This document shows, piece by piece, positions 1 through 43,589 of a DNA stretch of 43,589 nt. A model generated the notes under the pieces. The model saw nothing but the letters and a program-made list of their open reading frames with translations. It made no database searches and was not told where the DNA came from. The position numbers and the translations under genes are program-made. The DNA is from Deltaproteobacteria bacterium (GTDB lineage: Bacteria; Bdellovibrionota; UBA1018; UBA923), in assembly GCA_016186905.1 (NCBI GenBank), contig JACPKS010000077.1, forward strand, positions 1-43,589, in the 5' to 3' direction. Position 1 is the first letter of the stretch. Every line of letters begins with the position of its first letter.

Positions 1-1
1 C

Positions 2-1944
2 CGGTTTCTCAAGGCACTTGTCGATTCCGGCGAGATTTTTCATCCACTCGCCTGGACGCCGCAAGATGCGTTCGCATTCCTGAAAGACATACCCGTTTTC
101 GAGTCATCCGGCGTCATCGTCCGCGTTCCCGACTGGTGGAAGGCCAAGAAGCCGCCTCGACCTCAAGTGTCCGTGACGGTCGGCGGCAAGAAGGCTTCCG
201 TCCTTGGGATTGACTCCATGCTCGAATTTTCCGTGAAGCTAACCCTCGATGGGGAGCAGCTCAGCGACAAAGACCTACGCCAAATCCTTTCATCGACCGC
301 CGGGCTCGCGCTCATTCGCGGAAAGTGGGTCGAGATCGACCAGGAGAAGCTCAAGGAAGTGCTCGACCACTGGAAGTCCGTCGAGCGCGCGGCCGCCGAC
401 GGTGGCATCTCGTTCATCGAGGGGATGCGCCTGCTCTCGGGCGCTTCCATCGGCGGTGGCTCAGGCGACGTGCTTTCGGGTGCGGCGTCCGAGTGGGCTC
501 AGGTCAAGGCCGGCGAGGCGCTTTCAAAGCTCCTCGAACAGCTCAAAGATCCGGATGGAAAGCTGGCGGGTGTCTTGCCGATGACATGGGCTTAGGAAAA
601 ACGATCCAGGTCATCTCGCTTTTTATTTTGCTGAAGAGCGACGGACAAAGGAATGCCCCGCCAAATCTCCTCGTGGTGCCGGCCTCGCTCCTGGGCAACT
701 GGAAATCCGAGATCGAACGATTCGCGCCAAGCTTGCGCTACATGATCGCGCATCCATCCGCTAATTCGTCCGCCGCCTCCAACTTAACCGTGGCCGAACT
801 CGCGAACACCGATTTGGTCATTACGACCTACGGGTATCTGGGGCGCCTGCCGTGGCTGACCGAAACCTCCTGGAACTGCGTCGTGATCGACGAGGCGCAG
901 GCGATCAAGAACTCCGGCTCAAAGCAGACGCGCGCGGTTAAAGCTCTCAAGGGAAGCCACCGCTTGGCACTTACGGGCACGCCGGTTGAAAACCGTCTTT
1001 CGGACCTCTGGTCGCTCTACGACTTCCTCGCCCCAGGGCTGCTGGGCACCGGCAAGGATTTCGAGCGATTCGTGAAGGGCGTGGAGAAGGACGATTCTCA
1101 CGGCACCTACGCCGCATTGAGAAACCTCGTCCGTCCCTATCTTCTCCGGCGGCTTAAGACCGATAAACGCATTATGAGTGATCTCCCCGATAAGACCGAG
1201 CTTTCGGCGTACTGCGCGCTCTCGAAAACCCAGGCCTCCCTCTATCAGCAATCGGTCGAGGAGTTGGCCAGGAAGATCGAGACCCTCGAAGGCATCGAGC
1301 GCCGGGGCGTGGTGCTGGCGTATCTCATGCGCTTCAAGCAAATCTGCAATCACCCGTCGCAATGGCTCGCGGATGGGCGCTATGAGCCCGCCGACAGCGG
1401 GAAATTCGCCCGCCTGCGCGAAATCGTCGAAGAAATCGCCGCCAGGCAGGAAAAGGTTCTCGTCTTCACGCAATTTCGCGAGATGACCGATCACCTGTCA
1501 CGATTCCTCGCGGGCGTTTTCGGCAGGCCCGGCCTCGTGCTTCATGGCGGGACGGCCGTCAAGAACCGCAAAGAGCTGGTTGATGCTTTTCAAGACGAAC
1601 GGGGCGCGCCATTTTTCGTCCTTTCCCTCAAGGCCGGCGGCACGGGCCTGAATCTGACCGCCGCGAGCCACGTCATTCATTTCGACCGCTGGTGGAACCC
1701 GGCGGTCGAAAACCAGGCCACCGATCGCGCGTATCGCATCGGCCAGAGGAACAATGTCCTGGTCCACAAATTCATCTGCAAGGGCACGATCGAGGAAAAG
1801 ATCGACGAGATGATTTCCTCAAAACAAAGCATGTCAAAAGAGGTCTTGGAAGGCAGTGGTGAAGCGATCCTCACGGAGCTTTCCAACGCCGATCTCATCA
1901 AGCTCGTCTCGCTTGACATCCGAAGCGCGGTTGAGGAATCCTGA
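2..1944 (+). pseudogene. SNF2-family DEAD/H helicase, frameshifted, 5' end outside the window
   Basis: This is a bacterial SNF2-type ATP-dependent DNA translocase split over two reading frames. The first frame is open from base 2 to a stop at 593-595 and encodes the SNF2-associated N-terminal region, ending in a helix around LLEQLKDPDG. The second frame carries the ATPase from about base 570 to 1944: motif I (DDMGLGKT), motif II (DEAQ), motif III (LTGTPVEN), then the helicase C domain with VLVFTQF, GGTGLNL and a final motif with RAYRIGQ. Bacterial homologues normally have about 30-40 residues (LRPYQ..G..WL) between the N-terminal region and motif I. Here they are missing, so an out-of-frame deletion joins the halves near 565-575. 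All ATPase motifs after the break look intact. A SWIM protein follows 43 bases downstream, the usual partner. The break could be real or an assembly error. Confidence 0.85.
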
Positions 1945-1987
1945 CCGTCTATTTTCAGCATTGAAACGGAAACAGAGGTAACGGTTT

Positions 1988-2854
1988 ATGGCAAGGTATG
2001 GCGGATATTACGGCGGCTGGGCTCCCTACGTCTCCGTTGGCGAGCGCCGACGGCAGGCTGCTAAAAAGGTCGCGGCCATGCAAAAAAAGGGCAAGACCGT
2101 AAACCCCGTCCAAATTGAAGGCCGCGCGATCGCGCGGACGTTTTGGGGCAAAGCCTGGTGCGACAACCTTGAAGCCTACAGCGATTTCGAGAACCGGCTG
2201 CCGCGTGGCCGCACTTATGTTCGAAACGGCTCGGTCGTCGATCTTCAAATCGGCAAAGGCGAGGTCACGGCGCTTGTCAGTGGGTCATCCCTTTACAAGG
2301 TCAAGATCGGCATCCATGCGCTGGAAAAAAACCGCTGGGAAGCCATTATTGGGCACTGCTCAGGCCAGATCGACTCGCTTGTGGAGCTATTGCAAGGCAA
2401 ATTCTCACGCGGTGTCATGGAGATCATCACCTGCAAGGAGCGTGGTCTTTTCCCGTCGCCAAAGCATATTTCAATGGATTGTTCCTGCCCGGATTGGGCA
2501 ACGATGTGCAAACACGTCGCCGCCGTTCTCTATGGCGTTGGCGCGCGTCTGGACGAAAAGCCCGAGCTTTTCTTCCAGCTCCGAAACGTCGATCACTCCG
2601 AGTTGATCACGGCCGCGGGCACGGCGACCGCCGTCGCGCGCACCGCGAAGCCCGGTAAGGTGCTCAAATCCAGCAACCTTTCCGGTCTCTTTGGGATTGA
2701 CTTGGATTCTGGGTCCGCCACGTTAGATGCGCCCGACTCAAAAGAAACGTCGCGAATCGCTACAAAACCACGGAAGCCCTTACGATCAGCGGTAGTCAAA
2801 CGTACGAAGGCGAAAAAGACGCGACCCAAGATGCGTCGAGCCCGCCGTGGTTAA
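1988..2854 (+). CDS. SWIM zinc-finger protein
   Basis: A 288-residue protein with a SWIM zinc finger: Cys165-x-Cys167-x6-Cys174-x-His176. SWIM fingers bind DNA or proteins, and in bacteria this gene is commonly next to a SNF2 helicase, as here. The N-terminus is rich in Gly, Tyr and Arg, and residues 45-160 form the conserved region before the finger. The C-terminal 80 residues are low-complexity and very basic (Lys/Arg rich), suggesting nucleic-acid contact. The ATG has a purine-rich AGAGGTAA sequence upstream. The gene is complete. Its likely job is to work with the helicase on DNA; the exact role is not known. If the helicase is truly broken, this protein may be orphaned. Confidence 0.88.
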   Translation: MARYGGYYGGWAPYVSVGERRRQAAKKVAAMQKKGKTVNPVQIEGRAIARTFWGKAWCDNLEAYSDFENRLPRGRTYVRNGSVVDLQIGKGEVTALVSGSSLYKVKIGIHALEKNRWEAIIGHCSGQIDSLVELLQGKFSRGVMEIITCKERGLFPSPKHISMDCSCPDWATMCKHVAAVLYGVGARLDEKPELFFQLRNVDHSELITAAGTATAVARTAKPGKVLKSSNLSGLFGIDLDSGSATLDAPDSKETSRIATKPRKPLRSAVVKRTKAKKTRPKMRRARRG

Positions 2855-2923
2855 CAACAAGACCGAGCCGGCTTAAGAGGGTATCTGATTCATAGTCATC
2901 CGACGCACAGGGATTAGCGGCAG

Positions 2924-3271
2924 CTATTTCCTGGCACTCCGAAATTCCGCAAGAGCCATCTGATTGAGTTCCACTACCGATTGCGAAGGATAAATCTTTT
3001 GCAACTCTTGGCGACGTTGGTACATATAATCGAGCTCTTCATGCGTCGTTTTTCCGTACCTGCGAATACTCTCGGCCTCTATTTCCGCGAGCCACTTTTG
3101 AACACCAGGATCATCATAGTTGATTTCCTCGAGTTCATTGTAGTCCGGTGGCAATTCATAAATCTTCCCGTTCAATTCAACGGTTTCCGGGGCGGTGCTG
3201 CCGCGAGACCGTTTTGCCGAGCCACGCTCTGATTTTTCTCTCTTCTTCTTTAGATCTTGAGTAATATCCAT
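2924..3271 (-). CDS. hypothetical protein (115 aa)
   Basis: A small, highly charged protein I do not recognise. The first 25 residues are basic and Ser/Arg rich. The rest is acidic and probably helical, with the motif NGKIYELPPDY near residues 34-44 and a Glu/Gln-rich C-terminal half. No signal peptide or membrane segment is visible. The ATG is preceded by AGGGG about 10 bases upstream. Its start lies 95 bases inside the end of the gene upstream (3177-3551) in another frame. That is long for a real overlap, so the two could be one gene with a frameshift. It is the last of a minus-strand series running from the recombinase fragment at 5137. Confidence 0.5.
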   Translation of the reverse strand: MDITQDLKKKREKSERGSAKRSRGSTAPETVELNGKIYELPPDYNELEEINYDDPGVQKWLAEIEAESIRRYGKTTHEELDYMYQRRQELQKIYPSQSVVELNQMALAEFRSARK

Positions 3272-3551
3272 TTTGAATAATCCCCTGGTACACCTTGGAA
3301 ATCAGCGGTTCCTCTTTAGGATAAAGTCGCGGTTCGTTCCCCTCACGTCCCTGATTACGAAGCCACGCCGTATGACGAAATAGCACTCTCAAATTCGCAT
3401 TGCAGAGATGCCGTTCGTACTCTTTATCCCTGTCCCTGTAGTAACCAAATGCTTGGTCCGCGTCAATCCGAGCCTTGTCGTCGAGCCATTGCTCCTTGAT
3501 TTTCTTGAGTTCTTCATTGGAATAAAATTGAGAAGACTTCTTTGGCCCCAT
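3177..3551 (-). CDS. hypothetical protein (124 aa)
   Basis: A soluble, charged protein of no family I can name. It is Lys/Glu/Arg rich and mostly helical by composition, with a conserved-looking block FRHTAWLRNQG in the middle and an SKEEERKIRAWL helix near the end. No clear ribosome binding site precedes the ATG. The last 95 bases overlap the following gene in a different frame, and the final residues (SRQHRPGNR) are low-complexity, so the true C-terminus may be elsewhere. It sits 40 bases after a small membrane-anchored protein gene on the same strand, in mobile-element territory. Confidence 0.45.
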   Translation of the reverse strand: MGPKKSSQFYSNEELKKIKEQWLDDKARIDADQAFGYYRDRDKEYERHLCNANLRVLFRHTAWLRNQGREGNEPRLYPKEEPLISKVYQGIIQNGYYSRSKEEERKIRAWLGKTVSRQHRPGNR

Positions 3552-3591
3552 AATACGTTTGGTTCCAATACCATGAATGGAACGTGCTGCA

Positions 3592-3792
3592 CTATCGATA
3601 TCGTTCTGAATCGTAGTTCATGCACGCATCACGGTTGAAAACCGATGGGCAGCCGAAATCCTGCCGGGCGTTCGAGATCGCCACGCGCCGGACCTCGCCG
3701 ATGACTTTCCAGACGACATCGCCATGCCCCGGCGCCGTAGATAAGACGATGAAGGTTACGATAACTCCGATGATCTCAGAAAATGACGGCAT
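3592..3792 (-). CDS. small protein with N-terminal membrane segment (66 aa)
   Basis: A 66-residue protein with a hydrophobic N-terminal stretch (IIGVIVTFIVLS, about residues 7-18) and a polar tail with two cysteines (FGCPSVFNRDACM). The ATG is chosen because AAAAGGAG lies 6 bases upstream, a strong ribosome binding site; the longer open frame to 3999 has no such site. It follows the serine recombinase fragment on the same strand, separated by two hairpins. Function unknown. The position suggests cargo of the same mobile element. Confidence 0.55.
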   Translation of the reverse strand: MPSFSEIIGVIVTFIVLSTAPGHGDVVWKVIGEVRRVAISNARQDFGCPSVFNRDACMNYDSERYR

Positions 3793-3825
3793 ACTCTGCT
3801 CCTTTTTCCGCATCCTGCTCCAAGA

Positions 3826-3871
3826 CAGGACATTTGTCCTGACGCCTTCTCGGGCTCCTGCCCGAGAAGGC
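3826..3871. repeat. two adjacent perfect hairpins after the recombinase stop
   Basis: Two inverted repeats lie just downstream of the recombinase stop at 3878. One has a 12-base-pair perfect stem with a 4-base loop (3844-3871, arms GCCTTCTCGGGC/GCCCGAGAAGGC). The other is a 7-base-pair stem with a 2-base loop (3826-3841, arms CAGGACA/TGTCCTG). Neither is followed by a T run on either strand, so a classical intrinsic terminator is unlikely. A transcription barrier, an RNA-stability element or part of an attachment site are possible. Confidence 0.6.
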
Positions 3872-3877
3872 TCCTGG

Positions 3878-5137
3878 TTATTTCCCTTTACGTCGAGTTG
3901 GCGTTCGGGAGTTGAAGTTGAAAATTTGGTAAATCGTCTTGGCGTGCCAGCGTCCGCCGTTCTTAGTGGGGACGCCGCGCTCTTGAAAGTGCCGCGCAAT
4001 AGCGTGATAGCTCTTCCTCTTAGCCCGCATGTTTCGGGCGGCGCGGACCCACTTCATTTCGGAGGGGGCTTCACGGAGTACGCCGTGCTCCGCGACCCAT
4101 CCAAATGGCACCTGCGACGACCGGGAAAGTACTCCCTTCCGCCGGGCGCTCGGAGCATACCGGCCCAGCCCAAGGGTTCGACATACCCGGCGAACGGTTG
4201 TCACGCTTACGCCGACCTCGGCGGCAGCCTGCTCCAGCGAGCGTTTTTTGCGGCTCAGCAGCCGCTCCAATTTCGCCCTTAATTCGATATTGCTGATGGC
4301 GTCTTTTTCTTTGGATTCAAGGGATTTGGACTTATAAGAGAAGGGGAGTGACGGGGGTGCGATATCTGCGTGGAAGTCCAACCACAAGGGTTCGACTACT
4401 GACCAAACGGTCACCCCATTCTTTACGTCAACATCAAATGTGGCCGCAGGGATCACAGAATTTCCTTTGGTCTTGAATTCGGGGCGATAGACCTTGCCCC
4501 CGCTTTCCTCTGAGCAGTGGTCCGAAAGAACCAGATAATAGACGCCGAGGACGCCGGGGCGCACTTCCATGCGCTCAACGATGGCCCGGAGGAGTCTCTT
4601 CTTTGCTGCAAGGCTTCCTTTTCGCCAGCCGTTCTTAAACTCAACGATCTGCCCGTTCAAGTTGTCCATCGCTTCCTTCGCGGACGCAGACTTTTGAATG
4701 CGAGCCTCGATTTCGTGAATGCGTTTCGTGAGTGCCGCCTTCTCTGTGCCAAGCGCTTCGATCTGTTCTTTCACCAAGGTGAGCCCATGCCCCTCGGCCA
4801 TTTCACCGAGCATTCGGAAGACCCGAGTCGTTTCCTGATCGATGGTCAGCAAGCGTGTCTGGACGCGCTCCTTGTCCTTGCGAACGTCCTCCAGTTCCAA
4901 TTCAATATTCACCCCGATCGCCACCTCGACGGATTTGAGCCCCTTGGGATTAAGCGCGATGGACGCCAAGTGGCTTTCGATTGCCTCCTCCGCGTCTTCC
5001 GCTAAGAAACGTCGGACAGCGCATCGGAACGGAATTCCCTGATACTGTTTGTGCCCGTAATAACGATGGTCGGAGATACGCCCATGGCCGATCTCACCCA
5101 CGAACGGCGCCCCGCACTGCCCGCACTTCCGAGACAT
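3878..5137 (-). pseudogene. large serine recombinase, C-terminal fragment
   Basis: This is the rear part of a large serine recombinase. It begins with the recombinase zinc ribbon (CGQCGAPF, then RYYGH and a final Cys), continues through a long Glu/Lys-rich coiled coil (about residues 95-190 of the open frame) and ends in a helix-turn-helix DNA-binding region (YHAIARHFQERGVPTKNGGRWH). The catalytic resolvase domain with the nucleophilic serine and the middle recombinase domain are absent. Homology stops at about 5134; the 27 codons further upstream in the open frame are really the opposite strand of a tyrosine recombinase. The fragment cannot be catalytically active. A small protein gene follows on the same strand. 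Confidence 0.85.
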
Positions 5138-5437
5138 TGGGAATGGGGCAAAGGCGAGCAGGCCCGAATCCTGCGCGGATTCTGCCTCGGCAATCGCTTG
5201 CCGTCCGTGAAATTTCATACGCTACGCGCGTGCTTCGCCACTCAGCTTATCTCGACCGGCATCCTGGCGACCGTCGTGATGAAGATATGCGGATGGAGAG
5301 ACTTGAAAACCATGCAGCGGTACATACGGCTGGCCGGCATCGACGAAGCCGGCGCGACCGAGGCGTTGCGGTTTATTCCGACGGAGGAAGCGGTGATGGA
5401 GAAGGTCGTAAGTCTTTATGATTACAGGAAAAAATAA
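5138..5437 (+). pseudogene. tyrosine recombinase/integrase, C-terminal fragment
   Basis: About 99 residues from the end of a tyrosine site-specific recombinase. The fragment starts at HWEWGKGEQAR and carries the catalytic core end: FHTLRACFAT (box II arginine) and GWRDLKTMQRY with the nucleophilic tyrosine, followed by the usual C-terminal tail. The first box, the N-terminal SAM-like domain and any start codon with homology are missing. The 5' break coincides, within a few bases, with the 5' break of the serine recombinase fragment on the other strand. The two truncated genes therefore meet head to head near 5130-5140. An intact element would need both missing parts. Confidence 0.82.
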
Positions 5438-5525
5438 TAGAGATAACACTTTGAAAACTAAGGATAAAAATAACAAAAGGACTTCAATGGCTTATAAAAA
5501 TAATACAAAGCTACTAACGTTTTTA

Positions 5526-5554
5526 TTGAAAACTTCCGAAGAAATGACTAGTAT
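5526..5554 (+). promoter_or_regulatory. probable promoter of the three-gene accessory operon
   Basis: TTGAAA (5526-5531) and TAGTAT (5549-5554) are separated by 17 bases in an AT-rich stretch between the tyrosine recombinase fragment and the HTH gene. A small palindrome, ACTA-GTA-TAGT (5547-5557), covers the -10 element and could be the operator of the HTH protein encoded next. The predicted transcript would start near 5561, about 16 bases before the ATG. No experimental support; read from sequence only. Confidence 0.4.
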
Positions 5555-5576
5555 AGTAAGTGAAATGGAGGTTTTT

Positions 5577-6017
5577 ATGGAAAAGAATCTATTTGATACT
5601 CCGAACCAGGCTGTCGGCCAGCTCATGGAATGGCTGGGAATTAATGAGACCTATCTAGCCGCTTTTCTGGGCGTGACCCCAAAGAGTCTGACAGATTGGA
5701 AAAAGCGTGGCATCGCCGACCTTCCTCCAAAAGCGCACCGCTTAGTTCGATTGTATGAGGTGGTTTCTTATCTTAGAAAACGGCATCCAGACTTACCTCT
5801 GCGCGAGTACAAGGGTCTGCTAGAAAATGGCCGCCTTACGATCGATCCCGATGACGAGGAAGAAGGCACTATTTCTCTTTTGAACTTTATTATCGAGGAG
5901 CCAGATGCAAAAGCATGGGCGCCTTGTGTAGAACAGGTATTTACGGAATACCAAAATGTATTAAGAGCAGCAGGAAGACTACGTGAAACCAATCGATCAA
6001 TACGCAACGCTCTCTGA
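5577..6017 (+). CDS. helix-turn-helix protein, putative antitoxin/regulator
   Basis: A 146-residue protein with a helix-turn-helix at about residues 14-45 (LMEWLGINETYLAAFLGVT..SLTDWKKRG). Its layout, an HTH in the first third followed by a helical domain of about 100 residues, resembles Xre/MbcA-type antitoxins that repress their own operon and bind a partner. I cannot assign it to a named family. The ATG at 5577 is chosen over an upstream start at 5418 because TGGAGG lies 5 bases before it and the upstream extension is AT-rich, low-complexity and overlaps the likely promoter. It overlaps the next gene by 35 bases, so the two are translated together. Confidence 0.75.
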   Translation: MEKNLFDTPNQAVGQLMEWLGINETYLAAFLGVTPKSLTDWKKRGIADLPPKAHRLVRLYEVVSYLRKRHPDLPLREYKGLLENGRLTIDPDDEEEGTISLLNFIIEEPDAKAWAPCVEQVFTEYQNVLRAAGRLRETNRSIRNAL

Positions 6018-6717
6018 TTTCACGACGGAGCTGGATCAGCAAAAACCTGTGCCAATGAAGATCATGGGGAAAAAGCGTAAGGACGCTTTTTTTTCCATTT
6101 CGATGCTGGCCGAAGTTCATAACCAGACAAATGATCCGGACGCCGCCGGCCCTTATCAAACCATAGACGCCCCGTTTGGTGAAATCCTGGTGCGCGGGGC
6201 ACGTCTCCATGCAGGTCTGACCTATTCGACGATTACGCCACATCCGTTGGGAGCAAACCATTTTCAGGGAGACATTGTAGATTTGGATTTGAGCGGTGAC
6301 GGAAAGTACGGTCCCAGACACCGACTTTCAATGTTACTCACGCATACTTGTGACATTCAAAAACTGTCGCATATTTCGGCAGCGCCGGCATTTCTTGAGT
6401 CCGAACTCAGCGATGCAACAATGATTCATCTTCGAGACGGCGTCGCACCGAAGAACCCGAAACAAATGCGAGAAATGTGGCTTTCAAATGAAATGCCGAT
6501 CTATCTCGGTTTGCCGGCGACAGACCTTACCGGCGTTCCTGGCGGCGAGCGAATATTGGTATGTCTTCACCTCGCGGCGCCGGTACCCCGGAAGGTCGTG
6601 CTTTCCAAGACGACTCAGCTTCGGCTGAAATATCGGGCTTCATCATATCTTCAAGGACGTCTTGCGGTTTTACTCATGCGCGACGTGCAGAACTCTGATG
6701 AAACAAGAGAGATATGA
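5983..6717 (+). CDS. hypothetical protein with THTCDIQ motif (244 aa), middle gene of accessory operon
   Basis: A 244-residue soluble protein with no signal peptide or membrane segment. The GTG start lies inside the end of the HTH gene (35-base overlap), and its stop overlaps the next ATG by 4 bases, so all three genes form one translational unit. The central region holds RLSMLLTHTCDIQ, a hydrophobic strand followed by Thr-Cys-Asp. I have seen similar short S/T-x-T/S-CD motifs in uncharacterised accessory-island proteins, but I cannot name the family. The C-terminal half is beta-rich with a final basic region. It may be a second toxin, an effector or an adaptor between the HTH protein and the HEPN-like/GNAT protein. 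Confidence 0.7.
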   Translation: MKPIDQYATLSDFTTELDQQKPVPMKIMGKKRKDAFFSISMLAEVHNQTNDPDAAGPYQTIDAPFGEILVRGARLHAGLTYSTITPHPLGANHFQGDIVDLDLSGDGKYGPRHRLSMLLTHTCDIQKLSHISAAPAFLESELSDATMIHLRDGVAPKNPKQMREMWLSNEMPIYLGLPATDLTGVPGGERILVCLHLAAPVPRKVVLSKTTQLRLKYRASSYLQGRLAVLLMRDVQNSDETREI

Positions 6718-7913
6718 CTTCGGGAACAGCCTTCGACAAGATTCTCGACAAAGAATATCATTATTTTTTGCACCTGAAGCGTCTGTACCTCCTTCAAACG
6801 AAGGTATTGGAATCTTGCGACGGCCGTCCGATTCGAAACGATCTCATTTACCATCAGCTTCTATTCTCTAGTCTCGATGGACTAATCCTTCGACTCGATA
6901 ACTTTCACGAGAGGCTCATCGGATTTCTTAATACGCTGAAGAATGACCATCTCGACCGCTTTAAAAGGAACAACAAGAACGGGCTCGCGGTTGCTCCTGA
7001 GGCGATTCATTCGTTCGACAACTCTGATCCAAAAGAACAAATAGGATTGGCTCGCATTCTTTCAAAGGAGCACTATGACCACTTTGACAAAGTTTACGAC
7101 CGGCTTTTTCCAGGCGTTAAAGTTCGAAATGAGGGGCGCCCCAACCACTCTGATTTCGATACAATTATTCAGAACCTGAGAAATACCTTCAAACCAATCC
7201 GAGCTCATCGCGATACGGTCGTCGCTCACTGGGATAAAGAACAAGAGCCGGCCACCATTGCCGATTTAAAAAATGCAGTCCAGCACATCGAGCTACTCTT
7301 GAAAGATTTGTTCTTTACATCGAAGCTTGGTTCATTGGGATTTGAGTTGGGCGGTGTTGCAGCTAGCGTATCGCGCACGTCGAAAGAACTCGCTGAATTA
7401 ATCATGGGATCTCATCGCGTTCGTAAAGCAAAAGTCGAGGACATGGATACGATTTATCTGATGGGTTTCGACGTTTGGAGCGATAATCAAAATGAAAATG
7501 ATTATCTAACTGGATGCCGATCATCGAAAAAATACGCGGCAGGTACTTGGTATGTATTAGAGGACGGAGACGGTAAACCCGTAAGCGCACTCATTACCTA
7601 CGAACTGGCACCCATTAATGGAAAGCTGGTCATCGGAATCGGGTCTATCGCGACAGTGCCGGAATTGCGCCGGAAGGGCCACGCAGGGCACCTTCTTTGG
7701 GATACGGCGAGACTGTTCTTCGAACGGAACGGTACGGATGTCTTTTTTCTGCACGCCGACATTAGCCCTGCCTATTACGAGAAATTAGGATTTGTTAGAC
7801 TTCCAGATAAATACCAGTTGAGAACGGGATCTATCGTGATGGTCAAATGCTTAAGAGACAATCTCGCCCAACTGCTAGCCGACCCCGAATTTCAAGCTCC
7901 CGAATATTTCTAA
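6714..7913 (+). CDS. HEPN/AbiU2-like domain fused to GNAT acetyltransferase
   Basis: A 399-residue two-domain protein. Residues 1-225 are helical and carry an R-x5-H motif (R166-DTVVA-H172) after PIRAH, the signature of HEPN-type RNases, and resemble AbiU2-like abortive-infection proteins. Residues 233-385 are a GNAT N-acetyltransferase domain. The acetyl-CoA loop is IATVPELRRKGHAGHLL (about 302-318), and the last strand motif is YYEKLGFVRL. GNAT toxins acetylate aminoacyl-tRNA or proteins; HEPN toxins cut RNA. A single chain holding both is unusual and could attack and modify the same RNA target. It is the last gene of the operon, overlapping the previous stop by 4 bases. The GNAT assignment is firm. 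The HEPN assignment rests on one motif and helical content. Confidence 0.75.
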   Translation: MTSGTAFDKILDKEYHYFLHLKRLYLLQTKVLESCDGRPIRNDLIYHQLLFSSLDGLILRLDNFHERLIGFLNTLKNDHLDRFKRNNKNGLAVAPEAIHSFDNSDPKEQIGLARILSKEHYDHFDKVYDRLFPGVKVRNEGRPNHSDFDTIIQNLRNTFKPIRAHRDTVVAHWDKEQEPATIADLKNAVQHIELLLKDLFFTSKLGSLGFELGGVAASVSRTSKELAELIMGSHRVRKAKVEDMDTIYLMGFDVWSDNQNENDYLTGCRSSKKYAAGTWYVLEDGDGKPVSALITYELAPINGKLVIGIGSIATVPELRRKGHAGHLLWDTARLFFERNGTDVFFLHADISPAYYEKLGFVRLPDKYQLRTGSIVMVKCLRDNLAQLLADPEFQAPEYF

Positions 7914-7990
7914 ACAGATGCGATATTTCCCGACATTTCGCAAAAAGTCGCTGTCCTACTGCAGAATCGAATTGCATAACGCACCCGCTT

Positions 7991-8005
7991 TTCCTATAGT
8001 AGGAA
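7991..8005. repeat. inverted repeat at the recombinase stop codon
   Basis: TTCCTA-TAG-TAGGAA is a perfect palindrome with a 3-base spacer that overlaps the stop of the minus-strand recombinase. It is the first of four inverted repeats in 160 bases (7991-8146) and may belong to an attachment site. Confidence 0.5.
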
Positions 8006-9685
8006 GAAATTGGCCGTAAGTAATCGAAATCCTTGTGAAGGGGTCAAGCACCCCTTTTCAAGTGTATCGAACCCTCGCTCCTTGGAGCCATGGGGTTCGA
8101 TGCCTTTGAAATTGGAAAACGGGGGCTGCGATAAATTCGCAGCCCCTTTTTTATTGGAAACCAAACGATCAAAATTCGTCGCCAATCCGCCATTCAAAAG
8201 CAACCGGCCTGACAGCGCGTAAAGATTCCGTCCGCCGATCGCTTTTCCCTTCGGCAGAACTCTCACTTTTCGAGGAAACAGCTTCCGAATCGCGGGAAAA
8301 CAGTCCATCGGACGTTCCGCGATCGCGTTGGCCATCGTTTCCATCCGAGCACGGATCTCGTCCTTCGTGATCCCCGTCATCTTTGGCTGAACGCGCCGGA
8401 GGGAGTGGATCTCGCTCGTCAGGCGAGCCTTGCGTACCTCCCGGTTCTTGATCTCGGCATTGATACTCTCGGAGCCTGCACCTCGAATCACGAACGCGAT
8501 CAGATTTTTGAGTTCAGATTCCAGGAGCCCAAGCTCGTCTTCGATTTGCTGAAGCCGAGCCGGAATCCCTTGGGTCTTGACTCGAATTGCCCTCTCGTAG
8601 TGTTTAAACGCAGCGTCAATTACTTCGACATTTGGAGTCAGATTTGTTTTCAGGATGTCGATCAGCATCTTTTCGATGTGGTCCATCTTGTACATCATCC
8701 GATTTTCACAGATGCCTTGCCGATGGGCGCTGACGCAGCCGTAGTAACCGCCCCGACGGCCACTGAGCAGCAAAAGGTTCGACGCGCAAACACCGCATTC
8801 CAGGATACCGGAGAAAGGATGTTCAGGAAGGACCGACTTCTTATCGTACCGGCGGCCTCGCTTGCGATGGTCCGCCGGGTCCTTTTGGTTTTCTTCAAAC
8901 TTTTTCTGAACACGGTCCCACACATCCTGCTCAACGATGCGCAAATCCTCGCGCGTCTGCTTTCCCTCCATATGACTGACCCAATCCGTGATGGGACGCG
9001 CTTTTGAGCATCGAAGCTTTGTTTCCGGATGCAGTCCAATCTTGGTTTTTTTCCACTTCCAAATCCCTATGTACTTCTCGTTTTTCAAAATGTGCTGCAC
9101 GCCCCGAGGCGACCATACCGGAGCCTTTCCGGCCTTGGCATATTGCAGTCCCGGAGATGGGGTCCTTTCCTCATTCAGGGCCTTCGCGATTCGAATGAAC
9201 CCGAGGCCCAAATCATACATCGAGAAAATCCGGCGTACCGTCTGTGCTTCGACCTCATTGATCACGATTTTGAAATGCGATGGGAAAGGACGCCCCTTGG
9301 CGTTCTCAAATTTCGTCGCTTCGGAGTCATATCCGTAGGGGTGATCGCCGCAGGAGAATCCTGCCAAGGCCCGAATCTCCATCCCGCGAATCACACGCTC
9401 GGCATGAATGTCGTTTGTGAAGTCGTTCACCATGCCCTTCACGGTGAAGAACGTCTTGGCACTGACATCCTCGCTGCTGATGCCGTCGCAAATGGAGATC
9501 AGCTCCACCTCATACCATCGGAGCATTTCGTAAAGACTCAGAAGATTACCCAAGGAGCGAGTCAGCCTGGACAGATCGTCCACGATCAACCGCAATTGCA
9601 CCGGCGTGCGCGATCGCTTTCCTTTCCGTGACTTCTGCCACCGCCTGAATTCCGCTTTCACTTCTTCGATTGATGGTTTCTTCAT
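7994..9685 (-). CDS. large serine recombinase lacking the catalytic serine segment (563 aa)
   Basis: A large serine recombinase with the second half of the resolvase domain (VDDLSRLTRSL, ICDGIS), the recombinase domain (GDHPYGYDS; ILKNEKYIGIWKWKK), the zinc ribbon (CGVC..YYGC) and a coiled coil. The family normally has about 60 residues before VDDLSR containing Y-x-R-V-S with the nucleophilic serine. Here the frame starts with 32 residues (MKKPSIEEVKAEFRRWQ...) that resemble the N-terminus of small insertion-sequence accessory proteins, behind a strong ribosome binding site (AAGGAGG, 8-9 bases from the ATG). So it looks like an in-frame chimera and is probably inactive. The last ~50 codons run through hairpin-rich DNA (8005-8146), so the natural stop may also be lost. 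Confidence 0.75.
   Translation of the reverse strand: MKKPSIEEVKAEFRRWQKSRKGKRSRTPVQLRLIVDDLSRLTRSLGNLLSLYEMLRWYEVELISICDGISSEDVSAKTFFTVKGMVNDFTNDIHAERVIRGMEIRALAGFSCGDHPYGYDSEATKFENAKGRPFPSHFKIVINEVEAQTVRRIFSMYDLGLGFIRIAKALNEERTPSPGLQYAKAGKAPVWSPRGVQHILKNEKYIGIWKWKKTKIGLHPETKLRCSKARPITDWVSHMEGKQTREDLRIVEQDVWDRVQKKFEENQKDPADHRKRGRRYDKKSVLPEHPFSGILECGVCASNLLLLSGRRGGYYGCVSAHRQGICENRMMYKMDHIEKMLIDILKTNLTPNVEVIDAAFKHYERAIRVKTQGIPARLQQIEDELGLLESELKNLIAFVIRGAGSESINAEIKNREVRKARLTSEIHSLRRVQPKMTGITKDEIRARMETMANAIAERPMDCFPAIRKLFPRKVRVLPKGKAIGGRNLYALSGRLLLNGGLATNFDRLVSNKKGAANLSQPPFSNFKGIEPHGSKERGFDTLEKGCLTPSQGFRLLTANFFLL
8038..8100. repeat. two nested inverted repeats, possible attachment-site structure
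   Basis: AAGGGGT-CAAGC-ACCCCTT occupies 8038-8056. A larger nested palindrome occupies 8067-8100, with outer arms TCGAACCC and GGGTTCGA and inner arms GCTCC and GGAGC around a TT. Both sit inside the last codons of the minus-strand recombinase frame. The GGTTCGA outer arm resembles a tRNA T-loop, but no tRNA can be folded here. Such structured DNA beside a serine recombinase gene fits an attachment site or element end. That is inference. Confidence 0.55.
8122..8152 (+). terminator. intrinsic terminator, plus strand
   Basis: A perfect 10-base-pair stem (GGGGCTGCGA / TCGCAGCCCC) with a 5-base loop TAAAT is followed directly by six T. It is the only textbook intrinsic terminator in the window. 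Read on the plus strand it lies 209 bases after the stop of the HEPN-like/GNAT gene and would end that operon's transcript. It lies within the open frame of the convergent recombinase, supporting the view that this frame's tail is not natural coding sequence. Confidence 0.65.
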
Positions 9686-9712
9686 GCTCCGATCCTCCTT
9701 AGGATCAGTGCA

Positions 9713-9973
9713 TCACGCCGCCCTACGTCCAGCCAAATATCCGTGCCGGAAACTCACGCCCACATAGGTCACGCGGCTGAAATTGAGTCCGAGTAGTTCC
9801 GCGCAGAACGGATCATCTGTCCTGTCAAGAATTGGTGTCACCCCAATCATCAAGAGGTGTTCCGCGCGTTGAGCAACTTGGATCGCCTTTTTTCGGATAG
9901 CGAGTAAATCGTGTCCATTTTTTCTGGGCAAGATCACGGAGGCGAGCCTACACAGCGAACGAGCGTGATGCAA
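9713..9973 (-). CDS. hypothetical small protein upstream of the recombinase (up to 86 aa)
   Basis: An open frame ending in ...NFSRVTYVGVSFRHGYLAGRRAA and a TGA that lies 27 bases before the recombinase ATG, in the same reading frame. The middle (DLLAIRKKAIQVAQRAEHLL) is helical; the first 20 residues look non-coding, so the real start is uncertain. I do not recognise the family. YVGVS looks faintly like the resolvase Y-x-R-V-S and is about 61 codons before the recombinase DLSRL, near the spacing seen in intact enzymes. But it lacks the Arg and following Gln, so I do not call it the missing catalytic domain. Confidence 0.35.
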   Translation of the reverse strand: MHHARSLCRLASVILPRKNGHDLLAIRKKAIQVAQRAEHLLMIGVTPILDRTDDPFCAELLGLNFSRVTYVGVSFRHGYLAGRRAA

Positions 9974-9987
9974 GTGAGCGCAGTAGG

Positions 9988-10413
9988 TCAGCTTCCGAGG
10001 TCTATTTCGAACTCGATGGCTTGGAGGTCGAAGAGGTTTGGGATGATTCCGGCCCGAGCCGGTACGGGTACAATGACCCGGGCGAGGTCGCGCACGAAAT
10101 GGTTGAACAGGCGCTTGAGCCGTTTTGGGCGGGGATGAAACGGCATCAGGAGCGTGGCATGGAGACCGACGCCATGCGGCTCTGTATAGGAATTCTTGAG
10201 GGGATCGAGCAGTATCGGTCTGAGTCCGCCTCCGAGTTCAAAGACTGGGCCGACGATTCGCCCGAGACCTTGTTCTACGCCACTCTCGATCGCTGGATAA
10301 AAGGCTGCAAGGCCCCAAAAAAGAGCCTCCAGGAAATGAAGGCGTACCTCGCGGACAGTTACGCCGAGCTGGAAGCCAAGGTCACAAGTCACTTCAACCG
10401 GGCTTGCCGTTGA
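9988..10413 (+). pseudogene. C-terminal part of a conserved hypothetical protein, 5' truncated
   Basis: Protein-like sequence begins at about 9988 (SASEVYFELDGLEVEEVWDDSG) and runs to the stop at 10411-10413. The first usable in-frame start, TTG at 10021, cuts through this conserved-looking segment, so the 5' end appears lost at the island boundary. The remaining ~140 residues are acidic and helical (GYNDPGEVAHEMVEQALEPF, FKDWADDSPETLF). By memory it resembles proteins encoded near SNF2/SWIM genes, but I cannot name the family. It may once have belonged to the SNF2-SWIM operon, now 7 kb away. A 12-base direct repeat (CGGAGGCGAGCC) occurs at 9937-9948 and 10450-10461, flanking the fragment. 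Confidence 0.55.
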
Positions 10414-10485
10414 AATAGCGGGCGCCAGTCCCCGTTCTCTTGATGGTCGCGGAGGCGAGCCGCAGGATGAGATTAGATCGGAGTT

Positions 10486-10517
10486 GACTCCGGTTTACTA
10501 TCGAGTAAACTGGAGTC
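10486..10517. promoter_or_regulatory. 32-base palindrome directly before the ATPase ATG
   Basis: GACTCCGGTTTACT-ATCG-AGTAAACTGGAGTC is an inverted repeat with 14-base arms and a single mismatch, ending at the base before the ATG at 10518. It contains TTTACT/AGTAAA half-sites and occupies the ribosome binding region, as GGAG of the right arm lies 4 bases before the start. It could be an operator, or an mRNA hairpin that hides the start. Its symmetry and position suggest autoregulation or regulation by a dimeric protein. Confidence 0.6.
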
Positions 10518-11657
10518 ATGTCTGGTTTAATCGAGCCACGCTATCTCACGAGCCACATCCAGTCCGATCTGCGGGAAAAAATGGTTTTTCTCGGAGGCCC
10601 CAGGCAGGTGGGGAAAACGACCCTTGCGCAGTCGCTGATCAGGGATTACCGCGATCAGCACCCCGCCTATCTGACCTGGGACAACCTCGCCCACCAGAAA
10701 AGAATCCGGGAGCAGCTATGGCCGAGCACCGAGAAACTCATCGTGCTCGACGAGATCCACAAATTCAAGGCGTGGAGGACGCTGATCAAGGGTTTCTACG
10801 ACACGCTGAAGAACACGCACTCGTTCCTGATCACCGGATCAGCGCGGCTGGACCACTTCCGCAAGGGAGGGGATTCCCTGCTCGGCCGCTACCACTACTA
10901 CAGGCTGCATCCGTTCTCTTTGGCGGAAGTGGGGCACTCCAGGTCGAATTTGGAAAGTCTGTTCAAGTTCGGTGGTTTTCCCGAGCCGTTTCTCAAGCAA
11001 TCCGAAAGGGCGCTCAGGCGCTGGCACATGGAGCGGCTGCACCGTCTCGTGCGCATCGACCTTCGCGATCTGGAGCACGTGCAGGACCTCGACAAGGTGG
11101 GCGTTCTCGCCGAAGAGCTTCCCAGGAGGGTGGGTTCTCCGCTTTCGACCCAATCGTTGGCAAACGATTTATCCGTTGATTTCAAGACCGTGAAGCGTTG
11201 GATCTCGATCCTGGATTCGCTGTATTACTGCTTTCAGATTCCGCCGCTTGGAGCGCCAAAGATCAAGGCCGTGAAAAAAGAGCAAAAACTCTACCTTTGG
11301 GACTGGAGCCAGGTCGAGGACGCGGGAGCGCGCTTTGAGAATATGGTGGCGTGTCACCTGCTGAAATTCTGCCACTTCCATCAGGACGTCGATGGCCGTC
11401 GCATGGAGCTCCGCTATCTGCGCGACATCAACAAGCGGGAAGTCGATTTTGTCGTTGTGCGAGACAAATCGCCCCTGTTCGCCGTGGAGTGCAAGCTTTC
11501 CGAAAGGGAAACGCCGATGCAGTTGCGGTATTTTTCAGAGCGCACGAGCATTCCCAAATTCTACCAGGTGCATATGGGCGACACCCACAAGCAGGTCAGC
11601 GACAGAATTTCGGTGCTGCCGTTTCTCAAGTTCAGCGAGATCGCGCGGCTTCTCTGA
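10518..11657 (+). CDS. AAA_14/DUF4143 family ATPase
   Basis: A 379-residue P-loop ATPase of the AAA_14 plus DUF4143 type. Walker A is GGPRQVGKTT (26-35), Walker B is LIVLDEIH (74-81), and sensor 1 is LITGSARL (104-111). A winged-helix-like segment lies at about 215-240. The C-terminal DUF4143 domain has the restriction-endonuclease-like REVDFVV...VECKLSE signature (about 306-325). The family is widespread, often laterally transferred, and its function is unknown; links to defence or toxin-antitoxin behaviour have been proposed. It stands alone between the recombinase island and a convergent secreted-protein gene. The palindrome ending at its ATG is the only visible control element. Confidence 0.88.
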   Translation: MSGLIEPRYLTSHIQSDLREKMVFLGGPRQVGKTTLAQSLIRDYRDQHPAYLTWDNLAHQKRIREQLWPSTEKLIVLDEIHKFKAWRTLIKGFYDTLKNTHSFLITGSARLDHFRKGGDSLLGRYHYYRLHPFSLAEVGHSRSNLESLFKFGGFPEPFLKQSERALRRWHMERLHRLVRIDLRDLEHVQDLDKVGVLAEELPRRVGSPLSTQSLANDLSVDFKTVKRWISILDSLYYCFQIPPLGAPKIKAVKKEQKLYLWDWSQVEDAGARFENMVACHLLKFCHFHQDVDGRRMELRYLRDINKREVDFVVVRDKSPLFAVECKLSERETPMQLRYFSERTSIPKFYQVHMGDTHKQVSDRISVLPFLKFSEIARLL

Positions 11658-11701
11658 GGGCGGATCCCCCTAACAAACCGCTGTCCCATGCTGTCTGAAA
11701 C

Positions 11702-14143
11702 CTACTTGTAGTGTCTCCATTTCGTCGAGATCGCCGGCGCGAACCTCTGGAGCGCTCTTAAGTAATGCTTGTCCAAGCCGCGGATCCGGGTCGGGCCGCG
11801 ATTGTTCACTTTCTTCGCCAGCATCAGGGCGAGCTGAGTGTAGTAGCGATCAACCTGATCGCTGACTTCACCGGCAGCCTTGCCATTGCCATAGGCCGTC
11901 TGAAGGTCACTGACGATCGTGCGATCCACGTCGCTCTGGCGTCTCCACTTGATGATGCCGTTGGCCAGCGCCGAGTTGACTCTCTCGTCGATCATTCCTA
12001 TGACCGAAGCGATCCTGTCGCCGATGTTCTGACCTCCGGTGTTACTCGCCTTTCCGGTGACAAGGGCATGGAAGTACGTCGCAAGCAGGGCGTCGGGAGC
12101 CGCATTTACCGTAGCGGTAAACCGTGACTTTTGAACCACCCGGCCGGCAAGCTTCACCTGAACGTCTCCGGATACCGACCTTGAGGTGATCAGCTGGATC
12201 GGATCAAGCTGATTCGTGCTCAGCCCGACCGGCAGCGTTCCCTTCGGGGGAACTTTTTCAACCGTTTTTTCCACGGTGACGCCGCCCGCGCCGTCCAAGG
12301 TCATCTGAACGGACGGGAACGCGGGAGCCTCAACGTTCGACGGGTTCACGAGCTGCACCTGCACGGCGAGATTTCCGGAAATCGGATCGACCGAGGCGTC
12401 GACTCTACCGATTTCAGCGTAATCGCCAAGCACCAATGAAGCGCCCTTAGCCGTGGTGAGCGAGCTTTTGATCTCAGCCAGGTCACTCGGATTGTTCACC
12501 ATGAAGTTCGTGGAGATCCGGTCTCTGGCGTATCGATTCGTCGTGATCTGCCCCAACACCGGCGTCTGGCCCTTCACGCGTTCGAGCATGCCCGGAGCGA
12601 GGATGAATCCGCCCGCGCTCGCAAGCACGTCCGAGGAGTTCGCGAGGCTGAGCGTAATCGGCCGTGATACTTCCCCAAGGTTCGTAAGATCGTAGTACGC
12701 CTTCAGCTCCTCGCCGGCTCTGAAGATATCGTCATCCGTAGCTCCGAGGATCTGGGCGTCATTAAGATCGACAACCGGATTAGCCGCGAAGATCGCGATC
12801 AGGCGATCAAAGCTCAGCTTATAGAGGTGCTTGATCTGCTCCGCGAATTTGGACGCGGAGTTCGCCTTATAGACGCTGTTGTACGCGGTTCTTTGCGCGG
12901 TCTGACGGGCAACCTCCTCGCCGATCAACTGACCGACCAGTTTCGAGGTTCCGTACTTCGCAAAGCCTTCTTCGTGGTACTTCAACGAAGCGTACTGGCG
13001 CGCGTAGTAAACGTTGTACGAGTCGACGAAACCTTTTCGGTAGACCGCCTGCAACGCTTTTACGTCGTTGGCATCCAGCGGCACGCGCCGAAGCTCGTCT
13101 TTGTAACCGACGACCACGTCGACCATGACCGTTTCGTAAACCGGCTGGCCATTGACGATAATGGGGTTTCCGTTCGCATCCCTCTTGGGAATCGGATTGC
13201 CGTTCGCGTCTCTCTTGATTTGTTCCTGTTTTTGAACGATCGGCACTTTAACCGTGATGTTTTTTTCGAGATTCGCGATGCCTTTGTAATTCTGATAAAG
13301 ATCGAGATTGTTTTCTTCGTTGACGAAGTAATCCCACGTCCAGTCGCCGTTTTTCCAGCCGTACGTCTGATACTGGTAGTCCCGCTCAGCCTTGAAGTAG
13401 TCCCAGATGGTCAGCTGTGGCATCGAGTGGCGTCCGAAGATCGTTTGCTGTACGTCGCACATGTTTACCGTGTACTGAGGCGACATCCCGTAGATCTTGG
13501 CCGCGGCGATACGGTACTCGAACTTGGTTTGCGCGTTGATCCATCCCGCGTTTGTCGGACCCGTGAAATCAACCGGCGTCGAGGTATTGCCGTGTTGAAG
13601 ATCGTACTCATACCCGTCTTCAAATCCCATGAACGTAACGGTCGGCCATTTATAAGACTTGTCGGGAAGAACCTGGTTTCCAGCGCTGTCCTTTACGCCG
13701 ACCACCTGGCGGTAACGTCCGACAATCTGGTCCGCGGATTCGGTTTTGGCTTCGGCTTTTGCCTTTTCAGACGCTCTGGTCAGAGCCGAATTCAAGGTCG
13801 CGTTCTGAATGTAATCCTGGGCGGCCTTAAGCATTTCCGCCGTGGGATTTTTGGCCATATAGAAGCCGTCCCAGATGCCTTGATACCAGCCGTCGATGCA
13901 ACCCATGTATTTACCGGCGGCGGTCGCGTATTTTTCAGCCATGTAGCGGGCGGAAGCCACGCCGTCGGAGCAGGCCTTGTAGGAGTGTTCATTGCCGGTG
14001 TTCGTCTGGCTCTGGCAGATCGTGCCTTGAATATTTCCAGGCGGATTCCAGACGGCGTTCAGGTCACCAACGGTGCCCGAATATTGTGCCTGTGCCATTG
14101 AAGACACTGAAAGTGCCAAAAGGAAAAACGACTTCTTCTTCAT
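11702..14143 (-). CDS. large secreted protein of unknown function (813 aa)
   Basis: A complete 813-residue protein with a clear signal peptide (MKKKSFFLLALSVSSMAQA, cleavage after AQA). The mature part is soluble and rich in Tyr, Asn and Gln. The N-terminal third has scattered Cys (ICQSQ, KACSD, MGCID, NMCDV) and Tyr/Trp-rich stretches. At about residues 315-335 there are two copies of RDANGNPI. The C-terminal half looks beta-rich, then helical near the end. No family is recognised. It is monocistronic, and TTGACA at 14196-14201 (minus strand) followed 17 bases on by TTACTC is a weak promoter candidate; AGGAG lies 11 bases before the ATG. Probably periplasmic or surface located. The long plus-strand open frame over its 5' part (12827-14101) is its shadow. 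Confidence 0.8.
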   Translation of the reverse strand: MKKKSFFLLALSVSSMAQAQYSGTVGDLNAVWNPPGNIQGTICQSQTNTGNEHSYKACSDGVASARYMAEKYATAAGKYMGCIDGWYQGIWDGFYMAKNPTAEMLKAAQDYIQNATLNSALTRASEKAKAEAKTESADQIVGRYRQVVGVKDSAGNQVLPDKSYKWPTVTFMGFEDGYEYDLQHGNTSTPVDFTGPTNAGWINAQTKFEYRIAAAKIYGMSPQYTVNMCDVQQTIFGRHSMPQLTIWDYFKAERDYQYQTYGWKNGDWTWDYFVNEENNLDLYQNYKGIANLEKNITVKVPIVQKQEQIKRDANGNPIPKRDANGNPIIVNGQPVYETVMVDVVVGYKDELRRVPLDANDVKALQAVYRKGFVDSYNVYYARQYASLKYHEEGFAKYGTSKLVGQLIGEEVARQTAQRTAYNSVYKANSASKFAEQIKHLYKLSFDRLIAIFAANPVVDLNDAQILGATDDDIFRAGEELKAYYDLTNLGEVSRPITLSLANSSDVLASAGGFILAPGMLERVKGQTPVLGQITTNRYARDRISTNFMVNNPSDLAEIKSSLTTAKGASLVLGDYAEIGRVDASVDPISGNLAVQVQLVNPSNVEAPAFPSVQMTLDGAGGVTVEKTVEKVPPKGTLPVGLSTNQLDPIQLITSRSVSGDVQVKLAGRVVQKSRFTATVNAAPDALLATYFHALVTGKASNTGGQNIGDRIASVIGMIDERVNSALANGIIKWRRQSDVDRTIVSDLQTAYGNGKAAGEVSDQVDRYYTQLALMLAKKVNNRGPTRIRGLDKHYLRALQRFAPAISTKWRHYK

Positions 14144-14293
14144 GTGCGGTTAAGCTCCTATAATGACGCGCTGAGTAACATTAATTAGTGCATCTTGTCA
14201 ATACAAATAAAATCAAGAGCATCTCTACGAAATCAATCCTCGCGTTGCACAAATCTTTACTACGGTTGCGTTGCGGGTTGTAAAATGGAGATC

Positions 14294-15538
14294 ATGACGA
14301 CTTCCTGGTCCAAGCATGCCGACATCTCCATTGCGATCCTCGCGGGGGCCTGGATCCCGCTGCGCATCGTTTTTTTCGACGACGCGGCCATCCTCGACCC
14401 GCTCTTCGAGCTTCTTTTCATCGGGCTTTGCACCGTCGTCGCCACGCTGAAAGTCATAAACCTCCCGCGAAAAACAAGCGCGACCATCGCGCGCGCGATC
14501 GCGCTGGAGGTCATCGTGGCGCTTCCTCTGGTCACCATCAGCAAGTCCAGTCTTGGCGCGCCTTCCGAGCTATTTCTCCTGGTGAAAATGATCGCGCTTC
14601 CCCGGCTCCTGCGGATCCGCGACGTTTTTATCTCGATGGATACGCTGTATCCCGTGCTTTCGCGGCTTTTGCCCATCGCGATCTTCACGCCGATGCTGAT
14701 CCACATCCTCTCCTGCGGCTGGATATTCATGGGCAGCGGCACCGCCCCCCACGAAGGAGGACGGCTGACCGAGTACAGCCGGGCCGTCTACTGGACGATC
14801 ACCACCCTGTGCACGGTGGGATACGGCGACATCACGCCGAAAAACTCCGCCCAGATGGGGTACGCCTGCGTCGTCATGATCGTCGGCGTGACGTTTTTCG
14901 GCTACGTCGTCAGCAACGTGGCTTCGCTGCTCGCGCGCCTGGACGCCGCGAAAGAGCACCATTTAGCCACGCTCGACCGCGTAGAGACGTTCATGAGCTA
15001 CAACCGCGTTCCGCACGCGCTGAAGTCGGACGTCCGGGCCTTTTACCGGTATCTCTGGGAGAGCCGCCAGGGATACGACGACCATTCCGTGCTCGAAAGC
15101 CTCCCGCCGAAGCTGCGCTCCGAAATCGCCCTGTCGCTCAACGCCGAGATCATCAACAAGGTTCCGCTCCTGAAGGGTGCGGCGCCTGAGCTTTTGCGCG
15201 ACGTCGTGCTCGAGCTGCAGCCGACCGTCGCCCTGCCCGGCGAAAAAATCTTACGTCTGGGCGAGATCGGCGACGCCATGTATTTCATTCAGCGCGGGGC
15301 CGTCGAGGTCATCTCGAAAACCGGCAAGCGGCTCGCCACGCTCTCGGACGGCGCCTTTTTCGGCGAGGCCGCGCTGCTCACGAGCAACCCGAGGAACGCC
15401 GGCGTCCGGGCGCTCACCTACTGCACGCTCCACATCCTGCGTCGAAGCGGCTTCGAGAAGGTGCTGAACCGGCATCCCGGCTTCCGGGATCACGTGCTCG
15501 AGGTCGCCCGCAACCGGCTGGGCGAAGATCAAGGGTAG
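14294..15538 (+). CDS. cyclic-nucleotide-gated potassium channel
   Basis: A 414-residue channel with a six-helix voltage-sensor-like transmembrane region. The S4-like helix carries few positive charges (PRLLRIRDV, about 103-111), and the K+ selectivity filter is TVGYGD (174-179). After S6 and a C-linker comes a cyclic-nucleotide-binding domain (about 290-405) with a phosphate-binding cassette FFGEAALLTSNPRNAGVRA (355-373) that keeps the Glu and Arg used to hold cAMP/cGMP. It therefore likely conducts K+ across the inner membrane in response to a cyclic nucleotide. ATG 14294 is chosen over TTG 14195 because GGAG lies 5-6 bases upstream and the extra 33 residues are not hydrophobic or conserved-looking. 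Confidence 0.92.
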   Translation: MTTSWSKHADISIAILAGAWIPLRIVFFDDAAILDPLFELLFIGLCTVVATLKVINLPRKTSATIARAIALEVIVALPLVTISKSSLGAPSELFLLVKMIALPRLLRIRDVFISMDTLYPVLSRLLPIAIFTPMLIHILSCGWIFMGSGTAPHEGGRLTEYSRAVYWTITTLCTVGYGDITPKNSAQMGYACVVMIVGVTFFGYVVSNVASLLARLDAAKEHHLATLDRVETFMSYNRVPHALKSDVRAFYRYLWESRQGYDDHSVLESLPPKLRSEIALSLNAEIINKVPLLKGAAPELLRDVVLELQPTVALPGEKILRLGEIGDAMYFIQRGAVEVISKTGKRLATLSDGAFFGEAALLTSNPRNAGVRALTYCTLHILRRSGFEKVLNRHPGFRDHVLEVARNRLGEDQG

Positions 15539-15557
15539 AAATTTCAATTTTCTATCC
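15533..15557. terminator. possible bidirectional terminator hairpin
   Basis: GGGTAGAAA-TTTCAAT-TTTCTATCC forms a 9-base-pair stem with one G-T pair, between two convergent genes (K+ channel and Fur-family regulator). It overlaps both gene ends. The A and T runs in the stem could serve both strands, but no separate T tail follows. Confidence 0.35.
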
Positions 15558-15989
15558 GGCGGAGCGCGGGCACTTCTTGCAGTTGCCGTAAAAAACCACG
15601 GAGAGGTTGGCCTTGTGGAAGCCATGAACCGCGGCGAGCGCGGTCTCGATCCTCCGGAACAAGGCGTCGCCGCCTTTATTGAGCTTCCCGCACGCCTTGC
15701 AGATGAAATAATGGTGCACCTCGCGGTCGAAGATGTATTGGAAGCGCTTCCCGACCCGCGGCAATTTGAGCTCGTGGAGGATCTCCAGCTTCTTGAAGAG
15801 TTCCAGGTTGCGGTAGACGCTGGAGCGATCCACGCCGGGCAGGTGTCTCTCGATGTACGCGTAAATCTCCGGCAGGCTGATCTGCGTGGCTTTGCGGTTG
15901 AGGATGAACTGCAGCAGCAGCCGTCTGGCGGGCGTGATCCGCAATTTCTGATGCCGCAGGATCGCGAGCAGGTCCTTGTGCCGTTTCAT
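15552..15989 (-). CDS. Fur-family metal-dependent transcriptional regulator
   Basis: A 145-residue Fur-family repressor. The winged helix has its recognition helix at DRSSVYRNLELF (54-65). The dimerisation domain holds the HHYFICKACGK motif (His92, His93, Cys97, Cys100) and a second pair, Cys137-x2-Cys140, which together form the structural zinc site of four cysteines. Fur, Zur and PerR cannot be told apart from this sequence. It is divergent from the hydrogenase-like operon that starts 168 bases away, so that operon is a plausible target. I could not find a convincing 7-1-7 Fur box between them. Confidence 0.88.
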   Translation of the reverse strand: MKRHKDLLAILRHQKLRITPARRLLLQFILNRKATQISLPEIYAYIERHLPGVDRSSVYRNLELFKKLEILHELKLPRVGKRFQYIFDREVHHYFICKACGKLNKGGDALFRRIETALAAVHGFHKANLSVVFYGNCKKCPRSAG

Positions 15990-16093
15990 CCTTTGCCGCG
16001 ATCAGTATAGACGACGCGCCGGCAGGAGTCAAAGAGCGGCGGTCCGCGTCCGCGCGAGCATAAGGCCGCCGCTTCTCCCGCATGATTTTGTTA

Positions 16094-16122
16094 TTGCACG
16101 ATGTTGCATTTAAAAATATCCT
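16094..16122 (+). promoter_or_regulatory. weak promoter candidate for the hydrogenase-like operon
   Basis: TTGCAC (16094-16099) and TATCCT (16117-16122) with a 17-base spacer lie 36 bases before the GTG. A short direct repeat TTGCA at 10-base spacing covers the -35 region. It is the only AT-rich stretch in the divergent intergenic space. Match to consensus is modest. Confidence 0.25.
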
Positions 16123-16157
16123 TCCGGATACGCCCGCTGTTTGCGCCGGAGGATCGC

Positions 16158-18155
16158 GTGCCCCTGTTCCTTGCATCTATTTTCGCTTTCATCGCCGCGG
16201 GGATTCTGTCCGCGCTGCCGCGAAAACGCCCGCGGGCAGCGGGTTTGGCAGGCGCGGGGGGCGCGGTGCTCGGCTCGCTCCTGGGAATCGCGAGCGCCGT
16301 CAAAACCCTGGCTTCCGGAGCCGGTGAAACCCTGCATCTGTCCTGGACCATTCCGTACGCGGCGGTTTCGTTTCAGCTCGAACCCCTGTCGTCTTTTTTC
16401 CTGCTTCTGGTCTTCGCCGTTGGGCTCGTGACGGCGATTTACGGTCAGGGCTACCTCCGTCACCACCACCCGGGAGGCGCGGCCCACACCTGGCTTTTCT
16501 TCAACATCATGGTCGCCAGCATCGCCGTGGTGTTCGCGGCCGGCAATGCCATCCTTTTTCTCATGGCCTGGGAGATCATGGCGCTTTCCTCGTTTTTTCT
16601 CGTGATCCTTGAGGGCGAAAAGGAAAGCACGCGGCGCGCCGGCCTGATTTACCTCGTGGTGACGCAGGCTGGAACGGCTTTGCTGCTCGTTTTTTTCATC
16701 CTGCTCGGAAACCACGCCGGTTCGTTCGATTTTTCCCGGCTGGCGTCGGCCGCCTCTCTTCCCATGCCGCTTGCCAACGCTCTTTTCATTCTCGCGCTGG
16801 TCGGCTTCGGCTCCAAGGCGGGTTTCGTGCCGCTTCACGTGTGGCTGCCGGAGGCGCATCCGGCAGCCCCAAGCCACGTTTCCGCCCTGATGTCCGGCAT
16901 CATGATCAAGACCGGCATTTACGGCTTGTTTCGCGCTCTGACGTTTCTGGGACCTCCGCCCTCGTGGTGGGGATGGGCGCTCATCGCCGTCGGCTTCGTC
17001 ACGTCCTGCTGGGCCATCCTTTTCGCGAGCGCCCAGCGCGACCTCAAGCGTCTGCTCGCTTATTCCAGCGTGGAGAACATCGGGATCATCGCCCTTGCCC
17101 TCGGTGTGGCTCTCTTCGGGGAGAGCGCCGGTCTTCCCGTTCTGACCATGCTCGGCGCCACTGCCGCGCTTTTTCACGTCCTGAACCACGCCGCCTACAA
17201 GACGCTCCTGTTTCTCGGGGCCGGTGGTGTTTCCATCGCGGCCGGCACCCTGGATCTGGACCGGCTTGGCGGACTCTTGAAGAAAGCCCCCTGGCTTGGG
17301 GCCGGCTTTCTGGTCGGCGCGCTCGCCATCTGCGGTCTTCCTCCGTTAAACGGTCTCGCAAGCGAGTTTCTCCTGTACCTTGGCGCGCTGCGGGCGGGGA
17401 TCAGCCAGCATGGGTTCGTGCAGCAGGCGCCGCTGGGACTCGCGATCGGCTCACTGGCGATATGCGGAGGCCTTGCGATCGCGTCGTTCAGCAAAGCGTT
17501 CGGCATCGTGTTTCTCGGGACCTGCCGCGGCAACGGCTCAGAACATTGGCATGCTCCGGGCCTCGCCATCCAGGCGCCCGTGGTTGTGCTCGGGTTCGTC
17601 TGCGTCGCACTTGGGCTTCTCGCCCCTTTCGTGGCCTCCGGGATCGCCTCGATCGTCCAGACCCACGGCCCGTTCAAGGGGGCGCTCGCGGCCTTCGATC
17701 CGGCACCGAGCCTTCGTCCGCTTTTTTGGCTCGCGGGGGCCAATGCCGGCGCGCTCATCGCCATCGCGCTCGCCGTCTGGCTTCGCCGGGCCTTGCTGAG
17801 AGGGCGGAACCCGGGGCGCGCGCCCACCTGGGACTGCGGCTATTCTTCCCCCACGCCGCGGATGCAGTATTCCTCCTCGTCGCTGGTTCAGCCCATCGCA
17901 TGGCTGTTCGGCGCGTTTCTCCGCCCGCGCGAGAAAGACCCGCAGGTCGTCGGCTACTTTCCGCATCACGCGGAGCACGCGACCGAGACCCCGGATTTCT
18001 TTCTTGAGCGCGTCTTCAGCCGCGTCTTCACCTCGGTCGACGGAGTGCTTTCGCGGCTCCGCAGGTTCCAGCACGGACGCCTTCAGGCCTATGTTTTCTA
18101 CATCCTCGTCACGCTGGTCGCGCTGCTGCTCTGGCATCTGGAGGTCGTGAGATGA
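16158..18155 (+). CDS. hyfB: Ehr/hydrogenase-4-like membrane subunit B (NuoL/HyfB family)
   Basis: A 665-residue proton-antiporter-type membrane subunit of the HyfB/NuoL family with many transmembrane helices. Conserved features include the charged Glu helix (LMAWEIMALSSFFLV), the TM7-8 lysine region (GFGSKAGFVPLHVWLPEAHPAAPSHVSALMSG) and DLKRLLAYSSVENIG. The length matches HyfB (about 670). GTG 16158 is chosen because GGAGG lies 5-6 bases upstream and the upstream ATG (16101) would add a basic, non-hydrophobic segment. It is the first gene of a six-gene operon and overlaps the next by 4 bases. It should be one of two ion-pumping subunits in this complex. Confidence 0.92.
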   Translation: MPLFLASIFAFIAAGILSALPRKRPRAAGLAGAGGAVLGSLLGIASAVKTLASGAGETLHLSWTIPYAAVSFQLEPLSSFFLLLVFAVGLVTAIYGQGYLRHHHPGGAAHTWLFFNIMVASIAVVFAAGNAILFLMAWEIMALSSFFLVILEGEKESTRRAGLIYLVVTQAGTALLLVFFILLGNHAGSFDFSRLASAASLPMPLANALFILALVGFGSKAGFVPLHVWLPEAHPAAPSHVSALMSGIMIKTGIYGLFRALTFLGPPPSWWGWALIAVGFVTSCWAILFASAQRDLKRLLAYSSVENIGIIALALGVALFGESAGLPVLTMLGATAALFHVLNHAAYKTLLFLGAGGVSIAAGTLDLDRLGGLLKKAPWLGAGFLVGALAICGLPPLNGLASEFLLYLGALRAGISQHGFVQQAPLGLAIGSLAICGGLAIASFSKAFGIVFLGTCRGNGSEHWHAPGLAIQAPVVVLGFVCVALGLLAPFVASGIASIVQTHGPFKGALAAFDPAPSLRPLFWLAGANAGALIAIALAVWLRRALLRGRNPGRAPTWDCGYSSPTPRMQYSSSSLVQPIAWLFGAFLRPREKDPQVVGYFPHHAEHATETPDFFLERVFSRVFTSVDGVLSRLRRFQHGRLQAYVFYILVTLVALLLWHLEVVR

Positions 18156-19069
18156 CCGGAGCGGCGGGAATGACCCAACTCGTTTTCGCGCTTTTCTGCG
18201 CGCCATTCCTGCTTGGCGTGGCCAACCGCGCGAAAGCGCTTTTCGCGGGCAGGGCGGGGCCGCCGCTCTGCCAGGCGTATTTCGACATCTGGCGTCTTTT
18301 TCACAAGAGTGTTGTTTACAGCACCACGACGACGTGGCTTTTCCGGGCGGGTCCCGTGGTCAGCCTGGCCGCGACCTTCGTCGCGCTTTGTCTCGCGCCC
18401 TGCGGAGGAGCGAAGGCCGTATTTTCGTTCGATGGCGATTTCATCGTGATGGTGTACCTGCTTGGCCTCTCTCGCGCGTTCATCGTGCTCGCGGCTCTCG
18501 ACACCGGCTCGAGCTTCGAGGGGATGGGCGCGAGCCGGGAGTTGCAGTTCTCGCTTCTCGCCGAGGTCGGGCTTCTGCTTTGCCTCTTCGCGCTGGCGTG
18601 GAAGACGGGGATGCTTGATGCCTCTTCGATCTGCGGTCAGCTCACGGTCGAGGCATGGAGACAGGAGGCCGGCGTTCTCAGCCTGCTCGCGGCGGCCCTG
18701 CTGCTCGTGCTCCTGGCGGAGAGCTCCCGCATCCCCTTCGACGATCCCAACACGCACCTTGAGCTCACGATGATCCACGAGGTGATGGTGCTCGACCATT
18801 CCGGGCCAGAGCTCGGGATGATCCTTTACGGCGCGTCCCTGAAGATGTGGATCCTCGGGACGTTTCTCGTGCGCCTCGTGTTTCCGCTGCGGACTGGGAA
18901 TTTCGCGGCGGATCTGGCGCTGTTCGGCGGAGCGATGGTCCTGCTCGCCGTCGGCATCGGGATCATCGAGTCGACCATGGCGAGGTTGCGGCTCCTGAAC
19001 GTGCCGAAGCTCCTGCTCGGCGCGGCCGCCCTTCCGTGCCTGGCGTTTCTGCTGAGCGCGGGGGGATGA
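18152..19069 (+). CDS. hyfC: Ehr/hydrogenase-4-like membrane subunit C (NuoH/HyfC family)
   Basis: A 305-residue NuoH/HyfC-type subunit that anchors the peripheral arm to the membrane. Family signatures are present: AGPPLCQAYFDIWRLF near residue 33, GASRELQFSLLAE in the middle, and ESSRIPFDDPNTHLELTMIHE with conserved acidic residues in the loop lining the quinone-like cavity. About eight transmembrane helices. The ATG overlaps the hyfB stop (4 bases), and the next gene starts 5 bases after its stop. Confidence 0.92.
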   Translation: MTGAAGMTQLVFALFCAPFLLGVANRAKALFAGRAGPPLCQAYFDIWRLFHKSVVYSTTTTWLFRAGPVVSLAATFVALCLAPCGGAKAVFSFDGDFIVMVYLLGLSRAFIVLAALDTGSSFEGMGASRELQFSLLAEVGLLLCLFALAWKTGMLDASSICGQLTVEAWRQEAGVLSLLAAALLLVLLAESSRIPFDDPNTHLELTMIHEVMVLDHSGPELGMILYGASLKMWILGTFLVRLVFPLRTGNFAADLALFGGAMVLLAVGIGIIESTMARLRLLNVPKLLLGAAALPCLAFLLSAGG

Positions 19070-19073
19070 GGCG

Positions 19074-19739
19074 ATGGGCATCCGGAACGGGTCGTTCGTG
19101 GATTTTTTGCTCATCGCGCTCATCCTGGGAAACCTCCTGCTCCTCGGCTCGAGCCGCCTGATGTCTTACATCCGGATCTGCGCGGCCCAGGGCCTGCTGG
19201 TCAGCGCCCTCACCTTCATTCTCCATCGCGGCGAAGTGAGCGCCCGAATCGTCGTGCTTGTCGTCGGGAGCGCGGTTCTCAAGGCGGGGCTGTTCCCATG
19301 GCTCCTGATCCGGGCCGTCCGGGTGGCTTACATCAAGAAAGAGATCGAACCCATCGTCGGATACTCGGCCTCGCTCATCTTCGGCGTGCTCATCCTGGCT
19401 TTGTCGCTCTGGCTTTCCGCGCGCCTTCCGATTCACGGCAAGGCGGCCGCCTCGTTCGTCCCGACCGCCGCGTTCTTCACGATCTTCACCGGCTGTTTTC
19501 TCATCGTCAGCCGCACGAAAGCCATCACCCAGGTCATCAGCTACCTGGTTCTCGAAAACGGCATCTACCTGTTCGGGCTTCCCTTCGTGGGCGAGGCCGC
19601 GCTTTTGATCGAGCTCGGAGTGTTCCTGGATCTCACGGTCGGGGTGGCCGTGATGGGGATCATCATCTACCATATCAGCAGGGAATTCGACTCGCTCGAC
19701 GTCAAGCACCTTTCCACGCTCAAGGACTGGGGCTCATGA
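19074..19739 (+). CDS. hyfE: Ehr/hydrogenase-4-like membrane subunit E (HyfE family)
   Basis: A 221-residue polytopic membrane protein with the HyfE pattern: NuoK-like helices in the first half, SAVLKAGLFPWLL, YLVLENGIYLFG with a buried Glu, and ELGVFLDLTVGVAVMG near the end. It is thought to help translocate ions next to the antiporter subunits. It overlaps hyfF by 4 bases (ATGA), showing tight translational coupling. Confidence 0.9.
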   Translation: MGIRNGSFVDFLLIALILGNLLLLGSSRLMSYIRICAAQGLLVSALTFILHRGEVSARIVVLVVGSAVLKAGLFPWLLIRAVRVAYIKKEIEPIVGYSASLIFGVLILALSLWLSARLPIHGKAAASFVPTAAFFTIFTGCFLIVSRTKAITQVISYLVLENGIYLFGLPFVGEAALLIELGVFLDLTVGVAVMGIIIYHISREFDSLDVKHLSTLKDWGS

Positions 19740-21262
19740 TCCAGGCTGGCGATTCCCTCGCGCTCTGGCTTCAGCTTCTTTTCCCCGCGGCCTGCGGCGT
19801 TGCCGTGTTCGCGATCCCGCGTCGGCGGCTGGGCACGGCGCTGCTCGCGGTCTCTTCCGCGCTTCACCTCTGCATCACGGCGTTTTTCTGGTTCGTGCCC
19901 AGGCGGGAGCTCGCGCTCGAGGGCTGGCTTGCGCTTGACGAGATCGGCAGGCTGTTCCTCGGAATCGTCAGCGTCCTGTTCGCCGCAGCGGCCGCCTACG
20001 TCGTCGGCTATCTTTCGCACCACCGGCTGCTGGCCCTGCAGAACGCCCAAGGGGATAAGGCCGCCGCGGCTTCCGCGGCCGAGCGGTCCGAGCGCATTTT
20101 CATCTCCTCGCTGCTGTTTTTTCTTTCCACCATGACTCTCGTGACCTTCTGCCAGCATTTCGAGCTGCTGTGGGTCGCGATCGAGGCGACGACGCTTGCC
20201 AGCGCGCCGCTCGTATATTTTCACCGTGGGCCGCACGCGCTGGAGGCCACCTGGAAATATCTCGTCATCTGTTCGTTCGGCATCGCGCTCGCGCTCCTCG
20301 GAAACTTCTTGTTGTCGATCGCGGCTCCGGCGCACGCGGGCGGGGCGCTGACCGTGAGCAGTCTTCTCTCGCGGGCCGCGCTCCTTGACCGGGCCTGGCT
20401 CAAGGCCGCCTTCATCTTCCTGTTCGTCGGCTATGGAACGAAGATGGGGCTCGCGCCGCTTCACACGTGGCTCCCCGACGCGCACAGCGAAGCGCCGAGC
20501 GCCGTGTCCTCGCTGCTTTCCGGGGCGCTTCTCAGCTGCGCGTTCGTCGGGATTTTGCGGGCGTTCCACGTCTGCGTGGCGGCTGGGCTTGGAAGCTTCG
20601 CGCAGGGGATTCTCGTGACGTTCGGGCTGATCTCGATGGGGTTCGCGGCGGTCTTCATCATCCGGCAGCAGGACTACAAGCGCATGCTGGCTTACTCGAG
20701 CGTGGAACACATGGGCGTGCTCTCCTTGAGCGTGGGGCTGGGCGGCGCCGCCGTCTTCGCGGGGATGCTCCACGCCATCGGCCACGCGCTCATCAAGGCC
20801 ATGCTTTTCCTGGTGGCCGGCAACATCCTGATCGCGTACCACACCAAATCCGCCAAAGCGGTGCGGGGGGTTCTCAGGGCGCTGCCGGCGTCAGGGGTGC
20901 TCTGGTTTCTCGGGCTCTTCGCGATCACGGGGTTCCCGCCTTTCGGGCTCTTCACGAGCGAATTCCTGATCCTGCGTTTCGCGCTGGAGCGGGGGCGCTA
21001 CGGCGTGGCGATCCCGTATCTGCTTTTCCTCTCGCTCATTTTCATCGGGATGGCCTCGGTGTCCCTGCCCATGCTGCTGGGGGAGCCGCAGGGCGCGGCC
21101 AAAACGCACGTCCCGCGGGAGTGGCGGTGGTCGATCCTCCCGCCGGTGGCGCTTGCGTTTCTGGCCCTCGCGCTGGGGCCTCACATCCCGCCGTTTCTCA
21201 AGGCCCGGATCGATGCCATCGCGGTGGAACTCAACACAGGCGTTCCCGGAGGCGCGAAATGA
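19736..21262 (+). CDS. hyfF: Ehr/hydrogenase-4-like membrane subunit F (NuoN/HyfF family)
   Basis: A 508-residue second antiporter-type subunit of the proton-conducting family. Recognisable segments are the FELLWVAIEATTLASAPLVYF helix with its key Glu, GYGTKMGLAPLHTWLPDAHSEAPSAVSSLLSG with the conserved Lys, and YKRMLAYSSVEHMG. The ATG at 19736 overlaps the hyfE stop; the open frame extends upstream to 19298, but only as a shadow of hyfE. It ends with a 4-base overlap into the large-subunit gene. Confidence 0.9.
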   Translation: MIQAGDSLALWLQLLFPAACGVAVFAIPRRRLGTALLAVSSALHLCITAFFWFVPRRELALEGWLALDEIGRLFLGIVSVLFAAAAAYVVGYLSHHRLLALQNAQGDKAAAASAAERSERIFISSLLFFLSTMTLVTFCQHFELLWVAIEATTLASAPLVYFHRGPHALEATWKYLVICSFGIALALLGNFLLSIAAPAHAGGALTVSSLLSRAALLDRAWLKAAFIFLFVGYGTKMGLAPLHTWLPDAHSEAPSAVSSLLSGALLSCAFVGILRAFHVCVAAGLGSFAQGILVTFGLISMGFAAVFIIRQQDYKRMLAYSSVEHMGVLSLSVGLGGAAVFAGMLHAIGHALIKAMLFLVAGNILIAYHTKSAKAVRGVLRALPASGVLWFLGLFAITGFPPFGLFTSEFLILRFALERGRYGVAIPYLLFLSLIFIGMASVSLPMLLGEPQGAAKTHVPREWRWSILPPVALAFLALALGPHIPPFLKARIDAIAVELNTGVPGGAK

Positions 21263-22800
21263 TGGCGAACGAGCTCCAAAAAATCGGAAACGCCGAGCCC
21301 GTCGCCCTCCTCAAGATCCCCGTTCTCGCGATCTCGGAATGGCGCGAGGCGGTGCTGCAGGAGGTGAGGGCAGGGGCCAGGATCTGCGCTTTGTTCGCGC
21401 TTCCGCCGCGGGACTCTCCCGTGGATCCGGCTGACGGATTGGCCCGTTTCGGCGCCCTGAAATCCCGGCTCTACGCCGTGCTCGGTCACGATCGCGAGGC
21501 GGCGCTCGCTGTTTGCGCTACCGATGTCGAAAAAGCCTATCCGAGCCTCAGCCAGGTGATCCCACAGGCGCACTGGTTTGAGAGGGAGATCGCCGAGACC
21601 TGCGGCGTGATTCCGCAGGGGCATCCGCGCTTGAAACCCATCCGCGCTCCGCTGTCGGATGCCCCGTTTTTCGAGGTCGCCGGCGATTCCATCCACGAGG
21701 TCGCGGTGGGGCCCGTTCACGCCGGCGTGATCGAGCCCGGGCACTTCCGCTTTCAGTGCCACGGCGAGCAGGTTTTCCATCTGGAGATCGCGCTCGGTTA
21801 CCAGCACCGAGGCGTTGAGCGCGCGCTCATCGGTGGTCCGGGCTTGCGCACGTTGCATTACATGGAAACCTTGTCCGGCGATACCAGCATCGGCCATGCG
21901 CTGGCCTACGTTCAGGCGATGGAGCCGCTCGTCGGCATCGAGCCGCCACGGCGGGCCGCGGCCATCCGCGGCATCGCGCTGGAGCTGGAGCGGCTGGCCA
22001 ACCACGTCGGCGATCTCGGGGCGCTGGCTGCCGACGTGGGGTACCTTCCCACGGCGTCGTTTTGCGGCGGATTGCGCGGGGATTTCCTCAACCTGACGGC
22101 GCGGATTTGCGGAAGCCGCCTGGGGCGAAAGCTGCTGCGCCCGGGCGGTGTTTGCTTCGACCTTCCCGAAAACGCGGCGGTTGAATTCACGCGGTCGCTC
22201 GAAGGCGCGCTCAGGCACGTGAACGAGGCGGCCGAGCTTCTCTGGAGCCGGTCTTCGGTGCTGGGCCGCTTCGAGCATGTCGGCGTGGTATCCGCGGAAA
22301 CGTGCACGGATCTGGGGCTTGTGGGGCCCGTCGCGCGCGCCTGCGGCGTGAAAAACGACGTCCGGGCGGACTTCCCGTCCGGGATCTACCGGCATGCGAA
22401 AGTCGCGGTGGCGACGCACGCCGGCGGCGACGTGTTCTCGAGAGCGCGGGTCAGGTGGCTCGAAATCCAGGAGTCCGGACGGCTCATCCGTTCGCTGCTG
22501 TCGGAGCTTGCGGAGGGCCTCGCGGAGGGTCCCATTTTGCACGAGGCGTTCCGCGCCGGCCGCGCAGCACCCGTGCTTGCGCCGGACCGGCTTGTCGTCT
22601 CCCTGGTGGAGGGCTGGCGCGGGGAGATCTGCCACGTTCTCATCACCGACAGGAACGGCCGGATCGCGCGCTACAAGGTGATCGATCCGTCGTTTCACAA
22701 CTGGAGCGGGCTTGAGATGGCGCTTCGCAATCAGCAAATCTCGGATTTCCCGCTTTGCAACAAGAGTTTCAATCTGTCCTATTGCGGGCACGATCTGTGA
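21259..22800 (+). CDS. NuoC-NuoD-like large subunit without [NiFe] cysteines (Ehr-type)
   Basis: A 513-residue fusion of a NuoC-like domain (about 1-150) and a large-subunit domain related to HycE/HyfG and NuoD. GYQHRGVER and LELERLANHVGDLG are typical. In hydrogenases the metal site needs RxCGxC and DPCxxC. Here the corresponding places read SGDTSIGHA and DPSFHNW, so all four cysteine ligands are missing. The second resembles NuoD of complex I. The protein should therefore not bind NiFe or make H2. This matches the energy-converting hydrogenase related (Ehr) complexes, whose reaction is still unknown. ATG 21259 is chosen for GGAGG 6 bases upstream. Confidence 0.9.
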   Translation: MMANELQKIGNAEPVALLKIPVLAISEWREAVLQEVRAGARICALFALPPRDSPVDPADGLARFGALKSRLYAVLGHDREAALAVCATDVEKAYPSLSQVIPQAHWFEREIAETCGVIPQGHPRLKPIRAPLSDAPFFEVAGDSIHEVAVGPVHAGVIEPGHFRFQCHGEQVFHLEIALGYQHRGVERALIGGPGLRTLHYMETLSGDTSIGHALAYVQAMEPLVGIEPPRRAAAIRGIALELERLANHVGDLGALAADVGYLPTASFCGGLRGDFLNLTARICGSRLGRKLLRPGGVCFDLPENAAVEFTRSLEGALRHVNEAAELLWSRSSVLGRFEHVGVVSAETCTDLGLVGPVARACGVKNDVRADFPSGIYRHAKVAVATHAGGDVFSRARVRWLEIQESGRLIRSLLSELAEGLAEGPILHEAFRAGRAAPVLAPDRLVVSLVEGWRGEICHVLITDRNGRIARYKVIDPSFHNWSGLEMALRNQQISDFPLCNKSFNLSYCGHDL

Positions 22801-22825
22801 GCGGCGGTTTCATGGTGGAGGAGGG

Positions 22826-23605
22826 ATGCTAAAGGAGCTGTTGGCGCGACTGCATCAGGGGCATCGGACGATCCCGTTTCCCAGGGAGGAACCGGTTCTC
22901 CCGGAGCGCTACCGCGGCCTTCCCGCGATCTCCGCCGCCAATTGCCGGGACGGCTGCAGGGAATGCGAAAAGGCCTGCCCCACCGAGGCGATCACGTTTG
23001 CCGGTGGCGGAGACCTCCGCCTCGACCTTGGACGATGCCTGTTTTGCTCCGCCTGCGAGGACGCCTGTCCCACAGGCGCCATCCGCTTCACGCGCGATTA
23101 CCGCATGGTCACGCGGGAGCGCGCGGCACTCCTGCTCGGCGACGCGAAGACCCTCGAGCTGGCGCGCGCGCTCGAGGAGCGGATGCTTCGCGTCTTCGGC
23201 CGCTCGCTCAAGCTCAGGCAGGTGAGCGCCGGCGGCTGCAACGGCTGCGAGGCGGAAGTCAGCGTGCTCAACACCGTGGTTTTCGATCTCGGCCGTTTCG
23301 GGGTTCAGTTCGTGGCTTCGCCCCGGCACGCCGACGGCCTGCTCATCACCGGACCCGTCACGAAGAACATGAGACTCGCCTTGCGGAAAACCTACGATGC
23401 GGTGCCTGCCCCGAAGTTCGTCATCGCCGTCGGGGCGTGCGCGATCTCGGGTGGCCCCTACGCCGGGCACCAGGAGGCGTGCGGAGGCGCGGAAAGCGTC
23501 GTGCCCGTCGATCTTTTCATCCCGGGCTGCCCGCCCCATCCCGTCACGACGCTGGACGGCTTACTGCGGCTCCTGGGGCGACGGGGCCGGACAGTCATTC
23601 GTTGA
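22826..23605 (+). CDS. ferredoxin-NuoB fusion, small subunit of the Ehr-type complex
   Basis: A 259-residue fusion of a two-cluster ferredoxin (NuoI/HyfH-like) and a NuoB/HyfI small subunit. Cluster ligands are all visible: Cys40, 44, 47, 51 and Cys71, 74, 77, 81 for two [4Fe-4S] clusters, then Cys138, Cys141, Cys205 and Cys235 (GGCNGC, VGACA, PGCPP) for the N2-type cluster next to the large subunit. In most relatives these are separate genes. The first cluster has an extended spacing, C-x3-C-x2-C-x3-C. The ATG at 22826 follows GGAGGAGGG. It is the last gene of the operon. Intact clusters beside a large subunit without NiFe imply electron transfer to something other than protons. Confidence 0.9.
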   Translation: MLKELLARLHQGHRTIPFPREEPVLPERYRGLPAISAANCRDGCRECEKACPTEAITFAGGGDLRLDLGRCLFCSACEDACPTGAIRFTRDYRMVTRERAALLLGDAKTLELARALEERMLRVFGRSLKLRQVSAGGCNGCEAEVSVLNTVVFDLGRFGVQFVASPRHADGLLITGPVTKNMRLALRKTYDAVPAPKFVIAVGACAISGGPYAGHQEACGGAESVVPVDLFIPGCPPHPVTTLDGLLRLLGRRGRTVIR

Positions 23606-23821
23606 GGTAAGTTCTCCAGAACAGCGGCTCTACATCTGCGGCAAAAATCAGGCGAGGTTTAACATTTGTGGACGTTCGCCAGTTGAAGAGTTCATCCAGA
23701 ATCCCCTCGCTCAGTCCGCTTGCAAGAACAGCCGGCGTAGATCAGGGCCGAGATCAAGATTGTGGATCATCAGCAGATCGTCTCTGGCGTCGAGAAAAGG
23801 ATTGTTTTTTAAGTCGCTTGA
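23595..23821 (-). pseudogene. possible decayed gene on the minus strand, unidentified
   Basis: The 254-base space between the two operons has protein-like minus-strand sequence in two frames. One (about 23821-23711) reads NNPFLDARDDLLMIHNL...RRLFLQAD and stops. The second (about 23717-23595) reads SEGILDELFNWR..RLIFAADVEPLF and ends in TGA inside the previous gene's 3' end. Joined by a frameshift they would give one continuous ~70-residue segment. I do not recognise it, and no start codon is apparent. Chance is possible. Confidence 0.3.
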
Positions 23822-23858
23822 TCATACATGACTTAGGCTCTCGGAGGCTTTGGGGCCT

Positions 23859-25349
23859 ATGTTTTTCCCACTTTTCAAAGAGCTGCCGATCTCATTTTTT
23901 CGTCCTTTGAGCGGGAAGCTTGCGCCGATCTATTGGGCGGCCATTCACACCTTGTACAACCTGGATTTCGAAGGAGAGCCTTTCGAGATCACCCAGGACG
24001 TGGCGATTGAGCAAACGGCGCTTTTGCTTGAGCAGACTCCCGAGTTCAATGCTTTTCCCGAGAGGCTCCGCGAGGAGTTGGGGCAGGACGTCGAGGAAGG
24101 AGGGCCGGGCCCCGAGGCGGGCGCGGATCCCGGAGCGGAGGTGGGCGAGGAGCGCGCCGCACGAGCTCTCGCACGCCAGCTTCTCAAACGCCTCGAACGC
24201 TGCGGATGGTTCGACTACGAGTATCGGGAGTCGCGCAAGGGTTACGTGCTCAACTTCCGGGATTACGCCGCGCGGATCATCCACACGCTCACCCAGGTCG
24301 CTCAACAGGAGCAGCCCGTCTTCGAAGGACTCGCCCATTCCATCAAAAGCGCGCTTAGCCAGACCGAAATCGATGAAAAGCCGGGTGTTGCCCTTTATAA
24401 CGCGCAGAAATCCACCCGGGATCTCGTGCGCGAGATCAAGATCCTCTCGCGAAACATCCATCGCTACCCCGAACGGGCGCTCAAGGAGGCTTCGACCGCC
24501 AAAGCCTTGCTCGAGCTGCAACTGGATATTTATCAAAAAAAGGTCGTCGACTCGAGCTACCACCGTTTCAAGACAACCGACAACATCTTCAAGTACCGAA
24601 GCTTCATCCTCGCTCAGCTCTCCAAGCTCGAGGACGATCCCGTGCTTTCGGCATCCGCGACTCAATGGATCTCGAAGAACCAAGCCCTGGGATACGAAGA
24701 CGCCGATGCGCGTTTCGATGAATGGCGGGGGCTGATCCGCTCGCAGATGGCCACCATCCATGTTCTGACGGACGACCTGGACCGGAAAAACGCGCGCTAC
24801 ACCGCGACCACGCTTCAGAAGATCAGTTACCTGCTCAACCAGGAGCGCGATCTGCAGGGAAAGCTTGTCAAATATCTCAAAGCCGTCGCGGAAATGGAGG
24901 ACACTCGTGCTTGGGCGCTGGATGCGGGCCTTCCCTGCTTCGCCGTGAGCCACTTCGATGAGGGATCCCTTTACGTCCGGCCCAAGGACCGTGCGCCGCT
25001 CGAGCTGGCGGAGATACCGCTCGGCGAGGCTTTGGATGACGAAAGGAAACGCGAACTGATTCGAAGCGCGCGCACGCTGGTTGGCGGCCAGTACTCGAGC
25101 GCCAGGGTTTACGGCATCGCACTGGAGATGCTCCGGGAGCGGGGCTTCGTCGCCGTGAGCGAGTTCAAGCTCGAGAGAACCGAGGACCTGACGCGATTGG
25201 TCTTTCTCTCTTATCACGGCCGGGATCGCCGCGCTCCGTATGAGCTGCGGCTGCCCGCCTCGTGGAAGCAAACGGATCTTCGGATCGGGCGTTTCAAGGT
25301 GCGCCCTGGAGAGTTCCACCTAAAAGAAATCCAAGGAGTTGACTCATGA
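23859..25349 (+). CDS. jetA: Wadjet defence protein JetA (kleisin-like, DUF5716-like)
   Basis: A 496-residue protein opening with LFKELPISFFRPLSGKLAPIYW, a pattern I associate with JetA proteins of the DUF5716 type. It is mostly helical, with an acidic Gly/Pro/Glu linker at about residues 78-95 and a winged-helix-like C-terminus. In Wadjet, JetA is the MukF-like kleisin that links the JetC heads and carries JetB. ATG 23859 is used; GGAGG lies 11 bases upstream, and TTG 23850 is the alternative. It is the first of four genes with overlapping ends, in the order A-B-C-D. The DUF5716 resemblance and DUF4194 partner suggest a type III-like system, which is tentative. Confidence 0.85.
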   Translation: MFFPLFKELPISFFRPLSGKLAPIYWAAIHTLYNLDFEGEPFEITQDVAIEQTALLLEQTPEFNAFPERLREELGQDVEEGGPGPEAGADPGAEVGEERAARALARQLLKRLERCGWFDYEYRESRKGYVLNFRDYAARIIHTLTQVAQQEQPVFEGLAHSIKSALSQTEIDEKPGVALYNAQKSTRDLVREIKILSRNIHRYPERALKEASTAKALLELQLDIYQKKVVDSSYHRFKTTDNIFKYRSFILAQLSKLEDDPVLSASATQWISKNQALGYEDADARFDEWRGLIRSQMATIHVLTDDLDRKNARYTATTLQKISYLLNQERDLQGKLVKYLKAVAEMEDTRAWALDAGLPCFAVSHFDEGSLYVRPKDRAPLELAEIPLGEALDDERKRELIRSARTLVGGQYSSARVYGIALEMLRERGFVAVSEFKLERTEDLTRLVFLSYHGRDRRAPYELRLPASWKQTDLRIGRFKVRPGEFHLKEIQGVDS

Positions 25350-26041
25350 GTGACGCAAGAGCCGATCTTGCCCCGGAAGTGTTCCTGGCCGAGTTCCCGC
25401 GCCTCGACGATCGTGGCCGCCGCCTCTTCGCGGAGGTTATCCAGGCGCTTCAACTCCGTTGCTATGTCCTGCGCGGTGGTGCGCTTCGCGTGGATCCCGG
25501 GTACAGGTTCATCGAGAAGCATGAGGAGCTCGTGAACGCTTATCTTTCGCTTGGCGGCTGGCGGCTTCACCTGGACCGGGAGCGAGGCGTAGCACGCCTC
25601 TACCATCCGGAATCCTCCGGTCGAGCCCGGTTCAACAAGGTCGAGACCACGTTGATCCTCGCGCTGAGGATCTTTTATCACGAGCAGAAGCAGATCGTCA
25701 GCGAGAGCATCGAGACCGTCGTCTCGGTCGGGGCATTGCGCGAGAAGTTGCACTCCCTGCTGCCCGCGCAAGCGGTTCGTCCGTTTTTGAGCCGCAAGAC
25801 GTTGGGCAGCGTGTTTCGGCGCCTCGAGAAGTTCGGCATCGTCTCGTTCGTGGGTTCCTCCCTTTTGATCAACGACGAGACCCGGCTTCGGATCGAACCC
25901 GTGCTGGAGCACCTGGTGTCTTCGCAGTCGGCCGATGAGATCGGGCAAAGGCTCAAGGAACTCTATGAAGGCACGGCCGGCGCCGAGGTTGGCGAGGCCG
26001 GTGGCGGCGACGAAGCCTTGGAAGCGGAGATCATCCAATGA
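25346..26041 (+). CDS. jetB: Wadjet defence protein JetB (MukE-like, DUF4194)
   Basis: A 231-residue DUF4194 protein, the MukE-like subunit of Wadjet. It has two winged-helix-type regions (LVNAYLSLGGWRLHLD and RKTLGSVFRRLEKFGIVSF) and the ALRIFYHEQK segment in the middle. JetB binds the kleisin JetA and helps the complex grip DNA. Its last 20 residues are Gly/Glu rich and look like a flexible tail. The ATG overlaps the jetA stop by 4 bases, and its own stop overlaps jetC by 4 bases. Confidence 0.88.
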   Translation: MSDARADLAPEVFLAEFPRLDDRGRRLFAEVIQALQLRCYVLRGGALRVDPGYRFIEKHEELVNAYLSLGGWRLHLDRERGVARLYHPESSGRARFNKVETTLILALRIFYHEQKQIVSESIETVVSVGALREKLHSLLPAQAVRPFLSRKTLGSVFRRLEKFGIVSFVGSSLLINDETRLRIEPVLEHLVSSQSADEIGQRLKELYEGTAGAEVGEAGGGDEALEAEIIQ

Positions 26042-29000
26042 AAAAGCTGACGCGTATCCGTTTGGTGAACTGGTACCACATCGAGGACGAGACGATGCCC
26101 GTGGAGGGCTCGGTCCTGTTTATGGGGGACAATGGCTCCGGCAAGTCGACGATCCTCGATGCCGTGCAGTTCGCGCTCGTGGCGGATCTGTCGCAGGTGC
26201 GGTTCAATCAGGCCGCCAACGAGAACGCCGCGCGCTCCCTGCAGGGATATACACGCTGGATGACCAACTCCGGCGGAAGCAAGGAGACCCATCAGTACAA
26301 CCGCGGGGATTGCACGAGCTACGTCCTTCTGGAGTTCCTGGAGAAAGGCCCGGCTGGAAATTCGGTCTTCACCATCGGCGCGGTGATCGACAGTTTCAAG
26401 GACGGACGCGACCCGCGCCGCCTGCACTTCGCCGCCCACGCAAGTGCCATCGCCGACATCCCGGTATTCCGCGAAGGGGCCAGGGTGCCGATGACTTCAG
26501 CCGAGTTTCGCCGCCTCATGGCCACACGCAAAGGATTTTTCGGTTCACACGAGCCGGGCGCGTTCCGGGACGACCTGCTTACCCGGCTGGGCAAGCTTTC
26601 CCCGGATTTCACCAAGGTCCTGGTCAAAGCCCAGGCATTCAAGCCGCTGGGGCAGGTCCACCAGTTCGTCATGGATTTCCTGCTCGACGCGAAACCGCTG
26701 GAAACGCAGAATCTTCAAAACAACCTCGCCCATTACAAGGCCCTTGAACAGAAGGCGAACGAGGCGGAGCGTCGGGTCACCCGGCTCGAGGAAATCCGGG
26801 GCAAGAGTGAGGATTTGGCCCGGGTCCGCGAGGAATCGCGTCAGTGCCGTTATCTGGAGCTGCGTGGGCGCGCTGGCGTCCAGGAAGCGCTCGTCGCCAA
26901 GCACGAAAAGGATCTCGGGGTGGCGGAAGGCCTCCAGGAGCGCTTCCGAGCGGAGATCCAGAAACAGGCGCTCTCCCTGGACGCATGCGAGCGGGAGATC
27001 GGGTCCGTTTACCGGTCGCTTTCGCGGAATTCCGCTTATTTGGAAAGAGAGCGGGTCCGGTCCGATCTTTCCGTGCTCAAAAAGCAGCTCGTGGAAGCCT
27101 CCTCCGCGATCGCGGCCTGCGAGTCCTTGGAGCGTGAGCTTCAGGCGATCGCCCAGGAGCTTCGTCCCGTTCTGGAAGAGGAGAAGATCAGCGGCCTGAA
27201 TTGGGAAGAGATCGCCTACCGCATGCGCGCCGCGAGGGATCGCGCGCAGGCCGAGCTGGATCGCCTGAAAACCGAAGGGGAAGCTCTTCAAGCCAGGTTA
27301 AGCGACCTTAAAAATGGCATTCGGCCCTATCCTAAAGAAACGAAAGCGCTCAAGGAGTTGATCGAGGATCAGCTCGGAAAGCCAGCTCCGCTTCTTTGCG
27401 AGCTCCTGGAAGTGGATGACGAGCGCTGGCAAAGCGCGGTGGAAGGGTACCTCAACACGCGGCGCTTCGACATCGTCCCGGAACCCGAGCTTTTCCGGAA
27501 AGCGCTTTCACTCTATGAAAAAATGAAGGTTCAGCTTCAGATCCACGGCGCCGGCCTTGTGGATTCCGAGAAAGCGCTCGGATCGCGCGCACATGCCAGA
27601 AAAGGCTCTTTGGCGGCGGTGGTATCCAGCCCGAATCATCACGCGAAGGCTTACGCCGACTTCCTGATGGGCGACGTCATGCGCTGCGAATCCGAGAAAG
27701 AGCTGCGGCAGCATTCACGCGCGATCACGCCGACCTGCATGGTATACCAGAACCACGCGGCCCGGCAGACCCCTTTTCATGTCTATGAGGCCTGGCACAT
27801 CGGCGCCCGGGGGCATGCGAGGCTCAAGGAACGCACGGAGCAGGAGATCACGGCCGCATTCGAGGCATTTAAGCTCGCCGCAGCCGCTGTGGCGCGATGG
27901 CAGCGCTGTACTGAGCTTTCGGCCAAAGCGGCGCAATCGGCTTCGATGGTGGCTGGCATTCCCGCGCTGCGGACCCGGCTAGCGGAGCTCGAAGCGGATC
28001 ACCTTCGCTTGGCGAAGCATTTCGAAAGCATCGATGCCACGGAGATCGCAGTACTGGAGACCCGGCTCGCCGATCTGTCCCGCGAAAAACAGGCGGCTCA
28101 AGCGGCTCTGGATGCCGCTAACCGGGAAATCGGCCAGGCGCAGGAGCGAGCCAAGCAAGCCGAGGAGCTCCTGCAAGAGGCGAAACGGGCGCGCGACCTT
28201 GAGTTCGCGCAGATCGCCGCCGAGATCGCGGGTGAGTTGATGCAAACCTACGTCGCGGAGCTCGAAGGGCGCTACCAAGAGCAGCTCAAGGACGGGCGCG
28301 CTCCCGAAAAGATCGTCGAAGTCTATGCATCGCAGCGCAAGAATCGGGAAACGCAGGCCACCAATCTTCTTCAGGACCTGACACTCCAGCGCGCCGAGTA
28401 CAACAACGTCTTTGGGTTCTCAGCACCCGTCTTGGGCGAGGAGTTTGCCCCTTATCTCGAGGAGCTCGAGGCTTGGAAGAACAGCCATCTCCCGGAGTAT
28501 CGCCGGAAGATCGAAAGCGCCAAGGAGAGCGCGCTCCAGCAACTGATGGAGGATATCGTGCACAAGCTGCGCGAAAACCTGGATCTGATCCCGGATCAGT
28601 TCGATCAGATCAATCGCACTTTGCGCGGCTTCCATTTCGGCTATGACCAGTATCAGTTCACTTACCGGATCAAGCGCGAGTTCGAGTCTTTCGAAAAGCT
28701 GATCCGCGAGGCGGCACAGTACGAGCGCCAGCCGCTTTTCGAAACGAACTGGCGCGAGCGTTTCCGGGACGGCGGTGCGCTCGAGGCGCTCTTCACGAGC
28801 CTCGTGAGCGGATCGAGCTCGCAGGTGGAAGAGGAGCTCAGGCAGTACTCCGATTACCGCGAGTACTACGAATACGACCTCAAGATCCTGCATTCCGACG
28901 GCACGAGCTCGATGTTCAGCCAGGTCAACCGCTGGAAGTCGGGCGGAGAGACGCAGGCGCCATATTACATCGCGGTCCTGGCGTCGCTCTATCGCCTTTA

Positions 29001-29319
29001 TCGCCTGACTCCCGAGCAGGTCGCCAAGCAGCGAGGAACCATCGGATTGGTGATCCTTGACGAGGCCTTCAACAAGATGGACGAAGATCGCCTCAAGGCG
29101 ACGTTGGCGTTCACGCGCAAGCTCGGGCTTCAGCTGATCATGGCGACTCCCAAGGAACGCGCCGAGTTCATCATCCCGTACGTGGAGTCCTGTTTCATCG
29201 TGGCGAAGGACCCGCGCACGGGCCGCGCCTTCGTGGCGGATTTCCATCAGGAGTTCGAGCATGAGAATGATTACGCCGCGCCAAAGGCGGCTGCTCAACC
29301 TGCTGCTCAACCGGTTTGA
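26038..29319 (+). CDS. jetC: Wadjet defence protein JetC (SMC/MukB-like ATPase)
   Basis: A 1093-residue SMC-type ATPase. Walker A is GDNGSGKST (30-38). Two long coiled-coil arms flank a hinge around residues 440-580. The ABC signature is SGGETQAPYY at about 967, and Walker B is LVILDEAFNKMDED at about 1002-1015. In Wadjet, JetC dimers extrude loops on small circular DNA such as plasmids, and JetD then cuts it. All ATPase motifs look intact. The end overlaps jetD by 59 bases in another frame; the final Ala/Gln-rich residues (AAPKAAAQPAAQPV) lie in that overlap and look like an extension. Confidence 0.92.
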   Translation: MKKLTRIRLVNWYHIEDETMPVEGSVLFMGDNGSGKSTILDAVQFALVADLSQVRFNQAANENAARSLQGYTRWMTNSGGSKETHQYNRGDCTSYVLLEFLEKGPAGNSVFTIGAVIDSFKDGRDPRRLHFAAHASAIADIPVFREGARVPMTSAEFRRLMATRKGFFGSHEPGAFRDDLLTRLGKLSPDFTKVLVKAQAFKPLGQVHQFVMDFLLDAKPLETQNLQNNLAHYKALEQKANEAERRVTRLEEIRGKSEDLARVREESRQCRYLELRGRAGVQEALVAKHEKDLGVAEGLQERFRAEIQKQALSLDACEREIGSVYRSLSRNSAYLERERVRSDLSVLKKQLVEASSAIAACESLERELQAIAQELRPVLEEEKISGLNWEEIAYRMRAARDRAQAELDRLKTEGEALQARLSDLKNGIRPYPKETKALKELIEDQLGKPAPLLCELLEVDDERWQSAVEGYLNTRRFDIVPEPELFRKALSLYEKMKVQLQIHGAGLVDSEKALGSRAHARKGSLAAVVSSPNHHAKAYADFLMGDVMRCESEKELRQHSRAITPTCMVYQNHAARQTPFHVYEAWHIGARGHARLKERTEQEITAAFEAFKLAAAAVARWQRCTELSAKAAQSASMVAGIPALRTRLAELEADHLRLAKHFESIDATEIAVLETRLADLSREKQAAQAALDAANREIGQAQERAKQAEELLQEAKRARDLEFAQIAAEIAGELMQTYVAELEGRYQEQLKDGRAPEKIVEVYASQRKNRETQATNLLQDLTLQRAEYNNVFGFSAPVLGEEFAPYLEELEAWKNSHLPEYRRKIESAKESALQQLMEDIVHKLRENLDLIPDQFDQINRTLRGFHFGYDQYQFTYRIKREFESFEKLIREAAQYERQPLFETNWRERFRDGGALEALFTSLVSGSSSQVEEELRQYSDYREYYEYDLKILHSDGTSSMFSQVNRWKSGGETQAPYYIAVLASLYRLYRLTPEQVAKQRGTIGLVILDEAFNKMDEDRLKATLAFTRKLGLQLIMATPKERAEFIIPYVESCFIVAKDPRTGRAFVADFHQEFEHENDYAAPKAAAQPAAQPV

Positions 29320-30520
29320 GGCAGCCTCCTCGGGCAGAAGACCGTCGATCACGATGACGGCGGAGCGCTTTCCGGAGTACTTCGCCGACTCCGAGCCCGT
29401 GCGCGTCCGGCAGTGGGAAGAGGAGATCCGTGCCGTTGAGGCGCTGGGCTGGATCAGTCTCGACTGGGGGCGGGGCGCTGATTCGCACCGGCTGATTCGC
29501 ACCAGGCTCAACGTCGATCAAGCGACAGAGATCGCAGGGGCTTTGGGCCGAATGACTGCCGACGAGTTCGCCCGTTCTCTGGATGCGGCGATCGCGAAGT
29601 GTTTGCAGGGGGGCGCCCCATCCTGGCTTCGTGCTTTCCTGGGCACGGAGCGCGAGAGATGGAAGGTGAGTCGTCCACCCTCGGCTGAGACAAGGAAAGA
29701 GCAGCTCGATGAGTACCGCTTGATCTACTTGGCCGTAGAGCGGCTCGCGGCCAATCGCGAACGCCTCACCTGGCGTCAGTTCTCGGTCGCGCATTTCAGC
29801 GACAGCAAGAGGCTCCTTTCCCTGAAACCCAGAATCTGCCGGATTCTCGCGGCGCATGCTTTGGGTCAGCATCAGACCGAAGATCCGGACGAGGCCGCGG
29901 TCTTGTCGCATTTCGGGATCGATTTGAAAGCAGGAATCGTTTTGATGAGCGGACCGGCGCGCATCGAGTTCCCGAAAAGCGCGCTGAAGATTGATGGGGA
30001 TCAATGGAAGCCCTTCCTGGCGGTACCCGAGGAGATGCTGGCGGAATTCGTTCTGGACGTTTCGGACGCTCGCGCGATCCTGACGATCGAGAACGAGGAG
30101 TCTTTCCACGCGTTCGCGCGCTCAGGAGCGAAGCCGGACTGGCTGACGCTCTATTTGGGCGGTTTCCCTTCGAAGCAGAAGCTGCGATTGCTGCGGGCGC
30201 TTCGCGAAAGGGGATTGCCGTTCCATCATTGGGGCGACCTGGACTGCGGCGGGATCGATATTTTTCTCTATCTGGAGCGCGAGCTCGGGATCGCGATCGC
30301 GCCGCTCGGAATGGAGCCCGAGAGGCTGCGCGAGCTCGATCGCAGCTGCCGAGAGCTGGCGGGCGGTGAAATTGCCCGGCTCTTGAGGATTCGAGGCGAG
30401 CTTTCTCCGGAGCATGCTTTGTGCTCTCTCATCGACGAGATGATGAGGTCGGGCAAGAAGCTCGAACAGGAGGCGCTACTGGACCCCTTCAGGCCGCCAG
30501 AGCGCTCGACCGGACTCTGA
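29261..30520 (+). CDS. jetD: Wadjet defence nuclease JetD (TOPRIM-like)
   Basis: A 419-residue protein with the JetD architecture: an N-terminal winged-helix region (DUF3322-like, about 1-190) and a C-terminal TOPRIM-like nuclease (DUF2220-like). TOPRIM acidic residues are visible in LTIENEES (about 272-279) and GDLDCGGIDIF (about 325-335). In characterised Wadjet this subunit cleaves plasmid DNA after JetABC loop extrusion. ATG 29261 has AGGAG 7 bases upstream and lies inside jetC, giving strong coupling. The catalytic motif looks complete, so the system is probably functional. Confidence 0.88.
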   Translation: MRMITPRQRRLLNLLLNRFEAASSGRRPSITMTAERFPEYFADSEPVRVRQWEEEIRAVEALGWISLDWGRGADSHRLIRTRLNVDQATEIAGALGRMTADEFARSLDAAIAKCLQGGAPSWLRAFLGTERERWKVSRPPSAETRKEQLDEYRLIYLAVERLAANRERLTWRQFSVAHFSDSKRLLSLKPRICRILAAHALGQHQTEDPDEAAVLSHFGIDLKAGIVLMSGPARIEFPKSALKIDGDQWKPFLAVPEEMLAEFVLDVSDARAILTIENEESFHAFARSGAKPDWLTLYLGGFPSKQKLRLLRALRERGLPFHHWGDLDCGGIDIFLYLERELGIAIAPLGMEPERLRELDRSCRELAGGEIARLLRIRGELSPEHALCSLIDEMMRSGKKLEQEALLDPFRPPERSTGL

Positions 30521-30550
30521 CGGAACTCACTCATCATTGCAGGGTAATAA

Positions 30551-30760
30551 TGGTGGAAATTCATTCGGCATCTAACCTTCGTCATTCCTGAAAAATTGAT
30601 CGCGGAAGCGAAGAAAACGGCTGGCGTCAAAACGAAAACACAGGCGGTTATCCTCGCGCTTGAGGAGTTCATCCAACGCCGCAAAAGCCGGCGCGTTCTT
30701 GAGCTCAGGGGAACGCTCAAATCGGATTACCATCACAAACCCTTGCGCATGAAGAGGTAA
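30551..30760 (+). pseudogene. vapB: VapB-type antitoxin with no in-frame start codon
   Basis: The frame from 30551 to the TAA at 30758 encodes a VapB antitoxin of the short type: VIPEKLIAEAKKTAGVKTKTQAVILALEEFIQRR (DNA-binding first half), then a tail ending SDYHHKPLRMKR that would bind the toxin. No ATG, GTG or TTG occurs in this frame before VIPEK; a stop (TAA) lies at 30548. The only nearby ATG, at 30550, is in another frame and stops after 13 codons. A one-base indel near 30580 would connect them. The toxin gene follows one base after the stop. Either the antitoxin is broken, an unusual start is used, or a base is miscalled. Confidence 0.65.
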
Positions 30761-30761
30761 G

Positions 30762-31145
30762 ATGCACCTTGTAGATACTTCGGTCTGGATTGATTTCCTC
30801 AGAGGAAAGGAAACGCCACGCGTCGGCTTGCTTGAATCCCTCCTGGAGTCGGGGGATGCGGCGATCTGCGAGACGATTTTCTATGAGATCTGTATCGGAG
30901 CCGCTTCGCCGCGGCAGTTTCGAAATTATCGAGAGCGTTTTTCCGGGATTCCGTTCCTGAGACTTCCACAAAACTGGCATCTTCAGGGCGCGGAAATGGG
31001 GTATCGGCTGCGAAGCGAAGGGTACAAGCCCTATCTTTCGGACCTGACGATCGCGTTGACGGCGATTCTGAATCAAGTTCCCCTGCTGACCGCGGATAAG
31101 GATTTCGAGGCGTATCGACGGTTGTACGATCTTGCCGTGGAATAG
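30762..31145 (+). CDS. vapC: VapC-type PIN-domain ribonuclease toxin
   Basis: A 127-residue PIN-domain toxin. The four acidic residues that bind Mg2+ are in place: Asp5 (VDTSVWIDF), Glu42 (FYEIC), Asp94 (LSDLTIA) and Asp112 (TADKDF). VapC toxins cut tRNA or rRNA and are held inactive by VapB. It directly follows the vapB frame. If vapB is truly dead, an intact vapC should be harmful, so either expression is low or the antitoxin still gets made. The stop codon lies in a 12-base tandem duplication. Confidence 0.9.
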   Translation: MHLVDTSVWIDFLRGKETPRVGLLESLLESGDAAICETIFYEICIGAASPRQFRNYRERFSGIPFLRLPQNWHLQGAEMGYRLRSEGYKPYLSDLTIALTAILNQVPLLTADKDFEAYRRLYDLAVE

Positions 31146-31157
31146 GCCGTGGAATAG
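31134..31157 (+). repeat. 12-base tandem duplication spanning the vapC stop
   Basis: GCCGTGGAATAG occurs twice in tandem, at 31134-31145 and 31146-31157. Each copy contains the in-frame TAG, so the duplication gives vapC a second stop and does not change the protein. It looks like a recent slippage event. Confidence 0.8.
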
Positions 31158-31213
31158 GTTAAGACGGGGCGCACGCCAGAGTGCCTGATCTTGAACTTTT
31201 CCTGGGCTGTGAA

Positions 31214-31233
31214 ATACTTGCGGATACAAGTAT
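31214..31233. repeat. inverted repeat upstream of a secreted-protein gene
   Basis: ATACTTG-CGGATA-CAAGTAT is a perfect 7-base inverted repeat with a 6-base spacer, 77 bases before the next ATG. There is no T tail, so it is more likely an operator than a terminator. Confidence 0.4.
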
Positions 31234-31297
31234 GCGGAATTATTCTGTGCGAGTCACTCCGCCATTTTTTTCCTCCTTGAGAACGACTGAATTGTAA

Positions 31298-31303
31298 TAG
31301 AAT
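31298..31303 (+). promoter_or_regulatory. -10 element (TAGAAT) suggesting a leaderless transcript
   Basis: TAGAAT lies 6 bases before the ATG at 31310, with a suboptimal TTGAGA 15 bases upstream. No ribosome binding site is seen. Transcription would start at or near the ATG. The same TAGAATC occurs before the gene at 33198. Confidence 0.3.
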
Positions 31304-31309
31304 CAAGGC

Positions 31310-31948
31310 ATGAAGACCTTAATGCTCATTATCGCTTCGGCTTTCTTATCGCCGGCAAGTGCGCTCTCGCAGACCAGCGACACGGTGCTTGGCAATGTTC
31401 TGTGCGCCGCGAACAACGACGGGCAGTCGACCCAGTCCAGGGCCTGGTTCAACACAAAACCCCTGAGTCCGGGCGCGAGCCGGTCTTTGGAGGCCGACCA
31501 AGAAAACTACCGCATCCTTTTTCACCGCGGCACCGAGATGGGTTCCGACAAAACAAAAATAAAAATCACGATCCTGCCGAAGGGATTCGCAAAACTGCGG
31601 TTTCAGAAAAACTCGCCGCCGGGTTACGCGCCGATCGATTCCAAAGACGGCGAGCTGACCGGCGGAGCGCATGGGCTCGCGGTGATCGCGAACGTCGGAG
31701 ACCAGGTGAAATTCCAGTTCAGCGTGAATGGGATGCCTGAAACGATCGTGACTTGCAAGGTTCTGGATGAGGACGAGACGAAATCGTATCACAACGATCC
31801 GAACAAGCTGCTTTCGCTCATGGCACCCGAGAAATTCGTGAATCCCAAAATTAGCGACACCGCCATGCCCGACAAACCCGCGGATACGGCAACCGCTTCG
31901 GGCAGAACCAAGAAAGAATCCAGGGCCCGCGTTCTCGAATCCAACTAA
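31310..31948 (+). CDS. secreted protein of unknown function (212 aa)
   Basis: A 212-residue protein with a signal peptide (MKTLMLIIASAFLSPASALS, cleavage near ALS-QT). The mature domain (about 20-150) looks beta-rich with two cysteines (NVLCAANN and VTCKVL) that could form a disulphide. The last 60 residues are polar, Lys/Asp rich and probably disordered. Unrecognised family. The start ATG has no clear ribosome binding site. It is followed by the sigma-54 promoter region of the next gene, so the two are probably not co-transcribed. Confidence 0.72.
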   Translation: MKTLMLIIASAFLSPASALSQTSDTVLGNVLCAANNDGQSTQSRAWFNTKPLSPGASRSLEADQENYRILFHRGTEMGSDKTKIKITILPKGFAKLRFQKNSPPGYAPIDSKDGELTGGAHGLAVIANVGDQVKFQFSVNGMPETIVTCKVLDEDETKSYHNDPNKLLSLMAPEKFVNPKISDTAMPDKPADTATASGRTKKESRARVLESN

Positions 31949-32004
31949 GGATCGCGCGTCCCAGTTGGTTTTTTCATGAATTATTTCCATTAAACCTGCG
32001 ACTA

Positions 32005-32019
32005 AGCGCACCTTGCGCT
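32005..32019. promoter_or_regulatory. inverted repeat upstream of a sigma-54 promoter
   Basis: AGCGCA-CCT-TGCGCT is a perfect palindrome centred about 50 bases before the -24 element. It could be the binding site of the enhancer-binding activator, although such sites usually lie somewhat further upstream. Confidence 0.4.
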
Positions 32020-32059
32020 GCATTAATTCGTGCGGCGCCTGATATACCGGCTTTTTAGC

Positions 32060-32075
32060 TGGCACGGCGATTGCT
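32060..32075 (+). promoter_or_regulatory. sigma-54 (RpoN) -24/-12 promoter
   Basis: TGGCACG-GCGA-TTGCT matches the sigma-54 consensus at every conserved base: GG at 32061-32062 and GC at 32073-32074, exactly ten bases between them. The transcript would start near 32086, about 33 bases before the GTG of the outer-membrane protein gene. Sigma-54 promoters need an ATP-driven activator, so this gene should be tightly regulated. Confidence 0.7.
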
Positions 32076-32118
32076 CATCTGCCAGCGCGGAATCGACAAA
32101 TTTTAATAAGGAGTTCCC

Positions 32119-33159
32119 GTGCAGAAACTTATCGCTTCGCTCTTCGTCTTGTTCGCTCTCGTCAATCCCGCGTTCGCCGGCGGCGATCCCGATAAAAGTC
32201 CCGACGAAAGCATGATCACGATCGGAACCGCGGCCCTTGCGCAAGACGAAAAAGCCGTGCAGGTCTTGATCGCGGTCGACGGGTCGCTCAAGATTTCCGA
32301 TTACGGCGGGAACTACTTCATTATCGCGTCGATCAAATCGATGGTGGGAAGCGACGGAAAAACCCTGAGCTATCTCGATATCAAGCTCGATACTTTGGGC
32401 TATGGATACTTCGACTCGAATACCGTCGATGGAAAACTCGTACATCAGGGCGACGCGAACGTCTTTATCGAGGCAAGCCTTTTAAGACTTAACGTCAAAC
32501 GCGATCTCGCGCTCGACATGGGGCAGTTCATGCGAATGAGCGTCGTCGGCATTTCGGGTGGAGCCGCCATCAAGCCTGCCGAAGAACTCACGGTATACGC
32601 GAATGCCGCGATCGACTTCGCGCTTTATGGCGCCACGACGAGGCTTAGCGACTCCGCTGGATTCGAAGGGTACCGCGGTGGAGCAGCCTCCGCCGAGATC
32701 GGCTTTAAGATCCGGGACCGTTTTCAAGTTTCTTTCGGAGCCGAAGTGCAGGTCATGAAAAAACTGATCGCTTCCAATACTTACGATACGGGAAGAGATT
32801 CGTGTCACACCCATAGCACCGGCGGGTACTGCGATTCCTACGTCTGTTACTACGACGATTACGGATACGAACACTGCTCTTGTGAATACTACGTCAGCAC
32901 GAGCAGCGAAACGATATGCGATGATATCTATCAGACCGACGAATATTTTCAGCGCGCCAAGTATTCTTCCGTGTACGCGCAGGTGAGCGCGCGTCTTACC
33001 AAGAGCCTCACGGCGTTCGGCCGCGCCGAATACGTCGTGTACAAGGTTTCGCAGGATCGTGTTCCCGCCGGTGTCTCGAGCCCTTCGACCAGTCCAAACG
33101 TCGCTGATTCGCGGAAAAGCGGCATGGAGTTCAAGGTGGGTGTGCTTTACAAATTTTGA
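32119..33159 (+). CDS. outer-membrane beta-barrel-like protein with Cys/Tyr-rich loop (346 aa)
   Basis: A 346-residue protein with a signal peptide ending AFA-GG and a C-terminus ending in GVLYKF. The aromatic last residue and alternating strands suggest an outer-membrane beta-barrel. The unusual part is residues 229-267: six cysteines and eight tyrosines in 39 residues (CHTHSTGGYC, YYDDYGYEHCSC), which look like a surface loop with disulphides or bound metal. The GTG start is supported by AAGGAG 5 bases upstream and sits behind a sigma-54 promoter. No family is recognised. Regulated display of a Cys-rich loop suggests a surface adhesin, receptor or metal-binding role. Confidence 0.75.
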   Translation: MQKLIASLFVLFALVNPAFAGGDPDKSPDESMITIGTAALAQDEKAVQVLIAVDGSLKISDYGGNYFIIASIKSMVGSDGKTLSYLDIKLDTLGYGYFDSNTVDGKLVHQGDANVFIEASLLRLNVKRDLALDMGQFMRMSVVGISGGAAIKPAEELTVYANAAIDFALYGATTRLSDSAGFEGYRGGAASAEIGFKIRDRFQVSFGAEVQVMKKLIASNTYDTGRDSCHTHSTGGYCDSYVCYYDDYGYEHCSCEYYVSTSSETICDDIYQTDEYFQRAKYSSVYAQVSARLTKSLTAFGRAEYVVYKVSQDRVPAGVSSPSTSPNVADSRKSGMEFKVGVLYKF

Positions 33160-33183
33160 TTCAAGTATGCGGGAAGGCGGGTG

Positions 33184-33189
33184 TAGAAT
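33184..33189 (+). promoter_or_regulatory. -10 element (TAGAAT) within a small hairpin
   Basis: TAGAAT is the loop of GGGTG-TAGAAT-CACCC (33179-33194), 8 bases before the ATG at 33198. No ribosome binding site is seen, so a leaderless or very short leader transcript is possible. Confidence 0.25.
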
Positions 33190-33197
33190 CACCCTAG

Positions 33198-33914
33198 ATG
33201 AAACGCACGGTTTTCTTATTCCTTTGCATTTATTTCGGGCTTGCTTCGCTTGCCCATGCGCAACAGCCGGTGCCCCAGGGTGAGTCCGTCGAAGTCGAAA
33301 AGATCAAAGAAAAGTATTGGGCCAAAGGCAACGAAACCGAGCTCGGCGTCGTGCAGAACCGGCTTTATTCCAACGCCGGGAAATGGGAGGTCGGCTTCCT
33401 CGGCGGCTTCGTCAGCAGCGATCCCTTTCTTTCGGTGAAAAACTTCGGCGCCTCGGCCGGATATTATTTCAGCCCGTACTTCGCGCTTCACGCGATCGGA
33501 TGGAAAGACGTCGCGTCAAGCTCGGCGGCGCTCACGACGTTTGAAAGCAGCTCGGGGTTTACCGCCAACACGAACAAGCCAAAACTTTTTTACGGGCTGC
33601 AGGCGAGCGGCGACTTTCTGTACGGAAAGCTCTCGCTGCTCGGAAAAATGATCATCTACTTCGACCTGCACCTGCGCGGAGGCCTTGGCCGCACCGAGAC
33701 CGAATCCGGCACGTACGTTACGCCGTTCGTGGGGCTCGGCCAGCAGATTCACCTCGATAAGCACGTTTCGGTCGCGCTCGATTACCGGCTCATGCGTTAC
33801 GAGGAAGACATCCTCGGAAAAGCGCCCGGCGGAAATTTCGGAAAGTCAGCCGGCAAGCGCGTCAACATGACCGACGTCGTGACCTTGGGGCTGACGTACA
33901 TGTTCGGGACTTGA
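33198..33914 (+). CDS. outer-membrane beta-barrel domain protein (myxobacterial type)
   Basis: A 238-residue protein with a signal peptide ending AHA-QQ and an eight-strand-like beta-barrel. VEVEKIKEKYWAKGNETELGVVQNRLY after the signal peptide, followed by AGYYFSPYFALHAIG, matches the outer-membrane beta-barrel family found mainly in myxobacteria and Bdellovibrio-like bacteria. The last strand ends LGLTYMFGT. Relatives are often near gliding-motility genes, as here. It is the first of three genes read together; the next starts 1 base after its stop. Confidence 0.85.
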   Translation: MKRTVFLFLCIYFGLASLAHAQQPVPQGESVEVEKIKEKYWAKGNETELGVVQNRLYSNAGKWEVGFLGGFVSSDPFLSVKNFGASAGYYFSPYFALHAIGWKDVASSSAALTTFESSSGFTANTNKPKLFYGLQASGDFLYGKLSLLGKMIIYFDLHLRGGLGRTETESGTYVTPFVGLGQQIHLDKHVSVALDYRLMRYEEDILGKAPGGNFGKSAGKRVNMTDVVTLGLTYMFGT

Positions 33915-33915
33915 A

Positions 33916-34398
33916 GTGGGACAGAACAAGGGCATCGCCCAGAGGATCTTCAACAGAAAAGACTTCGGCACGATCACGATCGAGCTTGCCATCGTGAATC
34001 TCACCGCCGCGACCGATATGACTCCGGCGGGCGAGCGAACGGCCGGCTTGCGCGAGCCGCTCACCATCGGCACGTCGAAGGCGCTTGAGCTTCTTGAGTT
34101 CAACGAGGACCACATCGTGATGGGCTCAACGTTGCGGTTCGGTTCGCTCGGCCACGGCATCCGCATCGACGTCCGGGTTTTTTCCGATCAGACGCGCTCG
34201 AAAGCCTTGATGGAGTTTTCGTCCAAATGCAAAATCAGTTTTTTCGAGGAGAAAAAACAAAACGGCGGATTGATTTATCTCGCGCACTTAAGCCCGCAAA
34301 AGGGCGATGTCGAAAACTGGAACCGGCTTTACGCCCTCTATTCGCGAAAACAGGAAGAAGTGAACAAGTATCTGGATAAGATCAAGGGCACTGAATAA
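33916..34398 (+). CDS. conserved hypothetical protein (160 aa), possibly PilZ-like
   Basis: A 160-residue soluble protein starting with GTG one base after the beta-barrel gene. The middle has a beta-rich pattern (ALELLEFNEDHIVMGSTLRFGSLGHGIRIDVRVF), loosely like a PilZ fold, but the c-di-GMP-binding RxxxR and D/NxSxxG motifs are absent. The C-terminal 40 residues are helical. It is followed by the REC-TPR gene 3 bases later. Function unknown; the context suggests a cytoplasmic partner of the envelope proteins. Confidence 0.65.
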   Translation: MGQNKGIAQRIFNRKDFGTITIELAIVNLTAATDMTPAGERTAGLREPLTIGTSKALELLEFNEDHIVMGSTLRFGSLGHGIRIDVRVFSDQTRSKALMEFSSKCKISFFEEKKQNGGLIYLAHLSPQKGDVENWNRLYALYSRKQEEVNKYLDKIKGTE

Positions 34399-34401
34399 GG
34401 G

Positions 34402-35715
34402 ATGGCTGGCGAAACGTCGAAAAGGGAAGCGTCGAAAAAAGACGTCCTCGAGTTTCAGAAGCACATCAAGAAGCGCAACATCCTCATCGTCGACACGAGC
34501 CCGACCACGCGCGCGATGCTCGGCAAATCATTCAGCGATCTCGGCGCTCGCGGCGACTTCATCCACTCGGCCACGTCGTTTCTCGAGGCGCAGGATCAGA
34601 TCGCGCGCCTGTGCCCGCAGATCGTCGTGACCGATTTCAATTTGGGCGCGCAATCCGGGCTTCTCTTGATCAACTTGCAGCGCGAGAGCAACCCGAACGC
34701 GAAAGACACTTTGTTCATCATCATCACGGGAAACACCTCGCAGACCGCGATCGCCCAGGCGGCCGAAGAGGAGGTCGATTCGTACATCATCAAGCCGTTC
34801 ACCCTGAAGGGCTTGCGCAGCTCGCTCGTGAAGGCCGTCATGAGCAAGGTGCATCCGTCGGATTACGTGAAGGCGATCGAGGAAGGAAAAAAGGCTCTTT
34901 TCAAGGGCGATCTCGATACCGCCGAGATCCGCTTCGACGAGGCCTTGGCGCTGAACCCGAAGCCGTCGCTCGCGTATTTTTACAAGGGACAGCTCGGGTG
35001 GATGCGCAAGGCGCTCGGTTCGGCCGAGGAGGATTTTCGGCACGGGCTGGAATTCAACAAAATCCACTATAAGTGTCTCGTGGGTTTGTTCGACCTGCTG
35101 ATGTCGCAGGGGCGTGACGCCGAGGCGTATGTCGTCGTGAGAAAGATCGCGACGTATTTTCCGAGCAATCCCAAGCGCCTCTACCAGATCTTGAGGCTTA
35201 CGGTGGCGTTGAGGGAGTTCGAGGATCTGCTCGATTATTACGAGGCCTTCTGCAACCTTCCCGCGCGCGAAAATGAATTGACGCTGCAGATGTGCGCGGC
35301 GGTCACTGTCGCGGGAAAGCATTTTTTCGAGCGGCAGGATCGGCTCCGCGGGCTCGATTTTTTGCGGAAGGCCGCCGTCTCGAGCGGCGCGCTTCCGAAT
35401 ATCCTGAAAGAGATCGTTCTGATTCTCGCCGCGCACGGCGAGATCGAGGAAGCCGAGACGGTTTTGAAACGGTTTTCCGCGGACGACCGCGACACGGGAG
35501 CGTTCGCGGCCTGCGATTTGGCGGTGCGCGCGAAAATCGAGCCGGCCCGATCGGTGGCCACGGCTGGATTGAAGTATCTTGAGAAGAAAATGCATGACCC
35601 TCTGGTTTTTGAAATCACAATTCAGAAGCTCATTGAAAACGGTTCAAAAACGCAGGCGGACAATCTGCTGTTTGAGGCGAAGAAAGCGTACCCAGAATAC
35701 AAATTTTTATTCTAA
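34402..35715 (+). CDS. response-regulator receiver domain fused to TPR region
   Basis: A 437-residue protein with a CheY-like receiver domain (about 24-145) and a TPR-like helical region to the end. The phosphoacceptor is Asp78 (VVTDFNLG), with Thr109 (IIITG) and Lys131 (YIIKPF) in place. The usual Asp-Asp pair that binds Mg2+ reads VDTS: only Asp31 is present and the second position is Thr, which may weaken phosphorylation. There is no DNA-binding or enzyme domain, so it probably signals by protein contact through the TPR region. It is the last gene of the beta-barrel cluster and converges on the motility-like cluster. Confidence 0.85.
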   Translation: MAGETSKREASKKDVLEFQKHIKKRNILIVDTSPTTRAMLGKSFSDLGARGDFIHSATSFLEAQDQIARLCPQIVVTDFNLGAQSGLLLINLQRESNPNAKDTLFIIITGNTSQTAIAQAAEEEVDSYIIKPFTLKGLRSSLVKAVMSKVHPSDYVKAIEEGKKALFKGDLDTAEIRFDEALALNPKPSLAYFYKGQLGWMRKALGSAEEDFRHGLEFNKIHYKCLVGLFDLLMSQGRDAEAYVVVRKIATYFPSNPKRLYQILRLTVALREFEDLLDYYEAFCNLPARENELTLQMCAAVTVAGKHFFERQDRLRGLDFLRKAAVSSGALPNILKEIVLILAAHGEIEEAETVLKRFSADDRDTGAFAACDLAVRAKIEPARSVATAGLKYLEKKMHDPLVFEITIQKLIENGSKTQADNLLFEAKKAYPEYKFLF

Positions 35716-35729
35716 CGCTCGCATTCGCT

Positions 35730-35746
35730 CGCGCGTGCTGCGCGCG
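35730..35746. repeat. CG-rich inverted repeat between convergent operons
   Basis: CGCGCG-TGCTG-CGCGCG lies in the 48-base space between two convergent gene clusters, amid repeated GCTCGC words. It may form a strong hairpin, but no T run follows on either strand. Possible transcription barrier. Confidence 0.35.
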
Positions 35747-35763
35747 TGTGCTGCTCGCGTGTA

Positions 35764-36234
35764 TTACTCCCGGATCATTTGAGGAAAAATCTCCCACTCC
35801 AAGATATAGCGCCATCCGCGCGCCGCCCGGCGCAATCCCACGAAAACCGCTTCGACGTTCACGGCCTTTCCGGTTTTCCGGTTCAGCACGTTCACCTGAA
35901 GCCGGCTGTTCTTGCGGAAGCGGGTGGGCATCGGCTCCTCGGCGTTCCAGAGCTCGCATCCGCGCGCGCTCACCGCTTCGAGCGTTCCACGAGTGGCGTT
36001 CCGAAAGTCGTGGCAGACGGCGGAAAATCCCGCATCCGCGATGGGCGCGGAGTGTTTTTCGGGGTCCAGCTCGGGAGCCGGGTCGAGCGGCACCCATTTT
36101 CCGGACCAGATCCACGTGTAGCGGCGAAGGGAGCCCTCCGCGCGCAGCGCTTCGATTTCGGTTTCCGGGAACGGGCCGAAGATTTCCCCGGACTTGGCGA
36201 GATAAACGGTTTTCGCTTCGACTTTCGTGTTCAT
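35764..36234 (-). CDS. GYF_2 domain protein with PilZ-like C-terminus (156 aa)
   Basis: A 156-residue cytoplasmic protein. The first 50 residues are a GYF_2-type domain (VYLAKSGEIFGPFPETEIEAL, then WIWSGKWVPL), a fold that binds proline-rich peptides and is common in proteins linked to myxobacterial motility or TonB/Tol-like machines. The second half (RGTLEAVSARGCEL, RKNSRLQVNVL, GWRYILEWE) looks like a PilZ-type barrel, possibly degenerate. It is the last gene of the minus-strand cluster and overlaps the previous gene by 4 bases. The proline-rich AgmX-like protein in the same operon is a plausible partner. Confidence 0.7.
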   Translation of the reverse strand: MNTKVEAKTVYLAKSGEIFGPFPETEIEALRAEGSLRRYTWIWSGKWVPLDPAPELDPEKHSAPIADAGFSAVCHDFRNATRGTLEAVSARGCELWNAEEPMPTRFRKNSRLQVNVLNRKTGKAVNVEAVFVGLRRAARGWRYILEWEIFPQMIRE

Positions 36235-38048
36235 CGCCTTGCACTCCTCATTTTTATTTTCAGATATTTATCCTTGTTCGCGCAGTTGTCGGTCACGTCC
36301 GCCTTGGCGAAACCCAGCTCGTCTTCCCAAAGCTCGTCGTCGTCGATCGTCGCGGCCCTGGTCTTTCCCCAATTCCACGTCGCGGCGGGCGCGCGATCGT
36401 TCTTGCCCAGCCCTTCGGTGACGTTCGCGAAATCGGGGTGAGCGTTCTTCCAGATGAGATCCTCGCTTGCGCCGTTGAAAATCTCGGTTTCGATCAGCTG
36501 ATTGTTTTCCGAGACTTCCTCAAGAAGCGCGAGCATGGTCGCGTTTCGCCGCGAGAGCTCGGCTTCGATATCCGCGGCGAGCTGGGCGCGGCGAGCCGGG
36601 ATTTTAGCGCGGTATTTCGCGATGACGCGCTTCCAGGCGCCGCCGGCTTCGGCGAAGCGCCGGTAGTGGGTAAGGCCGGATTTCAGGCGTTCGAATTCCG
36701 CGAGAATCGACGCGGAAAACCTTTCGCCGGTTTTTTTCGCCGCCTTCGCGCTCTTGTAGCGCCGGATGAAGTCGCGCAGACCGGCGATGAGCACGCTTCT
36801 CGCCTGGCGCTGCTCGCCCGAGGCGGCGCGCGACAGTGCCGAGGCGGCTACGTCGAAATTCACGAGCGCGTTCAGCTCTTCTTGCCGCGCGAGGAAGTGC
36901 GGCGTGCGCGCCCATTCCCCCGCGATCTGAGGCGGAACGCCGGAAACGCCCTTGAGAAACCCCACAAGCATCGGATAAAGCGACGTCCTCGGCCCGGCAG
37001 ACCAGCTTTTGAGCCAGAGATACGCCGGTGCGTAACGAACCCGAAAAGACCGCAGCGCCTCAAGCGAGGCCGGATACTGACAGAGCTCGCCCAGCGCCAT
37101 CGCCGCGACCATCGAGGCTTCGGGGGTAAACGTGTTCTTCAGCCCGCCCGCGCGAAGATGGATCGCCGCTCCGACGGCCTCTTCGAAGCGCGCCGCCATG
37201 AGGTGCGACCAAGACAGTGCGCTCATCGCATCCGCGAGGTCGTTGGAGCGCTTGCTGACGGAATGGAAATTCGCGGCGGCCGCGTCGAACCGCGCAGCCG
37301 AGTAGTTCGCCCGTCCCGCAAGCAGGTGCGCGGCATCCTCAAAGCGCGACAGGAAGCCGGAACGCGTTTTCGCGCCGAAAAACTTGTCGAGCGACTCGGC
37401 CGCCGCCGCGTAATCATGTCTTCGCGACTCGAGAATCCCCTTGGCGAGCCAGTAGTGGGAGGAGTGCCGGGGCAAAGCCTGGAGGACGGCCTCCGATTCC
37501 AGCGGGGCCGCTCCCGAAGCCATTCGATTCAAGAAGTGCAGGAGAATCGCGTCACCGGCATCGGGGTTGTTCCGCAGCGAATCCAGCGCAAACGTTTTTG
37601 GCATTTCAAGCGAGGGGTGGAGTTTCTGGATTTCGGCAAGGCACTGGATCGCGGCGCCCTCGATCGCGCCCGTTTTGGAATCCTCCCGCGGCTTTGCCAG
37701 AGCCGAGAAGCCCTGGTGGGCTAGCGCATACTGCTTCATTTGAAAGAGAGCGCGGGAGATCCAGTATTCCGAAAATATTTTTTCAGCAGTGCTTCCGCCG
37801 CTTGTGCTCAAGCGACGCATCGCAAGCGCTTCGGCGAAACCGCGGAAGGGGGATGTTTTTCCTGCCAGAAAATTATTGAATTCCTCGGCCCAGGATTTGG
37901 AGACGTTATTCGCGAGTATCCAGGACTCGTCTGATTTGCACGCGTGACTCATTTTAAACTGCGCCGCTGTCGCGGCGTGTACTGCGGCGTATACGGCCAG
38001 CGCCCGGAAGACCAGAAAGAAACAAAGAGTCGCGATCATCCACTTCAT
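36231..38048 (-). CDS. secreted or membrane-anchored helical-repeat protein (605 aa)
   Basis: A 605-residue protein with a hydrophobic N-terminus (MKWMIATLCFFLVFRALAVYA) that is a signal peptide or anchor. Residues 60-400 contain degenerate helix-turn-helix repeats of TPR/Sel1 type (for example SALAKPREDSKTGAIEGAA and AANFHSVSKRSNDLADA). The C-terminal third is Arg/Lys/Glu rich and likely coiled coil. No enzyme motif is seen. AAGGTGAG lies about 5 bases before the ATG. It sits between the AgmX-like and GYF genes (4-base gap and 4-base overlap), so it probably builds part of the same envelope machine in the periplasm. Confidence 0.72.
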   Translation of the reverse strand: MKWMIATLCFFLVFRALAVYAAVHAATAAQFKMSHACKSDESWILANNVSKSWAEEFNNFLAGKTSPFRGFAEALAMRRLSTSGGSTAEKIFSEYWISRALFQMKQYALAHQGFSALAKPREDSKTGAIEGAAIQCLAEIQKLHPSLEMPKTFALDSLRNNPDAGDAILLHFLNRMASGAAPLESEAVLQALPRHSSHYWLAKGILESRRHDYAAAAESLDKFFGAKTRSGFLSRFEDAAHLLAGRANYSAARFDAAAANFHSVSKRSNDLADAMSALSWSHLMAARFEEAVGAAIHLRAGGLKNTFTPEASMVAAMALGELCQYPASLEALRSFRVRYAPAYLWLKSWSAGPRTSLYPMLVGFLKGVSGVPPQIAGEWARTPHFLARQEELNALVNFDVAASALSRAASGEQRQARSVLIAGLRDFIRRYKSAKAAKKTGERFSASILAEFERLKSGLTHYRRFAEAGGAWKRVIAKYRAKIPARRAQLAADIEAELSRRNATMLALLEEVSENNQLIETEIFNGASEDLIWKNAHPDFANVTEGLGKNDRAPAATWNWGKTRAATIDDDELWEDELGFAKADVTDNCANKDKYLKIKMRSARR

Positions 38049-38052
38049 AAAC

Positions 38053-39417
38053 TCACCTTTTGAGCGTCTTAAAGAGGAACGGATACGAGATCGAAACCGT
38101 GACGCCGCCGCGCGGATGCGGAAACCTCCACGCCAGCAGCCGCCGGATCACGCAGCCGCTCACGCCGCGATCGGCGAAGCTCGATTCCCGTTCCTCGGCT
38201 TTCTTGACGTCGCCGGCCGCGCCGATTTTGAAGTCGAGAAGCAATTTCCCCTCAAGATTGGAATTCCGCAGAATGGCCGATTCGTAACAATACCGGATCT
38301 CGTTCATGTGAGCGTGGATGACGCGGGCGACTTCCTCTTTCGTCAAGCCTTCGTCGACGCTTGCGAGTTTGGTATCGAGCGCGATGAACGAGTGGCCTTG
38401 GCCCGCGACGGCGGAGTTTCCCGAAGTTCCGTATCCCGTTGCGCCGCCCATTGAGGCCACCGCGACGTTTTCGGCGCCGAGAATCGCGTTGGCGATTCCG
38501 CGCAGGGCCCCCGTCGTTTGTGCGCCCGGCTTACCCGAAGCGAAGAGCGCGCCGGCGGCTTTTCCCGAAGGGGCGATCGCGAATTTGCCTAAGTCGCCGC
38601 GCAAAAGATTTTGAAGCGAGCGCTGGAAGTTCTTGCCGCGAAAGGCCCGGGCAACCGCCGTATCTTTGGCGCGCGTGGGGGCCGGGCCGGACGAGCCCCT
38701 AGGAGACGCCGAGGAAGCGGCTGACGGTTTTTTAAGAATGAGTTTCGCATACTGTTGGGGAATCAGTTCGTCGGGCTTCGGCGACGAAAGCTTCGGCCAG
38801 ATGGCCGACACGAGAAGAAGCGCTAGGAGCGCCGCGCCCGCCTGACGAAGCGACTGACGGAATCGAACTGCGTCTTCCGACGGCGGGAGGGCTCCGGCCG
38901 GAAGCGCCTGAAGCGTGACGCTCACAAAACGCCATTGGTGCTCGCCGGACTCGATGATTTCTCCCGAAGCGGGCACATGCGAGAGAGTGAACGCCTGCTC
39001 TCCGGTCATGGGATCCGAAAATGCATGAGGAAGGGGCGGCAGCGTCATTTCGCCAACGATCCGGGTACCTCGACAGACGTAACACTGCATGACGGTGCTA
39101 TCCGATGAAGGGCGCCCGGCGGATGCGTAGGCCGGCTCCAATGTTTTTAACGCGCGAATGACGAATTTTTCGCGCGTGCCGGCTTCAAAGCTGATGGCCG
39201 CGCCGCTCGCTCGCCCGAATTTCTTTTCAAGAACGGGGTAGGTCCGGTTGCGCGGGGCCGAAAGATCGCGCAGAAGAATTCCCTCGGAGTCTTTTTCGAG
39301 CGCCCAACGGAGCGGCCGCCCGAAGTACGCCGGAGTTTTACCGTTCCAGCGCCGTTCGAGCGGCCTGGGGGCGTTTGCGTTGGGGAAATATGAAATCAAA
39401 AGAGATTGGGTTTTCAT
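38053..39417 (-). CDS. AgmX/PglI C-terminal domain protein, TonB-like
   Basis: A 454-residue protein. The first 230 residues look cytoplasmic, with FHA-like beta strands and a CxxC (CYVC). One transmembrane helix follows (about 264-284, LALLLVSAIWP), then a Ser/Pro/Ala-rich linker with TonB-box-like KPSAASSASP. The C-terminus (about 365-454: EEVARVIHAHMNEIRYCYE..LEGKLLLDFKIG) is the AgmX/PglI C-terminal domain, a TonB-like fold that spans the periplasm. The start ATG at 39417 overlaps the preceding stop by one base; the open frame runs 105 codons further upstream as basic non-coding shadow. It likely couples ExbB/ExbD-type motor energy to the outer membrane. Confidence 0.82.
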   Translation of the reverse strand: MKTQSLLISYFPNANAPRPLERRWNGKTPAYFGRPLRWALEKDSEGILLRDLSAPRNRTYPVLEKKFGRASGAAISFEAGTREKFVIRALKTLEPAYASAGRPSSDSTVMQCYVCRGTRIVGEMTLPPLPHAFSDPMTGEQAFTLSHVPASGEIIESGEHQWRFVSVTLQALPAGALPPSEDAVRFRQSLRQAGAALLALLLVSAIWPKLSSPKPDELIPQQYAKLILKKPSAASSASPRGSSGPAPTRAKDTAVARAFRGKNFQRSLQNLLRGDLGKFAIAPSGKAAGALFASGKPGAQTTGALRGIANAILGAENVAVASMGGATGYGTSGNSAVAGQGHSFIALDTKLASVDEGLTKEEVARVIHAHMNEIRYCYESAILRNSNLEGKLLLDFKIGAAGDVKKAEERESSFADRGVSGCVIRRLLAWRFPHPRGGVTVSISYPFLFKTLKR

Positions 39418-39686
39418 CAGCGCATCCTCAGCTCGCGAATCAAGGCCAGGTCCTCGCTCTTGAACGTTTTTCGCTTGCGATAAAGACGCGCTTTTCGGCG
39501 CCGGCCATCGAGCTCGGAGATCTGGTTGAACGAACCCAGCGGCTGCCGGTTGATGCCCTCGACGACGTCGCCTTCGAAGTCGATGACTTTTCGGCTTTTG
39601 GGGCGCGCGCCTTCGCCGGCGTGCGCAAGCTCCCACGCGTACAAGAGACTTAAGGCGAAGAGGAGGATTCGCGCGGCGTGTTTCAT
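39417..39686 (-). CDS. small secreted protein of the envelope cluster (89 aa)
   Basis: An 89-residue protein with a signal peptide (ARILLFALSLLYAWELAHA, cleavage near AHA-GE). The mature 65 residues are basic and contain KVIDFEGDVVEGINRQPLGS, which I associate with short proteins beside AgmX-like genes in deltaproteobacteria, although I cannot name a family. The end (RKARLYRKRKTFKSEDLALIREL) is strongly charged. It overlaps both neighbours (4 bases with the giant TPR gene, 1 base with the AgmX-like gene), so it is a fixed member of the operon. Confidence 0.72.
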   Translation of the reverse strand: MKHAARILLFALSLLYAWELAHAGEGARPKSRKVIDFEGDVVEGINRQPLGSFNQISELDGRRRKARLYRKRKTFKSEDLALIRELRMR

Positions 39687-42600
39687 GGCGTACTCCTCGC
39701 GCCGAGCATTTGGTTTTCGCGAAGCACGGCAAGGCCTTCGGCTTTCGCCCCGGCGAAGTAGAGCGAGAGCGCCTTTACGATGCGAACCGCTTCTTTTGAG
39801 AATTTGAATTTCGCCTCGGCCTGTACTGCGAGCTCAAAAAGCAGCGGGAAGTTCCGCTGCTTGAGCGCGTTCCTCCAGAGCGCGAGATACTTGCCGTGCT
39901 CGGAAGGCCGAAACGGCTCTTTTTCAAGCAGAGCCCGAAGCGCTTCGGGCGCGGGTCCGGATTCCAGCGCCAGCTCAAGCGAATGCCGCTGCAGCTCAGC
40001 GGCTTTTTCGTTCAGGGGGCGGATGAGCGTGGCCAAAAGCTCGTTGTACGCCTTGAGTTCCTCGGGAGGCAAACTGTCCGAAACTTTCAGCGCCTTAAGC
40101 GACCGCGTAAAATCGAGATAAGCTTCAGCGTGTTCATCAAGAATGGCGGCCTTGAGCGCGGCCCAGGGGAGCGCCAGAACTTTGGCGACAGCTTGCTCGA
40201 CTTCCTTGATTAAGCGCAGCCGCCGCTCGATGGAGGACTGATCGGCCGCGACCCTCGCGATCGCGCCCAGCATCTTGCGGTTTTCGAGCACGATCCTGGG
40301 AATGGTCTGATGAAGCTCGGCGACCAGGGCGAGCTGGTCGGCCGGGTCGAGATCGTTCCAGTGGGCGCCGATTCTCTGAATCAAGACCAGGCGGTCCTGA
40401 AAAGGAAGTTTTCGCGTCGCCGAAAGCGCGGCCAAGGCCCAGATCGACTTGCAGCCGGACGATCCGGTATAGGCCTTTTTGAAATATCGCGAGGCCGCTT
40501 CTTCGCTGACGGGCTCTTTAAGCGCGAGAAACGCGGCGCCGCGATCGAAGTCGTCTTTGAGCGCTTGCGCGCGCGCGGAGTTTTTCTCAAGCGCGGCTTT
40601 CAAAACCGGCGCGTCGCCCGAGAGCCACGCGAGATGCAGGATCTTTTTCACGATTTCGTCTTTTGGTTTGTCTTTCGACGCTTCCGCGCTTCCGAGATAA
40701 AGTTGCAGGTCTTCGAGGGCTTCCACGATGCGGCCTTCGTCTTCTTTGATCGAGGCGCGCAAAAGCACGCACGCGCTCAGGTGATGGGGCGCGGTTTGCC
40801 TGTCTTCGATGACCTTCGTGAAATACGCGTTCGCCTTTGGAACATCTTTCAACAGGAGAGCGGTCTTTCCGGCGAGAACGAGGCAATCGACGTGACGCGC
40901 GCTTCTCGCGTAGCGTTTCGCGCAAGCGTCGGCGCTTTTCAGTGTCGCGCGGAGCTCGGCTTCCGTCGCGTCTTCGCGCGATGAGCCCTCGGCGATCTTG
41001 TAAGAGGTATCGGCGCCGATTTCGAACGCTTTCGCGGCAAGCGGCAGCGGCTCCCATTCTTTAACCTCGGCGATGGCGCGGGTAAGATCATGCGCCCTGT
41101 CCCAATCCCGGCTTTTGACGTACGAATCGAGAATCAGGCTGATCGAGGCGACGGCGTTCCTGGAGTTCGGCCGTTCGAAGGCGAGGCGGCGCATCCGTTC
41201 GAGGGCGGTTTGGGTAAGTCCCGCGGCATACAGGGCGCGAGCGGCTTCGAATTGGAAATTTTCGAATTCGGCCTGGAATTCGGCCGAAGGCGCCGTGCGA
41301 TCGCCCGCGAACGTATGTTCGTGCGTGTCGATCCAGGCGACCCATTCCGAAAGAGGCGACTCCTTTGAAAGCGCGGGCTGCGATTCTCCCGGAATCGCCT
41401 TCGCTTCAAGCGCGCCAGGAATCGCGCCTCGGCCTTTGAGCTCCTCATATCGGCTCGCGATCGCCTCGAGACTGATCTTCTCGAGGTTGATTTCTTTCGT
41501 GTCGGAATGCACGTTCGCGACGATCCATCGGTAGTATGCGGTCGCGGCGGCGAAGTCCTTCACTTGAAAAAGGGTCTCGGCGAGGTTCAGCCGGGCCTGA
41601 GCGCCGCGCGGATCGTGTTCGCCCAGCACTTCGACGACGGCGTTGTAGAGCTTCGACAGCGGACCGGCCAGACTTTGCACCTCGTCCGCGCTCTTGTTCT
41701 TAAGAACGAGCTCCTGGAGTTCCTTGGCGGCGCGGATCAACGCTTCGCGAATGGATTCTTTCGCTTTGGCGTCTCTATTCGCGTACTGGGAAACGAGGTC
41801 GCTGGTTGTCGAGGCAAGCGATGCGAAATCGCGGTGCGCGAACTGGTAGTCGAAAACAAGAAGCGTGATCTCGCTTGCCTCCGGAAGTTCCGGGAAATCC
41901 TCAAGCACCGCGCTCTTCCATGCCACGAGCTCGTGATAGTGGTTGTGCGCGCCGAGAAGCTTCGCGAAGCTCGCAAGAAGTTTTCCGAATCGCGGCCCTT
42001 CCGCGATCGAACGAAAATACGGAAGGGCGCGAGAGATCGGGAAGTCGCCGGGACTTGCCTCAAATCCTTCGAGATAAAAGAGCGCAAGGTCGCTTAAGCT
42101 GTTTTCGGCGAGACCCGCGCTGACCGCGTCGGCCTCGTCCGCGCGCCCGTCGCTTTGTTCGGCGGCGGCGTAGTACCGGATATGTTTTTCGAGATAGCGA
42201 ACCGCCTCGGAAACGGCCTTCAGGTTGAGATAAGACCAGGCGAGCTTATGGAGCGCGAACGGGTAGTGCGCGCTTTCGGGATTTTTCTCGACTTCGCGGA
42301 GCTGCGCGATCGCGGCGGCATGATCGTTCGCGGCGATGTCGATCCCGGCCACGGCCATTCGGGCCGAGTCCAGCATCTCAAAAGACGGGTGGTTCCGGAT
42401 GAGCGTCAGATAATCGCGTTTGGCTTCGTGATTCCTGCCGATTTCAGTGAAACTTTTGGCGCGCGCGAAAAGAGCCCGTGGAATTTCGGTCGAGTTCGGA
42501 AACCGCGCGATCAGTTCGCTGAGAGCGCGGATGGCCTCTTCGACGGATTTTCGGTAACCGGATGCCGAGCCGCTCGCGTGCGAGATGCGAAACACGATGG

Positions 42601-42824
42601 CGTATTTTTGAACCAGAAGTTCGGCCAGCCGCGAGAGAAAAACAGGTTCCTCGGCCGTTCCCCTGCGTCTGCGAAGCTGATGCGAGAGGGCCGCGATCGA
42701 TTTCTCCTGCGCGGAGAGGGCGGCCCGGTCGACGTTGCGCGCGTGCCTTTCAGACGGGCTGCTTTCGATGAAACCCGCAGCGCGCGCGTTCGTGCCGTAA
42801 ACGACGCCTGTTACGAACGAACAT
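39683..42824 (-). CDS. giant TPR protein with a probable frameshift near its start
   Basis: A long tetratricopeptide-repeat protein (970 residues from GTG 42595, about 1045 from the likely start). Repeats such as ALFARAKSFTEIGRNHEAKRDYLTLI and ALHKLAWSYLNLKAVSEAVRYL run through the first 400 residues, with degenerate helical repeats after. Such proteins scaffold envelope machines, often in the periplasm. Coding sequence clearly continues upstream of GTG 42595 (SAQEKSIAALSHQLRRRRG...LLVQKYAIVF) to about 42815, but no start codon exists in that frame. The good start (AGGAG, 6 bases, ATG 42824) is in another frame and stops after 24 codons. A one-base error in the first codons would repair it, so I take 42824 as the start. 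Confidence 0.75.
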
Positions 42825-42827
42825 GAC

Positions 42828-43313
42828 TTACTCCTTTAGAACCGCCAGCCGAAGATCCGAGAATCCGTGGATCGCGGCCGATCTCAAGACCAATTTGACC
42901 GTGGAATACGGCGCGCGCTCGTCGGCGACCACGATGATCTTTCCGTCGTCTTTGACCTGGTCGTTGGATTTCGCGATCAGGTTCCTGCGGCTGCGCTCCC
43001 GCTTGAAGGCGTCTAAGAGCGCCGCGCCGTCGCCGGCAAGCGCGAAATCGCGAAGTTCGGCGACCGGCCGGCCCCCGACCTGAACGGCAGTACCCGAGAT
43101 CTCGACTTGAAGCGCCTCTTCATTGAATGTCGCGCCTTCGGCGGCCGGAATCCGAACGCCCGATGACGGCGTGATCAGCAAAGCGCCGGAAGCGTAACCT
43201 TTGAGCAAAAAAACCAGCAGGATGGTGAAAATATCCGCCATGGAAGTGATCTGAAGACTCACCTCGTCGTGTTGAAGATCACGTTTTTTTCTCCGGCTGA
43301 AAAACGTTTTCAT
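42828..43313 (-). CDS. ExbD/TolR-family protein (second copy)
   Basis: A 161-residue ExbD/TolR-type protein: short basic cytoplasmic N-terminus, one transmembrane helix (ADIFTILLVFLLKGYA, about 24-40) with the conserved Asp at its start that carries protons in ExbB/ExbD motors, and a periplasmic domain with SDLRLAVLKE at the end. ATG 43313 is chosen because AGGAGAGG lies just upstream; the open frame up to 43490 has no site and overlaps the previous gene. With the adjacent first copy this suggests a TolQRR- or AglRQS-like energy unit. Confidence 0.82.
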   Translation of the reverse strand: MKTFFSRRKKRDLQHDEVSLQITSMADIFTILLVFLLKGYASGALLITPSSGVRIPAAEGATFNEEALQVEISGTAVQVGGRPVAELRDFALAGDGAALLDAFKRERSRRNLIAKSNDQVKDDGKIIVVADERAPYSTVKLVLRSAAIHGFSDLRLAVLKE

Positions 43314-43321
43314 AACCTCTC

Positions 43322-43589
43322 CTAAAGCTCCCCCAAAAGAACCTGAGGAAGCTGTTTGCGGATGCGATCCATCGATTCGATGATTGACTTGTAGGTAACG
43401 CCGTTTTCGGCAAGGAGCGCGACACTCGTCACCGCGGGCCAGGTGTTTTTGAGGGAGGCGAGTTCGCTGGCGAGCGCGTCGTGGTTCCACGCGCCGGAAG
43501 CCGCCGCCACTCGCCGCTCCCGCGCCGCTTTTCCTGTGACCTTGATCAGATACGTGAAATCCTTTCGAAGCGTGACCGTGATTTCCACC
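43322..43589 (-). CDS. ExbD/TolR-like protein, C-terminal part (5' end outside the window)
   Basis: The last 88 residues of a protein whose start lies beyond the right edge. SVALLAENGVTYKSIIESMDRIRKQLPQVLLGEL matches the end of the periplasmic domain of ExbD/TolR proteins (the D/E-x-x-x-x-Y..-I...M...R pattern). Its stop is 8 bases before the second copy's ATG. A MotA/TolQ/ExbB partner would be expected further upstream. The residue at 43588 should not be taken as the real start. Confidence 0.65.
   Translation of the reverse strand, partial: VEITVTLRKDFTYLIKVTGKAARERRVAAASGAWNHDALASELASLKNTWPAVTSVALLAENGVTYKSIIESMDRIRKQLPQVLLGEL

Follow-up and report, generated by a model that had tools for sequence, protein, structure and literature searches.

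A Typical Ehr Operon in a Bdellovibrionota Genome Encodes a Hydrogenase-Like Complex That Lacks [NiFe] Ligands and Keeps Its Iron-Sulfur Cluster Cysteines

Introduction

The work of Marreiros et al. in 2013 is reportedly the one cited as defining the energy-converting hydrogenase-related (Ehr) complexes, whose reaction has long been a missing piece in the picture that links hydrogenases to complex I. The Mycobacterium tuberculosis cluster Rv0082–Rv0087 is presumably a candidate relative of the Ehr operon. Ehr operons with six genes have been described as ehrABCDLS (PMC6688271) and as hyfBCEFGI (PMC5596200), and those of Geobacter, Methylacidiphilum, Nitrospira, and Sulfobacillus comprise six or seven genes, the membrane subunits being Hyf-like (PMC6688271, PMC5596200, PMC7894505, PMC4378227). 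Three other systems resemble the complex examined here. Formate hydrogenlyase and hydrogenase-4 of Escherichia coli (group 4a) have the same fold, a fused NuoCD, and a CxxC proximal cluster. The Pyrococcus MBS is likewise hydrogenase-derived, with the [NiFe] site lost, ferredoxin input, and an ion-pumping arm (PMC7684303). Complex I (NuoCD, NuoB, and NuoI) belongs to the same superfamily, has no [NiFe] site, and has the same large-subunit end point.

Operon Structure and Phylogenetic Placement

The window (i.e., the whole 43,589-nucleotide stretch of DNA that was analyzed) contains six closely spaced and intact reading frames on the forward strand (16101–23605), in the order HyfB, HyfC, HyfE, HyfF, NuoC-NuoD large subunit, and ferredoxin-NuoB small subunit. 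HyfB/EhrA (16101..18155, +) is an antiporter-like subunit of the NuoL type with a C-terminal extension (PF00361; top NCBIfam match hydrogenase 4 subunit B). Its true start may be slightly 3' of the ATG at 16101. This gene is followed by those of HyfC/EhrB, a NuoH-like membrane anchor (18167..19069, +, start approximate; PF00146), HyfE/EhrC, a small NuoK-like membrane subunit (19074..19739, +; PF00420 and NF008556, hydrogenase 4 membrane subunit), and HyfF/EhrD, a second antiporter-like subunit (19733..21262, +, start approximate; PF00361; top NCBIfam match hydrogenase 4 subunit F). The start of HyfG/EhrL, a fused NuoC-NuoD large subunit of 513 aa (21259..22800, +; PF00329 and PF00346), overlaps the end of HyfF. 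In EhrS (22826..23605, +; 259 aa), a two-cluster NuoI-like ferredoxin domain is fused to a NuoB-like domain (two Fer4 matches and PF01058). A preliminary description of this DNA had placed the large and small subunits at 21259–23605 and had pointed out the NuoC-NuoD and NuoI-NuoB fusions and the compaction to six genes, all of which agree with the gene limits and domain matches.

These six genes encode a typical Ehr member, which is a new copy of a widespread and known family. The large subunit is group-4-like and has no [NiFe] cysteines (S/T at L1 and S/G at L2), and the RxCGxC and DPCxxC ligand motifs of group 4 [NiFe] hydrogenases are absent. The antiporter-like and NuoH-like subunits share an operon with the peripheral arm, and the gene order is conserved across relatives. 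Furthermore, the large subunit groups with ligand-less copies, outside complex I and the group 4 [NiFe] hydrogenases. In a quick tree, for which the Ehr references were ligand-less copies found in this study rather than copies from publications on Ehr, a branch with 100% SH-aLRT support parts all Ehr from the group-4 [NiFe] hydrogenases plus complex I, and the subunit from the window falls inside one Ehr group. Motif loss, gene content, and phylogeny thus all support the Ehr assignment made in the preliminary description.

The family has a patchy presence, with clear Ehr matches in 4 of 57 related genomes (host not counted). A gene for an HTH plus EIIA (PtsN-like) regulator is a frequent operon neighbor (30 of the 50 loci with enough upstream sequence) and is not found at the operon in the window. 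A Fur-family regulator (15552..15989, −; PF01475) is divergent from the operon and possibly controls it; among the neighbors of related loci compared, this gene is not conserved beside the operon. No enzyme that hints at a substrate recurs beside the operon in the neighbors of related loci searched.

The Former [NiFe] Pocket

None of the four [NiFe] cysteines is left in HyfG/EhrL. In an alignment with HycE, the ligand positions are occupied by S, T, S, and G, as expected from the earlier claim that all four had been replaced, and the CGxC and DPCxxC motifs are intact in seven distinct group-4 hydrogenases included in the same alignment as positive controls. At the former L1 site (residues 203–213; 21865..21897, +), ETLSGDTSIGH aligns with DRVCGICGFAH of HycE, such that one Cys is replaced by Ser and the other by Thr. 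The former L2 site (residues 503–513; 22765..22797, +) is the extreme C-terminus of the protein, with no propeptide. Here, the last 11 residues (SFNLSYCGHDL) align with SLDPCYSCTDR of HycE, with replacements of Cys by Ser and Cys by Gly; the Cys within NLSYCG sits one position off the ligand position. Of the two motifs that had been named previously, SGDTSIGHA is indeed located at L1, whereas DPSFHNW is not the second ligand site and aligns with ATYANW of HycE and APSFVNL of complex I.

All 86 Ehr large subunits compared end exactly at the former L2 site. Moreover, about 80 loci share the two pocket motifs as well as the order of the genes, indicating that the pattern of ligand loss is not due to chance. 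The family-wide comparison yielded an Ehr signature, namely GD[ST] at L1 (with G207-D208 nearly invariant in Ehr) and NLSYxGxDL at the C-terminus, and the family alignment provided a set of Ehr-wide invariant residues in the former [NiFe] pocket. The best solved relative of HyfG/EhrL is HycE (E = 6.8e-43), to which its AlphaFold model is also closest (TM 0.83). His284, Arg395, Glu437, Arg478, and the hydrogenase-type Glu at the position of HycE E193 are retained, with Glu159 as the hydrogenase-type proton donor and Arg454 as the canopy arginine; the roles of hydrogenase pocket and proton-path residues follow PMC9474812. Judging from these sequences, the complex is predicted not to handle H2.

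Iron-Sulfur Clusters and Membrane Arm

All twelve cluster cysteines of EhrS (C40, 44, 47, and 51; 71, 74, 77, and 81; 138, 141, 205, and 235) remain, as previously noted, and are nearly invariant among about 80 relatives. The spacing of the first cluster is CxxxCxxC, and of the 77 relatives with an identifiable motif, 68 share it. The best solved relatives of EhrS are HycG and MbhJ. Over the proximal-cluster CxxC and the residues that space its cysteines, the alignment to both is ungapped, and the cluster is of the hydrogenase type. The ferredoxin-NuoB fusion and the gene order recur in about 80 relatives from about 19 phyla, and the fusion is therefore a hallmark. The fusion and the six-gene layout had been called notable; rather, they are the rule in the branch of Ehr that holds the copy in the window, to which the cultivable Solidesulfovibrio aerotolerans and Variovorax also contribute members. 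A literature search, with most subscription journals outside its reach, found no paper on this fusion in Ehr.

For the membrane arm, the pump residues E158, K239, K270, and E422 of HyfB are conserved in 64–75 of 75 family members, and D192, D193, H197, E199, H204, E205, and D210 of HyfC are invariant (69/69). In HyfF, E151, K237, and K355 are invariant in the family, and the position of the TM8 lysine is polar (mostly N/S/T) throughout. This residue conservation agrees with the supposed function of Ehr, a redox reaction coupled to ion translocation.

Other Ehr have fewer redox centers. The ferredoxin cluster cysteines are lost in Gemmatimonadota and Eisenbacteria Ehr, and the ferredoxin domain is absent from the Rhizobium, Rhodococcus, Methylocalor, and Burkholderia types; the membrane arm is still intact in these Ehr. 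In a single species, Allomeiothermus silvanus, the proximal-cluster cysteines are lost and every pump residue checked is kept. Among the matches listed in plasmid searches, close ones came only from Allomeiothermus itself, and a divergent Caballeronia copy keeps the proximal-cluster cysteines. Redox centers within Ehr are lost stepwise, with [NiFe] gone everywhere, the ferredoxin clusters from some lineages, the ferredoxin domain from others, and in A. silvanus even the proximal cluster, and the pump and proton-path residues apparently stay in place.

Host Gene Content

The host draft genome (91.6% complete) was searched by protein family. No [NiFe] large subunit (PF00374), HypD, or maturation protease HycI was found in this draft; the [NiFe]/maturation families are matched in control genomes and in some of the related ones. 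A further large subunit that carries [NiFe] cysteines, which according to the preliminary description would speak against its reading, and the maturation genes that it proposed to look for were thus both sought without success at this level of completeness. The three other NuoD-like genes of the host belong to complex I. No formate dehydrogenase was recognized in the draft, and the molybdopterin family PF00384 is represented only by NuoG and one weak match on the terminal-oxidase contig, which is probably an alternative complex III subunit. The host has a heme-copper oxidase and probably respires. Its sources of ferredoxin are two 2-oxoacid:ferredoxin oxidoreductases, and a complex I-like cluster adjoins a ferredoxin oxidoreductase on its contig 110. 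The Ehr in the window is therefore a clean case, in that the absence of hydrogenase, maturation, and recognized formate dehydrogenase genes from the draft of a probably respiring host allows two favored substrates to be set aside there.

Functional Model and Alternatives

The best explanation, which we regard as reasonably probable, is that the locus encodes an ion pump that is fed by ferredoxin and carries out a proton-coupled reaction where the [NiFe] center used to sit. The anatomy, ligand loss, conserved clusters, and pump and proton-path residues are well established at the sequence level, from which we infer ferredoxin as the donor, the direction of flow, and the coupling. The membrane arm (HyfB, C, E, and F) would translocate ions and lie beneath a peripheral arm of NuoC-NuoD and ferredoxin-NuoB. 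The most likely electron source is soluble ferredoxin that the 2-oxoacid:ferredoxin oxidoreductases of the host have reduced. Electrons would enter the complex by the ferredoxin domain at the N-terminus of EhrS and would pass through two [4Fe-4S] clusters and the hydrogenase-type proximal cluster to the former [NiFe] pocket. There, a pocket rebuilt from G207-D208-T209 and S507-Y508-x-G510-x-D512 may support a proton-coupled reaction without a [NiFe] center, with the proton donor Glu159 and the canopy Arg454 kept, and the energy drop would power ion movement through HyfC and through the antiporter-like HyfB and HyfF. For the partner, our preferred guess, which has somewhat less than an even chance, is a quinone that enters via the chamber where HyfC meets the large subunit. 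Because Nqo4 H38 and Y87, which bind quinone in complex I, are absent from HyfG/EhrL, quinone is only the default partner for a respiring host. Two observations count against the ferredoxin-fed pump. The Ehr copies that lack ferredoxin or proximal clusters and have an intact membrane arm are at odds with an absolute requirement for electrons that come through the chain, and the complex I-like cluster on contig 110 could already serve ferredoxin oxidation in the host.

The graded loss of redox centers with intact pump residues may alternatively be explained by an ion transporter, for example in pH homeostasis (a role suggested for the Methylacidiphilum Ehr; PMC6688271), in which the redox arm is vestigial and the peripheral arm structural or regulatory. 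We consider this unlikely, given that every cluster cysteine is strongly conserved here and in nearly all relatives of the branch, a pattern that makes little sense unless electrons are transferred, and that Allomeiothermus is a single species. The broader idea that Ehr may move ions without obligate electron flow along the iron-sulfur chain is also distinctly unlikely; if true, the copy in the window would be the redox-complete end of the series. Decay of the operon to a non-functional state would agree with the patchy presence described above and is very improbable for six intact, closely spaced frames in which family-invariant residues are kept.

Other alternatives retain a redox role. The exposed proximal cluster of Ehr might reduce polysulfide or another disulfide in the empty [NiFe] pocket as an MBS-like sulfane-sulfur reductase; MBS also has a group-4 hydrogenase origin, lost [NiFe] ligands, and electrons from ferredoxin (PMC7684303). 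However, the proximal motif of MBS is three residues shorter and binds through three cysteines (PMC7684303), whereas that of EhrS is ungapped with four conserved cysteines; MBS retains two [NiFe] cysteines (MbsL C85 and C385) and HyfG/EhrL none; and the heme-copper oxidase suggests that the host is probably not a sulfur-respiring anaerobe. Supply of electrons to the small subunit by a formate dehydrogenase has been put forward for Riflemargulisbacteria and Saganbacteria (PMC6349859), and in Geobacter, the Ehr proteins reach higher levels on formate (PMC7894505), but no formate dehydrogenase is present at the locus or recurs beside those of relatives, and the PF00384 matches in the host draft are those given above. 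The lack of a recognized formate dehydrogenase in this draft, together with the hydrogenase-type proximal cluster, argues against both the MBS-like and the formate-linked models, each of which we judge quite improbable. A working [NiFe] hydrogenase that uses a different large subunit encoded elsewhere is suggested only by family resemblance and by the missing part of the draft; it is largely refuted by the host searches and their matching controls, and by the intact and conserved large subunit of the operon itself.

Taken together, the family-wide comparison supplies a signature, a list of pocket residues, and a graded cluster loss that bears on whether pumping needs electrons.

Comparison With Known Systems

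The complex shares the proton-donor Glu and canopy Arg with E. coli formate hydrogenlyase and hydrogenase-4, and differs from them in lacking the four [NiFe] cysteines, the C-terminal propeptide, and a formate dehydrogenase subunit, as well as in the maturation genes, which were not found in the host draft genome. In comparison with the Pyrococcus MBS, it keeps four proximal cysteines in hydrogenase spacing and zero [NiFe] cysteines. Unlike complex I, it has neither H38/Y87 nor an NADH module, carries CxxC rather than CC at the proximal cluster (N2), and belongs to a separate tree branch. Finally, the published Ehr (ehrABCDLS or hyfBCEFGI) resemble the locus in the window in their NuoB-type small subunit and in a large subunit that lacks [NiFe] ligands. 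No difference of substance was found between them and this locus, whose branch is the one with a two-cluster ferredoxin domain in the small subunit.

Operon Organization and the Former [NiFe] Site

The energy-converting hydrogenase-related (Ehr) operon occupies positions 16101–23605 of the window and comprises six genes that overlap or lie close together, encoding HyfB, HyfC, HyfE, HyfF, a NuoC-NuoD fusion (large subunit; fifth gene, 21259–22800), and a ferredoxin-NuoB fusion (small subunit; last gene, 22826–23605). The preliminary description of a six-gene complex with these two fusions, and its positions for the two subunit genes, agree with the six adjoining genes identified here. This layout was published earlier as ehrABCDLS (PMC6688271) and hyfBCEFGI (PMC5596200). 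Downstream and on the same strand, JetA, JetB, JetC, and JetD make up a complete type I Wadjet system (23850–30520). A gene for a cyclic-nucleotide-binding ion-channel-like protein (14195–15538) adjoins a Fur-family gene.

The loss of all four [NiFe] cysteines proposed earlier is evident in the alignment with HycE, the large subunit of Escherichia coli formate hydrogenlyase, where the replacements are Ser, Thr, Ser, and Gly. A wider alignment that included the hydrogenases of E. coli, Proteus, Azospirillum, and Butyrivibrio, MbhL, and a pair of hydrogenases (L030 and L122) belonging to the same bacterial order gave the same result, with C-G-x-C and D-P-C-x-x-C intact in all of these hydrogenases. 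The motif DPSFHNW, previously taken as the second ligand site, aligns with HycE ATYANW, well upstream of the ligand motif. The true second site is SFNLSYCG at the extreme C-terminus, which aligns with HycE SLDPCYSC. All 86 Ehr large subunits examined stop exactly at this motif. A C-terminal extension is present in the E. coli and L030 hydrogenases but missing in those of Azospirillum and Butyrivibrio, such that its absence is supporting rather than diagnostic for Ehr. In the small subunit, the twelve cluster cysteines described earlier are all present and conserved among relatives.

Distribution and Phylogeny of Ehr Complexes

Among 84,980 species genomes scanned, 114 relatives were found, and the best 80 of these 114 loci cover approximately 19 phyla (by the record names accompanying the tree). 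Where contigs are sufficiently long, the gene order HyfB-C-E-F-large-small is nearly always kept, with an additional HyfB at some loci, and a ferredoxin domain is part of the small subunit. Among relatives, the first ligand site is mostly [AS]GD[ST] and the C-terminus mostly SFNLSYxGxDL. In a quick large-subunit tree with support by SH-aLRT only, all Ehr sequences, including that of the window, are separated from group-4 [NiFe] hydrogenases and complex I at 100% SH-aLRT. Within Ehr, a ferredoxin-fused branch, in which the window sequence sits beside that of genome G038, is parted from unfused copies (Rhizobium, Cupriavidus, Burkholderia, Methylocalor, and Rhodococcus). The window complex is a real, correctly named Ehr and a typical member of a family with a wide distribution, which the literature describes as having unknown function in Nitrospira, Sulfobacillus, CPR bacteria, and lineages sibling to Cyanobacteria.

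Among 57 related genomes, only four in addition to the host have Ehr, and two genomes (G001 and G032) hold a different lineage that is closer to Variovorax in the tree. These patterns suggest horizontal exchange of Ehr. A regulator with HTH_17 and PTS EIIA domains (PtsN-like) is encoded directly upstream of HyfB in 30 of 50 eligible loci (e.g., L033, L034, L035, L037, and L057) and is absent from the window. Such regulators may link Ehr expression to phosphotransferase signaling.

Redox centers have been lost elsewhere in the family. Unfused copies have no ferredoxin domain, the ferredoxin cysteines are gone in small subunits from Gemmatimonadota and Eisenbacteria (L100, L103, and L110), and many are gone in the first of the Verrucomicrobia small subunits of L068 and L077 (extra copies). 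The most interesting lead lies outside the window, on the Allomeiothermus silvanus plasmid pMESIL01 (small subunits at L112 10278–11150 and L160 8311–9183). There, T, D, E, and S occupy the positions of the four proximal-cluster cysteines, and half of the ferredoxin cysteines are also lost, with every pump residue checked and the proton-path residues intact. The two copies count as one case because they are parts of a 15-kb duplication with 99.9% identity.

Host Genome Context

Searches for PF00374, HypD, and HycI found no match in the host draft genome (2.86 Mb; 91.6% complete); these searches work, as matches were obtained in control genomes and some related genomes. Apart from NuoG, the molybdopterin family has just one match, a weak one on the contig with the haem-copper oxidase. 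Of three further NuoD-like genes, contig 26 carries two, and the third is on contig 110, shortly downstream of 2-oxoacid:ferredoxin oxidoreductase genes; a second such oxidoreductase is on contig 1. Taken together, these findings suggest a host that respires and has ferredoxin sources but neither a hydrogenase nor a recognized formate dehydrogenase. On contig 110 (L023, 5195–18036), the oxidoreductase genes are followed by a complex I-like cluster, and no NADH-module genes (NuoE, F, G) were seen in this stretch, making it a candidate ferredoxin-fed complex I.

Proposed Mechanism and Comparison With Known Systems

Based on residue conservation and structure models, ferredoxin probably supplies electrons to the window complex, which would pass to a pocket without [NiFe], with ion movement coupled to this transfer. 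The antiporter-like and NuoH-like subunits retain the key Lys, Glu, His, and Asp residues, except that the HyfF TM8 lysine position is a polar residue across the whole Ehr family. The small-subunit model matches HycG (formate hydrogenlyase), MbhJ, and NuoB of complex I. For the large subunit, the AlphaFold model is closest to HycE (TM 0.83); confidence is low over the final nine residues, such that the pocket geometry is unreadable from this model. Invariant residues new to Ehr (G207-D208 and S507-Y508-x-G510-x-D512) are at or beside the former ligand positions. A quinone is the default guess for the partner in this pocket, although the quinone ligands of complex I are absent from the window large subunit. 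Residues that carry protons to the active site of formate hydrogenlyase (PMC9474812) are kept, namely HycE Glu193 (beta1-beta2 loop), His284, Arg395, Glu437, and Arg478, whereas the canopy Asp529 of HycE is replaced by Asn in most Ehr.
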